Positions 1-64,000 of a stretch of 64,000 nt of DNA are shown piece by piece (position 1 is the first letter of the stretch; each line of letters opens with the position of its first letter). The stretch covers positions 992,001 through 1,056,000 of the forward strand of contig NZ_OY780933.1 of assembly GCF_963676065.1 (NCBI RefSeq), read 5' to 3'. The notes beneath the pieces were generated by a model. The model worked only from the letters and a program-made list of their open reading frames with translations, was not told where the DNA came from and did not search any database. This DNA is from Maridesulfovibrio sp. (GTDB lineage: Bacteria; Desulfobacterota; Desulfovibrionia; Desulfovibrionales; Desulfovibrionaceae). The position numbers were made by a program, and so were the translations under genes.

Positions 1-99
1 GATTCCTTTCATCTCCGCCAGCCAGACATCGAGACCTAGTTTAAAGTTTTCAAGAAGTCCACTACTTTTTTTATTAGATTCAAAATCCTGCCCGTTCAT
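1..99 (-). CDS. Partial CDS, N-terminal 33 codons of an unidentified protein
   Basis: An open frame starts at an ATG (complement of 97-99) and runs off the left edge of the window. A strong Shine-Dalgarno GGAGGGA lies just upstream of this ATG (complement of about 101-110). The visible product begins MNGQDFESNKKSSG and ends near WLAEMKGI. It has no signal peptide or motif that I recognise, so no function is given. It lies 30 bases downstream of the LolB-like lipoprotein gene on the same strand and is probably the next gene of the rpoH operon. The start is well supported by the ribosome binding site; the identity is unknown. Confidence 0.6.
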   Translation of the reverse strand, partial: MNGQDFESNKKSSGLLENFKLGLDVWLAEMKGI

Positions 100-129
100 A
101 CTTCCCTCCATATGAAAAGCTAAAATATT

Positions 130-921
130 TTATTCAATTTTTACGTACCCGTTGTGTTCGAGAGATATTTTCTCGGAATTTTCGGGTAGTTTGAGCTCAA
201 GGGTTTCCGCCTGCCATGGTTTTGCCGTGTAGGTTCGGGATTTTATCCGCAACAGAGCTTTGTCACCCTGATCGGTGTATACTGCGAGTTTTTGCGGCAG
301 CATTTTTCCAGAACTGTTTTCTTCATATGAAGACAGTTCCATGCGCCATGAAATTTCGCCCCGTCCCGATATTTCCACCGGAATTCCCTGACCGGTCAAT
401 AAGATCGAACTGATCGGACCGTTGTCAAAGGTAAAACGTATTACATCGTTTTCAGGAACAGCGGTATCGTATGATTTTGGTATCAGGTTTGGATAACAGC
501 CGGAGATAAGTCCTGCAAGGTCTTTCAGGGCGAAAGGAAACGGCAGGCCCAATAGCTGCACAGCCCGGATCGGGGAAGAATGCGTATATGCTGTTTTCTG
601 GTCCGGATAGAACGCGGTTAGCCCGGACTTGTCTTCGCGGATATGGGCGATGTAGGCCCCTATTCCGGCGCGGACGTCAAGCCGCAAAGGAGTCTCCAGA
701 CTGCCCCAGAGGGTTATGGTTGTGCGGTGTCCGCTGTTTTTTGAAGTATAGTAGAGGCTGGCTTTGGCCGTTATCCCCGTTGCATTGCAGTTGCCGTATA
801 TGCTGCGGAAAGCCGAGTATGTGTCTTCCGGTTTGAAATTCACATTTTTACGGATTCCACAGCCGCTGACTGCCATTAGCAGCGCCAGCAGCAATGTCAT
901 GCAACGGAAATGGCGAATCAT
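130..921 (-). CDS. LolB-like outer-membrane lipoprotein
   Basis: A 263-residue exported lipoprotein. The N-terminus has two basic residues, a hydrophobic stretch (about residues 8-19) and a lipobox ending SGC at about residue 21, so it is probably processed by signal peptidase II. The body is predicted mostly beta, with no catalytic motif; its length and its position after a TPR lipoprotein fit the LolB/DUF4292 type of lipoprotein, which accept or stabilise lipidated proteins at the outer membrane. This is a weak family-level resemblance and not a firm LolB call. The start overlaps the stop of the upstream TPR gene by 4 bases, so translation is probably coupled. It is the fourth gene of the rpoH-HD-TPR operon. 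Confidence 0.6.
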   Translation of the reverse strand: MIRHFRCMTLLLALLMAVSGCGIRKNVNFKPEDTYSAFRSIYGNCNATGITAKASLYYTSKNSGHRTTITLWGSLETPLRLDVRAGIGAYIAHIREDKSGLTAFYPDQKTAYTHSSPIRAVQLLGLPFPFALKDLAGLISGCYPNLIPKSYDTAVPENDVIRFTFDNGPISSILLTGQGIPVEISGRGEISWRMELSSYEENSSGKMLPQKLAVYTDQGDKALLRIKSRTYTAKPWQAETLELKLPENSEKISLEHNGYVKIE

Positions 922-2669
922 AATTCTTTCAGCTTCCCGTTAATTTTTTCAGAATTTTCAGAACCCAGTTTGATGGCTTTACGGTATCCTTTGGCTGCTG
1001 ATTTCTTTTTACCCAGTGCGGCGGCAATATCTCCGTAATGTTCCCATAACTCGGGCTGCTTGCCCCGGAGCGATACGGCCCGTTTAATGATTTTCCAGGC
1101 TTCCTCAAAATTACCGAGCCGATAATTGACCCATGCCAGTGAGTCGAGGATGTATCCGTTATCAGGTTCCAGTCTGTTTGCCCTGCTGATGAGGACCATG
1201 GCCCGGTCGAGCTGTTCGTTACGGTCTGCAAGGATGTAACCCACGAAGTTTAAGGCATCTGCATGGTCAGGGTAGCTGGAGATGATCTGCTCCATATACT
1301 TAAGAGTCTGGTTCAGATTGCCTTCCTGTTCTTCCATTACTCCGAGCTGGAAAAGCAGTTGTGGATGATTGGGAACATTTTTATTTCCGCGTAGCAGAGC
1401 GTTTTTCGCGGTTTTAGTGTCTCCGGCTTCGGAGTGCAGGCCGGATTCAAGCAGATAAAAGTTTACGTCTTCGGGAAACTTTTGTTCGCCTGTGAGGATG
1501 ACTTCAAGGGCTTCTTTGTTGCGCTTGAGATCCATGAGTAAATGCGCCCGGAACTGAAGGCTCCGGTCATAATGTTCGCTTTGCGGCGAAATCTTATTAA
1601 GGTAATCGAGAGCCTTCGCCGGATCATCTTCCCCTTCATAGGCAATGGAAGCCTTGAAGAAATAGTATGAATCGGGAACGGTTTTCTGCTGCGCGAAAAG
1701 GTCCAGCAGAATTGAAGCCTGTCCGTAAAATTTGCCGCTGATGAATTGTTGTGCCGCTTCGAGCAGGAATGCTTTTGACCGAGGCCCTTCAATCGCCAGC
1801 TTCAAGGCCCTTTCAGGTGCGTTAAGCTTGAGGCACAGCTCCATTAGCCGAAGCCGGATGTGGTTTGATACATCCGGGAATTCAAGCATTTTTGTATAAA
1901 TTTTCTCAGCAGAATCGTAATCTTTTCCCAATTCATACAGATAGGCCATTTCTCCCCATGCCTCGAGAAAATCCGGCTTTTCTTCCACGGCCTTTTGCAG
2001 GCTGCGGATGGCCTGCCGGGTGAGGCCGAGGCCAGCGCTGGCTTTCGCATGCAGGTAGTGTATCTGGGCAGTACGTTTTTTTTGAGGGATGACTTTGAGG
2101 ATATCCAGAGCCTGTGCGAATTTTTTCTGTTCAAGATAAATGCGGGCCAAATGTCCGGTCGCCACAAGGTCGTCCGGGTTTTTAATAAGGAATTCCTTAA
2201 GCACTCCCTCGGCATCGGCCATGCGATTATCCACCAGATAGGTATTGGCCAGACTTATGTTCAGGTCCGTGCTGTCAGGGTATTTGGCGAGGGCTTCCTT
2301 GAGTGTGGCACGGGCTTCATCAATCTGTTGGGATGTCCAGTATAAGGCAAATTTGTCGAGATAAAGTTGTTCCTGCGGCTCTGCTGCAATGATCCTGTTT
2401 AGAACGGTCAGTGCCTCTTTTTGCAATTTCGCGACTTCATTGATTTTCTGTGGAGTTTTCATGCCGCTCATGGCCTGTCCAAGCCTTGTGCGGTAATCCA
2501 TATATACCAGATAATCATAAGTCAGCTGTGCTTCCGTGCTGAGCGGTAGTTGAAACCCGGGCTGTACAGCTTTTTTACCTGCACAGCCCTGCAGCATAAG
2601 CAGCGCAAGCAGGCCGGTTACAACGATGACTTTGAGCGGGTAGCGTGATGAGCCGGTGAGTTGTTTCAT
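918..2669 (-). CDS. Tetratricopeptide-repeat lipoprotein
   Basis: A 583-residue protein with a signal sequence and lipobox (LLMLQGC, Cys at about residue 29), followed by a long array of helical TPR units covering most of the chain. Typical TPR spacing is visible in segments such as AEGVLKEFLIKNPDDLVATG, AWGEMAYLYELGKDYDSAEK and YILDSLAWVNYRLGNFEEAW, where a Tyr/Leu-Gly pattern is followed by ALK/AEK helices. Such proteins act as scaffolds in envelope complexes; the partner here is unknown. The start codon overlaps the stop of the HD gene (ATGA type) and the stop overlaps the start of the LolB-like gene, so the genes are co-transcribed and probably work in the same envelope process. Confidence 0.85.
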   Translation of the reverse strand: MKQLTGSSRYPLKVIVVTGLLALLMLQGCAGKKAVQPGFQLPLSTEAQLTYDYLVYMDYRTRLGQAMSGMKTPQKINEVAKLQKEALTVLNRIIAAEPQEQLYLDKFALYWTSQQIDEARATLKEALAKYPDSTDLNISLANTYLVDNRMADAEGVLKEFLIKNPDDLVATGHLARIYLEQKKFAQALDILKVIPQKKRTAQIHYLHAKASAGLGLTRQAIRSLQKAVEEKPDFLEAWGEMAYLYELGKDYDSAEKIYTKMLEFPDVSNHIRLRLMELCLKLNAPERALKLAIEGPRSKAFLLEAAQQFISGKFYGQASILLDLFAQQKTVPDSYYFFKASIAYEGEDDPAKALDYLNKISPQSEHYDRSLQFRAHLLMDLKRNKEALEVILTGEQKFPEDVNFYLLESGLHSEAGDTKTAKNALLRGNKNVPNHPQLLFQLGVMEEQEGNLNQTLKYMEQIISSYPDHADALNFVGYILADRNEQLDRAMVLISRANRLEPDNGYILDSLAWVNYRLGNFEEAWKIIKRAVSLRGKQPELWEHYGDIAAALGKKKSAAKGYRKAIKLGSENSEKINGKLKEL

Positions 2670-3454
2670 ACAAGCCTTTCAGGTTCTTCCTGTGGGAGAT
2701 ATTTGGGGTCCTTGGAGAATTCTACTAGCTTTTCGTAGATAGCGGAACCGATATGGATGCCCTGAGCGATCATTTCCGGGCCGTACTCTTTGCCGGTTTC
2801 GGTTCTGAAGGTTGATTCGATGGACTTGATTATTTCAAGGCCCTTAGGGAATTTGTCTATGATTTCTTCCACTGTCCAATCTTCGTAATCGCAGATTTCC
2901 CAGAGAGTGGTGGAGAAATTGTCCGGCCCCCAGCGGAATTTGTCAGCATCGTAAAGAGCTCCGCTTAGTAGAGTCAGTTCCGGATCGTTCTCGATAGGTT
3001 GCTCCGGTTTGAAGGCTTCATGCCGGGCAATAGCTTCAGAAATCAGATCTTTACTGCGTTCAGAAAGCGGGTAGTTGCTCAGAATTACTCTGGAAGTTTC
3101 GGACCCGCGCAGGGCGTGGTTTTCATCCAGACGGCAGCAATCGTGCAGCAGACCGCAGAACTGAGCAAGCAGGACCAGTTCGCGGACCCTGTCCCCGTCC
3201 ATGCCGTCACCTTCCTTGAGAATGATTGCTCCGGCTTCAATCGCTACCTTTTTGGAATGGTAGATGCCGTGGGCATATTCATCATAAAGGAAGGGCAGGA
3301 CATCTTCCTGCAGTCTGATGATCAACGGATGGTCGAAAAACATATCCCTTGCAAATTCAATCTGTGATTCCAGGTCGCGGTAAAAAACCGGAACCGGAAG
3401 GGCAGAGGCCATTGCTTTTGCTTCTTTTTTTAGGTCGGTAAGCAGCTTATTCAT
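2666..3454 (-). CDS. HD-domain protein, probable metal-dependent phosphohydrolase
   Basis: A 262-residue cytoplasmic protein. The HD-domain residues are visible in order: His at about 66 (GIYHSKK), the HD pair at about 104-105 within GLLHDCCRLDENH, a further His in AIARHEAF near 148, and an Asp in YDADKFRW near 170. This is the full metal-binding set of the HD superfamily, whose members hydrolyse nucleotides or phosphoesters. The substrate is not predictable. It overlaps the end of rpoH by 8 bases and the start of the TPR gene by 4, so it is firmly inside the operon. There is no signal peptide or membrane segment. Confidence 0.8.
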   Translation of the reverse strand: MNKLLTDLKKEAKAMASALPVPVFYRDLESQIEFARDMFFDHPLIIRLQEDVLPFLYDEYAHGIYHSKKVAIEAGAIILKEGDGMDGDRVRELVLLAQFCGLLHDCCRLDENHALRGSETSRVILSNYPLSERSKDLISEAIARHEAFKPEQPIENDPELTLLSGALYDADKFRWGPDNFSTTLWEICDYEDWTVEEIIDKFPKGLEIIKSIESTFRTETGKEYGPEMIAQGIHIGSAIYEKLVEFSKDPKYLPQEEPERLV

Positions 3455-4415
3455 TTTCAGGTATCCAGTCCTGTGAAAAGTCTTTAACTGATTCCGCCAG
3501 ATGTTCCCTCAATTTTTTAAGCAGTCTTGCTTCAATCTGGCGAACTCTTTCCCTAGTCACCCCGAATTCTTCACCGATTTCGCGAAGTGTTCGCGGGGAA
3601 TCGGACAAAAGACGGTCATTCAGGATAACTTGTTCCTTTTCATTGAAATTTGGAACAATTGTCCTTAGCTGGTCAAGCAGTAATGTGGAAATCTCCTTGT
3701 TGGCAAGGGTTTCCTCCACCCCGGGACCGAGATCAGGCAGAAAATCCATGCGGGTGGCTTCAGAATCTTCACCGAACTTGAGGTTCAGGGAAAGATCGTT
3801 TTTGGCCAGCCTCTGGTCCATTTCAGTAATTTCCTCTTCACTGACGTTTAGATTCTTCGACAGTTCTGAGGTTGTTGGGTCAAACCCAAGAGCCTGTAAT
3901 CTTTGGCGTTCTTTGTTAAGGTTATAAAAAAGTTTGCGTTGGGTCTGGGTGGTGCCGATTTTAACCATCCGCCAGTTATCCATGATGTATTTCAGGATAT
4001 AGGCTTTGATCCAGAAGGCGGCATAGTAGGAAAATTTGATACCTTTGTCGGGATCAAATTTATTTACGGCCTTCATAAGCCCCACATTTCCTTCCTGTAT
4101 AAGGTCGAGCACATTCTGCATCCAGCGGCGCTGGAAATCCATGGCGATTTTGACCACAAGCCTGAGATGCGAAGACACCAGCCTGAAAGCGGCCTGCTGG
4201 TCCCCGTTTTCCTGTACCTGCTTGGCAAGCTGGAATTCCTCATCCGGTTCAAGCAGGGGAAAGCGGCTGATTTCCTGCAGATAAAGATGAAGGGGGTCCT
4301 TGGTTGCGATTTCTCCTTTTGCTCTTGGCGTGGGCAGAAAATCGTCCTTGGGCGGCAGCTTTACCTCTTCATTTTCAACAGGTTCAAGCTCTAATGTTTT
4401 TTCTTTTGTTGACAT
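3447..4415 (-). CDS. rpoH: RNA polymerase sigma factor RpoH (sigma-32 type)
   Basis: A 322-residue sigma-70 family factor directing heat-shock-type transcription. The core-binding region 2 is at about residues 104-122 (DLIQEGNVGLMKAVNKFDP). It is followed by the -10 recognition helix with FSYYAAFWIKAYI (128-140). The RpoH-type box TQTQRKLFYNL is at 156-166. Region 4 with the helix-turn-helix LREIGEEFGVTRERVRQIE lies near the C-terminus. The length and the RpoH box distinguish it from RpoD, and the long region 1.1 is absent. It is the first gene of a minus-strand operon with an HD protein, a TPR lipoprotein and a LolB-like lipoprotein, which hints at a link between this sigma factor and envelope homeostasis. 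The start MSTKEK is the first ATG after the leader. Confidence 0.9.
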   Translation of the reverse strand: MSTKEKTLELEPVENEEVKLPPKDDFLPTPRAKGEIATKDPLHLYLQEISRFPLLEPDEEFQLAKQVQENGDQQAAFRLVSSHLRLVVKIAMDFQRRWMQNVLDLIQEGNVGLMKAVNKFDPDKGIKFSYYAAFWIKAYILKYIMDNWRMVKIGTTQTQRKLFYNLNKERQRLQALGFDPTTSELSKNLNVSEEEITEMDQRLAKNDLSLNLKFGEDSEATRMDFLPDLGPGVEETLANKEISTLLLDQLRTIVPNFNEKEQVILNDRLLSDSPRTLREIGEEFGVTRERVRQIEARLLKKLREHLAESVKDFSQDWIPENE

Positions 4416-4800
4416 TGCCCGGTTTGTGTTTCCCTGTTCGACTGAATTTATTTGAATATTTTATTGTAAACAAGAAGTCTAATCTGTAACTTGCAAGGGT
4501 ATAGTTTTTATTTGTCCTTTTCAATCTTTTTAAGTAGAAGCGTTTTCTACGCATTAGACTGCTGACAAAGCCCAGCCTGAGGCGTTGCTGCAAAACCACT
4601 GAAGTTTATCTGTGTCTTTATACATTTAATGACGGTGTTCTCCTGCCCCTTACACTCTGCATTTTCCTGACAGTCTGAAAATATTGATTGTAAGTGATTT
4701 TGTAATGCCTCCCTTCAGGACAATCATTCAGCAAAAAGTTAATATGGAGATCAGCCTTTTGGCTGGGATTTGAATCAATAAAAAACGTGGAGCTTCAAAC
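4416..4800. promoter_or_regulatory. Divergent intergenic region between rpoH and metH
   Basis: This 385-base gap must hold promoters for rpoH (leftward) and metH (rightward). The part next to rpoH is AT-rich, with candidate -10-like TACAAT and TATAAT-like tracts on the minus strand, but no convincingly spaced -35/-10 pair. A short palindrome GTAGAAgcgtTTCTAC lies at about 4534-4550. Near metH there is a small hairpin, AGCCttttGGCT, at about 4754-4765, and a GGAG ribosome binding site at about 4786. I found no cobalamin or SAM riboswitch consensus here, although either would be plausible upstream of metH. Confidence 0.4.
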
Positions 4801-7218
4801 ATGCCTGATTTTCGCAAAGCCCTCAGTGACGGGAAAATATATTTTTTCGATGGTGGATACGGAACTTTTTTGCAGAGCAGAGGGCTGCCCGCAGGCATGT
4901 CCCCGGAACTTTTCGGTTTGCAAAGTCCGGATGTAATCAAATCCGTTCATAAGGATTATGTTGATGCCGGCGCGAATGTGCTGACCACAAACACCTTCGG
5001 CGGCAGTCGGCCCAAACTGGGCGCGGATGTCGATGTCGTCGCTCTGAACCGGGAAATGGCTCTTATCGCCCGTTCCGTTGCCGGAGATAATGTTTTCGTG
5101 GGCGGCAGCGTCGGCCCTACCGGTCACTTTGTCCAGCCTTTGGGCGAGATGACATTCAAGGAAATGGTTGAGATCTATAAAGAACAGATTCGCGGCCTTG
5201 TTGAAGGCGGTGTTGATCTGATTCTCGGGGAAACACATTTTGATCTGGCGGAAGCGCGCGCAGTGGTTGTCGCCGCCCGTGAAGTCTGCGACCTGCCCGT
5301 AGCCCTTTCCATGACTTTTGAATCCCCTACCGCCTGCCTGACCGGAACCAGCCCCGCAACTTTTATTGATACCATGCAGAATATGGGCGTTGAACTGATG
5401 GGAACCAACTGTTCAGCCGGGCCGGAGCAGATTCTGGAAGTGCTGAATAATATGCAGCCCCGTCTTTCTTCACCGCTTCTGGTGGAGGCTAACGCCGGTC
5501 TGCCTGAGCTGGACGAGAACCGCAATACTGTGTTCCGTCTCCAGCCCGAACTTTTTGCTGAGCAGTCTGCAAAATTTGTAGACGTCGGTGCCAAATTTAT
5601 AGGCGGTTGCTGCGGAACCGGGCCGGATCATATCCGTGCTTTGCGCAGCGCTGTGGGCGAAGCTTCCTGGAAGCGCCCTCAGCCACAGGAAGATTGCCAG
5701 ATGGTGCTGACTTCCCGCGGCCAGAGCGTAAAGATAGGTTTTGAGCAGCGCGGTGTGATCATCGGTGAGCGCATCAACCCCACTGGAAAGAAAGTACTTA
5801 TCGAGGAACTTCAGAAAGGACAGTTTACCGAGGCGATGAAATTTGCTGAAGAACAGCTGGCTGTGGGCGCGCCCGTGCTTGATGTTAACGTGGGTGCTCC
5901 TATGGTTAATGAGGTTGAAATTCTTCCTGCTCTGGTAAAAGAAATTTTCTCCCAGCATTCCGCTCCGCTTTCCATTGACTCCACCAACGCTGATGCGGTT
6001 GAAGCGGCTCTCTGGGAATACCCCGGATCTCCGCTGGTCAACTCAATCAGCGGTGAACCCGGACGCATGGAACGCCTTGGTCCTTTGTGTAAAAAATTCG
6101 GTGCTCCGTTCATCCTGCTGCCCATCGTCGGCAGCAAGCTGCCCATTACCTGTGCGGAAAAGGTCGAAGTGGTTTCCGAGTTGCTCAAACAGGCTGATGA
6201 CCTCGGTATCCCGCGCAGGCTGATCATGGTCGATGCCTTGGCCTTGACCGTTTCCTCCAAGCCCATGGCTGCACGTCACTGCCTTGATTTCATCAAGCAT
6301 TGCCGTGAGGAATGGAATCTGCCCACCGTACTTGGCCTTTCCAATATCTCTTTCGGTCTTCCGGCAAGAGAATTACTCAACTCAAGTTTCCTGACCCTTT
6401 GTCAGGGACAGGGCATGTGCGCGTTTATTTCCAACCCGAACTCCGTCAGGCTGCGTGAAGCCCTCTACGCCAACGAGGTCATGCTTTGTCGCGACCCTCA
6501 GGCTGAGCAGTATATCGAGCGATATGCCGACTGGACTCCTTCCGGTGAGGGCGGACAATCCGGTGCAGGTGGCGGTAGTAAAAAGGAAAAATCCGATGCG
6601 GAAAATCTTTTTGATGCCGTTGTAAAAGGTGACCGGGGATCAATTGTAGCGTTAGTGGAACGTGATCTTGAAGGCGGTCGTGATCCTTTTGAGCTGGTCA
6701 ATGAAGAACTTATTCCGGCTATTATGGATGTGGGCGAAAAATATGAGCGCAAAGAATATTTTCTGCCTCAGCTGCTGCAATCAGCCGAAACCTTGCAGAA
6801 AGCTTTTGAAAAGCTCAAGCCTCTGCTCGATGCTTCCGGTGAAAGTCAGGAAAAAGCGACTATCGTAATGGCGACAGTTGAAGGCGATATCCACGACATC
6901 GGCAAGAATATCGTCTGCCTGATGCTCAAGAACCACGGTTACAACGTGATTGACCTCGGTAAAGACGTTCCTGCGGAGACCGTTGTCAATGCCGCTGAAA
7001 AGCATGGAGCCAAAATAATAGGTCTTTCCGCGCTTATGACCACCACCATGGTTAAAATGGAAGAGACCATCAACCTCATCAGGGAACGCAACCTTGATAT
7101 CAAAGTAATGATCGGCGGCGCTGTTATCACCGGAGGATTCTGTGAATCAATTGGAGCGGACGGCTGGTCTACAGATGCCGTAGCAGCTGTAAAAGTTGCC
7201 AAGGATCTGTTGCAATAA
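4801..7218 (+). CDS. metH: Cobalamin-dependent methionine synthase, short form without reactivation domain
   Basis: An 805-residue cytoplasmic enzyme that transfers the methyl of methyltetrahydrofolate to homocysteine via cobalamin. The N-terminal homocysteine domain (about 1-290) opens with FFDGGYGTFLQSRGL. Its zinc cysteines are in GTNCSAGP (about 207) and GGCCGTGPDH (about 272-273). The pterin-binding domain starts at GERINPTGKK near 322. After a Gly/Ser/Lys linker near 585-600 comes the helical cap, then the B12 domain with the DxHxxG cobalt ligand in EGDIHDIGKN (about 697-706). The classical MetH is near 1200 residues; the C-terminal SAM reactivation domain is absent here, as in many anaerobes. 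Ribosome binding site GGAG; the ATG at 4801 is well placed. Confidence 0.93.
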   Translation: MPDFRKALSDGKIYFFDGGYGTFLQSRGLPAGMSPELFGLQSPDVIKSVHKDYVDAGANVLTTNTFGGSRPKLGADVDVVALNREMALIARSVAGDNVFVGGSVGPTGHFVQPLGEMTFKEMVEIYKEQIRGLVEGGVDLILGETHFDLAEARAVVVAAREVCDLPVALSMTFESPTACLTGTSPATFIDTMQNMGVELMGTNCSAGPEQILEVLNNMQPRLSSPLLVEANAGLPELDENRNTVFRLQPELFAEQSAKFVDVGAKFIGGCCGTGPDHIRALRSAVGEASWKRPQPQEDCQMVLTSRGQSVKIGFEQRGVIIGERINPTGKKVLIEELQKGQFTEAMKFAEEQLAVGAPVLDVNVGAPMVNEVEILPALVKEIFSQHSAPLSIDSTNADAVEAALWEYPGSPLVNSISGEPGRMERLGPLCKKFGAPFILLPIVGSKLPITCAEKVEVVSELLKQADDLGIPRRLIMVDALALTVSSKPMAARHCLDFIKHCREEWNLPTVLGLSNISFGLPARELLNSSFLTLCQGQGMCAFISNPNSVRLREALYANEVMLCRDPQAEQYIERYADWTPSGEGGQSGAGGGSKKEKSDAENLFDAVVKGDRGSIVALVERDLEGGRDPFELVNEELIPAIMDVGEKYERKEYFLPQLLQSAETLQKAFEKLKPLLDASGESQEKATIVMATVEGDIHDIGKNIVCLMLKNHGYNVIDLGKDVPAETVVNAAEKHGAKIIGLSALMTTTMVKMEETINLIRERNLDIKVMIGGAVITGGFCESIGADGWSTDAVAAVKVAKDLLQ

Positions 7219-7237
7219 GCATGCATGCTTGTTTTTG
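7217..7237 (+). terminator. Weak intrinsic terminator after metH
   Basis: The palindrome AAGCATGCATGCTT directly overlaps the metH stop and is followed by GTTTTTG. The stem is only five base pairs around a TGCA loop, so termination is likely partial. The next gene (TlpA-like) lies 70 bases downstream on the same strand. Confidence 0.4.
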
Positions 7238-7307
7238 AATTCTTCTATGGAATCTGCTAGTGCAGTATTTATAGTATGTCGAAGATGAGTTCCCCTTTGG
7301 AGGGCGA

Positions 7308-7790
7308 ATGAAAATATTTAATAAAATAAGTTTATTGGTCGTAATCCTGCTTCTCGTCTGCGGATGCAACAAGACTGAGACCGCGAACGCGGTTGAGACC
7401 CTTGATGCTCAGGGTGTTCAGGATATTATCACGAAGAACAGGGGCAAGGTGGTTCTGGTCAATTTCTGGGCCACGTGGTGTCCTCCCTGCCGGGCTGAGA
7501 TCCCGGAACTGATTAAGCTGCGCAATAATTTTTCTGATGATGAGCTGGTGATAATCGGTGTTTCTGTTGATCAGGACCGTGATGCTCTGGAAAAATTCAT
7601 GCTTAAGGAAGTAAAGTTCAATTATCCGATTTACTTTGCAGCTGATGATGTGGGACCGTCTTTCAGAATTCAGTCTATTCCCAGAGTCATGCTTTATAAT
7701 CCTGATGGGGAACGGGTTTTCGATAAGGAAGGAAGTTATCCCGGAGCCATGTTTGAAAGATATATCAAGAAGATGTTAAAGGAACGGTAA
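7308..7790 (+). CDS. TlpA/ResA-type thioredoxin-fold lipoprotein
   Basis: A 160-residue periplasmic thiol-disulfide oxidoreductase. The N-terminus has a basic start, a hydrophobic helix and a lipobox ending VCGC with Cys20 as probable lipidation site. The thioredoxin fold carries the active site WATWCPPC at about residues 54-61, the CPPC type seen in cytochrome maturation or thiol-reducing TlpA/ResA proteins. The conserved cis-proline is in QSIPRVMLY near residue 128. A GGAGGG ribosome binding site precedes the ATG. It is followed after 6 bases by the GNAT gene; there is no cytochrome-maturation gene nearby to fix its partner. Confidence 0.88.
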   Translation: MKIFNKISLLVVILLLVCGCNKTETANAVETLDAQGVQDIITKNRGKVVLVNFWATWCPPCRAEIPELIKLRNNFSDDELVIIGVSVDQDRDALEKFMLKEVKFNYPIYFAADDVGPSFRIQSIPRVMLYNPDGERVFDKEGSYPGAMFERYIKKMLKER

Positions 7791-7796
7791 TCGTAA

Positions 7797-8258
7797 ATGG
7801 TGAAAATTAGAAAGGCGATGATGGAGGATGTGAAAAAACTCCATTCTATCATTACACAAAGTACTAAGGATGCCATGGTTTTGCCGCGTCCGTTAAACTC
7901 TATATACAGCCACCTGCGTGATTTTTTTGTCGCAGAATCGGACGAGGGCGAGATTCTCGGCTGCTGTGCCCTTGCCATAAGCTGGCATTGTCTGGCAGAA
8001 GTCCGGTCTCTGGTGGTTGTTCCTGAAGCACGCGGTTCCAATCTGGGAGCCAAGATGGTGGAAGCATGCGTTCAGGAGGCTCGCGAACTGGGTGTTTGCG
8101 ATATTTTTGTTTTGACCAATATTGAGAAGTTCTTCGCAAAACTCGGCTTTGAAGAAACGGATAAGAATGTGTTGCCCCAGAAAATCTGGGCCGATTGCAT
8201 CAACTGCCCCTTGTTTCCCGATTGCGATGAAATTCCAATGACTATGAACCTAAAATAG
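7797..8258 (+). CDS. GNAT N-acetyltransferase, short ArgA (N-acetylglutamate synthase) type
   Basis: A 153-residue single-domain GNAT enzyme. The acetyl-CoA binding signature is in VRSLVVVPEARGSNLGAKM (about residues 71-89), with the R/Q-x-x-G-x-G/A loop in the form RGSNLGA. The C-terminal end LPQKIWADCINCPLFPDC is characteristic of the short, kinase-domain-free N-acetylglutamate synthases found in Desulfovibrio relatives. These carry out the first step of arginine synthesis, acetyl transfer from acetyl-CoA to glutamate. It lies between the TlpA-like gene and hpt with short spacing (6 and 14 bases), so it is probably co-transcribed. No other arginine gene is in the window. Confidence 0.75.
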   Translation: MVKIRKAMMEDVKKLHSIITQSTKDAMVLPRPLNSIYSHLRDFFVAESDEGEILGCCALAISWHCLAEVRSLVVVPEARGSNLGAKMVEACVQEARELGVCDIFVLTNIEKFFAKLGFEETDKNVLPQKIWADCINCPLFPDCDEIPMTMNLK

Positions 8259-8272
8259 AAAGGAAAACTGTC

Positions 8273-8797
8273 ATGGGCCATAGCCTTAAAGAAGTTTTTT
8301 CTAAAGAAATAATTGCGGAAAGAATTAACGAACTCGGTAAAAATATTTCTGAAACCTACGGTCAGGAGCCGCTGGTATGTGTGTGCGTTCTTAAGGGAGC
8401 CTATCTCTTTTTTGCGGACATTACCCGGGCCTTGGCTTCTGATCCTGAGATCGATTTCGTGCGTCTTTCCAGCTACGGAAGCGGTACCAGCCGCACCGGA
8501 AATATGAATTTTTCCAAAGATCTTGAGGTTTCAATCGCCGATAAGCATGTGCTTATTGTAGAAGATATTGTCGATACCGGTCATTCCGTGGAATTTCTCA
8601 AGCATGTGTTTGAAAAACGTAACCCTTTGAGCGTGAAAACATGTGCCCTGATTGATAAAAGGGAACGTCGCGAGATTGATCTGGAAGTTGAATTTCCCGG
8701 TTTTATTCTTAACAGCGGCTTCCTTGTGGGATATGGAATGGACTATGCTGAAAAATACAGGTATTTAAGTGCTGTGTATGAACTTGAGAATGCCTGA
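8273..8797 (+). CDS. hpt: Hypoxanthine phosphoribosyltransferase
   Basis: A 174-residue purine-salvage enzyme that makes IMP from hypoxanthine and PRPP. The PRPP-binding motif is VLIVEDIVDTGHSVEFL, with the acidic pair of EDIVDTG near residues 99-105. The upstream flexible loop contains the conserved SSYGSGTSRTG near 64-74. The length matches bacterial Hpt (170-185). An AGGAAA ribosome binding site precedes the ATG at 8273. It sits at the end of a short run with the TlpA and GNAT genes; the functional link is not obvious. Confidence 0.93.
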   Translation: MGHSLKEVFSKEIIAERINELGKNISETYGQEPLVCVCVLKGAYLFFADITRALASDPEIDFVRLSSYGSGTSRTGNMNFSKDLEVSIADKHVLIVEDIVDTGHSVEFLKHVFEKRNPLSVKTCALIDKRERREIDLEVEFPGFILNSGFLVGYGMDYAEKYRYLSAVYELENA

Positions 8798-8873
8798 TTA
8801 TAAGGTGTGCTTTTTTGAGATTGTTATAAATATAAGTCTGTTAAACTACATTTAATGGCAGGTGGAACGGTCC

Positions 8874-10316
8874 ATGATAATTACGTGTTCAAACTGCGGA
8901 ACCAAATTCAATTTACCGGAAAGTAAGATTCCGGCTGGCGGAGCTAAGGTCAAATGCTCCAAATGCGGGAATATTTTTAAGGTAACTCCTCCCGCTACGG
9001 AGCCTGAGGATGAAGTTGAGTCCATGCTTGATGAGGAACAGCCTAAGTCTGCTCCGGAACCCAAGCCTGCGCCTAAGCCTGAACCCGAGCCTAAGCCTGA
9101 ACCCGAGCCGGAGCCGGAGCCTGAACCAGAGCCAGAACCCGAACCTGATCTTGATGACGACCTCTTTGACGAGGCCGCTAACGAACTCAGTGAGGATCTG
9201 GCCGGTGATGTCGCTGCAGATGCGCCTGCTCAGGAAGTTGTAGAGGACTCTGATGACCTTGAAGATGATCTTTTCGGTTCTGATGACAATTCCTCTGACG
9301 CTGAGATAGGTGCCGACCTTTTTGATGATGACGAGGATCTTTTTTCAGAGCCTGCCGCAGCTGAATCCCCTGCGGATGAACCTCCTGCTGAAGAAGATGA
9401 TTTTGATATCGATGATGAGCTCTTCGGCGACGATGAGCCCGCTTCTGAAGAAGCCGCAGCACCGGAAGAAGATTCAGCGGACAGTGATGATCTCTTTGAT
9501 GATGACGATCTGTTCAGCGATGACGATGACGGTGCTGATCTTGATGACGATAATCTTTTTGACGATGATGAAGAGATCGAGGAAGACGACGGAACTTTTG
9601 AGCAGGAAGATTTCGAGGAAGAAAATCTCGAAGAAGACGATGATTTTTCGGAAGAAGATTTTGACGATGACGGTCTTGCCCTTGATGACGGGGAAATAGC
9701 CGGATTTGACCTCGATGATGATCTGGACGCTCTTCCCTCCAAAAAGGGCAAGAAGAAAGGAAAAAAAGGATTAATCATCACTTTGATTCTCCTGATCCTT
9801 TTCGCAGGCGGTGCCGGAGCGGCATGGTATTTCAAGCTTTGGGAAAATCTGCCGTTCAGTATTCCCTTCGTTTCTTCCGATGATGCAGGAATTACCGATC
9901 AAAACGAGCCGCCGTCCAAAAGGTTCAGCAAGTTTTCATTCAAGGATCTGCGCCAGTTCTATGTAAATAATGATAAGGCGGGACAGCTTTTCATTATCGA
10001 AGGTAAGGTTGTCAACAACTTCAACAAACCCAAGGAACTCATTGAAGTCGAAGCACAGCTCTTCGATGACAAAGGACAGGTTCTGGATTCCAAACGTCTG
10101 CTCTGTGGAAACACACTTTCCCTGTTCCAGCTGGAAGTGCAGTCCAAAGAAGAAATCGAGGCCGGACTTGGCTCCAAGGTTGGCATACTCTCCAACAACA
10201 CACTGCTTAAGCCGGGCATGGATACACCTTTCATGGTCGTATTCTTCAAGCCTTCACCCGCAGTTAAAGAGTATGTCATCAACGTTGTAGACGCCAAGAA
10301 TCCGCCTAAGAAATAG
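8874..10316 (+). CDS. MJ0042 zinc-ribbon protein with long acidic linker, one membrane helix and DUF3426-type domain
   Basis: A 480-residue protein in three parts. The N-terminal zinc ribbon has cysteines 5, 8, 28 and 31 (CSNC and CSKC). A very long low-complexity linker follows (about 38-285), first of Pro-Glu/Pro-Lys repeats and then of Asp/Glu runs broken by DDLFDD-like units. A lysine-rich patch and one membrane helix (about 298-318) precede an extracytoplasmic domain like DUF3426. I chose the ATG at 8874 over an upstream GTG at 8862 because the AGGTGG at 8860-8865 is then a well-spaced ribosome binding site. The function is unknown; related proteins occur widely in Proteobacteria. A strong terminator follows. 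Confidence 0.8.
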   Translation: MIITCSNCGTKFNLPESKIPAGGAKVKCSKCGNIFKVTPPATEPEDEVESMLDEEQPKSAPEPKPAPKPEPEPKPEPEPEPEPEPEPEPEPDLDDDLFDEAANELSEDLAGDVAADAPAQEVVEDSDDLEDDLFGSDDNSSDAEIGADLFDDDEDLFSEPAAAESPADEPPAEEDDFDIDDELFGDDEPASEEAAAPEEDSADSDDLFDDDDLFSDDDDGADLDDDNLFDDDEEIEEDDGTFEQEDFEEENLEEDDDFSEEDFDDDGLALDDGEIAGFDLDDDLDALPSKKGKKKGKKGLIITLILLILFAGGAGAAWYFKLWENLPFSIPFVSSDDAGITDQNEPPSKRFSKFSFKDLRQFYVNNDKAGQLFIIEGKVVNNFNKPKELIEVEAQLFDDKGQVLDSKRLLCGNTLSLFQLEVQSKEEIEAGLGSKVGILSNNTLLKPGMDTPFMVVFFKPSPAVKEYVINVVDAKNPPKK

Positions 10317-10336
10317 AAAGGCATGCCCCTGGCGGG

Positions 10337-10400
10337 TTAAACCCTTTTGCAAAAGGGTTTAAGAATCCCGAAACCTTTTAGTAGGTTTTATTTGGGAAGA
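10337..10400. repeat. Dispersed palindromic repeat, copy 1
   Basis: The perfect palindrome TTAAACCCTTTTGCAAAAGG plus GTTTAA spans 10337-10362. It is followed by AAGAATCCC and then ATTTGGGA, which can form a second outer stem. A second copy of the same unit with the same flanks occurs at 11973, downstream of radA. The arrangement and placement in gene ends suggest a genome-wide dispersed repeat, possibly serving as a terminator or mRNA end-stabiliser. Confidence 0.7.
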
Positions 10401-10435
10401 GCGCGTGAGAGTATGCGTAGTTTAAAGTACATGAT

Positions 10436-10479
10436 GGCGGGAGATATGGCTTTTCAAAGCTGAATCTCCCGCCTTTTTT
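10436..10479 (+). terminator. Intrinsic terminator after the zinc-ribbon gene
   Basis: The stem GGCGGGAGAT (10436-10445) pairs perfectly with ATCTCCCGCC (10464-10473) around an 18-base loop that itself contains GCTTTtcAAAGC, and is followed by six T residues. It sits about 120 bases after the stop codon and isolates radA transcription. Confidence 0.8.
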
Positions 10480-10584
10480 ATGCAAATTTAATTTAGGGCG
10501 GTTTGCCTGATAACACTTTGTTTGACGACGTGTGTTTTTCCGGAAGCCATAGCAAAGCCCGATAAAAAGTTTTGAAGGGGGAGT

Positions 10585-10620
10585 CCAGAGGGGCAAACTT
10601 TAGTAAGTTTGCCCCTCTGG
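10585..10620. repeat. Long perfect hairpin repeat just upstream of radA
   Basis: CCAGAGGGGCAAACTT (10585-10600) pairs base for base with AAGTTTGCCCCTCTGG (10605-10620) around a TAGT loop, giving a 16-bp stem. The unit continues with CTGCCGGAGGC, whose GGAGG is the ribosome binding site of radA. No T-run follows, so it is not a simple terminator. It looks like a mobile or dispersed palindromic unit that landed in the leader. Confidence 0.75.
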
Positions 10621-10634
10621 CTGCCGGAGGCAAA

Positions 10635-11954
10635 GTGAAAACTAAAGACGTTTTTGTTTGTACTAATTGCGGTGCGCAGGCTTTGAAGTGGCAGGGACAG
10701 TGTCCCCGCTGCGGCGAGTGGAATACTCTGCAGGAGAAGGTTGTGGTGCGGCGCAAGGGCGGGGTCAGCCACGCTCCCGCCAATACACTGGCAGTTTCTC
10801 TCGCGGATATCCCCGTGGAACATACCGAGGCGCGTTCTACCGGTTTCAAACCGCTGGATACCGTGCTGGGTAAAGGTTTTGTGCCGGGGGGAGCTGTGCT
10901 CGTAGGCGGTGAGCCGGGTATAGGTAAATCCACTTTGCTGCTGCAACTGGCGGCGGAGCAATGCCGTATGGGGAATAAGGCGGTTTATTTTTCCGGCGAG
11001 GAATCTCTGGCTCAGATCCGGGGCCGCGCGGACCGTCTAGGCGTGCTGCAATCCGGGCTGCTGGCTGTAGCCTCCACCAATGCCGAAGAGGTTCTTTCCA
11101 TTCTTGAAGCTCCTGAAAAGCCTGATCTCCTGATTGTTGATTCCGTGCAGACTTTGACTTCCCCCCGCGCGGACGGAATACCGGGCAGTGTTAGTCAGGT
11201 GCGGGCTGTTTCTTCTGAATTGGTGGAAGCGGCCAAAAAAACAAATACCACACTGGTTATTGTGGGCCACGTAACCAAGGACGGCCAGATTGCAGGTCCC
11301 AAATTACTGGAACACATGGTGGACACGGTCCTTTATCTAGAGGGAGACCGTAAGCACATGATGCGTATAATGCGGGTCCTTAAGAACAGATTTGGTCCCA
11401 GTGATGAACTTGTGGTCTTTTCCATGCGGGAAGCCGGTATGGAGATTGTCGAAGATCCGTCCACGCTGTTTCTGGGCGACAGGGATGATTCCTGTTCCGG
11501 TGCGGCTGTAGTCATGGCTATGGACGGGCATAAACCCTTTGCCGTTGAAGTGCAGGCCTTGGCTAGCCGTACTGTTTTATCCATTCCGCGCCGTACTGCC
11601 CTTGGCTTTGATACCAACAGGCTGAATCTTATTCTGGCTGTGCTGGAAAAACGGTTAAATTTAAACTTGGGTCAACTTGATATTTATGCCAAGATCGGCG
11701 GCGGCCTGGCCATGCGTGATCCCGGACTTGATCTGGGCGTGGTGGCATCAGTGCTGTCTTCGTTTTATGACCGGCCTCTTCAACCGGGAGCCGTCTTCTG
11801 GGGAGAGGTGGATCTGAACGGACGCATCCGACCTGCATCAGGCGGGGAAACAAGGCTCAAGCAGGCGCAGCGGCTTGGCTACGGGCCTATTTACCAGTCC
11901 GAGAGCTGTCGCACTTTGGATGAATTGCAGGCTAAGCTTTTTGGGCCTGAATAG
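10635..11954 (+). CDS. radA: DNA repair protein RadA (RecA-like ATPase with Lon-like domain)
   Basis: A 439-residue cytoplasmic protein that promotes branch migration in homologous recombination. The N-terminal C4 zinc finger has cysteines 9, 12, 23 and 26 (CTNCG and CPRCG). The RecA-like core carries Walker A GGEPGIGKST (about 92-101). The RadA-specific KNRFG motif follows near residue 250, and the C-terminal Lon-protease-like domain keeps no serine-lysine activity requirement. I place the start at the GTG at 10635, four bases after GGAGG at 10626-10630. An upstream ATG at 10572 would add 21 residues encoded by the hairpin repeat, which is unlikely. Confidence 0.92.
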   Translation: MKTKDVFVCTNCGAQALKWQGQCPRCGEWNTLQEKVVVRRKGGVSHAPANTLAVSLADIPVEHTEARSTGFKPLDTVLGKGFVPGGAVLVGGEPGIGKSTLLLQLAAEQCRMGNKAVYFSGEESLAQIRGRADRLGVLQSGLLAVASTNAEEVLSILEAPEKPDLLIVDSVQTLTSPRADGIPGSVSQVRAVSSELVEAAKKTNTTLVIVGHVTKDGQIAGPKLLEHMVDTVLYLEGDRKHMMRIMRVLKNRFGPSDELVVFSMREAGMEIVEDPSTLFLGDRDDSCSGAAVVMAMDGHKPFAVEVQALASRTVLSIPRRTALGFDTNRLNLILAVLEKRLNLNLGQLDIYAKIGGGLAMRDPGLDLGVVASVLSSFYDRPLQPGAVFWGEVDLNGRIRPASGGETRLKQAQRLGYGPIYQSESCRTLDELQAKLFGPE

Positions 11955-11972
11955 ATTTCAGTCTCCATTGGC

Positions 11973-12033
11973 TTAAACCCTTTTGCAAAAGGGTCTAAGA
12001 ATCCCAAAAATTTCAGTGTTTTTTATTTGGGAT
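11973..12033. repeat. Dispersed palindromic repeat, copy 2
   Basis: The near-palindrome TTAAACCCTTTTGCAAAAGG plus GTCTAA (11973-11998) is followed by AAGAATCCC and, 20 bases on, TTTTATTTGGGA. This is the same unit as at 10337 with one change in the right arm. It sits 19 bases after the radA stop and may end its transcript. Confidence 0.7.
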
Positions 12034-12074
12034 AGCTTGGAGGTCTGTGCGTAATTAAAAATGAGGCATTCATA

Positions 12075-13172
12075 ATGAAAAAAGTATTTCTAGTTGCTGG
12101 GGCACGGCCCAATCTGATGAAAGTCGCGCCGATTTTTCGCGCATCCCGTGAGCTTGAGGGGGTTGAATGCCAGATGGTTTATACCGGACAGCATTATGAC
12201 CGCCAGATGTCACAGGTTTTCTTTGAAGATCTGGATATTCCCAAGCCCAGGTTCAATATGGGCAAATCCACCGGAACTCATGCGGAGCAGACCGGAGCGA
12301 TAATGATCGCTTTCGAGAAAATGTGCATGGATGAGAAGCCTGATCTGGTTGTGGTGGTCGGTGATGTTAATTCCACGTTGGCCTGCTCGGTGACCGCAAG
12401 GAAATTGCACATTCCGGTTGCTCATGTTGAAGCCGGACTGCGCAGCGGTGATATGGATATGCCTGAAGAAATCAACCGCATGGTTACCGATTCCATCAGC
12501 AATCTGTTCTTCACCACCGAGGACCATGGTCGTGAAAATCTGCTCCGTGAGGGGAAGAACGCCACCGATATTTTTCATGTGGGCAACGTGATGATCGATA
12601 ACCTTTTTCATAATGTTCAGCGTCTCGGGCCCGAAGTGACCGCAAATTACCAGAGCCGGGAGTTGAAGGAAAAAGTCGGACGTTATGGGTTCATGACCAT
12701 GCATCGCCCTTCCAACGTTGATAAGCGTGAAGTTCTGGAAGAGATTGTTGGGGCTTTGAATAAGATTGCCGAGGATTTACCTTTGCTGTTCCCCATCCAT
12801 CCGCGGACAGAGAAAATGATGAAGCAGTTCGGGATTTCTTTTTCTGAAAATGTACATACATTCCCGCCTCTTTCATTTCGTGAATCTTTATATTTATGGA
12901 AAGACGCGCAAGTAGTTATTACAGATAGCGGCGGTCTGCAGGAAGAAACGACAGCGCTGGGTGTGCCCTGCGTGACCGTGAGGAAAAACACAGAACGGCC
13001 GGTTACTATTGAGAAAGGTACCAATGTTCTGGCCGGAATTTCCGGTGATAATATTTTGCGTGAAGCCGGAAAGGCCCTTGAAAAGACCGGCAGACCTGCA
13101 CCGCAGATTGACGGCTGGGACGGTCATGCCTCGGAACGTATCTGGAAAGTCCTGCTGGATTTTCTCGATTAG
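12075..13172 (+). CDS. wecB: UDP-N-acetylglucosamine 2-epimerase (non-hydrolysing)
   Basis: A 365-residue GT-B-fold enzyme that interconverts UDP-GlcNAc and UDP-ManNAc. Family features are the N-terminal GARPNLMKVAPI, the YTGQHYD segment, the core VVGDVNSTLACS and VAHVEAGLRS (about 95-145), the EEINRMVTD stretch, HPRTEKMM, and the C-terminal nucleotide site TDSGGLQEETTALGVPC. The length matches the family. It has its own leader after the radA-associated repeat and a clear terminator behind it, so it is probably a single-gene unit. Its product could feed surface polysaccharides made by the genes from 27 kb onward; that is inference. Confidence 0.93.
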   Translation: MKKVFLVAGARPNLMKVAPIFRASRELEGVECQMVYTGQHYDRQMSQVFFEDLDIPKPRFNMGKSTGTHAEQTGAIMIAFEKMCMDEKPDLVVVVGDVNSTLACSVTARKLHIPVAHVEAGLRSGDMDMPEEINRMVTDSISNLFFTTEDHGRENLLREGKNATDIFHVGNVMIDNLFHNVQRLGPEVTANYQSRELKEKVGRYGFMTMHRPSNVDKREVLEEIVGALNKIAEDLPLLFPIHPRTEKMMKQFGISFSENVHTFPPLSFRESLYLWKDAQVVITDSGGLQEETTALGVPCVTVRKNTERPVTIEKGTNVLAGISGDNILREAGKALEKTGRPAPQIDGWDGHASERIWKVLLDFLD

Positions 13173-13197
13173 TGTCTGTTGGAGAAATGTCTTGATT

Positions 13198-13230
13198 AAA
13201 CCCGTATCCATTTTTGGGACGGGTTTTCTT
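13198..13230 (+). terminator. Intrinsic terminator after wecB
   Basis: AAACCCGT (13198-13205) pairs with ACGGGTTT (13219-13226) and is followed by TTCTT. The loop is 13 bases. It lies 25 bases after the wecB stop codon. Confidence 0.75.
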
Positions 13231-13299
13231 GTCTCAAACAATGGAAGTCATATCTAAAATAATGTTAACATGTGATATATATTGAATGAGGGGATATCT

Positions 13300-14946
13300 A
13301 TGTATTCAAAATTTAGTGGTTATTTTTTTGTTCTGATATGTTTCATACTGTTGTCCCAGTCTGCTGCTGCCTCAAATATTTTCCCGCTTGAACCGCCGGA
13401 TACTTCCAGCCCGCAGGCAACACTGTCCAGTTTTATCGATTATACTGACAAGCTCTACGATGCCGCTGTTTCGGCTGAAGGTGATCTTTTCCTTCAGCGG
13501 GAGTACCTTCAGCGGGCGGAGCGATGTTTTGATTTCAGCAAGGTACCGCCGACTCTGCTCAAGGATGTCAGCATTGAGTCCGTGTTGCGGCTCCGCGAAA
13601 TTCTGGACCGGATTGTACTTCCTGATATTGCCGATGTGCCTGATAAACTTGAGGCAAAAAAACATAAAATTCTGCTCTGGAGGATTCCACATACTGAGAT
13701 AACTATCGGTAGATGTCCGGATGGGCCGCGTATGGGATCTTATCTTATTACGCCGGAAACTGTGCGCAGGCTGGCAGAGTATTACGGTGAGGTGGCCCAT
13801 TTACCTTATCGCGCTGATAAGGGAGAGAATTATACCGGATTTTATGAGCAGTATATTTATTCTTCCGGCTGGATGATCCCGGATGGCTTTTTGCAAAAAC
13901 TTCCCGACTGGATGAGGGAAGGGTACTTGGGGCAGGCTGTCTGGCAATGGGTGATGCTGGCGTTATTAATAGTTCTTTGTGGTTTTGGCCTATGGTTAAT
14001 CTGGCTCTGGCACAGAACATTAAAGGGTAAATCCAGTAAGTGGAGTTGGAGGCTGGAGAGGTTGATTTTCCCTGTATGTGGTATGCTGGTCTGTGTTTTA
14101 GCAGAATATATTTCTTCTGATCAGATTAATATTACCGGGGAAGTGCTTTCCTATGTGACCATGATGCTGGAGTTGATTTTTGCGTTGTTCGCATGTGTCG
14201 CTATTCTTATCGGCGGAGACGTGCTTATGCGCGGAATTCTGCAAGCTTCGAAAATTAAGGAAGAAGCTCTCGACGCTGATGTGATTAAGCTTGGTTGCAG
14301 AATCGTATCCTTTACTCTTGTGTTTGTGCTTTTTTATAATGTCGGCAGTGCATTCGGGGTTCCTGTTACGGCTATTTTCGCTTCCGCAGGTATTGCAGGT
14401 ATGGCGATAGCTTTGGCCGCCCGTGAAACACTGGCCAACTTTTTCGGTGGTATTTCCATCTTTCTTGACCGTCCGTTCCGGGCAGGCGACTATATTGTGC
14501 TGGATAACGGTGACCGTGGAGAAGTAAAGTCCGTTGGTATGCGTAGCACAAAGATTCAAACTCGTGATGATGTTATGATCACCATACCCAACTCGGTTAT
14601 CACCAACGGTAAAGTCGTGAACCAGAGCAGCCCGCATCCTTCTTTTCGGGTGCGTGTAAAGATCGGTGTGGCTTATGGATCGGATGTTGACCGGGTGGAG
14701 GAAATTCTGATGGAGTTGGCTATACAAAACAAACTCGTCATTTCTAATCCGGAACCAAGGGTAAGGTTTCGCTCATTCGGTGATTCCGCACTTGATTTCG
14801 AACTGCTTTGTTGGGCTGCCCGCCCGCATGATAGGGGACGGCTGATACATACGCTCTGCCGTGATATTTATAAGCGGTTCAATGACGAAGGTATTGAAAT
14901 ACCTTTTCCGCAACGGGATGTACATCTGCATAAAGCGGAAGAGTGA
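13300..14946 (+). CDS. MscS-family mechanosensitive ion channel with periplasmic N-terminal domain
   Basis: A 548-residue inner-membrane protein that probably releases solutes on osmotic down-shock. It has a signal peptide (about 1-25, ending SAAAS) and a periplasmic domain of about 185 residues. Membrane helices follow at roughly 205-230, 248-265, 275-300 and 325-350. The pore-lining TM3 is rich in Gly and Ala (FASAGIAGMAIALAARETLANFFGG). The MscS beta domain begins at DRPFRAGDYIVL. The ATG at 13300 is preferred over an upstream one at 13282 because GAGGGG lies just ahead of it and the signal peptide then starts properly. It is monocistronic as far as I can see. Confidence 0.88.
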   Translation: MYSKFSGYFFVLICFILLSQSAAASNIFPLEPPDTSSPQATLSSFIDYTDKLYDAAVSAEGDLFLQREYLQRAERCFDFSKVPPTLLKDVSIESVLRLREILDRIVLPDIADVPDKLEAKKHKILLWRIPHTEITIGRCPDGPRMGSYLITPETVRRLAEYYGEVAHLPYRADKGENYTGFYEQYIYSSGWMIPDGFLQKLPDWMREGYLGQAVWQWVMLALLIVLCGFGLWLIWLWHRTLKGKSSKWSWRLERLIFPVCGMLVCVLAEYISSDQINITGEVLSYVTMMLELIFALFACVAILIGGDVLMRGILQASKIKEEALDADVIKLGCRIVSFTLVFVLFYNVGSAFGVPVTAIFASAGIAGMAIALAARETLANFFGGISIFLDRPFRAGDYIVLDNGDRGEVKSVGMRSTKIQTRDDVMITIPNSVITNGKVVNQSSPHPSFRVRVKIGVAYGSDVDRVEEILMELAIQNKLVISNPEPRVRFRSFGDSALDFELLCWAARPHDRGRLIHTLCRDIYKRFNDEGIEIPFPQRDVHLHKAEE

Positions 14947-15017
14947 TCATGATTTTTAAGGTTGTCAGTACTGAAGGTTATTTTTAATTATACATCATAA
15001 TAAAGGTGAAACAATAT

Positions 15018-15620
15018 ATGGATAATGAAAAGAAGAATATCAAAAAGTTCAAGGGGCTGGTCTCCCGTTCAGAGAGAGAGCAGCGCAATGGACACAAAGC
15101 GGCGGTATTTTGGTTTACCGGACTTTCCGGTTCCGGCAAATCTACAATTGCTCATGCCGTGGAAAAGGAACTTTTTGATAATCTGATGCGGGTGTATGTT
15201 TTTGACGGTGATAATGTGCGTCACGGGTTGTGTGCGGATTTAAGTTTCGCTCCAACAGCCCGAACTGAGAATATCCGCCGTATTTCAGAGGTTGCGAAAC
15301 TTTTTGTTGAGAACAGCACTATTTGTATGTGTGCTTTCATTTCCCCCCTGCGAAGTGACCGTCAGGGGGCTCGTGATATTGTTGGGGATGCTGATTTTTA
15401 TGAGATTTATATTACTTGCCCTCTTGAGGTCTGCGAGGAACGTGATGTTAAGGGATATTATAAAATGGCCCGTGAAGGTAAAATTAAGAATTATACAGGA
15501 ATTTCAGCACCGTATGAAACTCCTGAAAAGCCAGACCTAATTGTCGAAACGGACCGGGAATCACTGGAAGAATCTGTGGAGAAGGTAAAGAAATTTATTT
15601 TGGAAAAAGTGGAAATTTAA
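15018..15620 (+). CDS. cysC: Adenylylsulfate (APS) kinase
   Basis: A 200-residue cytoplasmic kinase that phosphorylates APS to PAPS. The P-loop is GLSGSGKST (about residues 34-42). The DGDNVRHGLCADLSF stretch and the FISPLRSDRQGARDIVG segment are typical of CysC substrate binding. In a sulfate reducer APS is the substrate of dissimilatory reduction, so PAPS made here would serve sulfotransferases; two are encoded in this window (35858 and 58089). The ATG at 15018 follows AAAGGTG; an in-frame GTG at 15006 lies inside that ribosome binding site and is less likely. It ends at a strong bidirectional terminator shared with the convergent KAS III-like gene. Confidence 0.92.
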   Translation: MDNEKKNIKKFKGLVSRSEREQRNGHKAAVFWFTGLSGSGKSTIAHAVEKELFDNLMRVYVFDGDNVRHGLCADLSFAPTARTENIRRISEVAKLFVENSTICMCAFISPLRSDRQGARDIVGDADFYEIYITCPLEVCEERDVKGYYKMAREGKIKNYTGISAPYETPEKPDLIVETDRESLEESVEKVKKFILEKVEI

Positions 15621-15640
15621 ATACCATTTCAGAGGCAGCA

Positions 15641-15689
15641 AAATAAAAGAGCTCTGCGGATATTGAATTCGCAGAGCTCTTTTATTTAA
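15641..15689. terminator. Bidirectional terminator between cysC and the KAS III-like gene
   Basis: AAATAAAAGAGCTCTGCG (15641-15658) pairs perfectly with CGCAGAGCTCTTTTATTT (15670-15687), an 18-bp stem with an 11-base loop, with A/T runs at both ends so it works in both directions. The right arm overlaps the stop codon of the minus-strand gene. Confidence 0.9.
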
Positions 15690-16660
15690 TAGTCAAAAAT
15701 AGCTCCGGACCAACTAAGTCCGATTCCGAATCCGAAAAGCATTATTTTGTCACCACGATGTATTCTTCCGCTATTTTCAGCCCGCTTAAGTGCGATGGGG
15801 ATGGTGGAAGAAGTAGTGTTCCCCACCTCATAAAGATCGATAAGCATTTTTTCCTCAGGAATATTCAGTTTGGAAGCAAGGGATTCAAGAACCTTGTTGC
15901 TGGCTTGATGGAAGACAAAAAGGTCAATCCCGTCCATTCCGGTTCCTGCCTGCTCAGCCAGCTTTCGTATTTCACTGGGAATTGTTTTGACAGTAAATTG
16001 GAACACCTTGAAACCGTCCATTTGCAGGTCCGGTTTTGCTATGGGAGAGTTCGCCTGTTGCCCGGTAACAACACCGATTCCTGAATTCAGGCAGCGTATA
16101 GAATCGCTGCGGCTGCCATCAGTTCCGAAAAGAAATGTGGGGGGAACTGTCGGTTTATCGATAATTGTCGCAGCTGATCCGTCAGAAAAAATAAGGAATG
16201 ATGTCTTGTTTTCAGGGTCAATTGCCTTAGAGTAATTGTCCACGGTTACAAGCAGTACCCGATTTGAAATTCCGGCAGCCATATAACCGTAAGCAATGGA
16301 AAGGCCGTAACAGTATCCGCTACATCCCAGACTGATATCAAAGCATTTAGTGGATGTTGGAAGTCCCAGTTCGTGTTGCAGGCAGGCAGAGACATGTGGA
16401 AGCAGATTGTCAGGAGTCTGGGTACAGACGATCAGTGTGTCGGGGAGTTCCTGCTCTGATAAATCTTTCAATACTCCGGAGGCTGCTTTTTGGGCGAGCT
16501 GTAATGTGGTTTCGTCCGGCGCGGAATGGTGCAGGTAACGCACTCCCGTTTTGGGTAGAGAGTTACGTACATGCCAGTGCGGTTTGGACTTATCCAGTTC
16601 ATGACAGTCTATAATGTGCTCTGGGAGATGGTATTCTATATTGTTAATAAAGTTGTTCAT
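15686..16660 (-). CDS. 3-oxoacyl-ACP synthase III (FabH-like), orphan paralogue
   Basis: A 324-residue thiolase-fold condensing enzyme. The KAS III catalytic triad is complete: Cys113 in LGCSGYCYG, His251 in VFHQASNK and Asn281 in EVGNTTSS. The C-terminal signature FGFGIGLSWSGA is present. KAS III enzymes join an acyl-CoA starter to malonyl-ACP. The gene is not beside fab genes, but it is a close paralogue of the gene at 45306, sharing motifs such as ELPDTLIVCTQTPD, PTSTKCFDI, LNIPEEKM and FGFGIGLSWSGA. The paralogue sits beside an acyl carrier protein in the glycan operon, so this copy may also act in surface-sugar acylation and not in bulk fatty acid synthesis. Confidence 0.85.
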   Translation of the reverse strand: MNNFINNIEYHLPEHIIDCHELDKSKPHWHVRNSLPKTGVRYLHHSAPDETTLQLAQKAASGVLKDLSEQELPDTLIVCTQTPDNLLPHVSACLQHELGLPTSTKCFDISLGCSGYCYGLSIAYGYMAAGISNRVLLVTVDNYSKAIDPENKTSFLIFSDGSAATIIDKPTVPPTFLFGTDGSRSDSIRCLNSGIGVVTGQQANSPIAKPDLQMDGFKVFQFTVKTIPSEIRKLAEQAGTGMDGIDLFVFHQASNKVLESLASKLNIPEEKMLIDLYEVGNTTSSTIPIALKRAENSGRIHRGDKIMLFGFGIGLSWSGAIFDY

Positions 16661-16814
16661 TGTCTTTGCAACGGTGTTGCAGTCTTTGCCTTCTGGAGAA
16701 GGATGTTTAGCATGATGCAGTATTGATAAGACGTATGCCGGGGTGGGACTTAATAGCGGTTATTTACGCGCTATGCAAGCACATGATGCTAAAATAATAT
16801 ACCTTCTTTGGTGT

Positions 16815-16850
16815 ATATAAAACACCCGGTATACTTAGTGTATACCGGGT
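16815..16850 (-). terminator. Intrinsic terminator downstream of the exported 16.9-kb gene
   Basis: ACCCGGTATAC (16824-16834) pairs perfectly with GTATACCGGGT (16840-16850) around TTAGT. Read on the minus strand the stem is followed by GTTTTATATA, which fits a terminator for the gene ending at 16881. Confidence 0.75.
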
Positions 16851-16880
16851 CTTATGTTTCACTTTGCCTACCTAGCCAGG

Positions 16881-17462
16881 TTAATTGGTTTCATTGATGG
16901 TTTTTATGGCTTGTGGTAGAAATAGACTGAAAATATCGTGCAGACCGGCCATGAGTTTGCCGGCATTGCTTCCGGTATTGAGCATGTCTTTTTTTTGCTT
17001 CGAGATGTAGTTTTTAGCGAAAAGGAGTTTGTTGTTTCGGGTGACCATGCCATCAAGACGTACTTTATATTGCATTTCCAATTGGCCGGGACGATCAATG
17101 AAAACTTTATTTGCTATTCCGGTGATGATAAACATATCGCCGGCCTCATCCATGGATTCAAAATATTCAACATCCAGACCCTCTGCTTTCAACTGTTCGT
17201 AGACAGCCCTGCCCATCCATGTTCCGATTTCCACTGAAGGATAATAGTTAAAAAGCTTGCCCTGACCGATTTTCTTAATTGGTTGGCTCTCGGTAAATTT
17301 GACTACCGCGATTTTTGACGTACACGGTGGGAGGTCTATGTCAATCGGAGAATATTCCAATTTTAGGGTAGTCTCTTTCATTTTATCTGCGGAAAACCCT
17401 GAGTTCGGATATACTGAAGTTATAAAAAGCAGGGCAATGAAGAGTAATGTGATTTTTTGCAT
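16881..17462 (-). CDS. Small exported protein of unknown function
   Basis: A 193-residue protein with a clear signal peptide (MQKITLLFIALLFITSVYP, cleavage near FSA). I chose the ATG at 17462 because GGGAGAAAAC stands directly before it; the longer reading would add 12 residues of no merit. The mature domain starts with a segment like TSKIAVVKFTES and contains GTWMGRAVYEQLKAEGLDVEY and a later repeat of beta strands. This pattern resembles YajG-like or other small periplasmic/lipoprotein families that sit at the envelope, but there is no lipobox and I cannot name a function. It stands alone between two terminators. Confidence 0.6.
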   Translation of the reverse strand: MQKITLLFIALLFITSVYPNSGFSADKMKETTLKLEYSPIDIDLPPCTSKIAVVKFTESQPIKKIGQGKLFNYYPSVEIGTWMGRAVYEQLKAEGLDVEYFESMDEAGDMFIITGIANKVFIDRPGQLEMQYKVRLDGMVTRNNKLLFAKNYISKQKKDMLNTGSNAGKLMAGLHDIFSLFLPQAIKTINETN

Positions 17463-17719
17463 GTTTTCTCCCATCATGGTTTGTAAAGTGGTTGTCAAAA
17501 TACACTTAGCATTAATCTAATTGATCTGTGTTCTTTTTGTCAAAGTTGATTTTGGAAAAAGGGTTTGCAGAGATTTGACCGGGGGTGGTTTCTGGTTTAA
17601 CCCCATGCTGGGCGTTGGTTTATGCCGGACGTTATTCCTTGTTTACTTCCTCTGGACTTTGCCGGACGGTTGTGCTTAATTCCGGCTTTTCTAATATCAT
17701 TTTTGTTTAAAACGAAACT

Positions 17720-18766
17720 GTGAGCGTCTTTATAGTGAAAGATATTTCGTCCATTAATCCCAAAAAAATTCTTGTATGCCAGCTGCGTCAGATTGGGGAT
17801 GTTGTGCTAGCTACGCCTTCTGTTTCTCTGCTCCATCGTAGATTCCCTAATGCTGAGATCCATATCCTTACAGAAGATAAATGCACACAGGTTTTTGATA
17901 ATAATCCTGCTGTAAGCCGTGTCTGGGCCATCAAGAAAAAAGAATTGCGTAACCCAATTAAGGCCTTAAAATTTTATTGGAAAGTCGGGCGCTCCGGGTA
18001 TGATCTTATTGTCGATTTTCAGCAACTGCCACGCTGCCGCTGGGTTGTGCTGTTCAGTGACGCGCCTGTCAAACTTGCCGAAATGCCACCGTGGTATAAC
18101 CGCTGGTTGTATACCAACTGGCCTGAGTACATTCCCGGAGGTTATGCCGCCATGTACAAAGCTGGCGTTCTCAAACCGTTGGGAATTGAATGGAATCACG
18201 AACGTCCTATCATTTTCATTTCGGATGAAGAGCGTAATGAAGCAAAAGCCTGCCTTGGATCGCTGGGAGTAACAGAGGACGAGCCTTTGATCACCATTGA
18301 TGCCTCCCACAGAAGGCATACCCGCAAATGGCCGGAGGAGCATTACGGAAAATTGATCCGTTTAATTTCGGAGCAACGACCGCAGTTCAAATTTTTTCTG
18401 CTTTACGGTCCCGGTGAAAAAGACGTCGCATTAAATGTAATGAATGAATCCGGTGTTGCCGATAAGTGCGTGATACTGGAGAAACCAGGCTCATTACGAC
18501 TGATGGCTGCCTTGATTGAAAGGGCGGTTCTTCATATCGGCAATTGTTCCGCGCCGAGGCATTTTGCTGTTGCAGTGGGTACGCAGAGTATCGTTATGCC
18601 CGGTTCTTCCGGAAGCTGGGTTTTTCCTTCTCCCGAGCATGAGGAAGTGGTCGCCGGGCTTGAGTGCGAACCTTGCGGTAAAGAGGTCTGTGCCCGCAGT
18701 GATCTTGCCTGTTTGACCAAGGTTATGCCGGAAGATGTGCTTTTAAGGGTTTTAGACAGAGTGTAA
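17720..18766 (+). CDS. Glycosyltransferase family 9 (heptosyltransferase-like)
   Basis: A 348-residue GT-B enzyme of the ADP-heptose:LPS heptosyltransferase family. The N-terminal ILVCQLRQIGDVVLATPSV is the family signature (about 19-37), followed by FPNAEIHILTE. The C-terminal donor site has the ISNCSAPRHFAVAVG-like stretch (HIGNCSAPRHFAVAVGT) and a Cys-containing tail CEPCGKEVC. It probably adds a heptose or related sugar to a core oligosaccharide. The start GTG at 17720 has no clear Shine-Dalgarno; a second GTG at 17735 is possible. It is the first gene of the plus-strand run that continues with the intramembrane protease, gspD, gspE, OST and glycoprotein. Confidence 0.8.
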   Translation: MSVFIVKDISSINPKKILVCQLRQIGDVVLATPSVSLLHRRFPNAEIHILTEDKCTQVFDNNPAVSRVWAIKKKELRNPIKALKFYWKVGRSGYDLIVDFQQLPRCRWVVLFSDAPVKLAEMPPWYNRWLYTNWPEYIPGGYAAMYKAGVLKPLGIEWNHERPIIFISDEERNEAKACLGSLGVTEDEPLITIDASHRRHTRKWPEEHYGKLIRLISEQRPQFKFFLLYGPGEKDVALNVMNESGVADKCVILEKPGSLRLMAALIERAVLHIGNCSAPRHFAVAVGTQSIVMPGSSGSWVFPSPEHEEVVAGLECEPCGKEVCARSDLACLTKVMPEDVLLRVLDRV

Positions 18767-18843
18767 AGCTGCTACAAGAGGTTGTCTCTTTGTTGGAGAC
18801 ATTTTCAAGTAGTCGGAAAAATACAGCAGGTAGAATAGAATTT

Positions 18844-19296
18844 ATGGTTTATGATTTTATCGTAAACCGAATCTTGAAAGGGATTTGGTATCAGTTCAAA
18901 TGGGGGGCTATAAGTCTTACTGACCCCATTTTTTATTTGTTCCTTTCTTTGGGCTTCTTCGGCCTTTATGTCCCGGAACCGGATATTGAGCTTTCACTGG
19001 GGATCCTTTTTTTAAAAGCTCTGTTTGAAGAGTTCTTTTTCAGGTTTTTGCTGCAGGAGGGGCTAGACCGGCTTCTAAAGTACAGGTGGAAACTTGGACC
19101 TCTCAGTCTGGCCAACTTCTTAGCATCTTTGGCTTTTTCATGTATACACTTGATCCATCAGCCTGTTAACTGGGCTTTGCTCACTTTTTTCCCCTCGCTT
19201 GCTTTCGGATATATATGGCAAAGATATCGTAGCCTCGTTTCGGTTACAATTCTCCACTTTGCCTACAACGCGTTTTTGTTTTATCAGTTCATGTAG
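18844..19296 (+). CDS. CPBP-family glutamic intramembrane protease, MrtJ/myxosortase-like
   Basis: A membrane protein of about 150 residues with four or so helices. The three CPBP motifs are all visible: EExxxR as EEFFFR at residues 62-67, FSCIH in ASLAFSCIHLIH, and HxxxN in ILHFAYNAF. Small CPBP proteases encoded beside proteins with Cys-containing C-terminal sorting tails are known in the JDVT-CTERM, Synerg-CTERM and MYXO-CTERM systems. A protein with such a tail lies 6 kb downstream in the same direction (25229-27340), so it is the likely substrate. A TTG reading from 18790 would add 18 residues without a ribosome binding site; I prefer the ATG at 18844. The substrate pairing is inference. 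Confidence 0.75.
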   Translation: MVYDFIVNRILKGIWYQFKWGAISLTDPIFYLFLSLGFFGLYVPEPDIELSLGILFLKALFEEFFFRFLLQEGLDRLLKYRWKLGPLSLANFLASLAFSCIHLIHQPVNWALLTFFPSLAFGYIWQRYRSLVSVTILHFAYNAFLFYQFM

Positions 19297-19335
19297 TCCT
19301 GCATAGAGGAAAGCTTGACGGGCTTTAACAAGTGT

Positions 19336-19395
19336 AGGATGTTTAAAGGCATCCTTTTGATCATATAATTCAAATCGTCAACTGGGTTGTTGACG
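19336..19395. promoter_or_regulatory. Two small hairpins in the leader between the protease gene and gspD
   Basis: AGGATG/CATCCT (19336-19355) is followed by TTTTGA and could be a weak terminator. CGTCAAC/GTTGACG (19376-19395) with a TGGGTT loop follows 20 bases on. The gap to gspD is 147 bases, so gspD may have its own promoter or an attenuated read-through; no clear -35/-10 pair is seen. Confidence 0.35.
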
Positions 19396-19443
19396 GTTCT
19401 TTCGTAGATAAAATGATTCTTACCGGGAACTCCGGCGGAGCTT

Positions 19444-21462
19444 ATGGCGCTGAATATGCTGAAGAATTTTTGTAAATTTGTTGCGGTTGTGGTTTTGGTG
19501 CTGGTTCTCACGGCCCCTGTGGCTATGGCCCAGCCCGAAGGCGGCGAAGGTGTTCATGCTAATTTGGAGAGCATTTCTCTTGTAGAATTTATCAAATTCG
19601 TCGGGCGCTATACCGGTAGAAATATCGTGTTTCAAAAAGGAGCGTTGCCGAGCTCTCATGTCAGTATTTACGCTGGACAATCACTTACCGAACCTGAACT
19701 TATGGCTGTGTTTCAGCAGGTTTTGACCGGAGCTGGATTTCACGCCGTAACAAGAGATAATGTTACTTATGTTTTGCCGTTGCGCGATGCCAAATTAATT
19801 TCCCCAGATATAAAATCTACTCCTTCGAATGGTGATCAGGAAGAAATTATTACTTCTGTGTTTCAGCTTGATGGTAAAATGGATCCTGCAAAAGTACAGA
19901 CTGTCCTAGCGCAAGTGGCATCACAGATAGGTAAGGTTACTTCGGTGCCTATGGCTGATGCGGTTTTGGTTCGTGACTTACAGGGCAATGTGAATAAGAT
20001 GAAAAAGTTGCTGGCAATTCTGGGAAAAGCCGGTGCCAAGCAGGAAACTAAGTTGATTGAGCTGGAAAAGACCAGTGCTAAAACCGTTGCTGCCAAGTTG
20101 TCTTCTTTTTATAAAAAATTATCCTCTTCCGGAAAAACCGGAACGCCTCCAATAATTGAGGCCCTGGAATGGGCCAACAGTATGCTTGTTTCAGGATCAA
20201 GGGATCAGATTGAAACGATCAGTAACCTCGTTTCTAATCTTGACCGCTCTAATGATTCATATTCTAAAATGAAAATTTACCGGTTGCACAACATTGAAGC
20301 TATTGTTGCCGGTGATGTGCTACAGAGCCTTGTGTCCGGGGGAGGCATCTCTTCCACTGGAGCGTCCAAAGGAGCAGAGACAGGAACAAAGTCAAGTTCA
20401 GGTAAGGGTACTGCATCACAATCTAAATTGGGCTCCGGAGACACTGGCGATGTGCAGGTTTCTGCCGATCAGACAACTAATACTCTGATTGTTATGGCTC
20501 CAACTGATCAATTGCCTCAGATTGATAAGTTGGTAGACCAGTTGGATCAGGCACAGGATCAGGTTTATATTGAAGCACTTGTCCTCGAAACCTCACTGGA
20601 CAATTCAAAGGAATTCGGAGTTGAATGGCAGGGTGGTATTGACATGGGAGGAAGTGTAGCGACTTTGGGGTACACCAAAACTTCAAATAGTAAGTTATCT
20701 ACATATGCATCTAATCCTTCCAGTGTGCCGGGCGGTTATTCCATGGGGGTCCTGGGGGATACGATCTCCTATGCAGGAAAGAGTTTCCCCACTATAGGGG
20801 CTTTGGTCAATTTTACAAAAGGAGCTACTGACTTTAACCTTATTTCTGCTCCCCAGATCATGACGCTGGATAATGCAGAAGCAGAAATTTTTGTTGGACA
20901 GAATCGGCCTTATAAATCTGGTGAAAGTTCAACCAGCGGAGATGCTCTTGTTTCGACTTATTCTTATAAGGATGTCGGGATCAAACTCAAAATTACTCCT
21001 AGAATCAATCGCGAAGACGGATTGGTCAAGCTCAAGGTTTATCAGACATACAATACTGTTTCCGAGGCAAGCACAAACGAATTGCCAATTACTAATGATC
21101 GTACAACCGATACGACCGTCCTTCTTGCTGATGGTTCTACTATGGTCATTGGCGGTTTGATCCGCTCAGAACAGACCCGATCTGAGTCGGGAGTCCCATA
21201 TCTTTCTGATTTGCCTTTATTGGGTTGGCTTTTTAAAACCACCAGTGACAGCGGTAAAAAGAATACTCTGATGGTTTTTATCTCAGCGCGCATTATTCAA
21301 ACTACCGAACAGCTTGAAGCTTTAAGTAAGGCAAAAATGGACAAGTACCGCAAGCAGCGGAAGCGGTTTGAAACATTTATTGATCAGGAATTCAATACAT
21401 ATAAAAACGATTCTGAAGGATCAGATGCAAACAATGTTACTTCTGCCGCTTCTGACGGTTAA
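19444..21462 (+). CDS. gspD: Type II secretion system secretin GspD
   Basis: A 672-residue outer-membrane channel. A signal peptide is present (about 1-29, hydrophobic run ending APVAMA). N0/N1 domains follow (LESISLVEFIKFVGRYTGRN at about 42-61), then N2-N3 with a Ser/Gly-rich insert near 310-330. The secretin core is VYIEALVLETSLDNSKEFGV and, near the end, DGSTMVIGGLIRSEQTRSES with SGVPYLSDLPLLGWLFK. The GGAG just upstream supports the ATG. gspE starts 12 bases after its stop, then the OST. No pseudopilin or gspF, L or M gene is in the window, so it must work with components encoded elsewhere or in a reduced machine. Confidence 0.92.
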   Translation: MALNMLKNFCKFVAVVVLVLVLTAPVAMAQPEGGEGVHANLESISLVEFIKFVGRYTGRNIVFQKGALPSSHVSIYAGQSLTEPELMAVFQQVLTGAGFHAVTRDNVTYVLPLRDAKLISPDIKSTPSNGDQEEIITSVFQLDGKMDPAKVQTVLAQVASQIGKVTSVPMADAVLVRDLQGNVNKMKKLLAILGKAGAKQETKLIELEKTSAKTVAAKLSSFYKKLSSSGKTGTPPIIEALEWANSMLVSGSRDQIETISNLVSNLDRSNDSYSKMKIYRLHNIEAIVAGDVLQSLVSGGGISSTGASKGAETGTKSSSGKGTASQSKLGSGDTGDVQVSADQTTNTLIVMAPTDQLPQIDKLVDQLDQAQDQVYIEALVLETSLDNSKEFGVEWQGGIDMGGSVATLGYTKTSNSKLSTYASNPSSVPGGYSMGVLGDTISYAGKSFPTIGALVNFTKGATDFNLISAPQIMTLDNAEAEIFVGQNRPYKSGESSTSGDALVSTYSYKDVGIKLKITPRINREDGLVKLKVYQTYNTVSEASTNELPITNDRTTDTTVLLADGSTMVIGGLIRSEQTRSESGVPYLSDLPLLGWLFKTTSDSGKKNTLMVFISARIIQTTEQLEALSKAKMDKYRKQRKRFETFIDQEFNTYKNDSEGSDANNVTSAASDG

Positions 21463-21474
21463 TAGGGGTACCAA

Positions 21475-22956
21475 TTGAGTTCTTCCTATGATTTGAATCT
21501 AGTTCCGCAAAATGTTGTAGACCTTTTCCTGACCTTTCCGCAGCGGAATGAATTTATTCCTGTGGAAGTGCAGGACAAGGAAATTAAATTTCTCCTGCAG
21601 AACGAAAGCTCACTGCCTATGGCCGACTTTCTGGCCTGGAAGTTGGGCAAAAATGTTGTTTCTGAAATTGTTCCCGAGGAAGAGTTTTTTCCTTTGCTTG
21701 AACAGGCTTTGACTGTCTGGGAAGAAGAGAGTGCTATCGAGTCAGACTCTGATGAAGATGATGCCGAAGACGGGCAGGATTTGCTTGGCTGGTCTCATGA
21801 TGATGCCCCCATTGTCCGGCTGGTGAATAAAACTCTGCATCAGGCCATATCCAACGGAGCCAGTGATATTCATTTTGAAGGGCAGGGCAACGGTTTTGTT
21901 GTCCGCTACCGGCAGGACGGAGTGCTGAAAGCAGTCAAGCGTTTGGATAAAGGGCTGCAGCCAACAGTAATCGCCCGTATTAAAGTCATGGGTGAAATGG
22001 ATGTAGCCGAGAGCCGCAAACCCCAGGACGGACGTATTTTTCTTAAACTCGGGCAGAAAGAAGTTGATGTCCGTGTTTCCACAATTCCGACCATGAGCGG
22101 TGAAAAAGCCGTTCTGCGTGTTCTGGACCGTTCTAAAAATATTTTAAATCTCGAGGATCTTGGGCTTAAAGGTCCCGATCTGGAACTTTTCAGAAAGGTT
22201 CTTGCTCAGCCTCATGGCATCGTACTTGTTACCGGGCCGACCGGTTCTGGTAAAACCACAAGCCTTTATGCCGGGCTCAGTGAACTCCCACGCGACGACA
22301 AAAATATTGTCACAGTGGAAGATCCTGTGGAATATCAGCTTTCCGGGATTAATCAGGTTCAGGTCAACAAGGCCGCCGGGATGACTTTTGCAACCACCAT
22401 CCGGTCCTTCCTTAGGCAGGACCCGGATATTATTCTTGTAGGTGAGATTCGAGATCAGGAAACTGCAAGTACGGCAGTTCAAGCATCGCTTACCGGTCAC
22501 CTTGTGCTTTCTACCTTGCATACCAATGATGCTGCCACCGCCGTAACCAGAATGCTTGATATGGGCATCGAACCGTTTCTGCTGGCATCTTCCCTTTCCC
22601 TTGTGCTCGGTCAGAGACTTGTTCGTGTTAATTGTAAGCATTGCTCAAGGACGATTGATGTTTCCGAAAATACCCATAAGCTTTTCGAAGAGATCAATGA
22701 CTTGCCTGCTCAGCAGTTAGCAGGAGCCGGTTGTGAGCATTGCAACTTTACCGGATTCAGCGGTCGCCGTGGAGTTTATGAACTCATACCGGTAACAGAA
22801 GACATGCGCGGTATGATCATGGAGGTCGCCTCTTCCGACCGGATCAAGGCTTACGCGAAGGAAATGGGCCGTGAAACAATGGTTGATCACGGCGTTCGGC
22901 TGGTCAAAGAAGGTGTGACGACTCTCGAAGAAGTTATCAGGGTCACCAAGCTTTAA
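21475..22956 (+). CDS. gspE: Type II secretion ATPase GspE
   Basis: A 493-residue cytoplasmic ATPase that drives pseudopilus assembly. The N-terminal N1E-like domain (1-110) ends in an acidic stretch (ESDSDEDDAEDGQD). The RecA-like core has Walker A GPTGSGKTT (254-262), the Asp box, Walker B DPDIILVGEIRD (about 316-327), and the His box with STLHTND. The GspE-type zinc motif has Cys387, Cys390, Cys420 and Cys423. Translation begins at a TTG (21475) after AGGGGT, which gives the conserved start MSSSYDLN and a 12-base gap from gspD. The TTG may keep expression low relative to gspD. Confidence 0.93.
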   Translation: MSSSYDLNLVPQNVVDLFLTFPQRNEFIPVEVQDKEIKFLLQNESSLPMADFLAWKLGKNVVSEIVPEEEFFPLLEQALTVWEEESAIESDSDEDDAEDGQDLLGWSHDDAPIVRLVNKTLHQAISNGASDIHFEGQGNGFVVRYRQDGVLKAVKRLDKGLQPTVIARIKVMGEMDVAESRKPQDGRIFLKLGQKEVDVRVSTIPTMSGEKAVLRVLDRSKNILNLEDLGLKGPDLELFRKVLAQPHGIVLVTGPTGSGKTTSLYAGLSELPRDDKNIVTVEDPVEYQLSGINQVQVNKAAGMTFATTIRSFLRQDPDIILVGEIRDQETASTAVQASLTGHLVLSTLHTNDAATAVTRMLDMGIEPFLLASSLSLVLGQRLVRVNCKHCSRTIDVSENTHKLFEEINDLPAQQLAGAGCEHCNFTGFSGRRGVYELIPVTEDMRGMIMEVASSDRIKAYAKEMGRETMVDHGVRLVKEGVTTLEEVIRVTKL

Positions 22957-22997
22957 ATCAAATATCTTTCACTCAAATACTTATAGGTGTACCAATA

Positions 22998-25112
22998 ATG
23001 AATACTCATGATGAACTGCGCAACCCAAATTGGTTTTCCGATTGGAAAACTCTTTTTTTATTTGCACTTTTTTCGTTTGTTGTTGCCTTCGGATTGCGTC
23101 TTTTGGAGTTACCCAAGTGGAATAACCAGGCTTATATGGTCAATGGTGAATTCATTATGGGTACACATGATGCTTACTATTGGCTCGCCGGAGCAAAAGG
23201 TATAGGCAGCGCTGTAGGAAAACCAATAGTTAACATCCTAAAATTAATAGGAAGTATCACTGGGTGTCAGTACGGAAATATTGCATTTTGGTTGCCTGCC
23301 GTTTTTTCCGGTTTAACTGCGGTTGCCGCTTTCGCCTGGGGTGGACTGGTTGGAGGTAACTGGGTCGGCTTATGTTCAGCTGTTTTTGCTACATCTATTC
23401 CAGCATTTTATTTCAGAACAAGGCTCTCTTATTATGATACTGATATTGTGACTCTACTTTTTCCTCTGCTTATTACATTTTTACTTGCACTGTTTATTCA
23501 AAGGGGGATTTATTCTACATGGCTTAAGCGTTCTGCTTTCTCTTATAAAAGTTCAAGGTGGGAATTGTTCTTGCCGTTGCTGGCAGGAGCAGTAGCATCG
23601 TATGGTGTATTATGGCATGCGGATATGCAGCTGTTCGCTCTGGTTTCTTTGCTGCTGGGGTCTTTTTTAGTTTTAGCGGTAGGTTCCTCAGAAAGTCGCC
23701 CTGAATTGCTGAGAGGTATGCTGATCTACGCTATTTCCGCTTTTTTCGGAGCATGGGGGATTCCCGTTGCGTTCCTGGTCTTGTTTACATTGAAGTCTCC
23801 TAAAGTTCAGGAACATAAGCTTTATAAGAATATTTTTGTTTATATTGTAGCCATCTGTGGCGTGTTCTTATTGAGTGGTGCGGGGCAGAATCTCGGTGTT
23901 ATTGTGATGAAAAAAATCGCTGTGTACCTCAAACCTACAGCAGATGTCTCACATATTCAGAACGGGCCTGTTTATCCTGGAATTGCGCAAAGTGTTATTG
24001 AGGCGCAGAATTTGAGCCTAAGTGTTTTGTTCAGCCAGATGATAGGCAACACAACTCTGGGGTGGATTTGTACTGCTTCAGTTGTATATTTTTTTGCCTC
24101 TAGACCTTATTCTATGCTGCTTTTACCTTTTGTTTTAGCAACATTTGCATCAGTTTATATAGGTGGTCGTTTCGCTATGTTTGGTGGGACAGTCTTTGGG
24201 CTTTCTTTTGCTGTTCTTTTACAAGACGTGCTGAATAAGATTTTTAAACTTGAAAAGAGTCGGTATAAAAGAGTTATTCATGCTGCGGCTGGAATAACAG
24301 TACTCGGATCTTTACTTTGTAATACGGTTCCAATGTATCGGGAATATGCGATTACCCCAATTATGAGCCAGCAGCACGTCAAAGCCCTGATTGAGGCTGG
24401 TAAGCATATGCCAAAAGACAGTACTGTTTGGACATGGTGGGATTGGGGATATGCAACTATGTATTATGCCGGCGTGAATACTTTAGCTAACGGCGGAAAT
24501 CATGCTGGAAAAGTTTTGTTTCCTCTAAGTTTGGCTTACACTACTCCTTCCTATCTGCAATCCAGCCAGATGATTAAATTCAGCGCCGCAAACAAGGGAA
24601 ACCCGTGGACTGAGTTGAATAAGCTTTCAGTTTTGCAGGCGCAGGAATTTATTAAATCTTTGGGCGTAAAGAAATATCAATTCAAAAAGGCACCTAAACA
24701 GTATCTTGTAACTTGCTGGGAGAATATAAAGCTTGCATATTGGATTATGTACTACGGAACCTGGGATCTCCGAAAAAAGGGTATTCATCCAATAGTTCAG
24801 GGGGTTAACAATGCATTCACCTTTGATGCTGAAAACGGTGTTTTTCGCCAGAATGGAAGGCCTCCCATTAAAGTTTCTGGTTATGAATATTTGAGCTCAA
24901 AGCAATCTGGAAGATCTCGTTTTGATCTTAATGCCGGTCCGAATCTTGTGTATAATGCTGATAGTAAACAGGCTTATTTGATGGACGACCTCGTCGCTAA
25001 CAGTGTAATGTTTAAGCTATTGACCGTGGGGCCTAGCGATGCGAGGTTGAACAACCATTTCCGCATCGTTTATGACGGTTTTCCCTTCATACGAATATAC
25101 GAGGTCATTTAG
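22998..25112 (+). CDS. pglB: STT3/PglB-type oligosaccharyltransferase
   Basis: A 704-residue membrane enzyme that transfers a lipid-linked glycan to asparagine in N-x-S/T sequons on the periplasmic side. About a dozen helices occupy residues 15-455, then a soluble periplasmic domain. The catalytic acidic sites are visible: GTHDAYYW near 55 and SYYDTDIV near 145. The loop EL5 motif SVIE (E335) matches PglB TIxE. WWDWGY is at 480-485, a variant of WWDYG. In C. jejuni PglB an Arg 12 residues after the TIxE Glu reads the acidic -2 residue; here the aligned residue is Gln347. This predicts a relaxed sequon. AGGTG precedes the ATG; the gene follows gspE by 41 bases. Confidence 0.92.
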   Translation: MNTHDELRNPNWFSDWKTLFLFALFSFVVAFGLRLLELPKWNNQAYMVNGEFIMGTHDAYYWLAGAKGIGSAVGKPIVNILKLIGSITGCQYGNIAFWLPAVFSGLTAVAAFAWGGLVGGNWVGLCSAVFATSIPAFYFRTRLSYYDTDIVTLLFPLLITFLLALFIQRGIYSTWLKRSAFSYKSSRWELFLPLLAGAVASYGVLWHADMQLFALVSLLLGSFLVLAVGSSESRPELLRGMLIYAISAFFGAWGIPVAFLVLFTLKSPKVQEHKLYKNIFVYIVAICGVFLLSGAGQNLGVIVMKKIAVYLKPTADVSHIQNGPVYPGIAQSVIEAQNLSLSVLFSQMIGNTTLGWICTASVVYFFASRPYSMLLLPFVLATFASVYIGGRFAMFGGTVFGLSFAVLLQDVLNKIFKLEKSRYKRVIHAAAGITVLGSLLCNTVPMYREYAITPIMSQQHVKALIEAGKHMPKDSTVWTWWDWGYATMYYAGVNTLANGGNHAGKVLFPLSLAYTTPSYLQSSQMIKFSAANKGNPWTELNKLSVLQAQEFIKSLGVKKYQFKKAPKQYLVTCWENIKLAYWIMYYGTWDLRKKGIHPIVQGVNNAFTFDAENGVFRQNGRPPIKVSGYEYLSSKQSGRSRFDLNAGPNLVYNADSKQAYLMDDLVANSVMFKLLTVGPSDARLNNHFRIVYDGFPFIRIYEVI

Positions 25113-25155
25113 TTTCGATAAATGTCTTGTCAGGTTTATTTTTTTTTTGTATTAA

Positions 25156-25199
25156 AAAAGTGATCGCTGGTGACATTGGGTTGCTAGTGGTCGCTTTTA
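25156..25199 (+). terminator. Hairpin between the OST and the glycoprotein gene
   Basis: AAAAGTGATCGCTGG can pair along its whole 15-base length with CTAGTGGTCGCTTTT, using several G-U pairs, and is followed by ATTTACC. It lies in the 116-base gap before a strong AAGGAG ribosome binding site. It may be a terminator for the OST transcript, or an attenuator separating moderate OST expression from high expression of the glycoprotein. Confidence 0.5.
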
Positions 25200-25228
25200 T
25201 TTACCTTAAGCCCTAAGGAGATCTTTTC

Positions 25229-27340
25229 ATGAAAAAGATTACAGGTCTTACAGTAATCGCGCTCATGCTTCTTTGCAGCAGTGCTTTTGCTTCAAATTCA
25301 CCGACCATGCCGTGGACATTGAACTCCACTTGGAACATGGATGGTAATGGTGTAACCAACGTAGCTGCGAATACCCCTAAATTTTTTACAGGATTTTTCG
25401 CAAACGCTTCCTACTCCAATACAGCATCAGACTTCTTGAATGCTACTTTTATGTTCATGAACTCTTCCAAGACTTACGTAATGAGTCAGGATGATTTCTC
25501 TGCCTCTACTAACCAGGGTGGTAACGCAACCGTTTGGGGGTACTTTGGTTTTTTCAACTCAACCGACGCAGCAACCATTGCTGCTAACGTAGGTTGGGTT
25601 TCCATGCAGACAAACAGCACACCCGCTTCTGCTGCTTTGGGTAACGCAACTTCTCTGAGTATCAGCGAAGGTGCATACAATAACCTGAACGGTCTCGTGA
25701 CCCTTGGTATGGTTAACGGTTCTACCGCTGGTAAAGGTAATACGCAGCTTGGTCCTATCCGCATGGCCTCCACTTCCGGCGGTGCCCTGCTCGCAGGTGT
25801 TGGACAGAACACGCCTAACCCGTCTTCTACCGCTGCCGTCGAAATAGCTACGGGTACTTCCCTGATCATGGCTTACGAAAATGGTACCTTCCAGAACACT
25901 ACTGCTGTTTGGGGGTCTAACTGGGATTACTATGCAACAGGTTATAACTACGATACCTACGTGCCCTATTATATCATTGGTCAGGTTAAACTGATTGAAG
26001 CTTATTCCGCTACTACTGGATATAATGCTAAAGCTAAATTCAAAGTATTCAGCGGTCTTGATGATTCTGTAATTCTTGATCGTTCCGACGATTGGTACAG
26101 ATATAACGCTACTGTAAGCACTACCGCTGACTATGGTCGCTTCAATCTTACCGCAGACTTCCCTCTGCTTGAAGGTGCGACTCTGAATAAAGACCGCAAC
26201 TTGGCTACTGGCTCTGTTTACAAAAATAAAGCTCAGGCCAGACACTTTGCTGTTATGATTAAGTCCGGTACCACAATGAGTTCTAATGACCTCAAAGGCC
26301 GCAGCTACAAACTGGTTTATGCTGGTTTCGGTGGTGGCGCCAAGTCTGCTCGCAACGCAACTCAGGGTATCCTCGGTTTCGGTCTTAATGACGATCTCCT
26401 CGCTAAAGGCCACGGTGGTTACGTAATCTCCGGTGCTGATGCAGCTGGAACCGTCGTTCCCACAAACCCCGATTCCTTTGAATTCGCAATTGCTGACACT
26501 AACCAGTTCGCTTCTATGACCCAGTCTAACATGACTATCAAGAACGCCGCTGGTACCCTCGTTGGTACTGCTTACTTCAAGCAGTCTGCAGAAAAAGACT
26601 ACGCTGTTGGTATCTATCAGCCTGTACGTAGTGGTGCTGCTAATGGTGCAAACCTTGTTATCATGATCCCCGACACCGCTGATATTGGTGTACCTAACTC
26701 TGCTGATCCTCAGTTTCAGCATAACGCAACTATCGAAACTGCAGCTCCTGTAGGTTTTGCATATCGCAGAAACGCAACTGTTTCTGCTTTCTCTACCAAG
26801 AAAGATATGAGAGATCAGTGGACTGCTCTGCCTTCTGATTTCACACCTATCTCCGGGCTGATCGGTTTTAACGCTACTTCTGTACGCTTAGGTGCTCAGA
26901 AGGGTGATCTTCTGTACACTGTACAGATTCCTTTCTCCGGTGTTGGTTACAAAATTGATGATCTGGCACTCTACAAAGTGTTCCCTACCGTTGCAAAGAC
27001 TGTTAAGTCTTTTCAGTATGCATCCTCTGATGACAGTGGTAAGAACGCAGAAGGTGCTTGGTGGATTTCTCAGGAAATCGGTGATGGTTACCTCGGAGTT
27101 GACTCTTACCTCTCTCCTGGAACCACTTACTACCTGAACTACGTTATTAAAGATAACGGTGAATATGACTACCGCGCTGCTGATAACAACGACATCGGTG
27201 ACCCTGTTGTCCTCGGTACCATGGATTCATCCTCCAGCTCCTCCGGTTGTGTATTCAACCCCGCAGCTGGCTTCGGTCTGGAATGGCTGCTGCTGATGCT
27301 TGCTCCCATGGTTGCTATCGTACGTAGCCGTTTTAAGTAG
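25229..27340 (+). CDS. Exported, sequon-rich surface glycoprotein with JDVT-type C-terminal sorting tail
   Basis: A 703-residue protein with a signal peptide (cleavage near SSAFA, residue 21). It has 18 N-x-S/T sequons at N32, 59, 71, 78, 99, 110, 129, 139, 163, 218, 223, 293, 306, 376, 434, 499, 515 and 548; 15 have Thr, and none has Asp/Glu at -2. The tail is a Ser run, then SGCVFNPAAGFGLEW, a hydrophobic helix and RSRFK; Cys674 is the only Cys in the mature chain. The rest is rich in Gly, Ala, Asn, Thr and Ser with no enzyme motif. A strong AAGGAG, a clean codon pattern and a perfect terminator suggest high expression. An S-layer-like role is inference. Confidence 0.85.
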   Translation: MKKITGLTVIALMLLCSSAFASNSPTMPWTLNSTWNMDGNGVTNVAANTPKFFTGFFANASYSNTASDFLNATFMFMNSSKTYVMSQDDFSASTNQGGNATVWGYFGFFNSTDAATIAANVGWVSMQTNSTPASAALGNATSLSISEGAYNNLNGLVTLGMVNGSTAGKGNTQLGPIRMASTSGGALLAGVGQNTPNPSSTAAVEIATGTSLIMAYENGTFQNTTAVWGSNWDYYATGYNYDTYVPYYIIGQVKLIEAYSATTGYNAKAKFKVFSGLDDSVILDRSDDWYRYNATVSTTADYGRFNLTADFPLLEGATLNKDRNLATGSVYKNKAQARHFAVMIKSGTTMSSNDLKGRSYKLVYAGFGGGAKSARNATQGILGFGLNDDLLAKGHGGYVISGADAAGTVVPTNPDSFEFAIADTNQFASMTQSNMTIKNAAGTLVGTAYFKQSAEKDYAVGIYQPVRSGAANGANLVIMIPDTADIGVPNSADPQFQHNATIETAAPVGFAYRRNATVSAFSTKKDMRDQWTALPSDFTPISGLIGFNATSVRLGAQKGDLLYTVQIPFSGVGYKIDDLALYKVFPTVAKTVKSFQYASSDDSGKNAEGAWWISQEIGDGYLGVDSYLSPGTTYYLNYVIKDNGEYDYRAADNNDIGDPVVLGTMDSSSSSSGCVFNPAAGFGLEWLLLMLAPMVAIVRSRFK

Positions 27341-27380
27341 CAGGTCATACATGCATTAGGTCTTTGGATCTAAAATAATT

Positions 27381-27412
27381 AAGGGAGTCGGCCTTGGCCG
27401 ACTCCCTTTTTT
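27381..27412 (+). terminator. Strong intrinsic terminator after the surface glycoprotein gene
   Basis: AAGGGAGTCGGCC and GGCCGACTCCCTT form a perfect 13-bp stem (27381-27408) followed by a T-run. A diverged second copy of this terminator and its flank occurs at 32798, also shortly before a GT2 gene. Confidence 0.9.
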
Positions 27413-27924
27413 ATATTAAGTGTCCGATCTTGAAACAATTAAATAGCCACAGGGATTCTAGGAAAAAGCAGGTCATAGTATATGTTCTTATCTTAGCGTA
27501 AAGAAAATGTTTTAAGGCTCGGATATGGATATTAACTGCGGTGCCCCCATAAAATGAACCACCATTCAGAGCGTTGATTTAGAATATCTATCGGGTGCAG
27601 ATCGACGTAAATTCAAAGAAGAAGAAATGAACAGGTAAGTGGATATTACGGAAATAGTTATCAGTGGCTACTTTTGATGCTAAGACTATATTAATGTTTC
27701 TTAACTTAGTGAGTCCCTTACAAAAAAATAACTAGGATTCAGAAAAATAACGAATAAAGCTGCTGAGTACCACTGAACTATATTTAATGCTAAAAATTCG
27801 TGAACTATTTAAGTGCTGCTTAAGTAGCAAATTTGACTAGGGTGTATATGAAGTATAGAGACAATTATAAACGATCAATATATAAAGTTTAAAAGAAAGT
27901 ATTCAGAAGGGACATAGAGTAGTT
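27413..27924. other. Non-coding stretch with possible IS remnant and duplicated GT2 leader
   Basis: No supported gene lies in these 510 bases. The stretch near 27541-27575 (GTGCCCCCATAAAATGAACC and onward, then an ATGAACAGG soon followed by stops near 27627) looks like the end and start of an IS3-type element that has been lost, but the match is only by eye. The last part (about 27830-27924) is homologous to the leader of the intact GT2 gene at 32850-32926: both share TTTGACTA(g/a)GGTGTA, GTATAGAGA and ACATAGAGTAGTT before the start codon. Confidence 0.45.
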
Positions 27925-28461
27925 ATGGCAATTCCAACGACAGTGGTTATTCCGGCATACAATGACGCAATGGGACTTGATTATTTGCTGTCTGACCTTT
28001 TGGCTTTTACTGAAAAAAAGGGTTTGAAGGTTATTGTAGTGAATGATTGTTCGTCTGATAATACCAATGAAGTTTTGAAAAAATACGTCAGCAGAATTAA
28101 AGTTCTTGGTAATGAGACCAATCTTGGTTTCGGCGGTGCTTTTAAACGAGGTATTTGGGCTGCTGAAACCGAGTGGGTTGCTACGTTTGATACAGATAAG
28201 CAGCATAGAATTTCCGATTTAGAATCTCTGGCTGATCAGGCTGTAGACAAAGTTGATGCCGTCATTGGTATGAGGGATAGCGACTCTCATGTCACAAAGT
28301 CACGTGTTTCAGGTAAATGGATTCTCTCAAAAGCCGCAAATTTTATCACGGGCAGGAAAATTCCAGATATAAATTGTGGATTGAGAGTTTTTCGCCGTGG
28401 TGTGCTGCTTTATATTCTACTAGCACTCTGATCTGTTTGCATTAAAGTTGCCCAGTGTGTT
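27925..28461 (+). pseudogene. Broken copy of a GT2 polyprenyl-phosphate glycosyltransferase gene
   Basis: The first 160 residues closely match the intact gene at 32927 (for example VVNDCS, NLG(F/Y)GGA, HRISDLESLA, DSHVTKSRV, AANFITGRKIPDINCGLRV). After TATAT at 28415 about 31 bases present in the intact copy are missing. This shifts the frame, so the protein stops at 28431; the old frame continues as STSTLICLH and stops at 28445. The C-terminal membrane helices are lost. The DxD-type motif is DTDKQ, whereas the intact gene has DADGQ, so the copy has also drifted at the active site. It is almost certainly non-functional. Confidence 0.85.
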
Positions 28462-28779
28462 TTTTAATTAATCCATACAAGCATTAGCAACACATTGAAA
28501 TGCTATATAAAGTGGCTGATAGGCCTCTCCGTAATGAGCTTTAGATTCTTACTTTTTTCAACGCCATTAGAGGGTGTGAGCATAACTGAAGTCTGGATTA
28601 GTTAATTTAACGAAGGCTTCCGCATGGACCGGTGGTAAAAGGATCGCAGTCAAGAAGGACCAAAAAATTTACCCCAATAAAACCCTACTTGCAGATGGCA
28701 ATATCCTGTGGAGTTTTGTAATACAACAGTCAATGGTGACTGAAAAACCGAATCTGACATGTGTTAAGGAAGAACACTT
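28462..28779. other. Non-coding stretch after the GT2 pseudogene
   Basis: About 320 bases without a supported reading frame. Homology to the intact GT2 gene fades within the first tens of bases. I see no terminator, repeat or RNA gene. It may be decayed coding DNA. The next gene starts after GTTAAGGAAGAACACTT, which offers an AAGGAAG ribosome binding site. Confidence 0.4.
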
Positions 28780-30237
28780 ATGAATTTTTTTAGCAAAGCT
28801 CTCTATAGCGAAAAAACGACTATATTTTTGTCCTGTATTTATCCAGTTCTTTTTTTATATTCACAAAATACGAATGTGTACTCTCTGCAATCAGTAGCTG
28901 CATCCTTGCTGTTCATGGTTGCTATGGCCAGTGTGACGACACTTTTTCTCAACATATTCTGCAAAGTTTTTGGAAATAGAGTACTTATTTTTAGTGTTTC
29001 AAGCACTGTGTGCCTACTTTCACTTCTTTATTTTTCCATCCGCATTTTTTTCCCGAACACCTGGTCAGTACTACTTTTATATTGCGCCTTGGTTCTCTTT
29101 AGCACAGTGCTATGCATAAAATTTAAATTTTACTATTTAAATTCCTTCCTTGCTATTCTGTGTGCTCTTTCTTGCCTTATGATTGGAGGCAAACTTGGCA
29201 TGAACTCTGTGAATTCTGTCGAATTTTCAAAACACAATACAAATGTTGCTTTCATTCACAAACCAGATATTTTTATAATTCTTGCAGAATCGTACAACAG
29301 CTTTAGAGAACAGCAAAAAGAATATGGAATCGAAAATTCTAAACTAAAACAGTATCTTCAACAAAATAACTTTGAAATAGAAAATGCTTTTTCAAACTAT
29401 GACCATACGACAGCCAGTTCTCTAGCCATATTTTACATGCAGCATCATTATAATAAATTTCTTGAAGGAAATCATGATTTAACCGCACAGGGGAGAGGCT
29501 TATTAAATGGCAACACTTTGAATGCTGCGCTCGCCATTCTCAAAAAAAATAATTACTACACTTCATTTATTGATTGTGGAGGGTACCTTGTTAAGCAGAA
29601 AGGTGAACTTTACAACTACACACCTGCTAAAAATTTTTGGGGACACCTACCTAGTCCACTTGAAAAGCCTATGATTCCTATCAATATCATCCTCAAAAAA
29701 ATTCATATTTATATAAAATTCATGAATGACGTTGATACTACTGTCGCACTAAAAGATGCCATGAGTGCAAAACCTAATGATATGCCGGGGTTCTATTTTA
29801 TCAGAGAAGGCGCTGACCACGTAACATACGAAAAGACACCAGAGGTGTGGCGTAAGAATTACCGGGAACTGATCAAAGAGGGTGACAGGAAGATAATATC
29901 GCTTCTCAGATTGATTCAGGAAAAATCACCAGATTCAATTGTCGTTATTCTAGGTGACCACGGCGGAAAAATGTATCAGCTTAAAAAACTCAGCAAAGAT
30001 GATTTTATAAAAGATCTATACGAAGTCCTTTTTGCCGTAAAAATGCCTGTAAGTTTAAGTAAGCAAGGTAAGTGGAATGAGTATGCGAATACTGCCGTCA
30101 ATCTATTTCCTAAAATATTCAATATGCTTTCAGGAAATTCCTCTCTATTAGACGGGCTTGAGAAGAAAGCGCACAGCATTGATAGAAACGGAAAAGTCAT
30201 TGCTGTTGACGGCAATCCCGTTGACGTCAAGCCTTAA
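28780..30237 (+). CDS. Membrane-anchored sulfatase-fold enzyme (LTA synthase / phosphoethanolamine transferase type)
   Basis: A 485-residue protein. Four or five N-terminal membrane helices (about 13-140) are followed by an alkaline-phosphatase-superfamily domain outside the membrane. Metal and nucleophile positions are visible: Glu170 in FIILAESYNSF, the DHTTAS segment with Thr210/211 as probable nucleophile, an Asp-His in GADHVTYEK, and GDHGG with Asp393-His394. Such enzymes move phosphoglycerol or phosphoethanolamine onto sugars, or hydrolyse sulfate esters. The next genes are a tiny membrane protein and a NoeA-like methyltransferase; this trio may modify a surface polysaccharide with a phospho-substituent. 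The substrate is not predictable from sequence. Confidence 0.78.
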   Translation: MNFFSKALYSEKTTIFLSCIYPVLFLYSQNTNVYSLQSVAASLLFMVAMASVTTLFLNIFCKVFGNRVLIFSVSSTVCLLSLLYFSIRIFFPNTWSVLLLYCALVLFSTVLCIKFKFYYLNSFLAILCALSCLMIGGKLGMNSVNSVEFSKHNTNVAFIHKPDIFIILAESYNSFREQQKEYGIENSKLKQYLQQNNFEIENAFSNYDHTTASSLAIFYMQHHYNKFLEGNHDLTAQGRGLLNGNTLNAALAILKKNNYYTSFIDCGGYLVKQKGELYNYTPAKNFWGHLPSPLEKPMIPINIILKKIHIYIKFMNDVDTTVALKDAMSAKPNDMPGFYFIREGADHVTYEKTPEVWRKNYRELIKEGDRKIISLLRLIQEKSPDSIVVILGDHGGKMYQLKKLSKDDFIKDLYEVLFAVKMPVSLSKQGKWNEYANTAVNLFPKIFNMLSGNSSLLDGLEKKAHSIDRNGKVIAVDGNPVDVKP

Positions 30238-30943
30238 AGCTCGCTACGGATAAACTCGGACATTGCGCCTTCCCACTAACTGGGACTATTTAAAAGTAGG
30301 TATTTTCGGCAAACCGGCTTATTGTAGCCGTCAGGCTCTTGTCTTGAAGAAGTAAACTTACCACGAACAGATAGCCAGGCTGCGACAGGTACAAAGTCTG
30401 CTAAGTATGTCGCACGAAGGCTCGAACCTAGGATCTTAACGGCCCGGAAGATCAATTTCATCTTAGCGATGAATAGGTCGCCCATAGCACTCAATCACAG
30501 GCCTAGTCAGGTTGATTTAAACTTTGTAAATGATAATCCGTGCAGTGGCTGAGGAAGTGTAAGCACTAACTGTTGTCGATAATTTTAGCCGAGAGTGTAT
30601 ACTTGCTGGGCTTTAGATGTTTCAGAAGTTCATTCTAATACTGAAACATTACGTAAGGGATATAAGGAACTCCGTCCGTGATCCTTTAGGAAGATCAGCC
30701 GCCAAACGATTTTTCTCGCATAAAACATCCTCATATATGTATTAGGTCGTCATTGAGCCGGGGAAAGTTCGGTGCTCCGCACTTATGTGGTGCGCAAAAA
30801 GACTTGGCACCTGAGGCCTATGGTTTACATGCGATAAGTGGGCGGTTAAATTCCTATCGGACCTTTGTCCCTTCTTGACTTAACAGAGGATCAAGAATAT
30901 ACGAAAAATAATTTTTAACCTTCATATTAATATAGAGAGAGTT
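30238..30943. other. 700-base non-coding stretch
   Basis: No reading frame here looks like a gene: all are short and stop-rich on both strands, including a 72-codon minus-strand frame at 30276-30494 that has no ribosome binding site or family resemblance. I see no hairpin with a T-run. Base usage looks scrambled compared with the flanking genes. It is best read as decayed sequence or insertion debris; a structured RNA cannot be excluded by eye. Confidence 0.4.
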
Positions 30944-31156
30944 ATGTTTAAATATTTAAGGGTATTAGTGGTTCAGGTCTTCATATTATTCTTGTTTGTC
31001 GTGCCTACTACGGCCCATGCATATTTAGATCCTGGGACAGGTAGTCTGATTTTGCAGGCTTTAGCAGCTGGACTCGTAACTGCGCTTGCTTTTTGGGGGA
31101 AAATCGTAAGAAAATTCAAATCAATCATAAAAAAGTCCGATGAAAAAGATAGCTAG
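30944..31156 (+). CDS. Small membrane protein with YLDPGTGSLILQ motif
   Basis: A 70-residue protein. The N-terminus is a signal/anchor helix (about 5-22, ending TTAHA), followed at once by YLDPGTGSLILQ (27-38), a second helix (ALAAGLVTALAFWGKIV) and a basic tail (KKSDEKDS). I recognise this as a recurrent small family found beside extracellular polysaccharide and methyltransferase genes; its function is not known. The GAGAG before the ATG is a modest ribosome binding site. Its end overlaps the start of the downstream methyltransferase by 17 bases, which points to coupled translation and a shared role. Confidence 0.7.
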   Translation: MFKYLRVLVVQVFILFLFVVPTTAHAYLDPGTGSLILQALAAGLVTALAFWGKIVRKFKSIIKKSDEKDS

Positions 31157-32528
31157 CTCTTTTCGTGATCCAGATGGAAATGTTTTCATTGAAGATGATA
31201 CAATATACAGAACGGTAAGGAATTCATATCGCGCCAATTGGGAATTATGCGAATATTCCGGCCTTTACAATCTCTTGTCTAATGAGCAGCTACTCATTGA
31301 TTTTTCTGAAATTGATTCAGACGAGCACTACAAGCTTCTCAAAGTTAAGAAAATACCGTTCATCAGTTACCCTTATGAATGGTGTTTTTCACAACTCAAG
31401 GATGCAGCACGCACAACCCTTTCTATTCAAAAACTCTCCCTTGAAAAAGGCCTCACCCTCAAAGATAGCTCTGCTTATAATGTTCAATTTATCAATGGCA
31501 AACCTATATTCATAGACCTTCTTTCTTTTGAAAAAAGACCTGTCAATTCACCGTGGCAGGCTTATCGCCAATTTTGTATGCACTTTTATGCTCCACTAGT
31601 TTTAACAGCTAAAGTAGGGCTATGGTGCGGGCAATTATCAAAGCTCAACATTGATGGAGTTCCTCTCAGTTCAGCAGTAGAAATGCTGCCATTAAAATCT
31701 AAGCTCAATTTTCATGTCGGGTTACACTTAGTAGCCCACTCCAAAATGGAAGATAAATATTCAGATTCAATAAAATCAGCAGACAAAGCTATCTCTATAC
31801 AAATCTCGCCACAAAAAGCATTAAATCTTATTCAGTCATTAGAAAGTGCTATTGATGCACTAAGTCTTCCCAAAACGCAGACGACGTGGGGGGATTATTA
31901 TGATGACACAAATTATGCTGTGGATGCAATGTATAAGAAGGAAATGATTGTTCATGACTTTTCATCTATAGCCGCAAAAGATAATCATGGTAAGCTGGCT
32001 CTTGATTTTGGGGCGAATACCGGAAAATTTAGCGAACTCATCAGCGAACATTTCTCGAATGTTATTGCTACTGATATTGATCCACTAGCAGTAGAAAGAC
32101 ATTATCAAAAATTGCAAAAGAAAGGCCCTAATAATATTCTGCCTTTAATCATTGACTTCGCCAACCCCAGTCCGGCGCTTGGGTGGGCTTCAAAAGAAAG
32201 GGACAGCTTTAGTCAACGTTCAAGTTTCGGGTTTATTACTGCACTTGCTGTCATCCATCATCTCCGTATAACTAACGGAATCCCGCTTGAAATGCAGGCG
32301 GAGTACTTTTCTGATCTACTTGATGCGTCGGGATATTTATGTATTGAATTTGTACCAAAGGAAGACAGTCAAATAAGAAGGATGTTAGCTGTGCGTAGTG
32401 ATGTGTTCTATGACTATACGGAAAAAAATTTTCAGTCTTGTTTTGAGCAACACTTTGATTTTATAATGAAAAAGTCTGTCTCAGGATCATTGAGGACCAT
32501 ATATCTACTTAAGAAGAAACCTTTTTAA
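31140..32528 (+). CDS. SAM-dependent methyltransferase, NoeA-like
   Basis: A 462-residue protein. The N-terminal half begins SFRDPDGNVFIEDDTIYRTV, a pattern I associate with nodulation protein NoeA-related methyltransferases. It also contains segments like FISYPYEWCFSQLKDAARTT and DSSAYNVQFINGKPIFIDLL. The C-terminal half is a Rossmann methyltransferase with motif I LALDFGANTGKFSEL at about 286-300 and VIATDIDPLAVER after it. Such genes occur with the YLDPGTGS small protein and a sulfatase-fold enzyme. The acceptor is probably a surface polysaccharide or its precursor; NoeA itself modifies Nod factor. The name is a family resemblance, not a proven activity. Confidence 0.7.
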   Translation: MKKIASSFRDPDGNVFIEDDTIYRTVRNSYRANWELCEYSGLYNLLSNEQLLIDFSEIDSDEHYKLLKVKKIPFISYPYEWCFSQLKDAARTTLSIQKLSLEKGLTLKDSSAYNVQFINGKPIFIDLLSFEKRPVNSPWQAYRQFCMHFYAPLVLTAKVGLWCGQLSKLNIDGVPLSSAVEMLPLKSKLNFHVGLHLVAHSKMEDKYSDSIKSADKAISIQISPQKALNLIQSLESAIDALSLPKTQTTWGDYYDDTNYAVDAMYKKEMIVHDFSSIAAKDNHGKLALDFGANTGKFSELISEHFSNVIATDIDPLAVERHYQKLQKKGPNNILPLIIDFANPSPALGWASKERDSFSQRSSFGFITALAVIHHLRITNGIPLEMQAEYFSDLLDASGYLCIEFVPKEDSQIRRMLAVRSDVFYDYTEKNFQSCFEQHFDFIMKKSVSGSLRTIYLLKKKPF

Positions 32529-32926
32529 TAAGTCCTTGTCAGATCAAGATTTTACGCATTATTCTAAATAAAAATGGCTATCGACTTTAGTCCTAAAGTA
32601 CCAGAAGTGGCTATATGGATTGAAGTTGTCATGATTTTCAAGGCGATACTCTCTCCGTTTCACTACAAGATCAGACATCCTATATGCGGGGGCAGCCGTG
32701 ATAAGTGCCTGCACCCCGAGCCTGTATGGTTTCATTGAATTTATTTGATCACATCTCGTTTGGCTCTTCGGTCTCTAAATCTTGGATATAAGAGAATAAA
32801 GGGAGTCGGTCTTGGCCGGCTCCCTTTAATTATTATGATTGGAGTTGTTTGACTAAGGTGTACATTCGGTATAGAGAATTAAAGCATATTTTATAAATTT
32901 TAATATCAAAAAAACATAGAGTAGTT
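32529..32926. other. Intergenic stretch with duplicated terminator and GT2 leader
   Basis: About 400 bases with no supported gene. The first 250 bases show nothing recognisable. From about 32780 onward the sequence is a diverged copy of the region that follows the glycoprotein gene: (t)CTTGGAT, the GGGAGTCGG hairpin, then the GT2 leader with TTTGACTAAGGTGTA and ACATAGAGTAGTT. Confidence 0.5.
32798..32827. terminator. Second copy of the glycoprotein-gene terminator
   Basis: AAAGGGAGTCGGTC and GGCCGGCTCCCTTT form the same hairpin as at 27381 with compensating or wobble changes. The T-run after it is reduced to TTTAATTATT. It has no surface-protein gene ahead of it, so it is probably a duplicated relic. 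Confidence 0.7.
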
Positions 32927-33847
32927 ATGGCAATTTCAATGACAGTAGTTATACCGGCCTATAATGATGCTCAGGGGCTTGATTCAATGTTGTCTAGTCT
33001 TTTGGCTTGCACAGAAAGTAAGGGGTGGGAGGTAATCGTAGTTAATGATTGCTCACCTGATAATACCAATGAAATTTTGGGTAAATTTGCCGGTAGAATC
33101 AAAGTCATTGAGAATGAGGTTAATCTCGGGTACGGCGGTGCTCTCAAAAGAGGGATTCTAGCTGCTGAAACCGAGTGGGTTGCGACTGTTGATGCTGACG
33201 GTCAGCATAGAATTTCCGATTTAGAGTCCTTAGCAGGTCAGGCACATGGTAATGTCGATGCTGTTATCGGAGTTAGGGATAAAGATTCACATGTCACAAA
33301 GTCACGTGTCCCGGGGAAATTGGTTCTCTCAAAGGCAGCAAATTTCATCACTGGCCGAAAGATTCCAGATATCAATTGCGGACTGAGAGTACTGAGACGG
33401 GAAGTGATGCTGCATATCTTTTCTATTACATCAGATAAGTTTTCCTTTTCTACCAGTACGTTGATTTGCTTGCTCGCATTGAACTGTAATGTCGTTTATT
33501 CGCGCGTCGTTGTTGATGCAAGAATAGGAACAAGTGCAGTTAAACAGGTTAAGGATGGTCTTTATACCTTGATGCTAATGTTGCGTTTGATAACATTGTT
33601 TAAGCCTTTAAGAGTCTTCTTGCCTATTAGTTTGTTTCTCTTTTCTGTTGGTGCAATAAATCAGTTATATGTTTTTGTTGTTCATGGTTTGAATTTTACC
33701 ACGGCCACTGTTTTGTCTGGAATTGGCGGGTTAATAATATTTTTCATGGCATTGATTGCTGACCAGATTGCCGGGTTGCGGCGGGATATACTTTTTCAGT
33801 CTTTTAATATTAAGCGGTTGTCTTGCAATTCTACTCATAATGCATAG
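32927..33847 (+). CDS. GT2 glycosyltransferase, polyprenyl-phosphate sugar synthase type
   Basis: A 306-residue membrane-associated enzyme. The GT-A domain starts MTVVIPAYNDAQGLDSMLSS and carries the DxD motif as DAD (89-91) in VDADGQHR. The acceptor-loop segment SRVPGKLVLSKAANFITG is of the dolichol-phosphate mannose/glucose synthase kind. Two helices near the C-terminus (about 215-240 and 250-275) anchor it. It probably charges undecaprenyl phosphate with a sugar used by membrane glycosyltransferases such as that at 39672. It is the intact paralogue of the pseudogene at 27925. Only a weak GAG lies ahead of the ATG, as in the copy. Confidence 0.82.
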   Translation: MAISMTVVIPAYNDAQGLDSMLSSLLACTESKGWEVIVVNDCSPDNTNEILGKFAGRIKVIENEVNLGYGGALKRGILAAETEWVATVDADGQHRISDLESLAGQAHGNVDAVIGVRDKDSHVTKSRVPGKLVLSKAANFITGRKIPDINCGLRVLRREVMLHIFSITSDKFSFSTSTLICLLALNCNVVYSRVVVDARIGTSAVKQVKDGLYTLMLMLRLITLFKPLRVFLPISLFLFSVGAINQLYVFVVHGLNFTTATVLSGIGGLIIFFMALIADQIAGLRRDILFQSFNIKRLSCNSTHNA

Positions 33848-33909
33848 CGTGCACAACTTATGTATGGCTATTAAATGACAGAGTACACTGGTTTAAGGTT
33901 AATTGTTCC

Positions 33910-35241
33910 ATGATCGGATATCTTAAAGATAAATACGCCCTTCTAGGCAAAAAAAAAATTACCAGAGACTTATTCTATAGCTATACTGCTTTTATATTGA
34001 TGGGATTGAGTGGGCTAGCATTAAACTATTTAGTTGTTGTCAGTTATGGCGTTTCGGTTCTCGGTGTCTATAATCAGATATATGCTGTTTACGTAATCAC
34101 CTGTCAGTGCGCTGTTGGCGGGATTCATCATTCTGTGCTGCGGCATACTGCCAGTTATGCTGATGACTCAATAAATAAAGATTCTATTTTGTGCTCAGGT
34201 TTGCTGCTTGCTGTCTTTACAGGGGGATTAGCGGCGACTTTTCTTTTTCTATGCTCAGATATCGTTGGCTCATTTGTTGATAGTAGTGTTGTGGGAAAAG
34301 GGGTTGCATATGCGTCTTTTGGACTATTTTTTTATGGTTTGAACAAGATATTTCTTGCCGCTTTTAACGGCAATAGAGATATGATGTTGTTTGCTGTTGG
34401 GCAAGCGACTAGATTTCTGTGTCTAATCGGGTGTGTGTTGATTTGTGTTGTCTTTGATGTTGATCAATCATTACTCGGGCTTACGTTTCCTGTCTCTGAA
34501 CTTTTAACTCTTATAGTTCTATGCACAATTCGCTTACAGGAGAAGATAACGTTTCCTGTTTATTTAAGATCATGGCTCAAGGTACACATTGTTTATTGTG
34601 TAAAAGGTTACTTTAGCCAGATGTTTCAAGCGATTAACTTACGTATAGATATTTTGATGCTAGGTTTTTTTACAAATGATTACAGCGTAGGAATATATAG
34701 CTTCGCTGCTGTTTTTGTTGAGGGTGCACAAGCTCTTCTTGTTGTTGTTCGAAATAATTTAAACCCAATTTTGGCGAGAGCGCTTATCAAAAAAGATTTT
34801 CAAAGTCTTAAGAATGTAATATTCAAAGTTCACACAATAATATATCCGTTGTTGCTGTTGTGTTTTATTGTGTTTTTCTTCGGATATGAATCTGTTATGA
34901 GTTTTGTCGTTACTTCAGATGTCGCCGAAAAAACGAAGGTCCTTCTTTTTATTCTTCTTTCTGGTTTTTGGATATACTCGGGATATGCTCCATTTGGTTC
35001 TCTTTTGGTGAACGATGGGCATCCAGGAACTCAATCATTATTGTTGCTTTCCTGTATGTTTCTTAACATATTGCTAAATTCCATTCTCATAAATCTTTGG
35101 GGCACTATCGGAGCCGCTTTAGCGACTTCTTTTTCGTTTGTCGCTTATGTACTCATTTTGATTTATTTTGTAAAAAGGACTACAGGTATTTGTTTATTTC
35201 CCTTTGGCAAGTGGTTAGATAAAAGTTTTGACAACGAATAA
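33910..35241 (+). CDS. Wzx-like polysaccharide flippase (MATE/MOP superfamily)
   Basis: A 443-residue integral membrane protein with about 12 to 14 helices and a typical polysaccharide-biosynthesis flippase layout: paired helices in the N-terminal half (residues about 18-115), a central segment with QMFQAINLRIDILMLGFF (about 235-252, the well-conserved helix 7 start), and a C-terminal half ending in LIYFVKRTTG. Such proteins move undecaprenyl-linked repeat units across the inner membrane. It follows the GT2 gene by 62 bases. No Wzy polymerase is obvious, so the glycan may be transferred without polymerisation, or the polymerase is elsewhere. Confidence 0.82.
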   Translation: MIGYLKDKYALLGKKKITRDLFYSYTAFILMGLSGLALNYLVVVSYGVSVLGVYNQIYAVYVITCQCAVGGIHHSVLRHTASYADDSINKDSILCSGLLLAVFTGGLAATFLFLCSDIVGSFVDSSVVGKGVAYASFGLFFYGLNKIFLAAFNGNRDMMLFAVGQATRFLCLIGCVLICVVFDVDQSLLGLTFPVSELLTLIVLCTIRLQEKITFPVYLRSWLKVHIVYCVKGYFSQMFQAINLRIDILMLGFFTNDYSVGIYSFAAVFVEGAQALLVVVRNNLNPILARALIKKDFQSLKNVIFKVHTIIYPLLLLCFIVFFFGYESVMSFVVTSDVAEKTKVLLFILLSGFWIYSGYAPFGSLLVNDGHPGTQSLLLLSCMFLNILLNSILINLWGTIGAALATSFSFVAYVLILIYFVKRTTGICLFPFGKWLDKSFDNE

Positions 35242-35262
35242 TTAATATGTGTGGCAATTGTT

Positions 35263-35811
35263 ATGAAGGATATAGTTGGGCGAGTTTTAATGAATTGGCG
35301 CATAAAGGTTGTGTTGCCATTAGTTAAAGGCAATCTTCTTGATATTGGGTGCGGTACGAATGAATTTGTCAAAGCATATCGTAAGGCGCATCCTGACCGT
35401 GAATCCAAAGGTGTTGATGTTGAGCAGTGGGGTGGTGTTGATATTGTCGTCTCTGATTCTTCAGAGATTCCTTTAGATGATGAAAGTTTTGATACGATTA
35501 CCTGTCTCGCCGCACTAAATTACGTACCAAATCGTGACAAATTCTTATTGGAAGTTAAACGAATTTTGGACAATGACGGTGTTTTTATCATTAGTATGAT
35601 TCCGCCTAGTATAGCCAAAATATGGCATAGAATTCGCTCTCCTTGGGATGTTGTAAGTTTTTTTTCCAGAGGGATGAAATCACATGAGGAGTTCGGTTTC
35701 ACTTCTGCTCAAGTTAGGGAACTTTTCAGAAAAGCGGGTCTTGATATTGTTTATGAAAAAAGATTTATGTTCGGGATCAATACCGCCTATGTCGCAAAGA
35801 AAATTTTTTGA
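35263..35811 (+). CDS. Class I SAM-dependent methyltransferase
   Basis: A 182-residue single-domain methyltransferase. Motif I is LLDIGCGTNEFVKAYRK (about 25-41), followed by the acidic KGVDVEQWGGVDIVVSD and motif IV-like FDTITCLAALNYVPNRD. The protein ends shortly after the last strand. The acceptor is unknown; it lies between the flippase and a sulfotransferase in a sugar operon, so a sugar or lipid-linked glycan is likely. I use the ATG at 35263; an in-frame GTG at 35251 is possible and neither has a strong ribosome binding site. Confidence 0.75.
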   Translation: MKDIVGRVLMNWRIKVVLPLVKGNLLDIGCGTNEFVKAYRKAHPDRESKGVDVEQWGGVDIVVSDSSEIPLDDESFDTITCLAALNYVPNRDKFLLEVKRILDNDGVFIISMIPPSIAKIWHRIRSPWDVVSFFSRGMKSHEEFGFTSAQVRELFRKAGLDIVYEKRFMFGINTAYVAKKIF

Positions 35812-35857
35812 TGCAACTAATTCTGTTCCTCTTTAATGTTTAAGAAATGAGTTATGA

Positions 35858-36757
35858 ATGAGTAAGCTGACCCCTGATTATATATGTATCGGAGCTGCCC
35901 GCTGTGCCACTACTTGGGTTTGGAGTCTCTTTAGTAAGTATTCAGAAGTGAGTCTAATCTGGCCTAAAGAGATTCATTTCTTCAATGATAACTTTGACCG
36001 TGGGATGAAATGGTATTCATCTCATTTTAAGGATCCCAATAGATTTATCAGAGTTGAAGTTGATGGTGTTTATTTTGCCGATGCAGCAGCAGCTTCCTCT
36101 AATATGAAAAAGACATGCCCTAATGTAAATGTATTTGCTATCTTAAGGAATCCTTTTGAAAGAGCTATAGATCATCTCGTCTTTAATTATTATAGGGATG
36201 CCCAAACAACAGATATCTCAATTGAGAACCTGCGTTCTCTAGCAACAAAGCACAAAGACGATAAATATTTAAAGGGCAGTTGCTACGGTTCATTGTTGCT
36301 TGAGTATAAAAAAAGTCTTTCTGCTGAGCAGGTGGCTTTATTTAATTTTGAAGATTTGCAAAACAGTCCTCGTGAATTTGCTGAAAATCTGCTTCGCTAT
36401 GTTGGAGCTGGTTCAGAATATGAAATTACGGATGATATGTTAACTCCTTCCAATTCAGCCCGGCCTATCCGCTATAAATTTCTTTACAAACTTCTTCGGC
36501 AAGTAAAATTGTTTAGTGACAAGAATGCTTATTGTGCTGCTTTAATAAGTTTCTTTACCAAAAAAATCGGTGCATCATTGATCGATAAGCTGCTTGGGCC
36601 GCAAGATAAGAAGGATGAATATCCATTTTCAATAAATGAAGCATTCGTTGAGCTGTTTGGAAGTGATGCTGTTCAGTTAATTGAAAATGAGATGGAAATT
36701 TTAGAGCGTGAATTTGATTTCCCTGTTCCAGAAAATTGGAAATCTCTAACCAGCTAA
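35858..36757 (+). CDS. PAPS-dependent sulfotransferase
   Basis: A 299-residue cytoplasmic enzyme of the carbohydrate/heparan-type sulfotransferase family. The 5'-phosphosulfate loop is CIGAARCATTWVWSLF (10-25), and the 3'-phosphate motif is in VFAILRNPFERAIDHLVFNY (about 92-111), where Arg and Ser/Asp normally contact PAPS. The segment KEIHFFNDNFDRGMKWY is typical of sugar sulfotransferases. The donor PAPS could come from CysC at 15018. The gene is between a methyltransferase and an aminotransferase, so it probably sulfates the glycan of this island. Confidence 0.82.
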   Translation: MSKLTPDYICIGAARCATTWVWSLFSKYSEVSLIWPKEIHFFNDNFDRGMKWYSSHFKDPNRFIRVEVDGVYFADAAAASSNMKKTCPNVNVFAILRNPFERAIDHLVFNYYRDAQTTDISIENLRSLATKHKDDKYLKGSCYGSLLLEYKKSLSAEQVALFNFEDLQNSPREFAENLLRYVGAGSEYEITDDMLTPSNSARPIRYKFLYKLLRQVKLFSDKNAYCAALISFFTKKIGASLIDKLLGPQDKKDEYPFSINEAFVELFGSDAVQLIENEMEILEREFDFPVPENWKSLTS

Positions 36758-36777
36758 AATCTCGTAGGTATTTCCCA

Positions 36778-38037
36778 ATGGACATACGATCCCCTCAGCC
36801 AAGATTTCGCATTAATTCTCGGGTAAGTGATTATTTCAGCGTAGCCAAGTATCTGGCAAAACAGAAACTCGAAATAAATCACGACGATTGGCACAATCTA
36901 GAGCGCTACGTCGAAGAACTTACTGGTGCAAAGCATGCTATCTGTATGCCTCAGGCACGCGTCGGGATTCACTTGGCGATTTGCGAGGCAGTTCAGCCGG
37001 GGAAGGAGGTTATCCTCTCTCCTAACACAATTGCCGACGTGATCAATATGGTGGTCAGTGCCGGAGCTGTACCTGTTTTTTGCGATATTGATCCGGTTAC
37101 AGGTAACCTTGACCCAGCCACTGCTGAAACTTTGATCACGGATAAAACTGCCGCTATAATGTGTACTCATCTTTATGGGCTGGTTGCGCCTATGGCTGAG
37201 TTGCAGGCGCTGGCGGAAAAGCACGGCCTGGCTTTGATTGAAGATTCCGCTCAGGCATTCGGTGCGCGCTATGACGGTAAATATGCAGGGGCTATCGGCG
37301 ATTTCGGTGTGTTCAGCTTCGGAATGGCCAAGAACGTAACAGCTTTTTTCGGTGGCATGGTTCTGGTCAAAGAGGATGCCGCAGCTGAATCAATCCGTGC
37401 GCGTATTGCGCAATTTCCTGTGATGGACCGTACCAAATTCGGTAAGAAGGCTCTTTCCTGCTTCATAAAGGACACAGCGACCATGGATATCGTTTTTTCC
37501 CAGATGCTGTTTCCTTTATTTCGTATGGCTTACAGGAAAGATATCCGCGCTTTGACCAGTCTGATGGAAACAGAGCTTGATCTTTCTCTTAAATCAAACT
37601 TCCCTGAATCATACAAAGCCCGAATGACACCTGTACAGGCCCGCCTGATTCTTAAAAAAATGGATAAACTGGAGAGTGATTACGAGCACAGACTGCAATG
37701 TGCACGTATTTACCACGAAGGCCTTCAGGACCTGCCCAATCTTAAGATTCCACCGTTGCTGGAGGATGGTTCCCATGTCTATAACTACTATCCTGTCCAG
37801 CATAGCGATCGTGTGGGCCTGCGAGCGTTCATGATGGAAACTCGTCGCGATGCGGCTTTACAGCATATTAAGAATACGGCAGACCTTCCCGCTTTTCAAA
37901 ATTGGTACCGGGATTGTCCTAACTGTCGTGAGTGGGCTGCGCAGACAATTATGCTGCCTAACTATGCCAAGTACAGGTTTTCTGAAGTTGAAAAGAATGT
38001 TGAAGCAATCCGCAAATTTTGTGAGCAGTCCGCGTAA
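36778..38037 (+). CDS. DegT/DnrJ/EryC1/StrS-type PLP aminotransferase
   Basis: A 419-residue PLP enzyme that aminates keto-sugars on nucleotide carriers. The PLP lysine is Lys185 in FSFGMAKNVTAFFGGMV; the substrate/PLP Asp is in LIEDSAQAFGARYDG, and the N-terminal CMPQARVGIHLAI aligns with the PLP phosphate site. The insert of about 60 residues before SLMETELDLS is longer than usual. The ATG at 36778 follows AGGT and lies after the sulfotransferase stop; an in-frame start at 36736 would overlap it. The next gene, a GMC flavoprotein, overlaps its stop as TAATG. A possible job is to convert a ketone made by that oxidoreductase. Confidence 0.82.
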   Translation: MDIRSPQPRFRINSRVSDYFSVAKYLAKQKLEINHDDWHNLERYVEELTGAKHAICMPQARVGIHLAICEAVQPGKEVILSPNTIADVINMVVSAGAVPVFCDIDPVTGNLDPATAETLITDKTAAIMCTHLYGLVAPMAELQALAEKHGLALIEDSAQAFGARYDGKYAGAIGDFGVFSFGMAKNVTAFFGGMVLVKEDAAAESIRARIAQFPVMDRTKFGKKALSCFIKDTATMDIVFSQMLFPLFRMAYRKDIRALTSLMETELDLSLKSNFPESYKARMTPVQARLILKKMDKLESDYEHRLQCARIYHEGLQDLPNLKIPPLLEDGSHVYNYYPVQHSDRVGLRAFMMETRRDAALQHIKNTADLPAFQNWYRDCPNCREWAAQTIMLPNYAKYRFSEVEKNVEAIRKFCEQSA

Positions 38038-39638
38038 TGTCTGATTTTAGTGATGCTTATTGCGTTATAGGTTCCGGTTTATCCGGTGTTTCTGCCGCCC
38101 GGGGACTCATTGACGCAGGCAAAAAAGTTTTGATGCTTGATGTCGGTCTTGAGTTACCCAAAAAAAATGCTGAGCGGGTTGATGTACTCGCATCCAAGCC
38201 TGCGTGGAAATGGAAATCAAGTGAAAAGGACATCCTGACTGAAGGAGTTGAGGCTTCTGCTGGAGGAGTTAAGGAAAAGTTTCTGTTCGGTTCCAATTTT
38301 GCGAGCCGTGTGCTTGATCAGTTTCCACGCGAACTTATCGAAAGCAAATTTTATATGTCTTTCGCGCGAAATGGGCTCGGCAATATCTGGGGAGGAGGAC
38401 TTCTTCCTGTGCATGCTGAAGACATGCGTGATTGGCCAATAACCCCTCAGGAGCTTGAACCTTATTACTCGAAAGTACTACGTTACGCGCCACTTTCAGG
38501 TAGAAGTGACAGTCTTGAAAAAACATATCCGCTATATTGCAAGCCCTCGTTTCACGCCCCTTCTAAGCAAGCCTCGGCTTTGCTCTCGAAACTGGAACGC
38601 AACGGGAGGAAACTCGAAGATTCCGGACTCAGTTTCGGTGCATCACGCCTTGCGGCAAGATTTCATGGTCGCAAAGAGGGATATGAATGTCAGTACTGCG
38701 GAATGTGTTTGCATGGTTGCCCCTACGGTATTGCCTACTCCGGTAGTGAAACACTGGATGAGTTGGAGCAGGATGGGAATTTTACTTACCAAAAGGGTTT
38801 TCTGGTCAAACGGCTCGAACCTGAAACTGATGGGGTCGTAATTTACGGCACTGACCCGAAGTCCGGACAGGCTCTGGAACCTGTGCGAGTGAAAAAGGCG
38901 TTTCTTGCAGCCGGGGTCTTCTCCACTACAAAGATTATGCTGGAAAGTTTAGGTATAAAAGAAAAGTCAGTTCGGGTGCTTAACAGTGACCAGTTTTATA
39001 CCCCCTTATTTTCCATGCGGGGAATGCCGCGGGTAACCGAGGAAAGCTTGCATGCTATGTGTCAAATTTTTCTGATACTGCGAAATAAGGGCTTAAGCCC
39101 GTATACAATCCATTTTTCCCTATACACTTACAATCAACTCTACAAACAGGCTCTGGATGGCATTCTGGGGCCGACAGCAGGTCTTTTTTCACCTTTTGTG
39201 AAATTATTTTTGAGCAGATTGTTTTTTTCCATCAGTTATCTCCATTCCTCAGAATCTTCATATCTTGAGGCGAGGTTGAAAAATGATGCTCAGGGGACTA
39301 TGGTCGTGAACTCCGTGGCTGCTCCTGAGGCAATTGATGTAATGAATCGGGGACGCATGCATTTGTTGAAGCTTTCGCCTTACACCGGCCTTGTTCCGGT
39401 TCTCGGCTACAAAGGGCAAAAAATTCCAGGAGCCGGAAATCACTCCGGGGGAAGTTTTCCGATGAAGCAAAACCCAAAGGGTCTCGAGACCGATAGCCTC
39501 GGAAGAGTTCCGGGCTTCAGCAATGTCCATCTGGTCGATGCCAGCATCCTTTCAAGTGTGCCAGCTACTTCGATCACCTTTTCCATAATGGCTAATGCGT
39601 TGCGTATTGCAGATTGTGTTGGGAATGATGAGAGATAG
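38037..39638 (+). CDS. GMC-family FAD oxidoreductase with ferredoxin-like cysteine motif
   Basis: A 533-residue flavoprotein. The FAD-binding dinucleotide fold is YCVIGSGLSGVSAARGLIDA near 7-26, and the C-terminal GMC signature region reads GAGNHSGGSFPMKQNP with HLVDASILSSVPATS. Unusually for a GMC enzyme the motif CQYCGMCLHGCPYG gives cysteines 218, 221, 224 and 228 in the spacing CxxCxxCxxxCP, as in 4Fe-4S ferredoxins. It may pass electrons from sugar-alcohol oxidation to a carrier without oxygen, fitting an anaerobe. It overlaps the upstream aminotransferase gene. The substrate is unknown. Confidence 0.78.
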   Translation: MSDFSDAYCVIGSGLSGVSAARGLIDAGKKVLMLDVGLELPKKNAERVDVLASKPAWKWKSSEKDILTEGVEASAGGVKEKFLFGSNFASRVLDQFPRELIESKFYMSFARNGLGNIWGGGLLPVHAEDMRDWPITPQELEPYYSKVLRYAPLSGRSDSLEKTYPLYCKPSFHAPSKQASALLSKLERNGRKLEDSGLSFGASRLAARFHGRKEGYECQYCGMCLHGCPYGIAYSGSETLDELEQDGNFTYQKGFLVKRLEPETDGVVIYGTDPKSGQALEPVRVKKAFLAAGVFSTTKIMLESLGIKEKSVRVLNSDQFYTPLFSMRGMPRVTEESLHAMCQIFLILRNKGLSPYTIHFSLYTYNQLYKQALDGILGPTAGLFSPFVKLFLSRLFFSISYLHSSESSYLEARLKNDAQGTMVVNSVAAPEAIDVMNRGRMHLLKLSPYTGLVPVLGYKGQKIPGAGNHSGGSFPMKQNPKGLETDSLGRVPGFSNVHLVDASILSSVPATSITFSIMANALRIADCVGNDER

Positions 39639-39671
39639 CACAATCTTTTTTTTGATCTATATGAGTAAAAA

Positions 39672-41342
39672 ATGATAGAATGGAACCCTAATATGTTCAA
39701 AGATAATAAGTTTTTAAACTGCTCTGTTGTCGCTATTGCAGTTGCCTTTGTCACTTGTATAGGCTTTTTGAATGTTATGAGCATGATGGGCGTCTATGAT
39801 ATTGTCGACGGTGGCAACTATATAGCGGCCGGAGTGAGTTCTCTTTTAGAGAACAAATTAATGCCAATAGGTATCGAGTATCGACATTTTATAGCCGGTG
39901 ATACTAATTTTCAGTCTTCATTGTATCCTGCACCACTGTTGCAGTTTTTTCTTGCTATAACCAGCGGGGGAGTGTGGGGGAACAATGTTACGTTCTCAAG
40001 TGCTGCTCTTTTTGCATGTATTCCAGTCTTTATTTTTAATTTTTTCTTTTTTTTGACAGCGAGAAAACATTGTAAAATATCTATACTCGGATCCTTAGGG
40101 CTTTTGTCTTTTTTTAATTTTACGCCGCTGGCATATTCAATTTATAGGCCCATTGGCGAGCCGTTCTTATTAGCAGCCGTATTTGTTGCTATTTTTTTAA
40201 TTTTTGAAAATAGACATTTTTGGAGTGGTGCTACCCTTGCCATTGCATATTTTTTTAGAGTACAGGCTTTGCCATTTATCCCCAGCCTATTTTTCTTGTT
40301 TATTAAGGATAAAAAAAGACTTATAAAATACATGCTTGGGGCCCTTTTTTTCTTTGTATTAGGAAAACTCTTGTTGTTTACTTTTGGGCCTTATTCGTTG
40401 GGAGGGTCTGAAAAATTTTATTCACAAGCATACAATAACATAAGCCTCAATTTTGTCGATGGTTTTATTTATTTTGTAAAAAGCAGGCCTGCATTGCTTG
40501 TGTTGTTCTCCCTTAATTTCGTTATATTGTCCTTATGCAAGGATGATACGGTTAAAAAGATAAATTTATTATGTATTAATTGCTTTTGCGTAATGTTTTT
40601 ATTCTTGTACTGTTACGCTCTTTTTAAGATTAAGCATGTCCCAGGCAGATATGTGGTTTATTATTTTCCTATTTCTACTTTGGGGGTGGCATCCTTTTGT
40701 CAATATTTTTTGTCTAACCATGGGAAAACTCACAAATTGATGCGAGTTCTTCCTAATTTTGGGTGGGGATGTTTGGCGATAATTGTGTGTGTTTATTGTC
40801 TGGGTTTCAATTTAAGTATAATCAGAATTAATTTGCAAATGGTTGATTCTGACCAAGTTTTTAATAGGTTGCCTGTTACTAAGGATGACATCGTCGCAGT
40901 GACTGACAAATCAATTCGTTCTCGTGTTTATTTTACCTTCATGAATAGAAATCTTGTTTGTTTTCAGGATTTTAAGAGGACTAAAAGCGAGAAAAAGAAG
41001 CCTAGGTCTATAATTAATGGACCAAGTTTTTTTGTTGGGGCTGACAATAGCGAAATTGACTATTTGTTTGTTGGAGGGCTATCTGATTCATGGCTAAAGT
41101 TCATAGAAGGGAAGGACGAGATTTCAGATAAATTTGGAAACCGATTTAAGCTTGTTGCTTCTAAAGTTGCTAAGCGGGAACTCTCTAAAACGATTGCATA
41201 TAAGGTCTATAGTTTTTTATGTGTGTCTTTTCCTGAAGAGGAGAAGAATATCTATTCTTTTTTTAGAAAATTTGACCTGTTACCACGTGATTTTGAGATT
41301 GACCTCTATCATGTCTATAAGCGTGTTGTCTCAGGGGATTAG
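39672..41342 (+). CDS. Large polytopic membrane protein, GT39/ArnT-like glycosyltransferase candidate
   Basis: A 556-residue protein with about ten hydrophobic helices (from residue 14 to about 385), then a soluble C-terminal tail of about 170 residues. The first periplasmic loop has DGGNYIAAG and ends with YPAPLLQFFLAI, which resembles the acidic loop of GT39/GT83-type polyprenyl-phosphate-sugar glycosyltransferases. It would use donors such as the product of the GT2 gene at 32927. I do not see a definite family signature, so this is a fold-level call. It is the last gene of the plus-strand island. A second ATG at 39693 is an alternative start; neither has a strong ribosome binding site. Confidence 0.55.
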   Translation: MIEWNPNMFKDNKFLNCSVVAIAVAFVTCIGFLNVMSMMGVYDIVDGGNYIAAGVSSLLENKLMPIGIEYRHFIAGDTNFQSSLYPAPLLQFFLAITSGGVWGNNVTFSSAALFACIPVFIFNFFFFLTARKHCKISILGSLGLLSFFNFTPLAYSIYRPIGEPFLLAAVFVAIFLIFENRHFWSGATLAIAYFFRVQALPFIPSLFFLFIKDKKRLIKYMLGALFFFVLGKLLLFTFGPYSLGGSEKFYSQAYNNISLNFVDGFIYFVKSRPALLVLFSLNFVILSLCKDDTVKKINLLCINCFCVMFLFLYCYALFKIKHVPGRYVVYYFPISTLGVASFCQYFLSNHGKTHKLMRVLPNFGWGCLAIIVCVYCLGFNLSIIRINLQMVDSDQVFNRLPVTKDDIVAVTDKSIRSRVYFTFMNRNLVCFQDFKRTKSEKKKPRSIINGPSFFVGADNSEIDYLFVGGLSDSWLKFIEGKDEISDKFGNRFKLVASKVAKRELSKTIAYKVYSFLCVSFPEEEKNIYSFFRKFDLLPRDFEIDLYHVYKRVVSGD

Positions 41343-41506
41343 CTTCTTTAGAGATAAAAGCATATAACGTAAACATCGGGTCGACCTCTGTCGTATGGGC
41401 TCAATCTTTCAATTTTAGTTTCAAACAAAATTGGCATTGACTTCACATCCAAAGAAAACGGTACTTGCCGTTGGCACTAACTTGTGCAGGTTTACAGATT
41501 AATATA

Positions 41507-41536
41507 AAAAGTCCTCGCCAAGTGGCGAGGACTTTT
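41507..41536. terminator. Terminator hairpin, left of the IS element
   Basis: AAAAGTCCTCGCC and GGCGAGGACTTTT form a perfect 13-bp stem around AAGT, with A and T runs on either side so it works in both directions. It ends the plus-strand island. A near-identical hairpin with the same AATATAAAAA lead occurs at 43047 on the other side of the IS element. Confidence 0.8.
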
Positions 41537-41549
41537 CAGATTGCTGACT

Positions 41550-41577
41550 AACCCCGCTTTTTTTGAAAGCGGGGTTT
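41550..41577 (-). terminator. Hairpin inside or beside the IS, probable transposase terminator
   Basis: AACCCCGCTTT and AAAGCGGGGTT form an 11-bp stem with a short T-rich loop and a following TTTT on both strands. It lies 25 bases beyond the transposase stop and may end its transcript. Confidence 0.65.
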
Positions 41578-41601
41578 TCTTACGTCCTTGTTCTGCTCAA
41601 T

Positions 41602-43022
41602 TTAGTTTGAAAAACTTAAGTTTGGTCGATCAAAGCCCAAATTCGAAGTAAACCAGTGAACGGAGCTCTTTTTGAAGGCAAGAAGTTGAAAAATATCAGC
41701 AAATAAACGTGTTGCGCTCAGGATGAGCGCCATTTTCTTCATGTTTTGGCAAGCAGCGCAGAGAAGACTTTGTTCTTGAGCCTTCGAGAGGCCGCGCATT
41801 CGGGCGTAACGATGTCCGTGAAGCTCTTTTGCATCGGCAAAACTACGCTCAACAGTTTCTTTTCGACGTTTGTAAAGCTTTTTACCCCGAGGGCTGAGAC
41901 GGTTTTGCGTCATTTGTTCTTTTGCATCTTCCCAAACATGGCGAGTCAACGTCTTTACACATTTCTGATTTGATGTACATTTTGAAAGTAATTCACAGTT
42001 TTTACAGAGAGTTGAATCAGAAGAATATTGTCTAAAACCTTCGCGAGCTGTTGTCTTATAATGAAGTTTGTGTCCTACCGGACAGACATAACAATCTGCT
42101 TCCGGGTTGTACTTGTACAACCTTTTTGCCATAAATCCCTTACGTTTATTTGGTCTGCGATAACTTATTGCACCAATAATTTTTCTGTCCACCAGGCCTT
42201 TACAGATGTGTGATGTAAAATACCCAGTATCAAGTCCAACTTCTTTTACATCAAAATCAAATTGCCGATCTAATCTGCCGAGATAAGGCCCACTGTCATG
42301 GGCTGCCAACTGTCAGTTATTATGTTGAATTTACCGTCTACAGTACGATGATCAAGATAGTAGAACCCTTTTGGTTTTCCTTCGCGGTACATGAATCCGC
42401 ACTCAGGATCAGTGGTACTTTCTTTGATTCTTTTGACTGGAGTCGAGGATGGTTGTGGCTTTAAAGGCTTCTTTCCGTGGCTTCTTCGGTCTTCCTCCAC
42501 GGCTTCATCGAGCTCTGACAGATATGATTTAGTATTGCCGCGTACTATCTTATCGATAAATTTTCGTTTGTTGGCATTAGCTTTGAGATGCGTTGAGTCT
42601 GTATAAAGTGTTTTGCCTTCGACCATTTTACGTTTCATAGCTTGCAAAACTATGTTGTCAAATATGTCTTGAGCAACTGAAGTTCCGTTAAAACGCCTTT
42701 TTCTGTTTTGACTTATAGTAGATGCATCTGGAATTTTGTCTTTGAGACCAAAACCAAGAAACCATCGATAAGCCATATTGACTTGTATTTCTTTGACAAG
42801 TTGTCTCTCACTGCGAATTCCAAATATATACCCAATAAATAACATCTTAAAAAGAACAACTGGGTCAATTGCTGGACGACCCTTGTTCTCACAGTAAAGA
42901 TGCTTGGTCTTCTCTCGAATGAATGAAAAGTCGATAAACTTATTTTTTTTTCGAAGTAAATGGTTTTCAGGAACCAGCTCTTCAATTGTTACCAACTCAA
43001 CAGTGACTTGCTTTTTGATCAG
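41602..43022 (-). pseudogene. Frameshifted IS1182-family transposase
   Basis: Two minus-strand frames make up one transposase. The N-terminal part (down to 42270) has [17 protein letters not shown] and ends ...[15 protein letters not shown]. The C-terminal part (42309-41602) resumes with [20 protein letters not shown] and includes RRKETVERSFADAKELHGHRY, the DDE-domain end. Between Asp (complement 42312-42314) and His (42298-42300) only 11 bases remain, where the family usually has about eight residues, so a short deletion has shifted the frame. Upstream the frame continues as [10 protein letters not shown] without an ATG (CTG at 43022), suggesting the start codon is also mutated. Confidence 0.85.
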
Positions 43023-43046
43023 GCTTTTTTAACATACAAACAATAT

Positions 43047-43080
43047 AAAAAAGTCCCCGCCAAAAGGCGAGGACTTTTTT
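43047..43080. terminator. Terminator hairpin, right of the IS element
   Basis: AAAAAAGTCCcCGCC and GGCGaGGACTTTTTT pair except at one position, around AAAA. It ends the 21-kb minus-strand glycan operon, whose last gene stops at 43152. The sequence and the AATATAAAAA lead match the hairpin at 41507. Confidence 0.8.
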
Positions 43081-43151
43081 AGCAATTTGAACCTTCTCGA
43101 TAGAGCAGGTATAATTTTAGACCGTTAATGAGAATATGATCTAAGCCGGCG

Positions 43152-44147
43152 TTAGCGTTTACACTTACAATTTGTCCCGCAAGCAACAATCTTAAGGGCT
43201 AAGGTAAGTGATTCCAGACCATCCTCACCGGTTACGAGCGGGATGGAGTTGCTCCTGCAGCACTCGAGGAAAGACTCGATTTCGACCCGCAGAGGCTCTC
43301 TCTTTTCTACTCTGAACCTTGTGAAATCGCCTTCAGCGACACCGAATTTAGCCTTGAACCAGTCACTTTTGTTTTCGTTCTGTTCCGCAGCGTAGTTGGA
43401 GTTGAAGGTCAGGTTCTGGTTTAAATAATCTACTGTGAACATACCGTTTTGTCCGGTAATTGAAATTTCGCGGATTTTGGTAGGAGTAACCCAGTTTACG
43501 TCCAGAACTCCGAGAATGTTATTTTCAAAACGCAGGAGTCCGAAGACAATGTCTTCATTATTAGTGTTCATGACTTTGGAAACTTCAGCGGTCATGGTTT
43601 TGACATCTGATTGCGCTATATAACGCATCATATCGAGTTCATGCGTCGCTAAATCGCTCGCAACTCCAACATCAGTAATTCTTCCCGGATATGGGGACTG
43701 GCGACGAGAGTGAATGGTAAATATTTTACCAAGCTGCCCCTCTGCAAGTCGCTCTTTAAGCTGAGTGATAGCTGGGTTGAATCTTTCAATATGCCCAACC
43801 TGAAGAACTTTACCGCATTCTTTAGCCTTGGCGATCATCTGCTTTGCTTCTTCCACTGTTTTGGCGATAGGTTTTTCAACCATGACGTGGATACCTGCTT
43901 CAAGGCAGTCCATGGTAGCCTGCAGATGATGTTTAGTGGGCAGGGCAATGGTTATGGCATCGGGTTTTTCTTTCTCGATCAGCTCACGGTAATCGGTATA
44001 AATGTTACCACCATAAAGAGCCTTTAGTTTGGCCAGTTGTTCCGTATCCTTATCCGCGATTCCTACCAGAGTACACTCGGGAATATCCGAGTACAGGCGA
44101 ACATGGTTCTGACCCATGCTTCCTGTACCGATAACTGCTACTTTCAT
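43152..44147 (-). CDS. Gfo/Idh/MocA-family sugar oxidoreductase
   Basis: A 331-residue NAD(P)-dependent dehydrogenase. The N-terminal Rossmann motif is VIGTGSMGQNHVRLY (4-18) and the family motif EKP is in MVEKPIAKTVEEA (about 93-105). The C-terminal alpha/beta domain includes ATHELDMMRY, with the His that often acts in catalysis. Members oxidise the 3-OH of UDP-GlcNAc-type sugars or reduce keto-sugars. It is the last gene of the minus-strand operon and follows the GT4 gene by 16 bases. The substrate is probably a nucleotide sugar of this pathway. Confidence 0.85.
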   Translation of the reverse strand: MKVAVIGTGSMGQNHVRLYSDIPECTLVGIADKDTEQLAKLKALYGGNIYTDYRELIEKEKPDAITIALPTKHHLQATMDCLEAGIHVMVEKPIAKTVEEAKQMIAKAKECGKVLQVGHIERFNPAITQLKERLAEGQLGKIFTIHSRRQSPYPGRITDVGVASDLATHELDMMRYIAQSDVKTMTAEVSKVMNTNNEDIVFGLLRFENNILGVLDVNWVTPTKIREISITGQNGMFTVDYLNQNLTFNSNYAAEQNENKSDWFKAKFGVAEGDFTRFRVEKREPLRVEIESFLECCRSNSIPLVTGEDGLESLTLALKIVACGTNCKCKR

Positions 44148-44163
44148 ATTTATATCCTCGTTA

Positions 44164-45276
44164 TTAACTTTTTTGGATAGCTTTCGAATACCTGTCGGTC
44201 ATCTGGGTCATAATTGTTTTCCAGCCATGATTTTCGGTCACCCATTTTTTGCTGGTCAGACCCTGCTGTTTTACAAATTCTTTGTCTTCGCATTGAACAA
44301 TGCGCTCGTATATTTCTTTTTCAGTGAGGGCGTGCAGGATAGGGGCTGCTGTGCCGTATTCTGCACGGTTACGCTCTTCATCGAAGCTGGCGATTACAGG
44401 AGTTCCATGGGCCATAGCTTCGAGCGGAATCATTCCACCGGGAATTGGGTACGATAATCCGGTGAATTGATCAACAACTACGTCGCAGTCGTAAAAGGAT
44501 TTGGCTAGTTCATAAGGGGTCATTTCTTCTTTCCAAGTGATAAATTCCCCGATACCCATATCTTTGATCATTTTGAGAGCTGCTTCAAGATCCCCGCCTC
44601 TTCGTAAGGCTATAAGTCGCGCTTTACCCCCATTACTGATATATTTGCCGAATGCCCGTAAAAAACGATCGTTGTTTTTGAAATAAACCTGTCCTTCCTC
44701 GGTGGGAGTGAAATGGAATCTGCTAGGCATGAAAAAGACAGTTTCACGATCCGGATTAACATCGTAATCTTTTGGGGCTGTTTCGCCTACTGGAAATTTG
44801 AGTACACTGCACCCTTTCAGTCCAATTTTTTCGGCCGCTTCAATGAGCGGGTCGTCGTGGTGATGGGCAACATGGGCTGCGTTTCTAAAATGTCTTCTGA
44901 TTCTGATGCCGTTCAGTGTATTGGTCAGGGCTGCCTCTCTTAAATCACTGCCTGTAGCGTAGCCAAAGTAGGGAGTCCCTTTCAGGGTAAGAATCAGTTC
45001 GAGCGGGGGCAGCAGGGAGCAACACCAAGAGTGCACCAGATCGTATTCAGCAAGTTCCAGTCCGAGGGGGATTTGATTTAAAACCATTGCCAACGGATTC
45101 CGCGGATAGCGGTGAATCCATGAGGCATTAGTCTCATCTTCAAAACCATCCCATTGGATAGGTGTTACATCCATTTTTTCGTGTATGTACAGGTGCGCAT
45201 CAACTCCCATTTTCCTTAGAAATGAGCAGTAAATGAAACCAAGATTGCACAGATTTCCTATGTGGGCTATTCTCAT
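44164..45276 (-). CDS. Glycosyltransferase, GT4/GT-B type
   Basis: A 370-residue enzyme. The start MRIAHIGNLCNLGFIYC is a GT-B N-terminal strand. The C-terminal donor site follows the GT4 plan: VVDQFTGLSYPIPGGMIPLE-AMAHGTPVIAS, where the E...G.PV pattern marks the nucleotide-sugar site. The family assignment is by fold, as the middle of the protein is divergent. It is next to the KAS III-like gene (29 bases apart) and the sugar dehydrogenase. Donor and acceptor are unknown. Confidence 0.72.
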   Translation of the reverse strand: MRIAHIGNLCNLGFIYCSFLRKMGVDAHLYIHEKMDVTPIQWDGFEDETNASWIHRYPRNPLAMVLNQIPLGLELAEYDLVHSWCCSLLPPLELILTLKGTPYFGYATGSDLREAALTNTLNGIRIRRHFRNAAHVAHHHDDPLIEAAEKIGLKGCSVLKFPVGETAPKDYDVNPDRETVFFMPSRFHFTPTEEGQVYFKNNDRFLRAFGKYISNGGKARLIALRRGGDLEAALKMIKDMGIGEFITWKEEMTPYELAKSFYDCDVVVDQFTGLSYPIPGGMIPLEAMAHGTPVIASFDEERNRAEYGTAAPILHALTEKEIYERIVQCEDKEFVKQQGLTSKKWVTENHGWKTIMTQMTDRYSKAIQKS

Positions 45277-45305
45277 TATAAGTCCTGTGTCAGGGGCTAT
45301 TTCGG

Positions 45306-46277
45306 CTAATAGTCAAACACTGCACCGCTCCAGCTCAGACCAATGCCGAAGCCGAAGATCATTATCTTCTGTCCTTTCTGCAGCCGTCCTTTCTCCGTCG
45401 CTCTTTTTATAGCAATAGGGATAGAGGATGAAGTCGTATTGCCTACTTCTTCAAGATCGATGACCATTTTCTCTTCTGGAATGTTCAGCTTTTTACCGAT
45501 TGACTCCAATACAAAACGGCTGGCCTGATGAAATACGAAAAGATCGATATCATCAAGTTCAAGATCGGCCTTTTCAAGAAGCTTGCTTATTTCATCTGGA
45601 ATTGTGCCAAGAGTAAAAAGGAAAACTCCATAACCGTCCATCTCAAACCGGGGAGCAGGTATTGGGTCTCCAGCTTTATTTTCGGTAACAACACTAATTC
45701 CTGAATTCTTGCATTTGATGGCCTGATTTCTGGACCCATCGGTTCCAAAGTGGAATACAGGTTTTTTTTCCGGTTTATCGATGATGCATGCGCTGGCGCC
45801 GTCTGAAAAAAGGACGAAGCATTTCGGATCATCAGGGCTGATTATTTTTGAATAGTTATCCGCCGTGACAAGAAGTACCCGCTTGGAAAGTCCGCTCTCA
45901 AGATAACTGTATGCAGTTGCGAGACTATAGCCGAAGCCGCTGCAGCCTAGATTGATGTCAAAGCATTTTGTAGACGTAGGCAGTTTCAATCTATCCTGCA
46001 GCATGGCCGAACAGTGCGGGAGCATCATGTCCGGGGTCTGGGTGCAGACGATGAGAGTGTCCGGGAGTTCTTCAAGACCTTCCAGAGCCTTACGTGCAGC
46101 CTTCTCCGCAATATCAAGCGTGCTTTCGTCTTTTGCCGCATGGTGGAGCAGGCGTACACCGGTCTTAGATAATTTGTCAGCAATTCCCCAGTCCGGTTTA
46201 TCTTTATCGAGTTTAAGGCAGTCGATAGTCTGTTCCGGCAGGTAGTATTCAACTCTCTTGATGAAATCAGTCATCAA
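45306..46277 (-). CDS. KAS III-like condensing enzyme of the glycan operon
   Basis: A 323-residue thiolase-fold protein. The KAS III triad is complete: Cys112 in LGCSGFGYS, His250 in VFHQASRF and Asn280 in EVGNTTSSS. It overlaps the acyl carrier protein gene by 11 bases, and an SDR of ketoreductase type lies upstream. KAS III joins acetyl-CoA or a similar starter to malonyl-ACP, giving acetoacetyl-ACP; the SDR could reduce it to 3-hydroxybutyryl-ACP. Its closest relative in the window is the orphan at 15686. The setting in a pseudaminic acid operon suggests a sugar-acylation role. Confidence 0.85.
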   Translation of the reverse strand: MMTDFIKRVEYYLPEQTIDCLKLDKDKPDWGIADKLSKTGVRLLHHAAKDESTLDIAEKAARKALEGLEELPDTLIVCTQTPDMMLPHCSAMLQDRLKLPTSTKCFDINLGCSGFGYSLATAYSYLESGLSKRVLLVTADNYSKIISPDDPKCFVLFSDGASACIIDKPEKKPVFHFGTDGSRNQAIKCKNSGISVVTENKAGDPIPAPRFEMDGYGVFLFTLGTIPDEISKLLEKADLELDDIDLFVFHQASRFVLESIGKKLNIPEEKMVIDLEEVGNTTSSSIPIAIKRATEKGRLQKGQKIMIFGFGIGLSWSGAVFDY

Positions 46278-46506
46278 AAAGTCCGTGGTCTTTCAGGGTA
46301 TCAATGATCGTCTGTACAGACAGAGCAATGGCGAGTTCAGGAATGTTCGCTGCTTTTCCACCGGTTTCCTGATCAATAAGCATGAGAATTTGCAATTGGG
46401 CGATGCTATCCCATTGTTCAAGGGTTTCAGAAGAGTCGTTAAGTGTAACAGGTTCTTTCTGATCCAGCGCTTCCTGAATGAGTTTGAGTACTTTATTTGT
46501 GTTCAT
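46267..46506 (-). CDS. Acyl carrier protein-like protein
   Basis: A 79-residue protein. The phosphopantetheine site is the DSI motif (Ser34) in EQWDSIAQLQILMLID, the usual DSL/DSI of carrier proteins. Helical pattern and length fit ACP. It is translationally linked to the KAS III gene (overlap of 11 bases) and 78 bases downstream of the SDR gene. It would hold the acyl chain while the neighbours extend and reduce it. No strong ribosome binding site is visible before the ATG. Confidence 0.8.
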   Translation of the reverse strand: MNTNKVLKLIQEALDQKEPVTLNDSSETLEQWDSIAQLQILMLIDQETGGKAANIPELAIALSVQTIIDTLKDHGLFDD

Positions 46507-46584
46507 ATTTTTTGTGTTTGTTTTAGGTTATGGAAATGCACAATTCAGCTGAATTTGCAGCTTGCTGGTGCTGTTTAACAAATT

Positions 46585-47277
46585 TTAATTGTAGCCGCCG
46601 TCTATTGTTATTTCCGACCCGGAAAGAAAATCGGTTTTGATAATAAAATTGATGGCGTGGGAAATATCCGTGCATGAGCCGAAAGCCCCGCGCGGGATTC
46701 GTTTCATAATTTCCTGTTGCATTTTTTCATTGATGCTTCTGGTCAATCCGGAGTCAAAATACCCAAGAGTAAGGGTGTTGGCTGTTATGCCGAACCTGCC
46801 GTATTCATGGGCAAGGGTTTTGGTCATCGCAATCAGTCCTGCTTTGCTTGCGGCATAAGCAGCTGTCCCGGCAGGACAGTTGTGGGCAACAATGGATGAG
46901 GTGGATATGATTCTGCCCCATTTTGCTCGCATCATCACCGGAATCAGGGATTGTATCAGTCTTATCCCACTATTGAGGTTCAGGTTCATGGCCAAATCCC
47001 ATTCGTCCTGAGTGTAGCTCATGAAAAGTTTGTCTATGGACACCGCAGACAGGTTCAGGAAAGTGACTTTACCCTTAAGCTTTGAAAAAATTGAACAAGC
47101 CGCTTCAATGGAGTCTTTGTCAGCTAGATCTAGCTCCAAGGAACTGAAGTTCGGGCTGGATTCAAATTCGGCCAGCTTTTCTATGGATGTTGTTGTGCCC
47201 AGTACTTTGTCAATTTTCAACAAGTCCGGTAGTAGCTGTTTGCCGATACTGCTTGATGCTCCGACGACTATTATCAT
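46585..47277 (-). CDS. SDR-family ketoreductase (FabG-like)
   Basis: A 230-residue short-chain dehydrogenase. The cofactor motif is VVGASSSIGKQLL (4-16), and the catalytic residues are Ser127 or Ser128 in ISTSSIV, Tyr141 and Lys145 in YAASK. The C-terminus SGSEITIDGGYN is typical of FabG-type enzymes. The start overlaps the stop of the AAC(3)-like gene (ATGA). By position it would reduce the beta-ketoacyl-ACP made by the KAS III/ACP pair, but it could also act on a sugar; the FabG-like ends favour the former. Confidence 0.82.
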   Translation of the reverse strand: MIIVVGASSSIGKQLLPDLLKIDKVLGTTTSIEKLAEFESSPNFSSLELDLADKDSIEAACSIFSKLKGKVTFLNLSAVSIDKLFMSYTQDEWDLAMNLNLNSGIRLIQSLIPVMMRAKWGRIISTSSIVAHNCPAGTAAYAASKAGLIAMTKTLAHEYGRFGITANTLTLGYFDSGLTRSINEKMQQEIMKRIPRGAFGSCTDISHAINFIIKTDFLSGSEITIDGGYN

Positions 47278-48272
47278 GATTCCGGCCCCTTTACTGGATA
47301 GAGCGCATTATTGCGTTTGTCGAAAAATGCCAGTAAAATTAAAGGTTTTATCACATTTTTAAAAATTATGTTTTTTAACCTACTCGGTTCGGTATGCCAG
47401 TATCTTTTGCTTGCAACAAGGTCTTTCATTGTTGCAAGTTGTTTATTCAGGTCAAGAGTGTAAAAATCCAACTTGTTATCGAAAAGATGCTTTTGCGGCT
47501 GAGCATCCGTTCCTTTTAGAACTTTGTAATGGGCTTGAAAACGGGCAAAGGCGTCCGTTTCCTTAAAGGGGAGCAACTCTTCTTTCCCGTCGATCATTAC
47601 ACGGCACATGATAGGAATATCCAAGTCATGGAATCCAGGGGCATTTTTAGGAATGAACTGCTCCACATAATGATATGATACGGATGTAGGGTATACCCCA
47701 ACTGAAAGTTCTTTTGCATTCAGATGATAAAGCCGGGCGACCGGTGAGTCCGGGGCGTAGCAGAAATCAGATTTATGATGGTCGGCTACCAGCCATGATG
47801 CATCCTTTCCCCATGCGACCAGAGAGTGGGTGGGATGGATGCTGCGGTATACATCAGGCTGTCTCCGGAAAAATTCACTGACTAGATTGAGGCGGTCTAC
47901 TGTTTTATCCGGGTCGAATAAGGGATTCTCCGCCAGATACATGATCGGCCCTTTATCAAAGGTGTAGGAGGCCATGACGATATTGCCATCTTTGAAGTAT
48001 TCCATAAGTGCTTTCAAGTAGGCTACAACTCCGCCTCTGAAGGCACTGGCTGCAGTCAGCGAGGTGCGGATGAAGATTGTGTCTGAAGGCTTAAGTCCTT
48101 GCTCTGCCAATGACGGGGCGATAATTGCAGGATCGATGCTACCGGTCTCAAAGGATTGATTATAGCCCCGCGACTGTTTGTAGCTGGCTTCTACAGCCGC
48201 TTTGCGGGCTCTTTGCGGGGTATATTTTTCGTAGGCCCAGTAGGCTAATTTTCTGTATAGTGATAAAAGCAT
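47274..48272 (-). CDS. AAC(3)-family N-acyltransferase
   Basis: A 332-residue protein of the aminoglycoside 3-N-acetyltransferase fold. Family features are DTIFIRTSLTAASAFRGGV near 62-80, IVMASYTFDKGP, and SIHPTHSLVAWG, which holds the conserved His-Pro-Thr-His. Many such proteins sit in glycan loci and acylate amino sugars. I start it at the ATG at 48272 (MLLSLYRKLAYWAYEKY): the longer reading to 48434 would overlap the upstream gene with no matching sequence. It could replace the missing PseH or attach the acyl chain from the ACP module. This role is inference. Confidence 0.78.
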   Translation of the reverse strand: MLLSLYRKLAYWAYEKYTPQRARKAAVEASYKQSRGYNQSFETGSIDPAIIAPSLAEQGLKPSDTIFIRTSLTAASAFRGGVVAYLKALMEYFKDGNIVMASYTFDKGPIMYLAENPLFDPDKTVDRLNLVSEFFRRQPDVYRSIHPTHSLVAWGKDASWLVADHHKSDFCYAPDSPVARLYHLNAKELSVGVYPTSVSYHYVEQFIPKNAPGFHDLDIPIMCRVMIDGKEELLPFKETDAFARFQAHYKVLKGTDAQPQKHLFDNKLDFYTLDLNKQLATMKDLVASKRYWHTEPSRLKNIIFKNVIKPLILLAFFDKRNNALYPVKGPES

Positions 48273-48369
48273 ATTTATTTTTCCGGTTTCAAATCCGTTA
48301 GGAAAAACTGAACGTAAAGTCAAATGTGCGACACAGCTATTCTGATACGATATAAGAAATGACTCAAAA

Positions 48370-49791
48370 TTATTTGAGGATCCCTGATTCATATAGCGCA
48401 ATCTCATCCTCAAGGGCCCGGGCCATAATTTCACCTACTCCTGTTCCTAATTCATGTGCTTCCGGCGTATCGAAATGGGGATGTGCATAAGTTGCCTGAT
48501 GCATGGCGGCTAGGAATTTTATGCGTTCATCTTCGCTGTAGCTTATTTCCGCTAGCAAGTCCCAAAGTTGCTCAGGGGTTTCGCAGCGATAGGTGTTTTT
48601 GCAAATATTAAAGAAGGGTTTACCAAAACATATAACCGGGACACCTGTCGCAAGACTTTCCAGGCCGGGAGACGTTGCTGTCGCGACAATGACAGCTTCA
48701 CTGCGCAAAATAAGATCCCTAGTTGGAAATGATTTGGGAAGCAGTACTACGTTTGGTAACAGACTGAGTTCCTTGTAAAATCTGGGTAGTCTGTTACCAA
48801 AGCATGCGGGATGCTCTTTAACTACTATTGTGTACCCATATTTGCCATGCATGGCGATCTGTTCAATAAGGTATTCCTGATCCGCGTATTCAGGAACCTG
48901 TGAACATGTACTGGCTTCAGGAGTCAACTGTAGGAAGTAGGATAGTATTTTCCCTTCGGGTAATGATTCAGTAAAATATTTAGTAGACCTTATCCGGTTG
49001 CTGATTTTCATCAGTGTAGGAACAAAAGAGTCTCCGGAACGTACCCTTTTGAATTTATCCAGAAGTTTCGCCGGAGTAATTTCCGGGATGATAGAGCCCA
49101 TTTTAGCCTGATATGAATCGTATGGAGTGGCTGGCTTCTCCTGGTCGTAAATAGCTGCTGCTTTCTTGGCCCATTTGACAGATTCTTCAGATATTTTAGT
49201 GTGATTATATATGTACTCCAGTTTATGGCAATCCCTGCGTTGTCCAGTTGAGAGACGTAAGCGCATTTCGCCACCTAATGATTCAGCCATATGTTCAAAT
49301 GCCTGCTTGATGATTCCTTTGCGGGCCATCCGATTGATAATCATTGTGTCAATTAAATCTAATGTTTCATAAAAAGCGTAATCAACGTTGTATTTTTTGA
49401 CTAATTTAGAAATCATAGCGTAATCGAGAACTAACCTCTGGGGAATATAATCATTGAAGAAGGCGTGAATATGGCCTGCTCCGAAACGGCTTACGTATTT
49501 TCTGTAGAGCAGGTAGTTGATGTTGAACTCGTAACAATTGATTCCGAGTTTATCCTCAATGAGCGGTATTTCGGCTAATTGTTCAGGTGTAACCTTTTTA
49601 CAGGCTTCTTGTAGTTCATCATAACTGAGATTTTTTTCAACAATGATACCTGAGATTTTTTTATAGCATTCAACGGATTCATTTGGCGCTAGAACCACAA
49701 TTTTAAATTTATTTTTCAGGTTTTCAATTGTATCGATGAACATTGCATCGCGTCTTCCTCGTCCAAGGAAAAGAATTGTTGGTTTATTCAT
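48370..49791 (-). CDS. KpsC/KpsS-like capsule polysaccharide glycosyltransferase candidate
   Basis: A 473-residue protein. The C-terminal half carries the capsule-synthesis signature VVKEHPACFG and VIVATATSPGLESLATGVPVI-CFGKPFF, as in KpsC/KpsS and related GT-B Kdo transferases. The N-terminal half (TILFLGRGRRDAMFIDTIEN onward) is not recognisable. I place the start at the ATG at 49791 after AGGGTG; a GTG nine bases earlier is inside that ribosome binding site. It may add an acidic sugar such as pseudaminic acid to the chain, as GT-B relatives use CMP-activated acids. That is inference. Confidence 0.7.
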   Translation of the reverse strand: MNKPTILFLGRGRRDAMFIDTIENLKNKFKIVVLAPNESVECYKKISGIIVEKNLSYDELQEACKKVTPEQLAEIPLIEDKLGINCYEFNINYLLYRKYVSRFGAGHIHAFFNDYIPQRLVLDYAMISKLVKKYNVDYAFYETLDLIDTMIINRMARKGIIKQAFEHMAESLGGEMRLRLSTGQRRDCHKLEYIYNHTKISEESVKWAKKAAAIYDQEKPATPYDSYQAKMGSIIPEITPAKLLDKFKRVRSGDSFVPTLMKISNRIRSTKYFTESLPEGKILSYFLQLTPEASTCSQVPEYADQEYLIEQIAMHGKYGYTIVVKEHPACFGNRLPRFYKELSLLPNVVLLPKSFPTRDLILRSEAVIVATATSPGLESLATGVPVICFGKPFFNICKNTYRCETPEQLWDLLAEISYSEDERIKFLAAMHQATYAHPHFDTPEAHELGTGVGEIMARALEDEIALYESGILK

Positions 49792-49914
49792 TAAGTTCAC
49801 CCTAAAAATTTGTTTCGAGATGCGGACATGTTATCCGGTATTTATTTTTTTAGCCAGTAAGTTCAGTATAATATAGAGTTGTTCTGCTCTGTGTTTTTGT
49901 TCTTAATGTTGCCA

Positions 49915-50940
49915 TTAAGAAATATGTTTCCACTCCAAAGGAGTACCCTTTTTGAGGTCTTTTTGAGCTTTTTGGCCCAAGACTTCAGAGTAATAACGGG
50001 TATGCAAACCATTAGCCGGCCTGACTGACCGAACGTTTTCCGGGGTGAATTTTTCTCCTCTGGCTATGTCTTCGGCGACAAACAGGGAGCGTCTAAATAT
50101 TATGCTCTCTTTTTGCTTTTGAGTCAGGCTATACGAGATTGAGCCTATAGCCTTTTCCGTTACGCGGATGGAGTCGACGAGGTCTTTGAATTCGTGCGGT
50201 TCCAAGGAAAAGGACGAATCAGGACCTTCGTCAGCCCTTGAAAGGGTGAAATGTTTTTCAATGATTCGTGCTCCCATGGCTACCGCCGCAACTGAAACCG
50301 AGATTCCCATTGTATGGTCGGATAATCCTGACAGACAATTAAATGTCTGGGCCATGTGCGGAATCGTTGCGAGGTTCGTTTCTTCCGGGGGAGCGGGGTA
50401 GGCGGTGGTGCATTTCAGCAGAGCAATTTCAGGTGCCCCTGCATTCTTCAAAGTCGTCACCGCTTCTTCAATTTCAGAAAGGGTGCCCATTCCGGTTGAG
50501 ACGAGAACCGGCTTCCCCGTGCTTCCGATTTTTTCGAGCAGGGGAATATCAACTAATTCACAGGACGCGACTTTATAAAGAGGGACGTTCAGTGTTTCAA
50601 GAAAGTCAACAGCACTTGCGTCAAAGGGGGATGAAAAGAATATGAGTCCTAATTCTTCAGCATAATCTTTGAGTTCTGCATGCCATTCCCACGGCGTATA
50701 AGCCTCTTTGTATAAGTCATGGAGGGTCATTCCTTCCCAGATGGTTCCCTTGATCTGGAAATACTCGTTGTTGCAGTCCAGAGTCAGGGTGTCGGCTGTA
50801 TAGGTCTGTAGTTTTATGGCATCAGCCCCGGCTTCTTTAGCTGCCTTTATAATATCCAGAGCCCGCTGTTTATCCTGATTATGGTTTGCAGAAAGCTCCG
50901 CGATGATCAAAACTTTTCCTAAATTTTTAAAACTGAACAT
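49915..50940 (-). CDS. pseI: Pseudaminic acid synthase PseI (NeuB family)
   Basis: A 341-residue aldolase that condenses phosphoenolpyruvate with 2,4-diacetamido-2,4,6-trideoxy-altropyranose to pseudaminic acid. The TIM barrel begins VLIIAELSANHNQDKQRA (11-28), with KLQTYTADTLTLD and SSPFDASAVDFLE of the PEP site. The C-terminal SAF (antifreeze-like) domain is FRRSLFVAEDIARGEKFTPE. The PseI-type rather than NeuB-type call rests on the neighbours pseB, C, F and G and on the WEGMTLHDLYKEAYTPWEW segment. GGAG precedes the ATG. Confidence 0.92.
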   Translation of the reverse strand: MFSFKNLGKVLIIAELSANHNQDKQRALDIIKAAKEAGADAIKLQTYTADTLTLDCNNEYFQIKGTIWEGMTLHDLYKEAYTPWEWHAELKDYAEELGLIFFSSPFDASAVDFLETLNVPLYKVASCELVDIPLLEKIGSTGKPVLVSTGMGTLSEIEEAVTTLKNAGAPEIALLKCTTAYPAPPEETNLATIPHMAQTFNCLSGLSDHTMGISVSVAAVAMGARIIEKHFTLSRADEGPDSSFSLEPHEFKDLVDSIRVTEKAIGSISYSLTQKQKESIIFRRSLFVAEDIARGEKFTPENVRSVRPANGLHTRYYSEVLGQKAQKDLKKGTPLEWKHIS

Positions 50941-50955
50941 ATGATCTCCGATTAT

Positions 50956-51690
50956 TTATATGCCTTGAGCGGCCATTTCTTGCCAACTCAGCCATGATGT
51001 CGATTTTTCAATCAGTTCGGCTGTTGCCTGCGGACCTATGTTGAACAAGGCATCTGCAATGGAAAGGTGCGATATGAACTCCTGCGTATTGGACTGGGCG
51101 TATTGTCCTGGTTCATACTTGAGAAAAAAAGGAATTATGTCTGTTTTGTCCACAAAGTGATCCTCTTGCATATAGCTGAAAGAACCATATGCACTTAGAT
51201 ATTCCGTAGCATTTGTTGCTTTTAACAGATTAATTACTCGTTCGCTGCGGCGTCCATCAACGGTGAGGCTGGAAGAGTTTATGAATCTGGGCTCCCATCC
51301 TAGGTATTTGCTGACTTCTTTAATGAAAAAGATGTTTATCTCGGCGAGTGAGCCTTCCTGTTCCAGAGTCCTGCTGATGATTTCAAATACGGGTTTGAAG
51401 TAAGTGCTTTTCCCGTAATTCTGTTGGATTCTTTTGGCTGTTTTCACCCGCCAGTTTGTATCGTCAAAGGGGGACACCTCATTAATTTTTTTCTGGAAGG
51501 CCTCTTTTTTCTTAACCGTGACTGTATACCAGCCGGGGGTGTCAAAGTCGATCAGTAGCTTGTTGCGCTGGTGATGGCTTTGTATGGAGAATTGAAAATC
51601 ATCCAAAAAAATAAATAAATCTGATGACTGAATGAGGGCAAAAAAGCCTTGCCATGGCAAAAATGCCGGTTGCATCATAGCTACTTTCAT
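50956..51690 (-). CDS. WbqC-family protein
   Basis: A 244-residue cytoplasmic protein. MQPAFLPWQGFFALIQSSD (6-24) and LDDFQFSIQSHHQRNKLL are the recognisable WbqC-family segments; the family is found in O-antigen and flagellin glycan clusters. Its activity is not established as far as I know; a role in acyl or amino group transfer on sugars has been guessed from context. It overlaps pseG by 4 bases and precedes pseI by 15. Confidence 0.82.
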   Translation of the reverse strand: MKVAMMQPAFLPWQGFFALIQSSDLFIFLDDFQFSIQSHHQRNKLLIDFDTPGWYTVTVKKKEAFQKKINEVSPFDDTNWRVKTAKRIQQNYGKSTYFKPVFEIISRTLEQEGSLAEINIFFIKEVSKYLGWEPRFINSSSLTVDGRRSERVINLLKATNATEYLSAYGSFSYMQEDHFVDKTDIIPFFLKYEPGQYAQSNTQEFISHLSIADALFNIGPQATAELIEKSTSWLSWQEMAAQGI

Positions 51691-52775
51691 ATATTGTCCT
51701 TTGGTGAAGGCACGGGACTGTTCAAAAAATCTACAATTCTTGCTGTTCCAAGCCCGTCGACAATTCGGGATGCTTTATCGATTAAAGCCTGCCGCAAATT
51801 ATCGTCTCCGATGAGATTGTTAACGGCCTCAAAAATTCTTTCTTCTGACTCATCGTTCAGCTCTGCTGTATTGATTGCTGCCCCGTAATTGGCCAGCTCA
51901 TTTGAAAAAGCGGATTGGTTTTCAGCAGTGACAGCAATTACCAGCGGTCTGGCAAGAGCGCATACTTCCAGACATGTTGAACCACCTGCACTTATAACTA
52001 AATCCTGTGCCGTAATAAGTTCAGCCATGTTTTGTACGTTGGAAAGCAGGTTGATCATTTGCTTTGACTGTTTTCCAAAATCATCCAGCGAATTTTTATG
52101 CGGGTTGGCCGGTCCGGCAACGACTGTGATATCCAGCTTTTCTTCAATTTTATCCAGCGCTTTGAGAGCTGTAAGTGAGACATTCTCCGCATCAGCTCCG
52201 CCCATTGTGATGAGAACCTTTCTTACGCCGGTCACAGTTCTATTCTTATCCTGCCCAGTTGATCTGAATTCCTTGCGTAGCAAAGCATACTCCGGCCCTG
52301 TCAGCAGTGCTGTTTTCCGGTCTACGGGGTAGTCAAATAACTCAGCTCCCGGATCGGGATTAAGTATAGCTGCTGCGAAATATTTCTCGTGGTGGCAATA
52401 GTCGTCAATTACCAGCAGATTCTGGAATGACTCCATTACCCTGCGCTGATACTCGTGATCGAGGAAGTAACCGTCTAAAACGATCCAGCTTCCCTCAGGT
52501 GCCGTGGCTGTCTGCTCAAGTAGGGTTGTCAGGTCGATGGAAGATTCCGGGTATGAGGCCTCAAGCTCAACCATGTCTACTGCAAAACTTTTGATCCTTT
52601 CCTTGATGGGATCGCCTTCGATTTTACCGACGAGTACGGCTTTCCCCCCCCTACCAATCCATTCATCAGCTAAGGCAAGGCAGCGCATAACATGGCCGAT
52701 GCCGATCCTAGGATCGGCATCGGCTCTGATTATCAGCTCTTTGTCTTTTAGTGAGGCTGTCGTCGGCGCAAACAC
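51687..52775 (-). CDS. pseG: UDP-2,4-diacetamido-2,4,6-trideoxy-altropyranose hydrolase PseG
   Basis: A 362-residue GT-B-fold hydrolase that removes UDP before condensation by PseI. The N-terminal motif RADADPRIGIGHVMRCLALA (17-36) contains the catalytic His of GHVMRC. The C-terminal nucleotide site is DLVISAGGSTCLEVCALARP. The length is at the usual upper range and there is no fused PseH domain. The start codon shares bases with the pseF stop (52775), so translation is coupled. Confidence 0.92.
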   Translation of the reverse strand: MFAPTTASLKDKELIIRADADPRIGIGHVMRCLALADEWIGRGGKAVLVGKIEGDPIKERIKSFAVDMVELEASYPESSIDLTTLLEQTATAPEGSWIVLDGYFLDHEYQRRVMESFQNLLVIDDYCHHEKYFAAAILNPDPGAELFDYPVDRKTALLTGPEYALLRKEFRSTGQDKNRTVTGVRKVLITMGGADAENVSLTALKALDKIEEKLDITVVAGPANPHKNSLDDFGKQSKQMINLLSNVQNMAELITAQDLVISAGGSTCLEVCALARPLVIAVTAENQSAFSNELANYGAAINTAELNDESEERIFEAVNNLIGDDNLRQALIDKASRIVDGLGTARIVDFLNSPVPSPKDNI

Positions 52776-53530
52776 TATTCCATCTCTTCAGCTAGCGACT
52801 TGGCTAGCCCTTCATTGCGGTTGATGTGTGAATTTACGGCTGTTATTTCGGGATTATTCCTGATCATGTTGACCGCATCCATCATGCGGAAATCCTGTTT
52901 TACAGGCAGAAGCCGTTCTATGATTGCTTTGACCGCTTCAAAATCTTCCGCATTATCCACTGTCCATCGTAGGGATGAATAGTCGGTGCCGTTAAGCCAT
53001 GACCCTATTTTGAACATCTCCGGATGGTCGCAGACAAACAGGGTTACATGTTCGCGATGTGAGGGACGTTCAGCCTTTGCATGAGCTTCTTCCAAAGTTT
53101 TGAAGCTAAGGATCTCTGCATCAAGACCATCCGGCAGAGTCGGTTCTTCGCAATTGGAGGCAAAGTCGAATTTCCCGTTGAAATAAAAGTCTGCCAACTG
53201 GTCCAGAAGGTCCGGGTCAATCAACGGACAGTCTCCGGTCAAGCGCATGATGTGCTCACCACCATATTGCTTTGCCGCCTGATAGAACCTGCCTAAAACA
53301 TCGTCTTCCGAACCTCTGAATACTTTCACCCCTAATTCTCTGCCCAGCTTTTCAGTAGGGTCATCCTCAGGGTTATCGGTAGTGGCAAGAACAACGGAAT
53401 CAACGCACTCTGCAGCCAACGTCCTTTCGATCATCAGTTGCAGAAGCGGTTTTCCCATGACTTCCATGAGTATCTTTCCGGGCAGGCGGGAAGATGTCAT
53501 TCGGGCTTGTATGATGGCCGTAACTTTCAT
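52775..53530 (-). CDS. pseF: CMP-pseudaminic acid synthetase-type cytidylyltransferase PseF
   Basis: A 251-residue nucleotidyltransferase. The N-terminal motif TAIIQARMTSSRLPGKILME (4-23) is the CTP-binding signature of this subfamily (spsF/PseF type), with LTGDCPLIDPDLLDQL as the metal-binding segment. It activates the free nonulosonic acid as CMP-sugar. It lies 12 bases downstream of the class III aminotransferase gene. It belongs to the SpsF-like branch, so CMP-activation of pseudaminic acid is inferred from context. Confidence 0.85.
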   Translation of the reverse strand: MKVTAIIQARMTSSRLPGKILMEVMGKPLLQLMIERTLAAECVDSVVLATTDNPEDDPTEKLGRELGVKVFRGSEDDVLGRFYQAAKQYGGEHIMRLTGDCPLIDPDLLDQLADFYFNGKFDFASNCEEPTLPDGLDAEILSFKTLEEAHAKAERPSHREHVTLFVCDHPEMFKIGSWLNGTDYSSLRWTVDNAEDFEAVKAIIERLLPVKQDFRMMDAVNMIRNNPEITAVNSHINRNEGLAKSLAEEME

Positions 53531-53542
53531 TACAGGTCTCCG

Positions 53543-54868
53543 TTACGAGAGTCTTTTGAAACCGGCCACAGAGGGATTGCCTTTCAATCGGGAGGTAACG
53601 TCACCCTTGTCCATGGCTTCTCTAATTAGCTTGAAACCTGAATCACAGGCTTCAAGATATGTATCAATATGTTCCTGAGTATGGGTGTGCATGATATAGC
53701 AGAGGTTTGAGGCCAGAAAACCTTTATCAAGCATGTGTTGGATGAATAAAGCTTTCAACGAGAGGAAGTCCGGATGTTCAATTGAAAAGTGGCTCATGGC
53801 TTCCATGCCGCCGACATGTAAGTCGAAACCGTATTTGTCTCCCAGCTTTTTCCAGCCCTGCATTACTTGGGTACCCATTGATACAAGATGGTCGGCAACA
53901 TTTTCTCTTTTGTGTTTTCTGATTGTGGCCAGAGCTGCTGCGGGGCCGATTCTTTCAGTCCAGTTGGTGGAACTGATGAAGGTCTTCTGCGCAGCCTGCA
54001 TGACTGATTCACGGCCGATAACAGCAGAAATGGCGTATCCGTTGCCAAGAGCTTTGGAGAAGACTGCCATGTCTGGCGAAACCTTGTGTTTCACTAGATG
54101 CGCTCCTCCTGTGGTGTAGCGGAATCCTGCGGAAATTTCGTCCATGATCAGGACGGCACCTTCTTCGTCAGCTATTTTCCTGACCGCTTCGATAAAACCC
54201 GGTTCAGGGTCGCAGCTGCGCAGGGGTTCCATGACGATAACGCCGAGTTTGCCTTTGTTCTTGGCTACAATCTCTTCAAGTTCTTCGATTTTGTTATAGC
54301 AGAACGGGTATGAACTTCCGGTAAGGCCTTTGGGGACACCCGCAGGGTTGAGTCCTGAAATAAGATGTTCGCCCAAAGCGTTTTCTGTGCCGAGGTTGGC
54401 TGCCAGATACCAATCATGCCAGCCGTGGTAACCACAGAAAGCAACAACGTCTTTTCCTGAGGATGCTCTGGCAATCCTTACAGCCATGGCCATTGCTTCG
54501 CCTCCCGAGCGGGAGTAGCGGACCATATCTGCCCAAGGGTGCAGGTCGCATAGCTTTTCGGCAAGTTCCACTTCTTCGTAACAGTTCAATGAAGATGCAA
54601 CACCGTTCGCAATGGCTGATTTGACGGCGTCATCAACTTCCTGATCAGCATATCCGAGAACACAGGCTCCGATTCCGGCAATGCTCATGTCCAGATATTC
54701 GTTATTGTCAAGATCCCATACTTTAGCACCTTCGGATTTGCTGTAGTATGCGGGCCAGACGTTCAAGGAAAACATGTCCGGTCGCTTCGAAAGAAGCTGA
54801 CACATGCCGGGAATTTTGTTTATTGCCTTTTTTTGAGCTGAAAGAGATTCTGATAGTTTGTTATTCAT
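53543..54868 (-). CDS. Class III PLP aminotransferase (glutamate-semialdehyde aminomutase-like)
   Basis: A 441-residue enzyme. The PLP lysine is in AVFSKALGNGYAISAVIG, and the PLP-stacking segment is SRSGGEAMAMAVRIAR with VLIMDEISAGFRY. It resembles HemL-type enzymes but sits between pseF and an aldo/keto reductase, so a sugar or a small acyl-amine substrate is more likely than tetrapyrrole synthesis. Such genes recur in flagellin-glycan clusters. The gap of 91 bases upstream is the largest between the pse genes. Confidence 0.8.
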   Translation of the reverse strand: MNNKLSESLSAQKKAINKIPGMCQLLSKRPDMFSLNVWPAYYSKSEGAKVWDLDNNEYLDMSIAGIGACVLGYADQEVDDAVKSAIANGVASSLNCYEEVELAEKLCDLHPWADMVRYSRSGGEAMAMAVRIARASSGKDVVAFCGYHGWHDWYLAANLGTENALGEHLISGLNPAGVPKGLTGSSYPFCYNKIEELEEIVAKNKGKLGVIVMEPLRSCDPEPGFIEAVRKIADEEGAVLIMDEISAGFRYTTGGAHLVKHKVSPDMAVFSKALGNGYAISAVIGRESVMQAAQKTFISSTNWTERIGPAAALATIRKHKRENVADHLVSMGTQVMQGWKKLGDKYGFDLHVGGMEAMSHFSIEHPDFLSLKALFIQHMLDKGFLASNLCYIMHTHTQEHIDTYLEACDSGFKLIREAMDKGDVTSRLKGNPSVAGFKRLS

Positions 54869-54959
54869 GATTACATTCCTAAAACCGCTGTGTGGCGGGT
54901 CGTTAATTGGAAAATTTATGATATTTACTCAAATATTTAGACGGTTAACCCCGGGGTAA

Positions 54960-55862
54960 TCAAGTCCCCCATAAAACCGGGTTAAGAATTTTTTCGGGAA
55001 CGGTTGAAAAAGTCCTTTTTATCTTTCCAACCAGTTCCTCCGTAAATTCACAATTAAAATGGGCGATATTTTCATTCATCTGTTCCGGAAGCTCCGCTCC
55101 AGTGAGAATTTTAGCCTGCGGGTAAGCTTTTGCTGCATATCCAAGGGCCAGTTCCTGAATGGAAAGCCCGGATTCTCTGACTAGTCCGTCCAATTTTTCA
55201 AGGTATGGAGCAGCAAAACTCATGTATTTAGGAAGGGTTGTCTCATCCATGAACATCAATCCCTGCAAAAAAACACTGCGAACGTAAATGGTCTTTCCGC
55301 TATCGATAGCTTTTTCAAATACCCCTGAATTTTCAAAACGGCGGTCAAAAATATTTGAAGGCAGCTGAATTAGTTCTATCCCGTTAGTTTCTACGGCGCG
55401 AACTGCGTCTTCCGGAGAATAGACGGAAACACCGATTTTTTGTGCAAGTCCGCGCGCGCGTAGTTCTTCTGTCTGTTCCTTAAGCCCCTTATCCCAAATT
55501 TCCAGATAATCCGCTTTATGGAACATATAGCCGTATATGGATTCCATGTTCAGATTTTCCAGAGTCTGGTTCATAGCGCTGAGCAGACTTCCCGGTTCAG
55601 TAAAGGAAAGCTCGGGGCTGGGTTTGCTGATGACTTTGGCTTTAGCGGTAAGCCCTAGATTCTTCAGGCTTTTGCCGAGCACAATTTCACTCTCTCCGTA
55701 TGCCTGAGCGGTATCAAATTCACATCCACTATTCTGCCATGCGGCTTCGACAATAGCATCGGCCATTTTTTGGTCCGGCTGACCTGCATCGTTGGCTATG
55801 CCGTATGACATTCCGAGTTGTGCTGTCCCCAGTACCAAGCGGGAAAGATCATTTTTCGACAT
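54960..55862 (-). CDS. Aldo/keto reductase
   Basis: A 300-residue TIM-barrel NADPH reductase. The catalytic Asp-Tyr pair is in EFDTAQAYGESEIVLGKSLK (about 49-68), with the Lys in VISKPSPE and the His in YMFHKADY. The barrel ends with GYAAKAYPQAKILTGAELPE. Its start abuts the pseC stop at 55863. It may reduce a keto-intermediate of the sugar or side chain. Such reductases recur in nonulosonate clusters, usually beside a class III aminotransferase. Confidence 0.85.
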   Translation of the reverse strand: MSKNDLSRLVLGTAQLGMSYGIANDAGQPDQKMADAIVEAAWQNSGCEFDTAQAYGESEIVLGKSLKNLGLTAKAKVISKPSPELSFTEPGSLLSAMNQTLENLNMESIYGYMFHKADYLEIWDKGLKEQTEELRARGLAQKIGVSVYSPEDAVRAVETNGIELIQLPSNIFDRRFENSGVFEKAIDSGKTIYVRSVFLQGLMFMDETTLPKYMSFAAPYLEKLDGLVRESGLSIQELALGYAAKAYPQAKILTGAELPEQMNENIAHFNCEFTEELVGKIKRTFSTVPEKILNPVLWGT

Positions 55863-57017
55863 TTATCTAACACTCACTTCAGTAAGGGCTGCTTTAACCG
55901 TTTCAACAACTCTCATTACATCTTCATTTTTCATGAGCGGGAACATGGGTAGTGAGATTAGCCCGTCATATGCATTTTCCGCTACAGGGCATAAACCCTC
56001 GTGAGTTCCGAAGGTTTCTTTGTAGTAAGGATGCAGATGAACCGGTATATAGTGGACCTGTACTCCGAGACCGTGTTCGCGCAGGTAGTCGAAAACAGCT
56101 TTACGCTTGTCGCTGCGGTTTTCTCCTTCCAGATTGATCACGTAAAGATGGTAAGCATGCTTCGCAGCCTTCAATTTGCCGAGGGGGCTGAGTCCGTCCA
56201 GTACGGCAAATTCTTTATCGTACATAGCGGCAATTTCGCGTCTTCTGGCAACCCATTCAGGCAGTCTGGAAAGCTGGCTCAGGCCCAGTGCGCACTGAAA
56301 GTCAGTGATGCGATAGTTGAAGCCGAGGTCCTGCATTTCGTAGAACCAGCCATCGCGCTGTCTGAAATCTGCGGTGATGCCGTGGTTTCTGAATATACGC
56401 ATGCGTCTGTCGTATTCGGAGTTGTCTGTCACCGCCATGCCGCCTTCACCGGTGGTCATGTGCTTGACCGGATGAAAGCTGTACAGGGTGATATCGGCTA
56501 GTGATCCGACTTTTTCCCCGTTCAGACTTCCACCAATGGAGTGGCATCCGTCTGCAGCAAGGAAAAGTCCGTGCTTATCAGCTATCCGCCTAAGGGCGGC
56601 GTAGTCGCAGGGCTGGCCAGCGTAGTCCACCGCTATGATCCCTTTGGTCTCGGGCGTAATCTTCTTTTCCACTTCAGCAGGATCAATGAGCAGGGTCTCA
56701 GGATCAACATCTGCGAAAACAGGGGTTGCGCCCATATAAGCAACACAGTTGGCAGAGGCCGCAAAAGTCATTGGCGGAACAATTACCTCATCACCCTTTT
56801 GGAGATCAAAAGCGTACATAGCACAGTGCAGAGCGGCTGTTCCGCTGTTGACGGCTACGCCATGAGCAGCACCGGACATTCTGGCGACGGCTTGCTCGAA
56901 TTCAGCTACCTTGGGACCGGTTGTCAGCCAGCCAGAGGTCAGGGCGTCAGTAACGGCCTTTAGATCCTGTTCGTCAATAGACTGCCGGCCATAGGGAATA
57001 TTTTTGGGGGTGCCCAT
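55863..57017 (-). CDS. pseC: UDP-4-amino-4,6-dideoxy-N-acetyl-altrosamine transaminase PseC
   Basis: A 384-residue PLP aminotransferase of the DegT family. PLP lysine in LYSFHPVKHMTTGEGGMAV, with the YSFHPVKHMTTGEGG form that marks PseC, and VAVNSGTAALHCAMYAFD in the N-terminal half. It aminates the 4-keto group made by PseB. It lies 10 bases downstream of pseB. Confidence 0.93.
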   Translation of the reverse strand: MGTPKNIPYGRQSIDEQDLKAVTDALTSGWLTTGPKVAEFEQAVARMSGAAHGVAVNSGTAALHCAMYAFDLQKGDEVIVPPMTFAASANCVAYMGATPVFADVDPETLLIDPAEVEKKITPETKGIIAVDYAGQPCDYAALRRIADKHGLFLAADGCHSIGGSLNGEKVGSLADITLYSFHPVKHMTTGEGGMAVTDNSEYDRRMRIFRNHGITADFRQRDGWFYEMQDLGFNYRITDFQCALGLSQLSRLPEWVARRREIAAMYDKEFAVLDGLSPLGKLKAAKHAYHLYVINLEGENRSDKRKAVFDYLREHGLGVQVHYIPVHLHPYYKETFGTHEGLCPVAENAYDGLISLPMFPLMKNEDVMRVVETVKAALTEVSVR

Positions 57018-57027
57018 TTAAGTATGC

Positions 57028-58020
57028 CTATTTGTCTATCTTAAGTGTTGAAACCATTTCGACTAAACCATTTTCATCAACCCAATCCACATTGCTGTCG
57101 GAAGTGTATTGAAATCCCTCTGCTACCGGAGTTCCACCGATCATTTCAGCATGCGGAGCCATGAACTGGGAGTCCGGTTTAATCACGTAATAACCGTCAA
57201 ACTCAGCAGTATTGCGGGCATCGTCTGCGGAGATCATCATCTCATGGAGTTTTTCACCTGGACGGATACCAATAACTTTTTGCTCACAATCCGGGCCCAT
57301 AGCTTTGGCAAGATCAGTAATTTTCATACTCGGAATTTTTTGTACGAAAATTTCGCCACCGATCATTTTTTCAAAACCGTCCAGAACGAATTGCACTGCA
57401 TCTTCAAGAGTGGTCCAGAAACGTGTCATGCGCGGATCGGTGATGGTTAGGGTGCCGGTTGCTTTTTGTTTCAGGAACAGGGGAATAACACTGCCTCGGC
57501 TGCCAACAACATTGCCGTAGCGGACAACACTGAATTTGGTGTCCCCGGAAGCGGCATAAAGGTTACCGGCTACAAAGAGCTTGTCGGAGCAGAGCTTGGT
57601 AGCACCGTATAGGTTGACCGGGCTGACTGCTTTGTCCGTACTGAGCGCGATTACTTTTTTTACACCGACATCAATGGCGGTGTTGATGAGGTTCTGGGCA
57701 CCGATAATGTTTGTCTTAATAGCTTCAAAAGGATTGTACTCGGAAGCGGGAACCTGTTTCATCGCTGCCGCGTGAATCACGTAGTCAACGTCTCGGAAAG
57801 CACGGTAAAGTCTTTCCTTGTCGCGTACATCACCGATAAAATACCGCATACAGGGGAATTCTGTGTCGGAAAATTTGCGTGACATTTCGTATTGTTTGAA
57901 TTCATCACGGCTGTATATGATCAGTCTTTTCGGAGAGTATTTTTCCAATATCATCTTTGTGCATTTGTGCCCGAAAGAACCTGTACCGCCGGTGATCAGA
58001 ATACTTTTTCCATTAAACAT
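57028..58020 (-). CDS. pseB: UDP-N-acetylglucosamine 4,6-dehydratase (inverting) PseB
   Basis: A 330-residue SDR. NAD motif ITGGTGSFGHKCTKM (9-23); the segments RDEFKQYEMS and AAAMKQVPASEYNPFEA are typical of PseB, and the catalytic Tyr-Lys pair is in VNLYGATKL. It dehydrates UDP-GlcNAc to the 4-keto-L-idose-type sugar, the first step of pseudaminic acid synthesis. The first gene of the pse run; 68 bases separate it from the upstream sulfotransferase gene. Confidence 0.94.
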   Translation of the reverse strand: MFNGKSILITGGTGSFGHKCTKMILEKYSPKRLIIYSRDEFKQYEMSRKFSDTEFPCMRYFIGDVRDKERLYRAFRDVDYVIHAAAMKQVPASEYNPFEAIKTNIIGAQNLINTAIDVGVKKVIALSTDKAVSPVNLYGATKLCSDKLFVAGNLYAASGDTKFSVVRYGNVVGSRGSVIPLFLKQKATGTLTITDPRMTRFWTTLEDAVQFVLDGFEKMIGGEIFVQKIPSMKITDLAKAMGPDCEQKVIGIRPGEKLHEMMISADDARNTAEFDGYYVIKPDSQFMAPHAEMIGGTPVAEGFQYTSDSNVDWVDENGLVEMVSTLKIDK

Positions 58021-58088
58021 TATATTTTCCTCTAGGAATAGGAATTTGAAGGTTAATTTTAGGTAAGGACCTAGTTAAAGATGTAAAA

Positions 58089-59132
58089 TTAATAATAGCC
58101 ATATTTTTTCAGATTCAGTCCGAGCCGATTGTCAAGTTCTTTATTTGAGGAACTGTGCATCTCCATTATTTTTTCATGTACGTCCTGAGAGATGAAGTTA
58201 CCTCTCTTCTTGTCTATCAGATTAAAAATTTTAATGAAGTTACGCGCATTCAACCTATCGGAGAAGTTACGGATGCTGTTAAGTACTTTCCCTTCACCCA
58301 TTGAGTATGGCGGGAGAAGAGGCCAGAGTGGATTCTGTATCAGGACGGGTAAGCCGTTTCTCTGGTTGTTAGTCAGTCTGTTCAGGACCCGGAGAACTTT
58401 TAGGGCCGTCAGTGAATTGCTCTTATTCACTTTTTTGCGATGATTAACTTCCACTTTGGAAATATTCATGAATTTGTTAAATTCGCGGAAAAATGAATTT
58501 GGGTTTTCCCGGAGCATTTCGTATGGCAGAATCAGGATGTTTTCTTTAGGAAAAATTGCGCACAGTTGTTTATAAATATTCAGCCAGTTATAAGTTTTGA
58601 CTTCGATGTTGTACTTGGCATCGGGGTAGTATGCTCCAAAATTACCATTAGCATATCTTAAGAAATAGTTGAGCGAGGAGAAATGTCCGTTCACTAACGA
58701 CTGTTTATAAAGACTTTCTAGAAAGGATCCTTGTTGTCTAATGGTAAGAATAATTTTAGTGTTATCGCCGAAAACTTTTTTTAAGACCTGCATGGTGTTG
58801 GGTAGTTGTAGCAGGTTAGCGTAAACATTAAAGAAACCTTCATCGCTGATAATAAATTTTTTTGATTCCGGTACAGGCTTCCCTAATGCAGTGGAAACGT
58901 ATTCTATATATTCATCAAGATCCTGCGCTGAACTATCTAAAGCCGTGTAGTTTGTATACGCCAGATTACCTATATATTTTTTGTATCGTGAGGTCTCAAC
59001 AGCAGCTACGTCTTTTCCTAAATGCAAGGCTTCAGTAATGTATGGAAAATATTCTTCTTGCAGAAATGTGCTAGCTGTTTTAGGGGCGCCTATATGAATA
59101 AAGAATTCTTTTTCTTTTTTGTTGTCAGCCAT
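58089..59132 (-). CDS. Sulfotransferase-family protein
   Basis: A 347-residue protein. The PAPS 5'-loop is FFIHIGAPKTASTFLQEEY (10-28), and the 3'-phosphate motif is in KIILTIRQQGSFLESLYKQS, where Arg and Ser occupy the expected places. It overlaps the ABC transporter gene by 8 bases. A cytoplasmic sugar sulfotransferase that acts before the glycan is flipped is the simplest reading. PAPS could be made by CysC at 15018. Confidence 0.78.
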   Translation of the reverse strand: MADNKKEKEFFIHIGAPKTASTFLQEEYFPYITEALHLGKDVAAVETSRYKKYIGNLAYTNYTALDSSAQDLDEYIEYVSTALGKPVPESKKFIISDEGFFNVYANLLQLPNTMQVLKKVFGDNTKIILTIRQQGSFLESLYKQSLVNGHFSSLNYFLRYANGNFGAYYPDAKYNIEVKTYNWLNIYKQLCAIFPKENILILPYEMLRENPNSFFREFNKFMNISKVEVNHRKKVNKSNSLTALKVLRVLNRLTNNQRNGLPVLIQNPLWPLLPPYSMGEGKVLNSIRNFSDRLNARNFIKIFNLIDKKRGNFISQDVHEKIMEMHSSSNKELDNRLGLNLKKYGYY

Positions 59133-60843
59133 GGTCTTCTCCCATATCTCGGTTGCTTCTGTGTTTAAACGCTGTCTTATTCTTTATTACAAATGTCTTG
59201 TCACATTTTTCGATGGTGGAAAGCCTGTGGGCAATAATAATCAGGGTCTTACCTTCACAGACATTGAAAATATGCTGCATTATCCTTTCCTCGGTCTTTT
59301 TATCCAAAGCCGATGTTGCTTCGTCAAGGACAAGTAAGTCTGGGTTACCGTAAATTGCCCTTGCGATTGCAATTCTCTGCTTTTGTCCCCCAGATAGAAG
59401 GGCTCCTCCTTCTCCAACCTGCGTGTTGATGCCCTCATGTTTATTGATAAAATCTGTTAGCTCCGCCTTTTCAAGAGCTGCTTTGACTTTTTGTTCATCA
59501 AGCTCACGGCCAAACGCAACATTGTCCGCAATTGATGAGTCGAAAAGGTATATTTCTTGAGGGATGTATCCGATTTTGCTGCGCCAGGAGAGAAGATTGG
59601 CCTTGGAAAGTTTGGTCTTATCTACCATTATTTCTCCGGTGAAGGAGGTGTACATTCCAATTATAATATCTGCTAGTGTGCTTTTGCCTGCTCCGCTTTC
59701 ACCAATGAATGCTATCTTTTCACCTTTGCGGATTGTCATATTCACATTTTCCAGTACAAGATTTTTATCGTATCCGAAGGAGATGTCTTTTAGGGTGAGA
59801 CTCCCGTTGAAGTTAACTGGATCATCGCCGAGTTTATGGATGTCCATGTGGTAGTCTTTATTAACCGTTTCCAGAGATTTATTATAAAAAATCATATTGT
59901 TGTAGCTGCTCATAATTTTGTTTGCTGAAGGCAGTAAACGGTACATTGCCAGAGCATAGAGAGTCAGCATCGGGATAATCTGCTGGATGTTTAAGTTGAA
60001 GTACAGAGCCCCGATCATAGCGGAGATCAACATGGAAAAACCGATAAATTCTAACGAAAGACGAGGAATTGATATATATGCATTGCTCATAACAAAAGCA
60101 TCAGCAAGTCCTCTGCTGGTAACCCATAAGGAGTTTATAGTTGCCTTCTCGCAGGAGAGGAGCTTAATTGTTTTTAAGTTACCGAATGCTTCATTTATAA
60201 TCCTGTAAAATTTTTGCTGATAGTCATTTCGTTTATCTCCTTCTTTTTCTATAAGTGGAGATATTGTCTTAACAAGTATAATAACCATAAGGGCTAGAAA
60301 TACCGTCACAGCAAGAGTCGCTTTATAATTTATAAATAGCAACGTGCCATAAATCAGCGTTGTAACAAGAAGTTCGGAAATTAAAAGCAGTAATGCATTA
60401 TAGTAGTTTCCTGCATACAGAGCCTCTGTGACCATATTTTGAGTCAGGTCTGAAGAGTTCCGTTTGAGCATATCCTGATACCGGATGTGCATATAATTTG
60501 AAAAAAGTTTACTGGCAGAGGTGTGAAAAATATACTTGCCGAATTTTTGAATTAAGTAAGCATATGCCAGATTCATAAACCCTCTGACAAAATAAAATGC
60601 AATTAATACTGCCCCGAAGAAGATGATGAAATTTTTTTCACTTGTGCAATTAAAGAACGTATAGACATAGTTGTAGTATTCATTGCTACGAACAAGATCA
60701 AAATCATTTGCAAGAGAAATGAAAGGTAGAATAGCAGATATCCCTACTGTTTCTATGCATGAGATAATTATTGCAAGAAGCAGCAGAAGAATCATTTCCC
60801 TTTTTTGAGCGGGAGTTAAAATTGAAGTTGGAATATGATACAT
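59125..60843 (-). CDS. pglK: PglK-type ABC flippase for lipid-linked oligosaccharide
   Basis: A 572-residue half-transporter with six helices (about 15-285) and an ATPase domain. Walker A GESGAGKST is at 381-389, the signature LSGGQ at 482-486, and Walker B LDEATS at 505-510. Several stretches match C. jejuni PglK as I remember it: SCIETVGISAILPFI, ALAMYRLLPSANKI, KIGYIPQEIYLFDSSIA and IIIAHRLSTIEKCDK. PglK flips the complete undecaprenyl-linked glycan for use by PglB. An STT3/PglB-type enzyme is at 22998 in this window, so this gene ties the minus-strand operon to protein N-glycosylation. Transcribed with a methyltransferase upstream (16 bases). Confidence 0.85.
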   Translation of the reverse strand: MYHIPTSILTPAQKREMILLLLLAIIISCIETVGISAILPFISLANDFDLVRSNEYYNYVYTFFNCTSEKNFIIFFGAVLIAFYFVRGFMNLAYAYLIQKFGKYIFHTSASKLFSNYMHIRYQDMLKRNSSDLTQNMVTEALYAGNYYNALLLLISELLVTTLIYGTLLFINYKATLAVTVFLALMVIILVKTISPLIEKEGDKRNDYQQKFYRIINEAFGNLKTIKLLSCEKATINSLWVTSRGLADAFVMSNAYISIPRLSLEFIGFSMLISAMIGALYFNLNIQQIIPMLTLYALAMYRLLPSANKIMSSYNNMIFYNKSLETVNKDYHMDIHKLGDDPVNFNGSLTLKDISFGYDKNLVLENVNMTIRKGEKIAFIGESGAGKSTLADIIIGMYTSFTGEIMVDKTKLSKANLLSWRSKIGYIPQEIYLFDSSIADNVAFGRELDEQKVKAALEKAELTDFINKHEGINTQVGEGGALLSGGQKQRIAIARAIYGNPDLLVLDEATSALDKKTEERIMQHIFNVCEGKTLIIIAHRLSTIEKCDKTFVIKNKTAFKHRSNRDMGEDHG

Positions 60844-60859
60844 TTTTGCTGGTAGCTAA

Positions 60860-61540
60860 CTAGATGGATTCGTATATATGAAAATCTACAGAGTACTTTT
60901 CCAGATCTCCCTTATAAATAGGAAGCGGATTAGGGGTATGTTCTTTAAGGACCCAGTCGCTTCTGTTCGCCTCGACCCAATCGCTAAACTTGCGATGCTT
61001 AACATGATTGGCTTGTAGGTCCTGCTGGTTATCGGTGTTGCTAGAGTAGATGATTACGTATTTGCTTGCGGAGGCAAATAGCTTATCCATGTAATTGTTG
61101 AAAATTTCATCTTCAATCAAGTGGTAGATTACGTCCAGCGAAAGGCATAAGTCAGCTTTTTCACCGGAATACTGTTCAACCTTTTTGAAAGATTTGGTCT
61201 TGTCATCATTAAATGTTTGCTTACACAAAGTTACAGCAGTATCGCTGACATCGAAACCTGTGTAGGACGGATACTCAGCCAGTTTTAATTGATTGCCGTC
61301 ACCGCATCCGAATTCAATTACAGAATTAATCTTGTTCTCTTTAACGAAGTTGTTCAGTATCTCTGCTTTATATATAGCTGCATCGCCGTATGAACCAGCT
61401 CCTGAGGTCCCCCCGGAATGATAGCGTTCTTCCCAGTAATTTTTGGATGTTGTGAATCTTGGAATACGCAAAATGAAGCGGTGGTAGAGGAACTGCGCTA
61501 TTTTATTGATAACAGGTATTTTTTTAATAAATTCTTTCAT
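60860..61540 (-). CDS. Class I SAM-dependent methyltransferase
   Basis: A 226-residue protein. Motif I is SVIEFGCGDGNQLKLAEY (about 74-91), with GFDVSDTAVTLCKQTF and LCLSLDVIYHLIED following. The N-terminal segment YWEERYHSGGTSGAGSYG is often found in sugar-cluster methyltransferases of this shape. The acceptor is probably a sugar of the glycan. The stop lies 16 bases from the pglK start. Confidence 0.78.
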   Translation of the reverse strand: MKEFIKKIPVINKIAQFLYHRFILRIPRFTTSKNYWEERYHSGGTSGAGSYGDAAIYKAEILNNFVKENKINSVIEFGCGDGNQLKLAEYPSYTGFDVSDTAVTLCKQTFNDDKTKSFKKVEQYSGEKADLCLSLDVIYHLIEDEIFNNYMDKLFASASKYVIIYSSNTDNQQDLQANHVKHRKFSDWVEANRSDWVLKEHTPNPLPIYKGDLEKYSVDFHIYESI

Positions 61541-61570
61541 TATGCTTTCTCCTTTTTTCGAGTTAAATAT

Positions 61571-62530
61571 CTACTCTTCAATCTCATATTCATTCATGTA
61601 CCAATCAACGGTCTTTTTCAGACCCTCCTCAAGCGGTACTTCCGGTTCGTAGCCGAGCACCTTCCATGATTTGGAAATGTCGGAAAGGCGGTCTTTTACC
61701 GCGTCCCAATTTCGTCTTTCCTTGAAGACGATTTCTGAGGAAGAACCGGTGAACTCAATAATCATTTTTGCGAGATCGATAATCTGGGTAGGTTTGCCGG
61801 TGCCGCCGTTGAAGATATCACCGTCTGCAACTTCTGAAAGGGCTGCTAGAGTCAGCAACTGGGCGGTATTGCCTACGAAGGTAAAGTCGCGGGTTTCGGT
61901 CCCGTCTCCGGTTATGTAGAGAGGCTCACCCTTGATGGCCCGGACAATAAAATTCGGAATTACGTTGCGGTATGCACCGTGAGGTTCATATGGTCCATAG
62001 GTATTGAAGACCCTGATGGAAACAGAGGGAATGCTGAACATGGAGGCATAGTATTTCACGTAAAGTTCAGCTGTGTATTTGTTAATGGCGTATGGTGTCT
62101 CATGTGGATAGATGTAATCCTGCTCGTTCATCATGGCGGCGTTGCCGTACACGCAGGAAGAGGAGGTATATACAAATTTTTTCAGGTTTTTATTATCCTT
62201 GCATATCTCCAGAAGATTCATGGTGCCTATAATATTGGCCTGCACATCTTTGAAAGGGTGGTCAACTGAATTCTGATTCGCGAAGTGAGCTGCCAGATGG
62301 AAGACATAGTCCGGCTTGAACTCCTCCATTTCAGTGCGGTAGGATTTAATTTCTCCGATATCAGCCTGTACAAAGGTGATGCGTTGATCACTCGGAAGGT
62401 AGTTTTTATAACCGGAAGAAAGGTCGTCAAGAACCATAATCGAGCTTGCGCCGGCTTTCAGAAGTCTTTCGATTAAATTCAGGCCGATTGCGCCGGCACC
62501 GCCTGTAACAAGTACTTTGGCATTATTCAT
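61571..62530 (-). CDS. NAD-dependent sugar epimerase/dehydratase
   Basis: A 319-residue extended SDR. NAD site VTGGAGAIGLNLIERL (about 7-22), the SSSCVYG segment and the catalytic Tyr-Lys pair in ETPYAINKYTAEL. The substrate-region RNVIPNFIVRA and FTFVGNTAQLL are typical of nucleotide-sugar epimerases. It is probably a UDP-hexose/uronate 4-epimerase or similar. I chose the ATG at 62530, overlapping the stop of the upstream GT4 gene; an earlier in-frame start exists at 62545 but is weaker. Confidence 0.83.
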   Translation of the reverse strand: MNNAKVLVTGGAGAIGLNLIERLLKAGASSIMVLDDLSSGYKNYLPSDQRITFVQADIGEIKSYRTEMEEFKPDYVFHLAAHFANQNSVDHPFKDVQANIIGTMNLLEICKDNKNLKKFVYTSSSCVYGNAAMMNEQDYIYPHETPYAINKYTAELYVKYYASMFSIPSVSIRVFNTYGPYEPHGAYRNVIPNFIVRAIKGEPLYITGDGTETRDFTFVGNTAQLLTLAALSEVADGDIFNGGTGKPTQIIDLAKMIIEFTGSSSEIVFKERRNWDAVKDRLSDISKSWKVLGYEPEVPLEEGLKKTVDWYMNEYEIEE

Positions 62531-63701
62531 TGAAAAGGGCCTCACGTATGTTTTCGTAGCTGTTGTTCATGTTGTAGAAATCTTTTCCTTCATTACGCAG
62601 CTCGGTAAGGTTGATTGAGTCGAGCCTGCGTATGAGCGCGGCAATGGACGGAACATCTGCACTGTCGGCCACCAGAAGTTCTTTCTGGATGTCCCGCACA
62701 ATCTGGGTTGTTGTAGAGGATAAAGGACTCAATGCAACCACGGGTTTGCCGGCACCGATGTAATCGGCGAGCTTGGAAGGGAAAAACGGAGAATCCTTGA
62801 GCGGTGCATCAATGACTAGCAGAATGTCCGCTTCCGAAAGGACTTTTATGGAATCCAGATATGGAATCGGATCGAAGAATTTGATCAGCTCCGGACATTT
62901 TTGTTCAGCCAGTTGCCGTTCGTCTTCTTTCATGCGTCCGTAAAAATGAAATTCGAGATTCTGCGGTTGTACTTTGTTAACAGCTTCAATGAGCGGTGCT
63001 GCCGAGCGCAGGCCGTATATGTTGCCGGTGTGGGCAATAATTTTTTTCTGCGGTTCGGTTTTCCTGCGTGTATACAGACTGGGGTCAAAAACATGGGGCA
63101 GGACTTTAATTTTATCCCGGTCAGCTTCAAGCCCTTTGACGAAAAGTTCTTTGGTCTTTTCTGATGTCACGGTGATGGTGTCCGCTCGTGAAATCACCGT
63201 TTTCTCGTACATTTTGTTAATCTTGCGCTGGATAGCCGTGCGATATGAAAGATATGGGTTCAGTGTCCAGGGATCGGAAAAGTGCGCCGCCCAATGCAGA
63301 TTGCGATCGGTTTCCTTGACTGCCAGCCCCGCCAGGTGGTTAACCAGCGGAGTGGAGTGGGTGTAGAGCGCATCGATCTGAAATTCTTTGATCAGCTTGA
63401 TGGCCGTAGAGGCGGCTGGGAATTTCCACCAGAATTTACGGTCGGTGATTTCAAGGCCTCCACAGATATAGTGGAGCCATTTTTCACCGGGCAATCTGTT
63501 CATACGGTGGATGGTCAGGTTTTCGTGATCCTTGCAGAGTTGATGATCCAGAAATTCAAAGTCAGGATTCTCACAGCAGGTCAGAACGTGCACTCGGTGC
63601 CCATTTCTCGCTAAAGCGCAGGCCCTTCGCTGAACCTGAATGGATTCAGGGGAAAGAATAGGCGGAAAGTCATATGTTATGAAGAGGATTGATTTTTTCA
63701 T
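62523..63701 (-). CDS. Glycosyltransferase family 4
   Basis: A 392-residue GT-B enzyme. MKKSILFITYDFPPILSPES opens the N-terminal domain, with VHVLTC and ALYTHSTPLVNHLAG. The donor domain shows IIAHTGNIYGLRSAAPLIEA and DSIKVLSEADILLVIDAPLK with SPFFPSKLADYIGAGKPVVA, where Glu is replaced by the S/K-L-x-Y-x-G form of this subfamily. It adds a sugar to a lipid-linked or nascent chain. It is 4 bases downstream of the partial glycosyltransferase at the window edge. Confidence 0.85.
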   Translation of the reverse strand: MKKSILFITYDFPPILSPESIQVQRRACALARNGHRVHVLTCCENPDFEFLDHQLCKDHENLTIHRMNRLPGEKWLHYICGGLEITDRKFWWKFPAASTAIKLIKEFQIDALYTHSTPLVNHLAGLAVKETDRNLHWAAHFSDPWTLNPYLSYRTAIQRKINKMYEKTVISRADTITVTSEKTKELFVKGLEADRDKIKVLPHVFDPSLYTRRKTEPQKKIIAHTGNIYGLRSAAPLIEAVNKVQPQNLEFHFYGRMKEDERQLAEQKCPELIKFFDPIPYLDSIKVLSEADILLVIDAPLKDSPFFPSKLADYIGAGKPVVALSPLSSTTTQIVRDIQKELLVADSADVPSIAALIRRLDSINLTELRNEGKDFYNMNNSYENIREALFNE

Positions 63702-63705
63702 AATA

Positions 63706-64000
63706 TTAAATTCGGCTATCCAAGATCTGTCTGTATAGATCTGCGTAACGTTCTTCTACCTGACAGGGCATCCAGTGTTTTTCACCATAATTTCGTGTTT
63801 TGGTTCCCAGTTGTTCCCTGTAGGATTGATCTTTCATTTTTTGCAGGGCTTCCGCATATCCTGATACAGAGTTTTCAACAAGCTCAATCCAACCATCCTC
63901 AAATTCAGGGACCTGGTTTTTGTTGTCCCTCCTGTTGACAATGATCGGTAAACCACACAAAGAAGCTTCAAGTACGGTCTTGGGTATCCCGTCGTAATCA
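63706..64000 (-). CDS. Partial glycosyltransferase (GT4), C-terminal part
   Basis: The frame enters from the right edge and reads DYDGIPKTVLEASLCGLPII, the donor-site E.S.CG.P pattern of GT4 enzymes. It then runs through FEDGWIELVENSVSGYAEAL and ends at 63706. The N-terminal half lies outside the window, so neither length nor start can be given. It is the first visible gene of the minus-strand operon, which therefore begins further right. Confidence 0.8.
   Translation of the reverse strand, partial: DYDGIPKTVLEASLCGLPIIVNRRDNKNQVPEFEDGWIELVENSVSGYAEALQKMKDQSYREQLGTKTRNYGEKHWMPCQVEERYADLYRQILDSRI

Follow-up and report, generated by a model that had tools for sequence, protein, structure and literature searches.

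Gene content of the locus

The window (the whole 64,000-nucleotide stretch of Maridesulfovibrio sp. DNA analysed here) contains a run of genes in one direction for a glycosyltransferase, an intramembrane protease, two components of a type II secretion system (T2SS), an oligosaccharyltransferase and a predicted surface protein, SGP, with a glycan biosynthesis island beyond. The five genes from mrtJ to SGP reported in the initial annotation were borne out by re-reading the sequence, in existence, name, coordinates and single (+) strand. The features are:

17720..18766, + strand: GT9 heptosyltransferase-like glycosyltransferase, opening the conserved run (Pfam Glyco_transf_9)
18844..19296, + strand: MrtJ-type CPBP glutamic intramembrane protease (NF033192, catalytic residues)
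19444..21462, + strand: gspD, T2SS secretin (TIGR02517; 68-80% identity within the genus)
21475..22956, + strand: gspE, T2SS ATPase of the MrtJ-associated GspE type (TIGR02533; 85-94% identity within the genus)
22998..25112, + strand: STT3/PglB-type oligosaccharyltransferase (PF02516 and PF21436 above cut-off; 5ogl profile match)
25156..25198, + strand: stem-loop separating STT3 from the SGP gene (terminator-like scan, 19 pairs)
25229..27340, + strand: SGP, 703 aa, predicted to be an exported and N-x-T-rich surface protein (18 sequons; one conserved Cys, located in the tail)
26879..27217, + strand: pre-tag domain of SGP, roughly aa 551-663 (blastp against four other tagged proteins)
27245..27337, + strand: C-terminal sorting tag of SGP, with GC, hydrophobic helix and basic end (tag HMM, predicted helix, codon analysis)
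27248-27250, + strand: Cys674 codon of the SGP tag
27381..27408, + strand: strong intrinsic terminator 3' of the SGP gene (12 pairs, 8 G-C, then a T run)
27925..63701, onward to about C1:1069 kb, no strand assigned: glycan biosynthesis island, parting the T2SS halves (Pfam)
59125..60843, - strand: PglK-type ABC flippase for lipid-linked glycan (NF050066 top model)

MrtJ passes the curated model NF033192 (82.1 bits, cut-off 75), and its catalytic EExxxR, FxxxH and HxxxN motifs (E80, E81 and R85; F116 and H120; H156 and N160 in ORF numbering) are invariant across the 17 genomes of the genus. A TTG at 18790 opens the mrtJ frame, and the ATG at 18844 is the likelier start. The enzyme is predicted to cleave a Cys-containing C-terminal tag. 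GspD scored above the TIGR02517 cut-off (422.8 vs 351.35), while TIGR02533 was the top model for GspE with 564 bits, under its cut-off of 630. The stem-loop between STT3 and SGP is a possible attenuator or processing site.

STT3 carries the motifs GTHD, YYDTD, SVIEAQ and WWDWG, and its profile matched C. lari PglB (5ogl) across its length (E 2.9e-39). The STT3 and core domains, the WWDxG motif and the acidic residues of the metal site place it among STT3/PglB proteins; against the Campylobacter-type PglB equivalog NF050801, it scored 80.4 (cut-off 1300) and is not a member. A second STT3 candidate at C1:53.7 kb proved to be a short partial oligosaccharyltransferase match that just reaches the cut-off, and it was left out of the STT3 count. 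The glycan island encodes GT2, GT4, methyltransferase, DegT aminotransferases, NeuB, PseB-like, KAS III-like and other proteins. For the flippase, NF050066 PglK was the top model (555.8 bits, E 9e-167), under the equivalog cut-off of 1000, and in each of the 15 testable genomes of the genus a flippase of this type is encoded somewhere from mrtJ to gspC.

The T2SS is split by the glycan island

The initial annotation had envisaged a T2SS built around the GspD and GspE encoded here. The pair alone makes no T2SS, but it belongs with a full set: gspC, F and G-L sit 55 kb away, past the glycan island, in a cluster without D and E, so that the window gspD and gspE fit as its missing pair. These distant components rule out a lone, incomplete system consisting of GspD and GspE only. 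The component check, which took in C-G and the minor pseudopilins, found all of these encoded in the genome; GspE, GspF, GspC and GspK fall under their equivalog cut-offs, yet T2SS models score best for each. The same split by the island, about 48-90 kb long across the genus, was seen in 15/15 testable genomes.

Gene order within the genus and linkage beyond it

A search of relatives for conserved gene order, proposed in the initial annotation, was run and held within the genus: GT9-mrtJ-gspD-gspE-STT3-SGP is kept in 15 of the 17 genomes, the window genome counted, and GT9 is syntenic with mrtJ in 16 of them. One genome, G001, has MrtJ and STT3 and is without gspD, E and C of this T2SS type. 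In another, G010, mrtJ-gspD-gspE stay together, SGP is absent, and STT3 has left gspDE for a site 300 kb away, where it adjoins another tagged protein with a codon adaptation of 0.846, above that of SGP; this neighbour has 13 sequons vs 12.2 expected and hence no enrichment. With STT3 moved away and SGP lost while mrtJ-gspD-gspE persist in G010, the unit is evidently separable.

Beyond the genus, about nine genera carry mrtJ within or next to T2SS genes, as in G038, G039, G042, G054, G096, G106, G108 and G190; in G107, it adjoins pseudopilin-like genes. No T2SS genes were seen near MrtJ in genus g48, G031, G083, G213 or G325. Across all genomes compared, MrtJ and its GspE type occur together in 28, with 2 having the GspE type only, 6 MrtJ only and 82 neither (Fisher 5e-19); the corresponding counts outside the genus are 12, 2, 5 and 82 (Fisher p=4e-10). 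STT3 is far commoner than the triad, being found in 80/118 genomes, and is thus not triad-specific. It also stands beside GspE-like genes in G024, G064 and G101, which were left uncounted because their GspE type differs. In G038, which belongs to another genus, the operon reads gspC-D-E-F-STT3-RR-HK, and an SGP ortholog, bearing 28 sequons and the same tail as SGP, is found just upstream of it across a transposase-like ORF. G039 has gspD-E-F-STT3-RR.

These data bear on the reading that a hypervariable glycan island was inserted into a T2SS locus, with STT3 and SGP as island genes and the T2SS genes as mere, uncoupled borders. The island does part the two halves of the T2SS in every genome, STT3 and SGP are far more diverged than gspE (mean distances of 49%, 58% and 11%, respectively), and G010 demonstrates that the two can part from the T2SS genes. 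However, STT3 in G038 and G039 is flanked by gspF and the response regulator gene within the T2SS operon, SGP bears the tag that the T2SS-linked MrtJ is predicted to recognise, and both the linkage and the co-occurrence of MrtJ and T2SS extend to distant families. We consider such hitch-hiking unlikely and favour a functional connection of protease, T2SS and N-glycosylation. The distances of STT3 and SGP are correlated when GspD distance is controlled (partial Mantel r=0.37, p=0.005), which suggests exchange or co-evolution and may also reflect shared recombination; this correlation was kept out of the main evidence.

Conserved sequons and codon bias of SGP

The 18 N-x-S/T sequons counted earlier in the 703-residue protein are indeed present, as 15 N-x-T and 3 N-x-S. 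This is twice the expectation (8.8 +/- 2.7 in shuffles, p = 0.003), and the SGP orthologs, with 16-26 each, are enriched as well (p <= 0.02 each). Conservation of the sequons is more telling than their number. Although SGP orthologs differ at 58% of residues, nine sequon columns are kept in at least 13 of 15, and in aligned pairs Asn is retained at 64% within sequons vs 31% elsewhere. Conserved sequons of the window SGP include N59, N110, N218, N293, N376, N434 and N499. Sequons thus exceed chance in both frequency and conservation, as would befit a glycan acceptor. They favour N-x-T, have A, G, S or M at X, and lack an acid at -2, which agrees with measurements on three Desulfovibrio PglBs showing relaxed specificity at that position (PMC4894442).

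The codon adaptation of SGP, 0.775, exceeds that of 12/12 ribosomal protein genes, and SGP ranks top at the locus in 15/15 genomes. By this indirect measure, the protein would be very highly expressed and S-layer-like in that respect. A full-length AlphaFold2 model from a four-sequence input was too low in confidence for use (mean pLDDT 35.5); the C-terminal 186 aa were predicted as a beta domain with the tail helix (pLDDT 60.6), for which weak immunoglobulin-like matches alone were found among PDB folds (best E 0.06).

The sorting tail is under selection and shared with other proteins

As protein, the tail GCVFNPAAGFGLEWLLLMLAPMVAIVRSRFK is nearly invariant among SGP orthologs, and its Cys is the sole conserved Cys of SGP. 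Codon differences over all pairs comprise 649 synonymous vs 156 non-synonymous changes. Because synonymous differences dominate, the tail is maintained by selection and not by recent copying, and recent gene conversion is ruled out. The tag consensus is GCxxNPxxxFxxEW. By the JDVT-CTERM model NF033191 (cut-off 27), the SGP tail is unscored and four siblings reach 10-21 bits (maximum 20.8). The features of JDVT-CTERM proteins are nevertheless all there, namely the invariant Cys, the hydrophobic helix, the basic end, a signal peptide (Sec-like N-termini of the tagged proteins were judged by eye) and MrtJ in the genome. The SGP tag is best described as a JDVT-CTERM-like variant that is not a member by the curated cut-off.

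The locus had been proposed as a system dedicated to one substrate, a claim that does not hold: besides SGP, the window genome encodes four proteins elsewhere with the same tail, two beta-propellers, a subtilase and one further protein. All four share the SGP pre-tag domain (blastp, E 1e-12 to 1e-28). Since these siblings are tagged yet not sequon-rich, the tail route appears general and glycosylation aimed at SGP. A tag HMM search of the 17 genus genomes gave 2-10 matches in each, with SGP the top match in nearly all.

Two further alternatives concern the fate of SGP. It might be glycosylated and processed by MrtJ but leave by another route or stay periplasmic, the T2SS serving the subtilase and the propellers. 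G010 retains T2SS genes and other tagged proteins without SGP, and bulky glycans could burden a secretin. Yet SGP is the leading tag match in nearly all genomes of the genus, its gene abuts the T2SS operon in two genera, and a periplasmic protein with such codon bias, divergence and sequon load would presumably be unusual; we regard this alternative as improbable. The tail could also be an uncleaved transmembrane anchor, or be cut with release of SGP to the medium, the Cys being unlipidated. No acyltransferase for the tail Cys was identified, and there are precedents for release, in that rhombosortase substrates of Vibrio may be set free and TraA is partly shed (PMC11980579). Against this stand the single conserved Cys, the strong purifying selection on the tag, a MrtJ that clears its equivalog cut-off and retains the catalytic residues, and the Cys-dependent cleavage shown for its relative MrtX (PMC11980579). 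There is only a small chance, in our judgement, that the tail acts in either of these ways; we prefer processing by MrtJ with passage through the T2SS.

A proposed display pathway

Taken together, the gene order, the T2SS linkage and the selection on sequons and tail Cys uphold the original reading in part; its notion of a system dedicated to one substrate does not survive. We consider it probable that an anchoring route of JDVT/MYXO-CTERM type, genetically joined to a T2SS and to N-glycosylation, builds an abundant, fast-evolving glycoprotein coat. SGP would be the chief surface glycoprotein of the genus, expressed at a very high level (coat or S-layer-like). After Sec export, its C-terminal helix would retain it in the inner membrane, where STT3 would attach N-glycans that the neighbouring island synthesises and the PglK-type transporter flips. 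Modification of the tail Cys, probably lipidation, would follow, by an enzyme outside the genes identified, and MrtJ would remove the tail helix. Finally, SGP would cross the outer membrane, as gene linkage suggests, through the T2SS, with D and E encoded alongside and C, F and G-L 55 kb away, and its C-terminal anchor would keep it attached to the cell exterior. The same tail route may be taken by at least four further tagged proteins.

Comparison with known systems

The individual modules (T2SS, N-oligosaccharyltransferase and CTERM protease) are already known. With JDVT-CTERM/MrtJ and MYXO-CTERM/MrtX, the locus shares a CPBP glutamic protease that falls in the same equivalog, a tail made up of an invariant Cys, a hydrophobic helix and a basic end, and the use of one protease for many substrates. 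For MYXO-CTERM proteins, both MrtX-type cleavage that depends on the Cys and display by way of the T2SS have been established or reported, and surface display in Myxococcus requires the T2SS (PMC11980579). Unlike in these systems, mrtJ here is found within or next to the T2SS operon and occurs together with one GspE type, the main substrate is probably N-glycosylated, and the tag escapes the JDVT-CTERM model. The secretion system itself resembles a T2SS (GspC-M) in GspD, a GspF-like protein, GspG, minor pseudopilins and a canonical D/E pair, but has an N-oligosaccharyltransferase within the operon in other genera and is split, in the window genus, by a glycan island with a flippase.

In its STT3/PglB fold and motifs, the PglK-type flippase and nearby PglD/PglE/PglF-like genes, the locus resembles Campylobacter Pgl and Desulfovibrio PglB, sharing the relaxed -2 position with the latter. 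STT3 is nevertheless far from the NCBIfam PglB equivalog and, unlike in a stand-alone pgl operon, linked with a T2SS and with a single dominant acceptor. GlyGly-CTERM/rhombosortase likewise joins a C-terminal tag, an intramembrane protease and the T2SS in a single route, but rhombosortase is a rhomboid serine protease, and a T2SS subclass marked by it was sought by its authors and not found (PMC3237569), whereas MrtJ here tracks one GspE type. In Vibrio cholerae, the oligosaccharyltransferase PglL also affects T2SS output; in contrast to STT3, it is O-linked and acts broadly on periplasmic proteins, and the available text of PMC6901666 reports neither gene linkage nor a tagged substrate. In the literature, we found no description of an N-oligosaccharyltransferase gene within a T2SS operon, nor of a sortase-like protease marking one T2SS type.

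Since the genes are linked in nearly all species of the genus and partly in other genera, they may together form one pathway that assembles a surface layer coated with sugars. A broader proposal, which we regard as evenly poised, is that MrtJ marks a T2SS subclass specialised for displaying C-terminally Cys-anchored proteins, which in Desulfovibrionaceae acquired its own N-oligosaccharyltransferase and glycan supply for a hypervariable coat. If true, the locus would provide gene-linkage evidence for myxosortase-type processing and the T2SS as one pathway beyond Myxococcota, and the T2SS may carry heavily N-glycosylated cargo. It would also offer a compact setting for testing which acyltransferase is missing and in what order the steps run, and sequence alone would predict the dominant surface protein, its sites and its mature end for a genus of sulfate-reducer-like bacteria.

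Gene content and a split secretion system

Gene calls in the window place the five genes of the initial annotation (CPBP protease, GspD, GspE, oligosaccharyltransferase and exported protein) where it had put them, all in one direction. The surrounding genome is a single contig of 4.23 Mb, with the window at 992001-1056000.

18844 (+): ATG, the more likely start of the CPBP protease gene mrtJ because orthologs start there
22998..25112 (+): STT3, PglB-type oligosaccharyltransferase (OST)
25229..27340 (+): SGP, exported 703-aa protein, putative surface glycoprotein with tail Cys674

In profile searches the protease scored 82.1 against the MrtJ model (cut-off 75), GspD exceeded the TIGR02517 cut-off, and GspE found TIGR02533 as best model at a score below that model's cut-off. 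STT3 contains both Pfam STT3 domains and aligns along its length to C. lari PglB, with GTHD, YYDTD, the EAQ loop and WWDWG retained. SGP matched no Pfam or NCBIfam family.

The type II secretion system (T2SS) is complete yet split in two. Genes for GspC and GspF, with GspG to GspL on the opposite strand, occupy 1069.8-1079 kb of the contig, a cluster that lacks gspD and gspE and lies 55 kb from the window's gspD/gspE pair. In 15 genomes of the genus, this one among them, a GspC ortholog (78-89% identity) shares a contig with mrtJ at a distance of 48-90 kb; in a sixteenth, G009, it is on a different contig. Between the two halves lies a glycan island. It encodes glycosyltransferases, NeuB, DegT-type aminotransferases and a WbpM/PglF-like dehydratase, together with an acetyltransferase of NeuD/PglD type that exceeds its model's cut-off. 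An ABC transporter in the island has the flippase PglK as its top-scoring model at 555.8 bits, short of the equivalog threshold, and this PglK-type flippase sits between mrtJ and gspC in 15/15 genomes. Two KAS III (FabH-like) genes lie at 15686-16660, upstream of the conserved run, and at 45306-46277, inside the island.

Conservation of the locus

We used MrtJ, present in 17/17 genus genomes, as bait for comparison within the genus. The order GT9-mrtJ-gspD-gspE-STT3-SGP recurs in 15/17, own genome counted, so the proposed conserved order holds in the genus. In the exception G010, mrtJ-gspD-gspE is still in place and the sole STT3 lies 300 kb away, adjoining a protein of 1226 aa that bears the same Cys tail and has a codon adaptation of 0.846. 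In G001, mrtJ and STT3 remain adjacent, a search of the genome found no GspD, GspE or GspC of this type, and tail-profile matches are only weak. Among species, STT3 and SGP (22998-27340 and orthologs) diverge far more strongly than gspE. The distances of the two are correlated even when GspD distance is controlled for (partial Mantel r=0.37, p=0.005), possibly reflecting joint exchange or co-evolution.

Outside the genus, G038 carries on one strand an SGP ortholog of 684 aa with 28 sequons and the same tail, then a transposase-like ORF, and gspC-D-E-F-STT3-response regulator-histidine kinase; G039 has gspD-E-F-STT3-response regulator, with mrtJ about 6 kb from STT3. Because gspF and gspC of our genome precede the same regulator and kinase as in G038, gspC-D-E-F-STT3-RR-HK was likely the ancestral order. 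Beside the G038 operon, a C10-peptidase-family protein (L160:6927-10001) has 37 sequons vs 16 expected.

The mrtJ gene is located within or next to T2SS genes in G038, G039, G042, G054, G096, G106, G108 and G190 and adjoins pseudopilin-like genes in G107; no T2SS linkage was found in genus g48 or in G031, G083, G213 and G325. Across 118 relatives, with MrtJ called at E<=1e-18 and the GspE type from about 760 bits upward (one fragment of equal score density was also counted), 28 had both, 2 only GspE, 6 only MrtJ and 82 neither (Fisher 5e-19). With the genus left out the counts were 12/2/5/82 (Fisher 4e-10). Both p-values overstate independence because the genomes are related. MrtJ marks one GspE type, with exceptions. 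STT3 is common in general (80/118), and its tie to the T2SS is seen only in this genus, in G038 and G039, and perhaps in G042.

Sequons and codon use of SGP

SGP orthologs each carry 16-26 sequons, predominantly N-x-T, vs about 10 in shuffles. The alignment is highly divergent (mean distance 58%; 70/887 columns invariant), and a sequon is kept at nine columns in at least 13/15 proteins; in aligned pairs, N is retained at 64% inside sequons vs 31% outside. Position X is chiefly A, G, S or M, and position -2 shows enrichment of Q but not of D; three Desulfovibrio PglBs accept sequons lacking an acid at -2 (PMC4894442). The tail Cys is the only conserved Cys, and codon differences in the tail are mostly synonymous.

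Codon adaptation, referenced to 12 ribosomal protein genes (themselves scored leave-one-out), was 0.775 for SGP, compared with 0.62-0.76 for those genes and 0.43-0.69 across 30 further genes in the window, and SGP ranks first at the locus in 15/15 genomes, an indirect sign that it may be a dominant surface protein.

Sequon-bearing proteins also occur elsewhere. An exported protein of 249 aa containing runs of NAT repeats (NATNAANATTPANATSAMTQANATNATANSIVANAT; L111:11223-11972, contig 1342.2-1343.0 kb), encoded within a pilus- or conjugation-like cluster, is probably a further target of the OST. A 425-aa exported protein with N-x-T sites (L109:7022-8299, contig 441.0-442.3 kb) adjoins a second secretion cluster, which has a separate secretin and GspE-like and GspF-like genes of its own. 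The STT3 of G065 (L124:3951-6311) has a sequon-rich end (NGTAANATQPTNGTESGENTTQPANTTQ) and is perhaps self-glycosylated there. G001 encodes a 1281-aa protein (L168:7753-11598) with an OmpA-like stretch at its end and 30 sequons vs 9 expected.

A sorting tag shared by several proteins

The C-terminal tag of SGP (Cys, hydrophobic helix, basic end) is not reserved for one substrate, contrary to the idea of a dedicated system: the tail profile matches five proteins here and between 2 and 10 in each genome of the genus, and the weakest matches may have arisen by chance. Two of the four others are beta-propellers; the remaining two are a subtilase and a protein of unknown kind. Since the four lack sequon enrichment and have ordinary codon use, the tag route appears general and the glycosylation pressure appears to fall on SGP. 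The curated JDVT-CTERM model did not report the SGP tail and placed sibling tails below cut-off, so by this measure the tag is JDVT-like and outside the family. It looks similar to the classic JDVT tail encoded next to MrtJ in G325 (GCSLNRNVNFSPTLLLMF, L173).

SGP and three of the four share a pre-tag domain, a candidate recognition or spacer domain. It spans about 120-190 aa with the motif KDNGxYD...DPVxLG (window 26879-27217; L112, L113, L115, L116) and matched no Pfam family. This genome carries one and the same insertion element of two genes at two sites (L112:1486-2720 and L140:2875-4109), one of them near a tagged-protein gene.

Proposed route and known systems

For MrtX, published results (PMC11980579) are that cleavage needs the Cys, lipidation is proposed with the acyltransferase unknown, and display proceeds via a T2SS. 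Beyond gene content, the steps we infer for SGP would begin with Sec export. STT3 would then N-glycosylate the protein while the tail keeps it in the membrane, using a glycan made by the island and flipped by the PglK-type transporter. The tail Cys would be modified afterwards, MrtJ would cut, and the T2SS would export SGP, leaving it as an anchored coat.

Rhombosortase is an analogous tag protease for which no mark of a T2SS subclass was found (PMC3237569), unlike the pairing of MrtJ with one GspE type here, which has exceptions. A Vibrio O-OST affects T2SS output (PMC6901666), a related link yet different from the STT3-T2SS linkage here. The initial observation is confirmed, and the reading of a dedicated display system stands in part: the linkage is stronger than the initial annotation could know, and dedication to one substrate falls away. 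What the locus presents is known modules in a conserved genetic union that has apparently not been described before.

Follow-up and report, generated by a model that had tools for sequence, protein, structure and literature searches.

A sequon-rich, C-terminally tagged protein as the predicted substrate of an adjoining oligosaccharyltransferase in a type II secretion gene row of Maridesulfovibrio

The oligosaccharyltransferase (OST) described here has the fold of Campylobacter PglB, and C. lari PglB (3rce) is the closest structure to its AlphaFold2 model (pLDDT 90.5; Z 37.3, rmsd 3.3, 636 aligned). The C. lari and C. jejuni enzymes also share with it the WWD motif and the catalytic Glu of the SVIE/TIME motif. 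It differs from them in sequence (about 16% identical by structural alignment) and in lacking an Arg at the R331 position, and no Campylobacter-like pgl cluster was recognised around its gene. In haloarchaea, archaeosortase A and AglB couple N-glycosylation to the processing of a C-terminal tag on an abundant surface protein, the S-layer glycoprotein. The same two processes are predicted to be joined here, although the haloarchaeal tag and protease are unrelated to those of this locus, the envelope is archaeal and a surface lattice in our organism is only hypothetical. The PglBs of Desulfovibrio gigas, D. desulfuricans and D. vulgaris resemble this OST in being bacterial single-subunit enzymes from related hosts (Ollis et al. 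2015, PMC4894442). Those enzymes were assayed with foreign acceptors, D. gigas PglB has the Arg that this OST lacks, and the consulted parts of that paper describe neither a sequon-dense neighbour nor a tag protease. In Myxococcus xanthus, the MYXO-CTERM/myxosortase MrtX route, for which the consulted parts of PMC11980579 give an experimental basis, combines a Cys-containing C-terminal tag, a CPBP protease and delivery to the surface by the type II secretion system (T2SS), as predicted here. This locus departs from it in the MrtJ type of its protease, in a tag whose score stays under the JDVT-CTERM cut-off and in having an OST within the same gene row. A literature search, mostly of open-access papers, returned no paper on an OST within a T2SS gene row and none on N-glycosylation with JDVT-type tags.

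The window, a 64,000-nucleotide stretch of a Maridesulfovibrio genome, contains a conserved gene row on the forward strand. It opens with a heptosyltransferase-like glycosyltransferase of family 9 (17720..18766; PF01075, 49.1 bits), which holds the same neighbour position in sister genomes. An MrtJ-type glutamic intramembrane protease of the CPBP type (18790..19296; NF033192, 82.1 bits, cut-off 75) carries EEFFFR and HFAYN motifs and is the predicted tag-processing enzyme. The T2SS secretin GspD (19444..21462; TIGR02517, 422.8 bits, cut-off 351; PF00263) is followed by the T2SS ATPase GspE (21475..22956; PF00437, 460.6 bits), named from its best model, TIGR02533, at a score below that model's cut-off (564.3 bits, cut-off 630). 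GspF-type genes sit elsewhere in this genome. The OST gene (22998..25112) and the gene of a sequon-rich, putative surface protein (25229..27340), the predicted OST substrate, complete the row.

The OST scores above the cut-offs of both Pfam families of STT3/PglB-type enzymes (PF02516, 41.6 bits, cut-off 24.5; PF21436, 77 bits, cut-off 23) and far below that of the Campylobacter-type PglB equivalog NF050801 (80.4 bits vs 1300). Asp58, Asp149, Glu335, Trp480, Trp481 and Asp482, which include the WWD motif, the catalytic Glu and acidic residues, are invariant across 39 aligned rows. Glu335 sits in QSVIE, as the earlier note had read it. A search of the same genome with the OST as query found no second copy. 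The genome also has a marginal STT3 match of 39 positions (53678-53797; 24.5 bits).

Reading by eye places a signal peptide at about residues 1-21 of the neighbouring protein, all of whose sequons fall between N32 and N548 (25322..26878). Our recount agrees with the 18 N-x-S/T sites reported earlier, 15 of them with Thr. Shuffles of the protein give 9.1 sequons on average (p 0.0008) and 4.5 N-x-T, and none of 5000 shuffles reached the 15 observed. Fourteen of the 16 other genomes of the genus hold an orthologue. With the window, all 15 orthologues exceed their shuffles, by about twice expectation for sequons (p 0.000-0.020) and about three times for N-x-T (p<=0.003). The sites are also under selection. 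On average, 8.2 of 14 orthologues conserve a given sequon Asn and 3.4 a given Asn outside the sequons, and three sites (N110, N434 and N499) are present in 15/15. Across 28 sequon columns, Ser or Thr stands at +2 in 262 of the 280 rows with Asn and in 29 of the 113 without, and in 15 columns Ser and Thr exchange at +2. Read from the alignment, Ser/Thr at +2 is seen to track the Asn through evolution. Ala, Gly or Ser occupies +1 in 247 of 323 orthologue sequons compared with 126 of 467 other Asn, so that the telling signature of a predicted acceptor is the small +1 residue rather than -2. The predicted model of the protein (pLDDT 68) is mostly strand and loop. Its structure searches stayed in the chance range: the best Foldseek hit had E 5.8e-5 and TM 0.14, and no fold match, S-layer proteins included, exceeded Z 5.0, the top value. 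TbpB/fHbp-like rows were too weak and were set aside.

The C-terminal sorting tag (27230..27337) consists of a Ser run, a Gly-Cys with Cys674, a hydrophobic helix, placed at residues 678-701 by the predicted structure, and a basic tail. Thirteen such tags, with 81% mean column identity, share the invariant Cys, the helix and the basic tail. With the JDVT-CTERM model NF033191 (cut-off 27), the tag alone reaches 13.1 bits; two matches in a sister genome (G007), which lie at the ends of proteins with the same C-terminal domain as this one, pass the cut-off. In the genome of the window, the tag profile picked out two other proteins, and a third looks tagged. None of the three has a sequon excess; the tag therefore does not imply glycosylation.

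In each of the 15 genomes of the genus with the sequon-rich protein, its gene adjoins that of the OST. Synteny, the enrichment and conservation of the sequons, and an exported background that is itself unenriched give good support to the enzyme-substrate pair that the earlier note had proposed, glycosylation itself being what we infer. We consider it probable that the OST N-glycosylates its downstream neighbour at N-x-T/S sites independently of -2, favouring Ala, Gly or Ser at +1. Sec would export the protein, and the tag would hold it in the inner membrane during glycosylation. MrtJ would then cut at or near the tag Cys, probably once that Cys is lipidated, and the T2SS, with gspD and gspE encoded upstream, would deliver the product to the outer surface. 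The strong codon bias of the gene, reached by 8 of 331 sampled genes, suggests high expression, and the protein may be abundant at the surface.

The OST could instead be a general periplasmic N-glycosylation enzyme and the neighbour merely its most heavily modified client, a reading that we take seriously while leaning against it. In D. gigas, the periplasmic cytochrome HmcA bears an N-glycan at TANGT, according to the consulted parts of PMC4894442. The OST is also retained without the sequon-rich protein in two genomes of the genus. In one (G010) it precedes a tagged protein of 1226 aa whose sequons are not in excess (13, with 12.3 expected), and in the other (G001) it lies beside MrtJ with no tagged neighbour. 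A general enzyme sits less easily with the exported proteins themselves. In an 800-kb sample covering 19% of the same genome, 159 exported-like ORFs chosen by a crude signal-peptide rule showed observed/expected ratios of 0.94 (sequons) and 1.00 (N-x-T); not one of them matched the sequon-rich protein in N-x-T density or excess. The earlier note had put forward a comparison of sequon density with other exported proteins. Enrichment of Ala, Gly or Ser at +1 was likewise absent from this sampled background, yet general glycosylation need not leave such a trace.

We regard it as improbable that the enzyme owes its specificity to a lost Arg331 paired with a substrate that has no acids at -2. The residue itself is read correctly: a MAFFT alignment of 43 rows (42 OSTs and C. 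lari) sets Gln347 (codon 24036..24038) opposite C. lari R331, and a profile alignment does the same within a segment free of gaps. One pairwise alignment by phmmer, shifted by one, places Met348 there, and neither residue is Arg. Arg331 had been attributed to C. jejuni, but this is the C. lari numbering and the C. jejuni equivalent is R328 (PMC4894442, in the parts consulted). None of the 17 OSTs of the genus has Arg or Lys in this column, which holds Asn in 11, Asp in 3, and otherwise Gln, Ser or Thr. That Desulfovibrio PglBs accept relaxed sequons also holds for the -2 position with foreign acceptors, as far as the consulted parts of PMC4894442 go. There, the enzymes without the Arg, of D. 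vulgaris (Y381) and D. desulfuricans (S358), are relaxed, but so is that of D. gigas, which keeps the Arg (R377) and is the most relaxed of those tested. Because the Arg-less enzymes are also relaxed, loss of the Arg may permit non-acidic sites; its presence is no bar to them.

The substrate side of the -2 argument fares no better. The 18 residues at -2 (T, F, F, F, G, F, Q, L, M, Y, F, R, R, A, Q, Q, R and G) do include no acid. Since Asp and Glu make up only 7.5% of the protein, however, this absence is expected about a quarter of the time (P = 0.24) and is not significant here. Pooled over the 15 orthologues, -2 acids are mildly depleted (13 of 323 sequons vs 41 of 467 other Asn; Fisher p 0.0096, from pooled rows that are not independent). 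Position -2 is not singled out, because acids are depleted at -4, -3 and -1 as well, and most strongly at +1. Relatives do carry Asp at -2, conserved at one site in 8/8. Moreover, the only OST detected in a genome of a sister genus (G039) has the Arg, yet the orthologous sequon-rich protein there, encoded away from the OST gene, has a -2 acid at 1 of 25 sequons. In G038, an Arg-type OST adjoins two secreted sequon-rich proteins with 1 of 12 and 1 of 20. We therefore dropped the match between the lost Arg and the missing acids, which had been offered as support for the pair.

It is very improbable that the N-[AGS]-T motifs belong to the architecture of a beta-rich surface protein and stay unglycosylated. 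Turns and edges readily take small residues together with Asn and Thr, and the model is mostly strand and loop, but the Asn stays while Ser and Thr exchange at +2, Ser/Thr at +2 disappears along with the Asn, and the OST gene adjoins in 15/15.

OST and substrate are both hypervariable and are flanked by conserved neighbours. Their variation is correlated over all 15 genomes (partial r 0.39, p 0.008); a stronger value obtained with 8 genomes (partial r 0.87) fell to this level with 15. Identity at fourfold synonymous sites is 0.69 in the tag, 0.51 elsewhere in the protein and 0.41 in GspE, and conservation of such sites in the tag could reflect recombination or codon bias. We tentatively suggest, as a rather unlikely extension, a glycotype cassette in which the OST and its dedicated tag-anchored surface glycoprotein are swapped by recombination and vary like coat antigens between close relatives. 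Exchange would occur between two conserved parts, on one side the T2SS block plus about the first quarter of the OST and on the other the tag. Pressure from phages or grazers might perhaps drive the variation of coat protein and OST.

To our knowledge, hardly any natural substrates are known for bacterial OSTs outside Campylobacter. This locus would provide a defined pair from nature, in 15 natural variants and with some 20 sites in each protein, and the acceptor rule of a non-Campylobacter OST may therefore be read from evolution: a small residue at +1, Thr at +2 and no involvement of -2. It would also connect N-glycosylation in bacteria with sorting by C-terminal tags and with type II secretion, which are separate topics in the literature consulted.

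The OST (window 22998–25112, + strand), an oligosaccharyltransferase of the STT3/PglB type, and the sequon-rich protein (25229–27340, + strand) are probably a natural enzyme–substrate pair, with glycosylation, lipidation and cleavage predicted. The protein gene lies directly after the OST gene in every genome that has it (15/15). The window protein contains 18 N-x-S/T sequons against 9.1 expected (p 0.0008), and its excess of N-x-T is far stronger (15 against 4.5 expected). Both enrichments recur in 15/15 orthologues and are absent from 159 exported-like ORFs, selected by a crude rule from an 800-kb sample (~19% of the single-contig, 4.23 Mb host genome, of which the window is bases 992001–1056000); no equal of the protein was found among them. 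Across the 15 orthologues, the Asn of sequons is retained longer than other Asn. Within 28 sequon columns, Ser or Thr occupies +2 in 262/280 rows with the Asn versus 29/113 rows without it, and in control triplets built around Asp, Gly, Ala, Lys or Val instead, the +2 Ser/Thr persists in 58–71%. Ala, Gly or Ser is found at +1 in 15 of the 18 window sequons and in 247/323 over the orthologues, compared to 58/257 in the exported sample. As read from these alignments, the real sequence rule of the locus is a +1 preference for Ala/Gly/Ser with Thr at +2. Counting against the pair, 2 of the 17 genomes encode the OST but lack the protein.

The earlier note had instead matched a lost OST arginine to the lack of acidic −2 residues in the substrate. 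Its sequence facts, Gln at the Arg331 column and 18 sequons without a −2 acid, were confirmed by counting and alignment. The numbering holds for C. lari PglB, while the equivalent residue in C. jejuni PglB is R328, according to PMC4894442. The absence itself does not exceed chance, as 0/18 has a probability of 0.24 given 7.5% Asp+Glu in the protein. Over 323 sequons of 15 orthologues, −2 is acidic in 4.0%, where composition predicts 7.2% and non-sequon Asn show 8.8%, but other positions are low too: 4.0% at −4, 4.0% at −3, 6.2% at −1 and 0.9% at +1. A −2 acid occurs in 3 of the 28 columns held by at least five genomes, and a single column has a majority, at 8/8 rows.

Comparison of OSTs (47 gathered, 42 distinct) showed that all 17 from the genus lack Arg or Lys at the Arg331 column (Asn 11, Asp 3, Gln 1, Ser 1, Thr 1), whereas the 25 others have Arg 18, Tyr 3, Ala 1, Gln 1, Gly 1 and Lys 1. 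G039, a genome outside the genus with one detected OST, of Arg-type, encodes an orthologous tagged protein with 25 sequons (10.1 expected) and a −2 acid in 1/25. G038, also outside the genus, has one Arg-type and one Ala-type OST; close to the Arg-type gene it encodes two secreted proteins rich in sequons, with −2 acids in 1/12 and 1/20. With Gln at this column, genome G042 has 0/17. Substrates therefore look alike with or without the Arg. Published enzymes point the same way: PMC4894442 describes D. gigas PglB as retaining R377 yet accepting nearly any residue at −2. The proposed match is not borne out and should not be carried forward.

The earlier note overlooked the C-terminal sorting tag and its associated genes. 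In the tag, a run of Ser leads into Gly-Cys, after which come a hydrophobic helix and a basic tail; conservation is strong over 13 aligned tags. The genes 5′ of the OST in its row encode a GT9 glycosyltransferase, an MrtJ protease (above the curated cut-off), GspD and a probable GspE. According to PMC11980579, MrtX cleaves a similar tag in M. xanthus, and the T2SS delivers the protein. The window tag scores under the JDVT-CTERM cut-off and is therefore not filed as such, although matches in one sister species, at the ends of proteins sharing the same C-terminal domain, do pass. Two further host proteins match the tag profile and a third has a similar C-terminal domain; none is sequon-rich, thus tag and predicted glycosylation are separable. 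In G038 and G039, too, an OST comes after homologues of gspD and gspE plus one additional gene, and so the OST–T2SS gene link extends beyond the genus. The secreted G038 pair with its 12 and 20 sequons (L113:10245–13949, − strand) is untagged, and the Arg-type OST near it is the one preceded by gspD, gspE and the additional gene. In the relative G010 (L100:6544–10224), the OST is apart from the gspD/gspE block and precedes a different tagged protein, of 1226 aa, without sequon excess.

Over 15 genomes, mean amino-acid identity is 0.90 in GspE and 0.80 in MrtJ but 0.52 in the OST and 0.42 in the protein. The identity of the OST covaries with that of the protein once GspE and MrtJ are controlled for (partial r 0.39, permutation p 0.008). 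Genomes G004 and G005 are 99% identical in GspE and 98% in MrtJ, versus 64% in OST and 41% in protein. Their DNA identity is ~0.9 for ~500 bases beyond gspE, declines within the OST gene, returns to 0.94 over the final 100 bases of the protein gene and is 0.55 beyond; these final 100 bases are 0.92–0.98 identical in 6/6 pairs examined. The pattern looks like allelic exchange, although strong local selection may be its source. OST and protein need not move together, since genomes G008 and G014 share 78% identity in OST and only 34% in protein.

Several other genes were observed in the window. A 168-aa GT2 gene (27925–28431) resembles, in translation, a truncated copy of the 306-aa GT2 at 32927–33847, and is probably a remnant because its DADGQ motif reads DTDKQ. 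An APS kinase and a sulfotransferase-like gene (15006–15620 and 35858–36757) in one glycan region suggest sulfated surface sugars. Two overlapping ORFs (41602–42995) resemble, by eye, one frameshift-split transposase. Two genes are ketoacyl-ACP-synthase-like (15686–16660 and 45306–46277), and a relative of the second is also near the locus in genome G015.

The locus places an ordinary enzyme family in an unusual and informative setting, where the +1/+2 rule can be read and the alleles vary.
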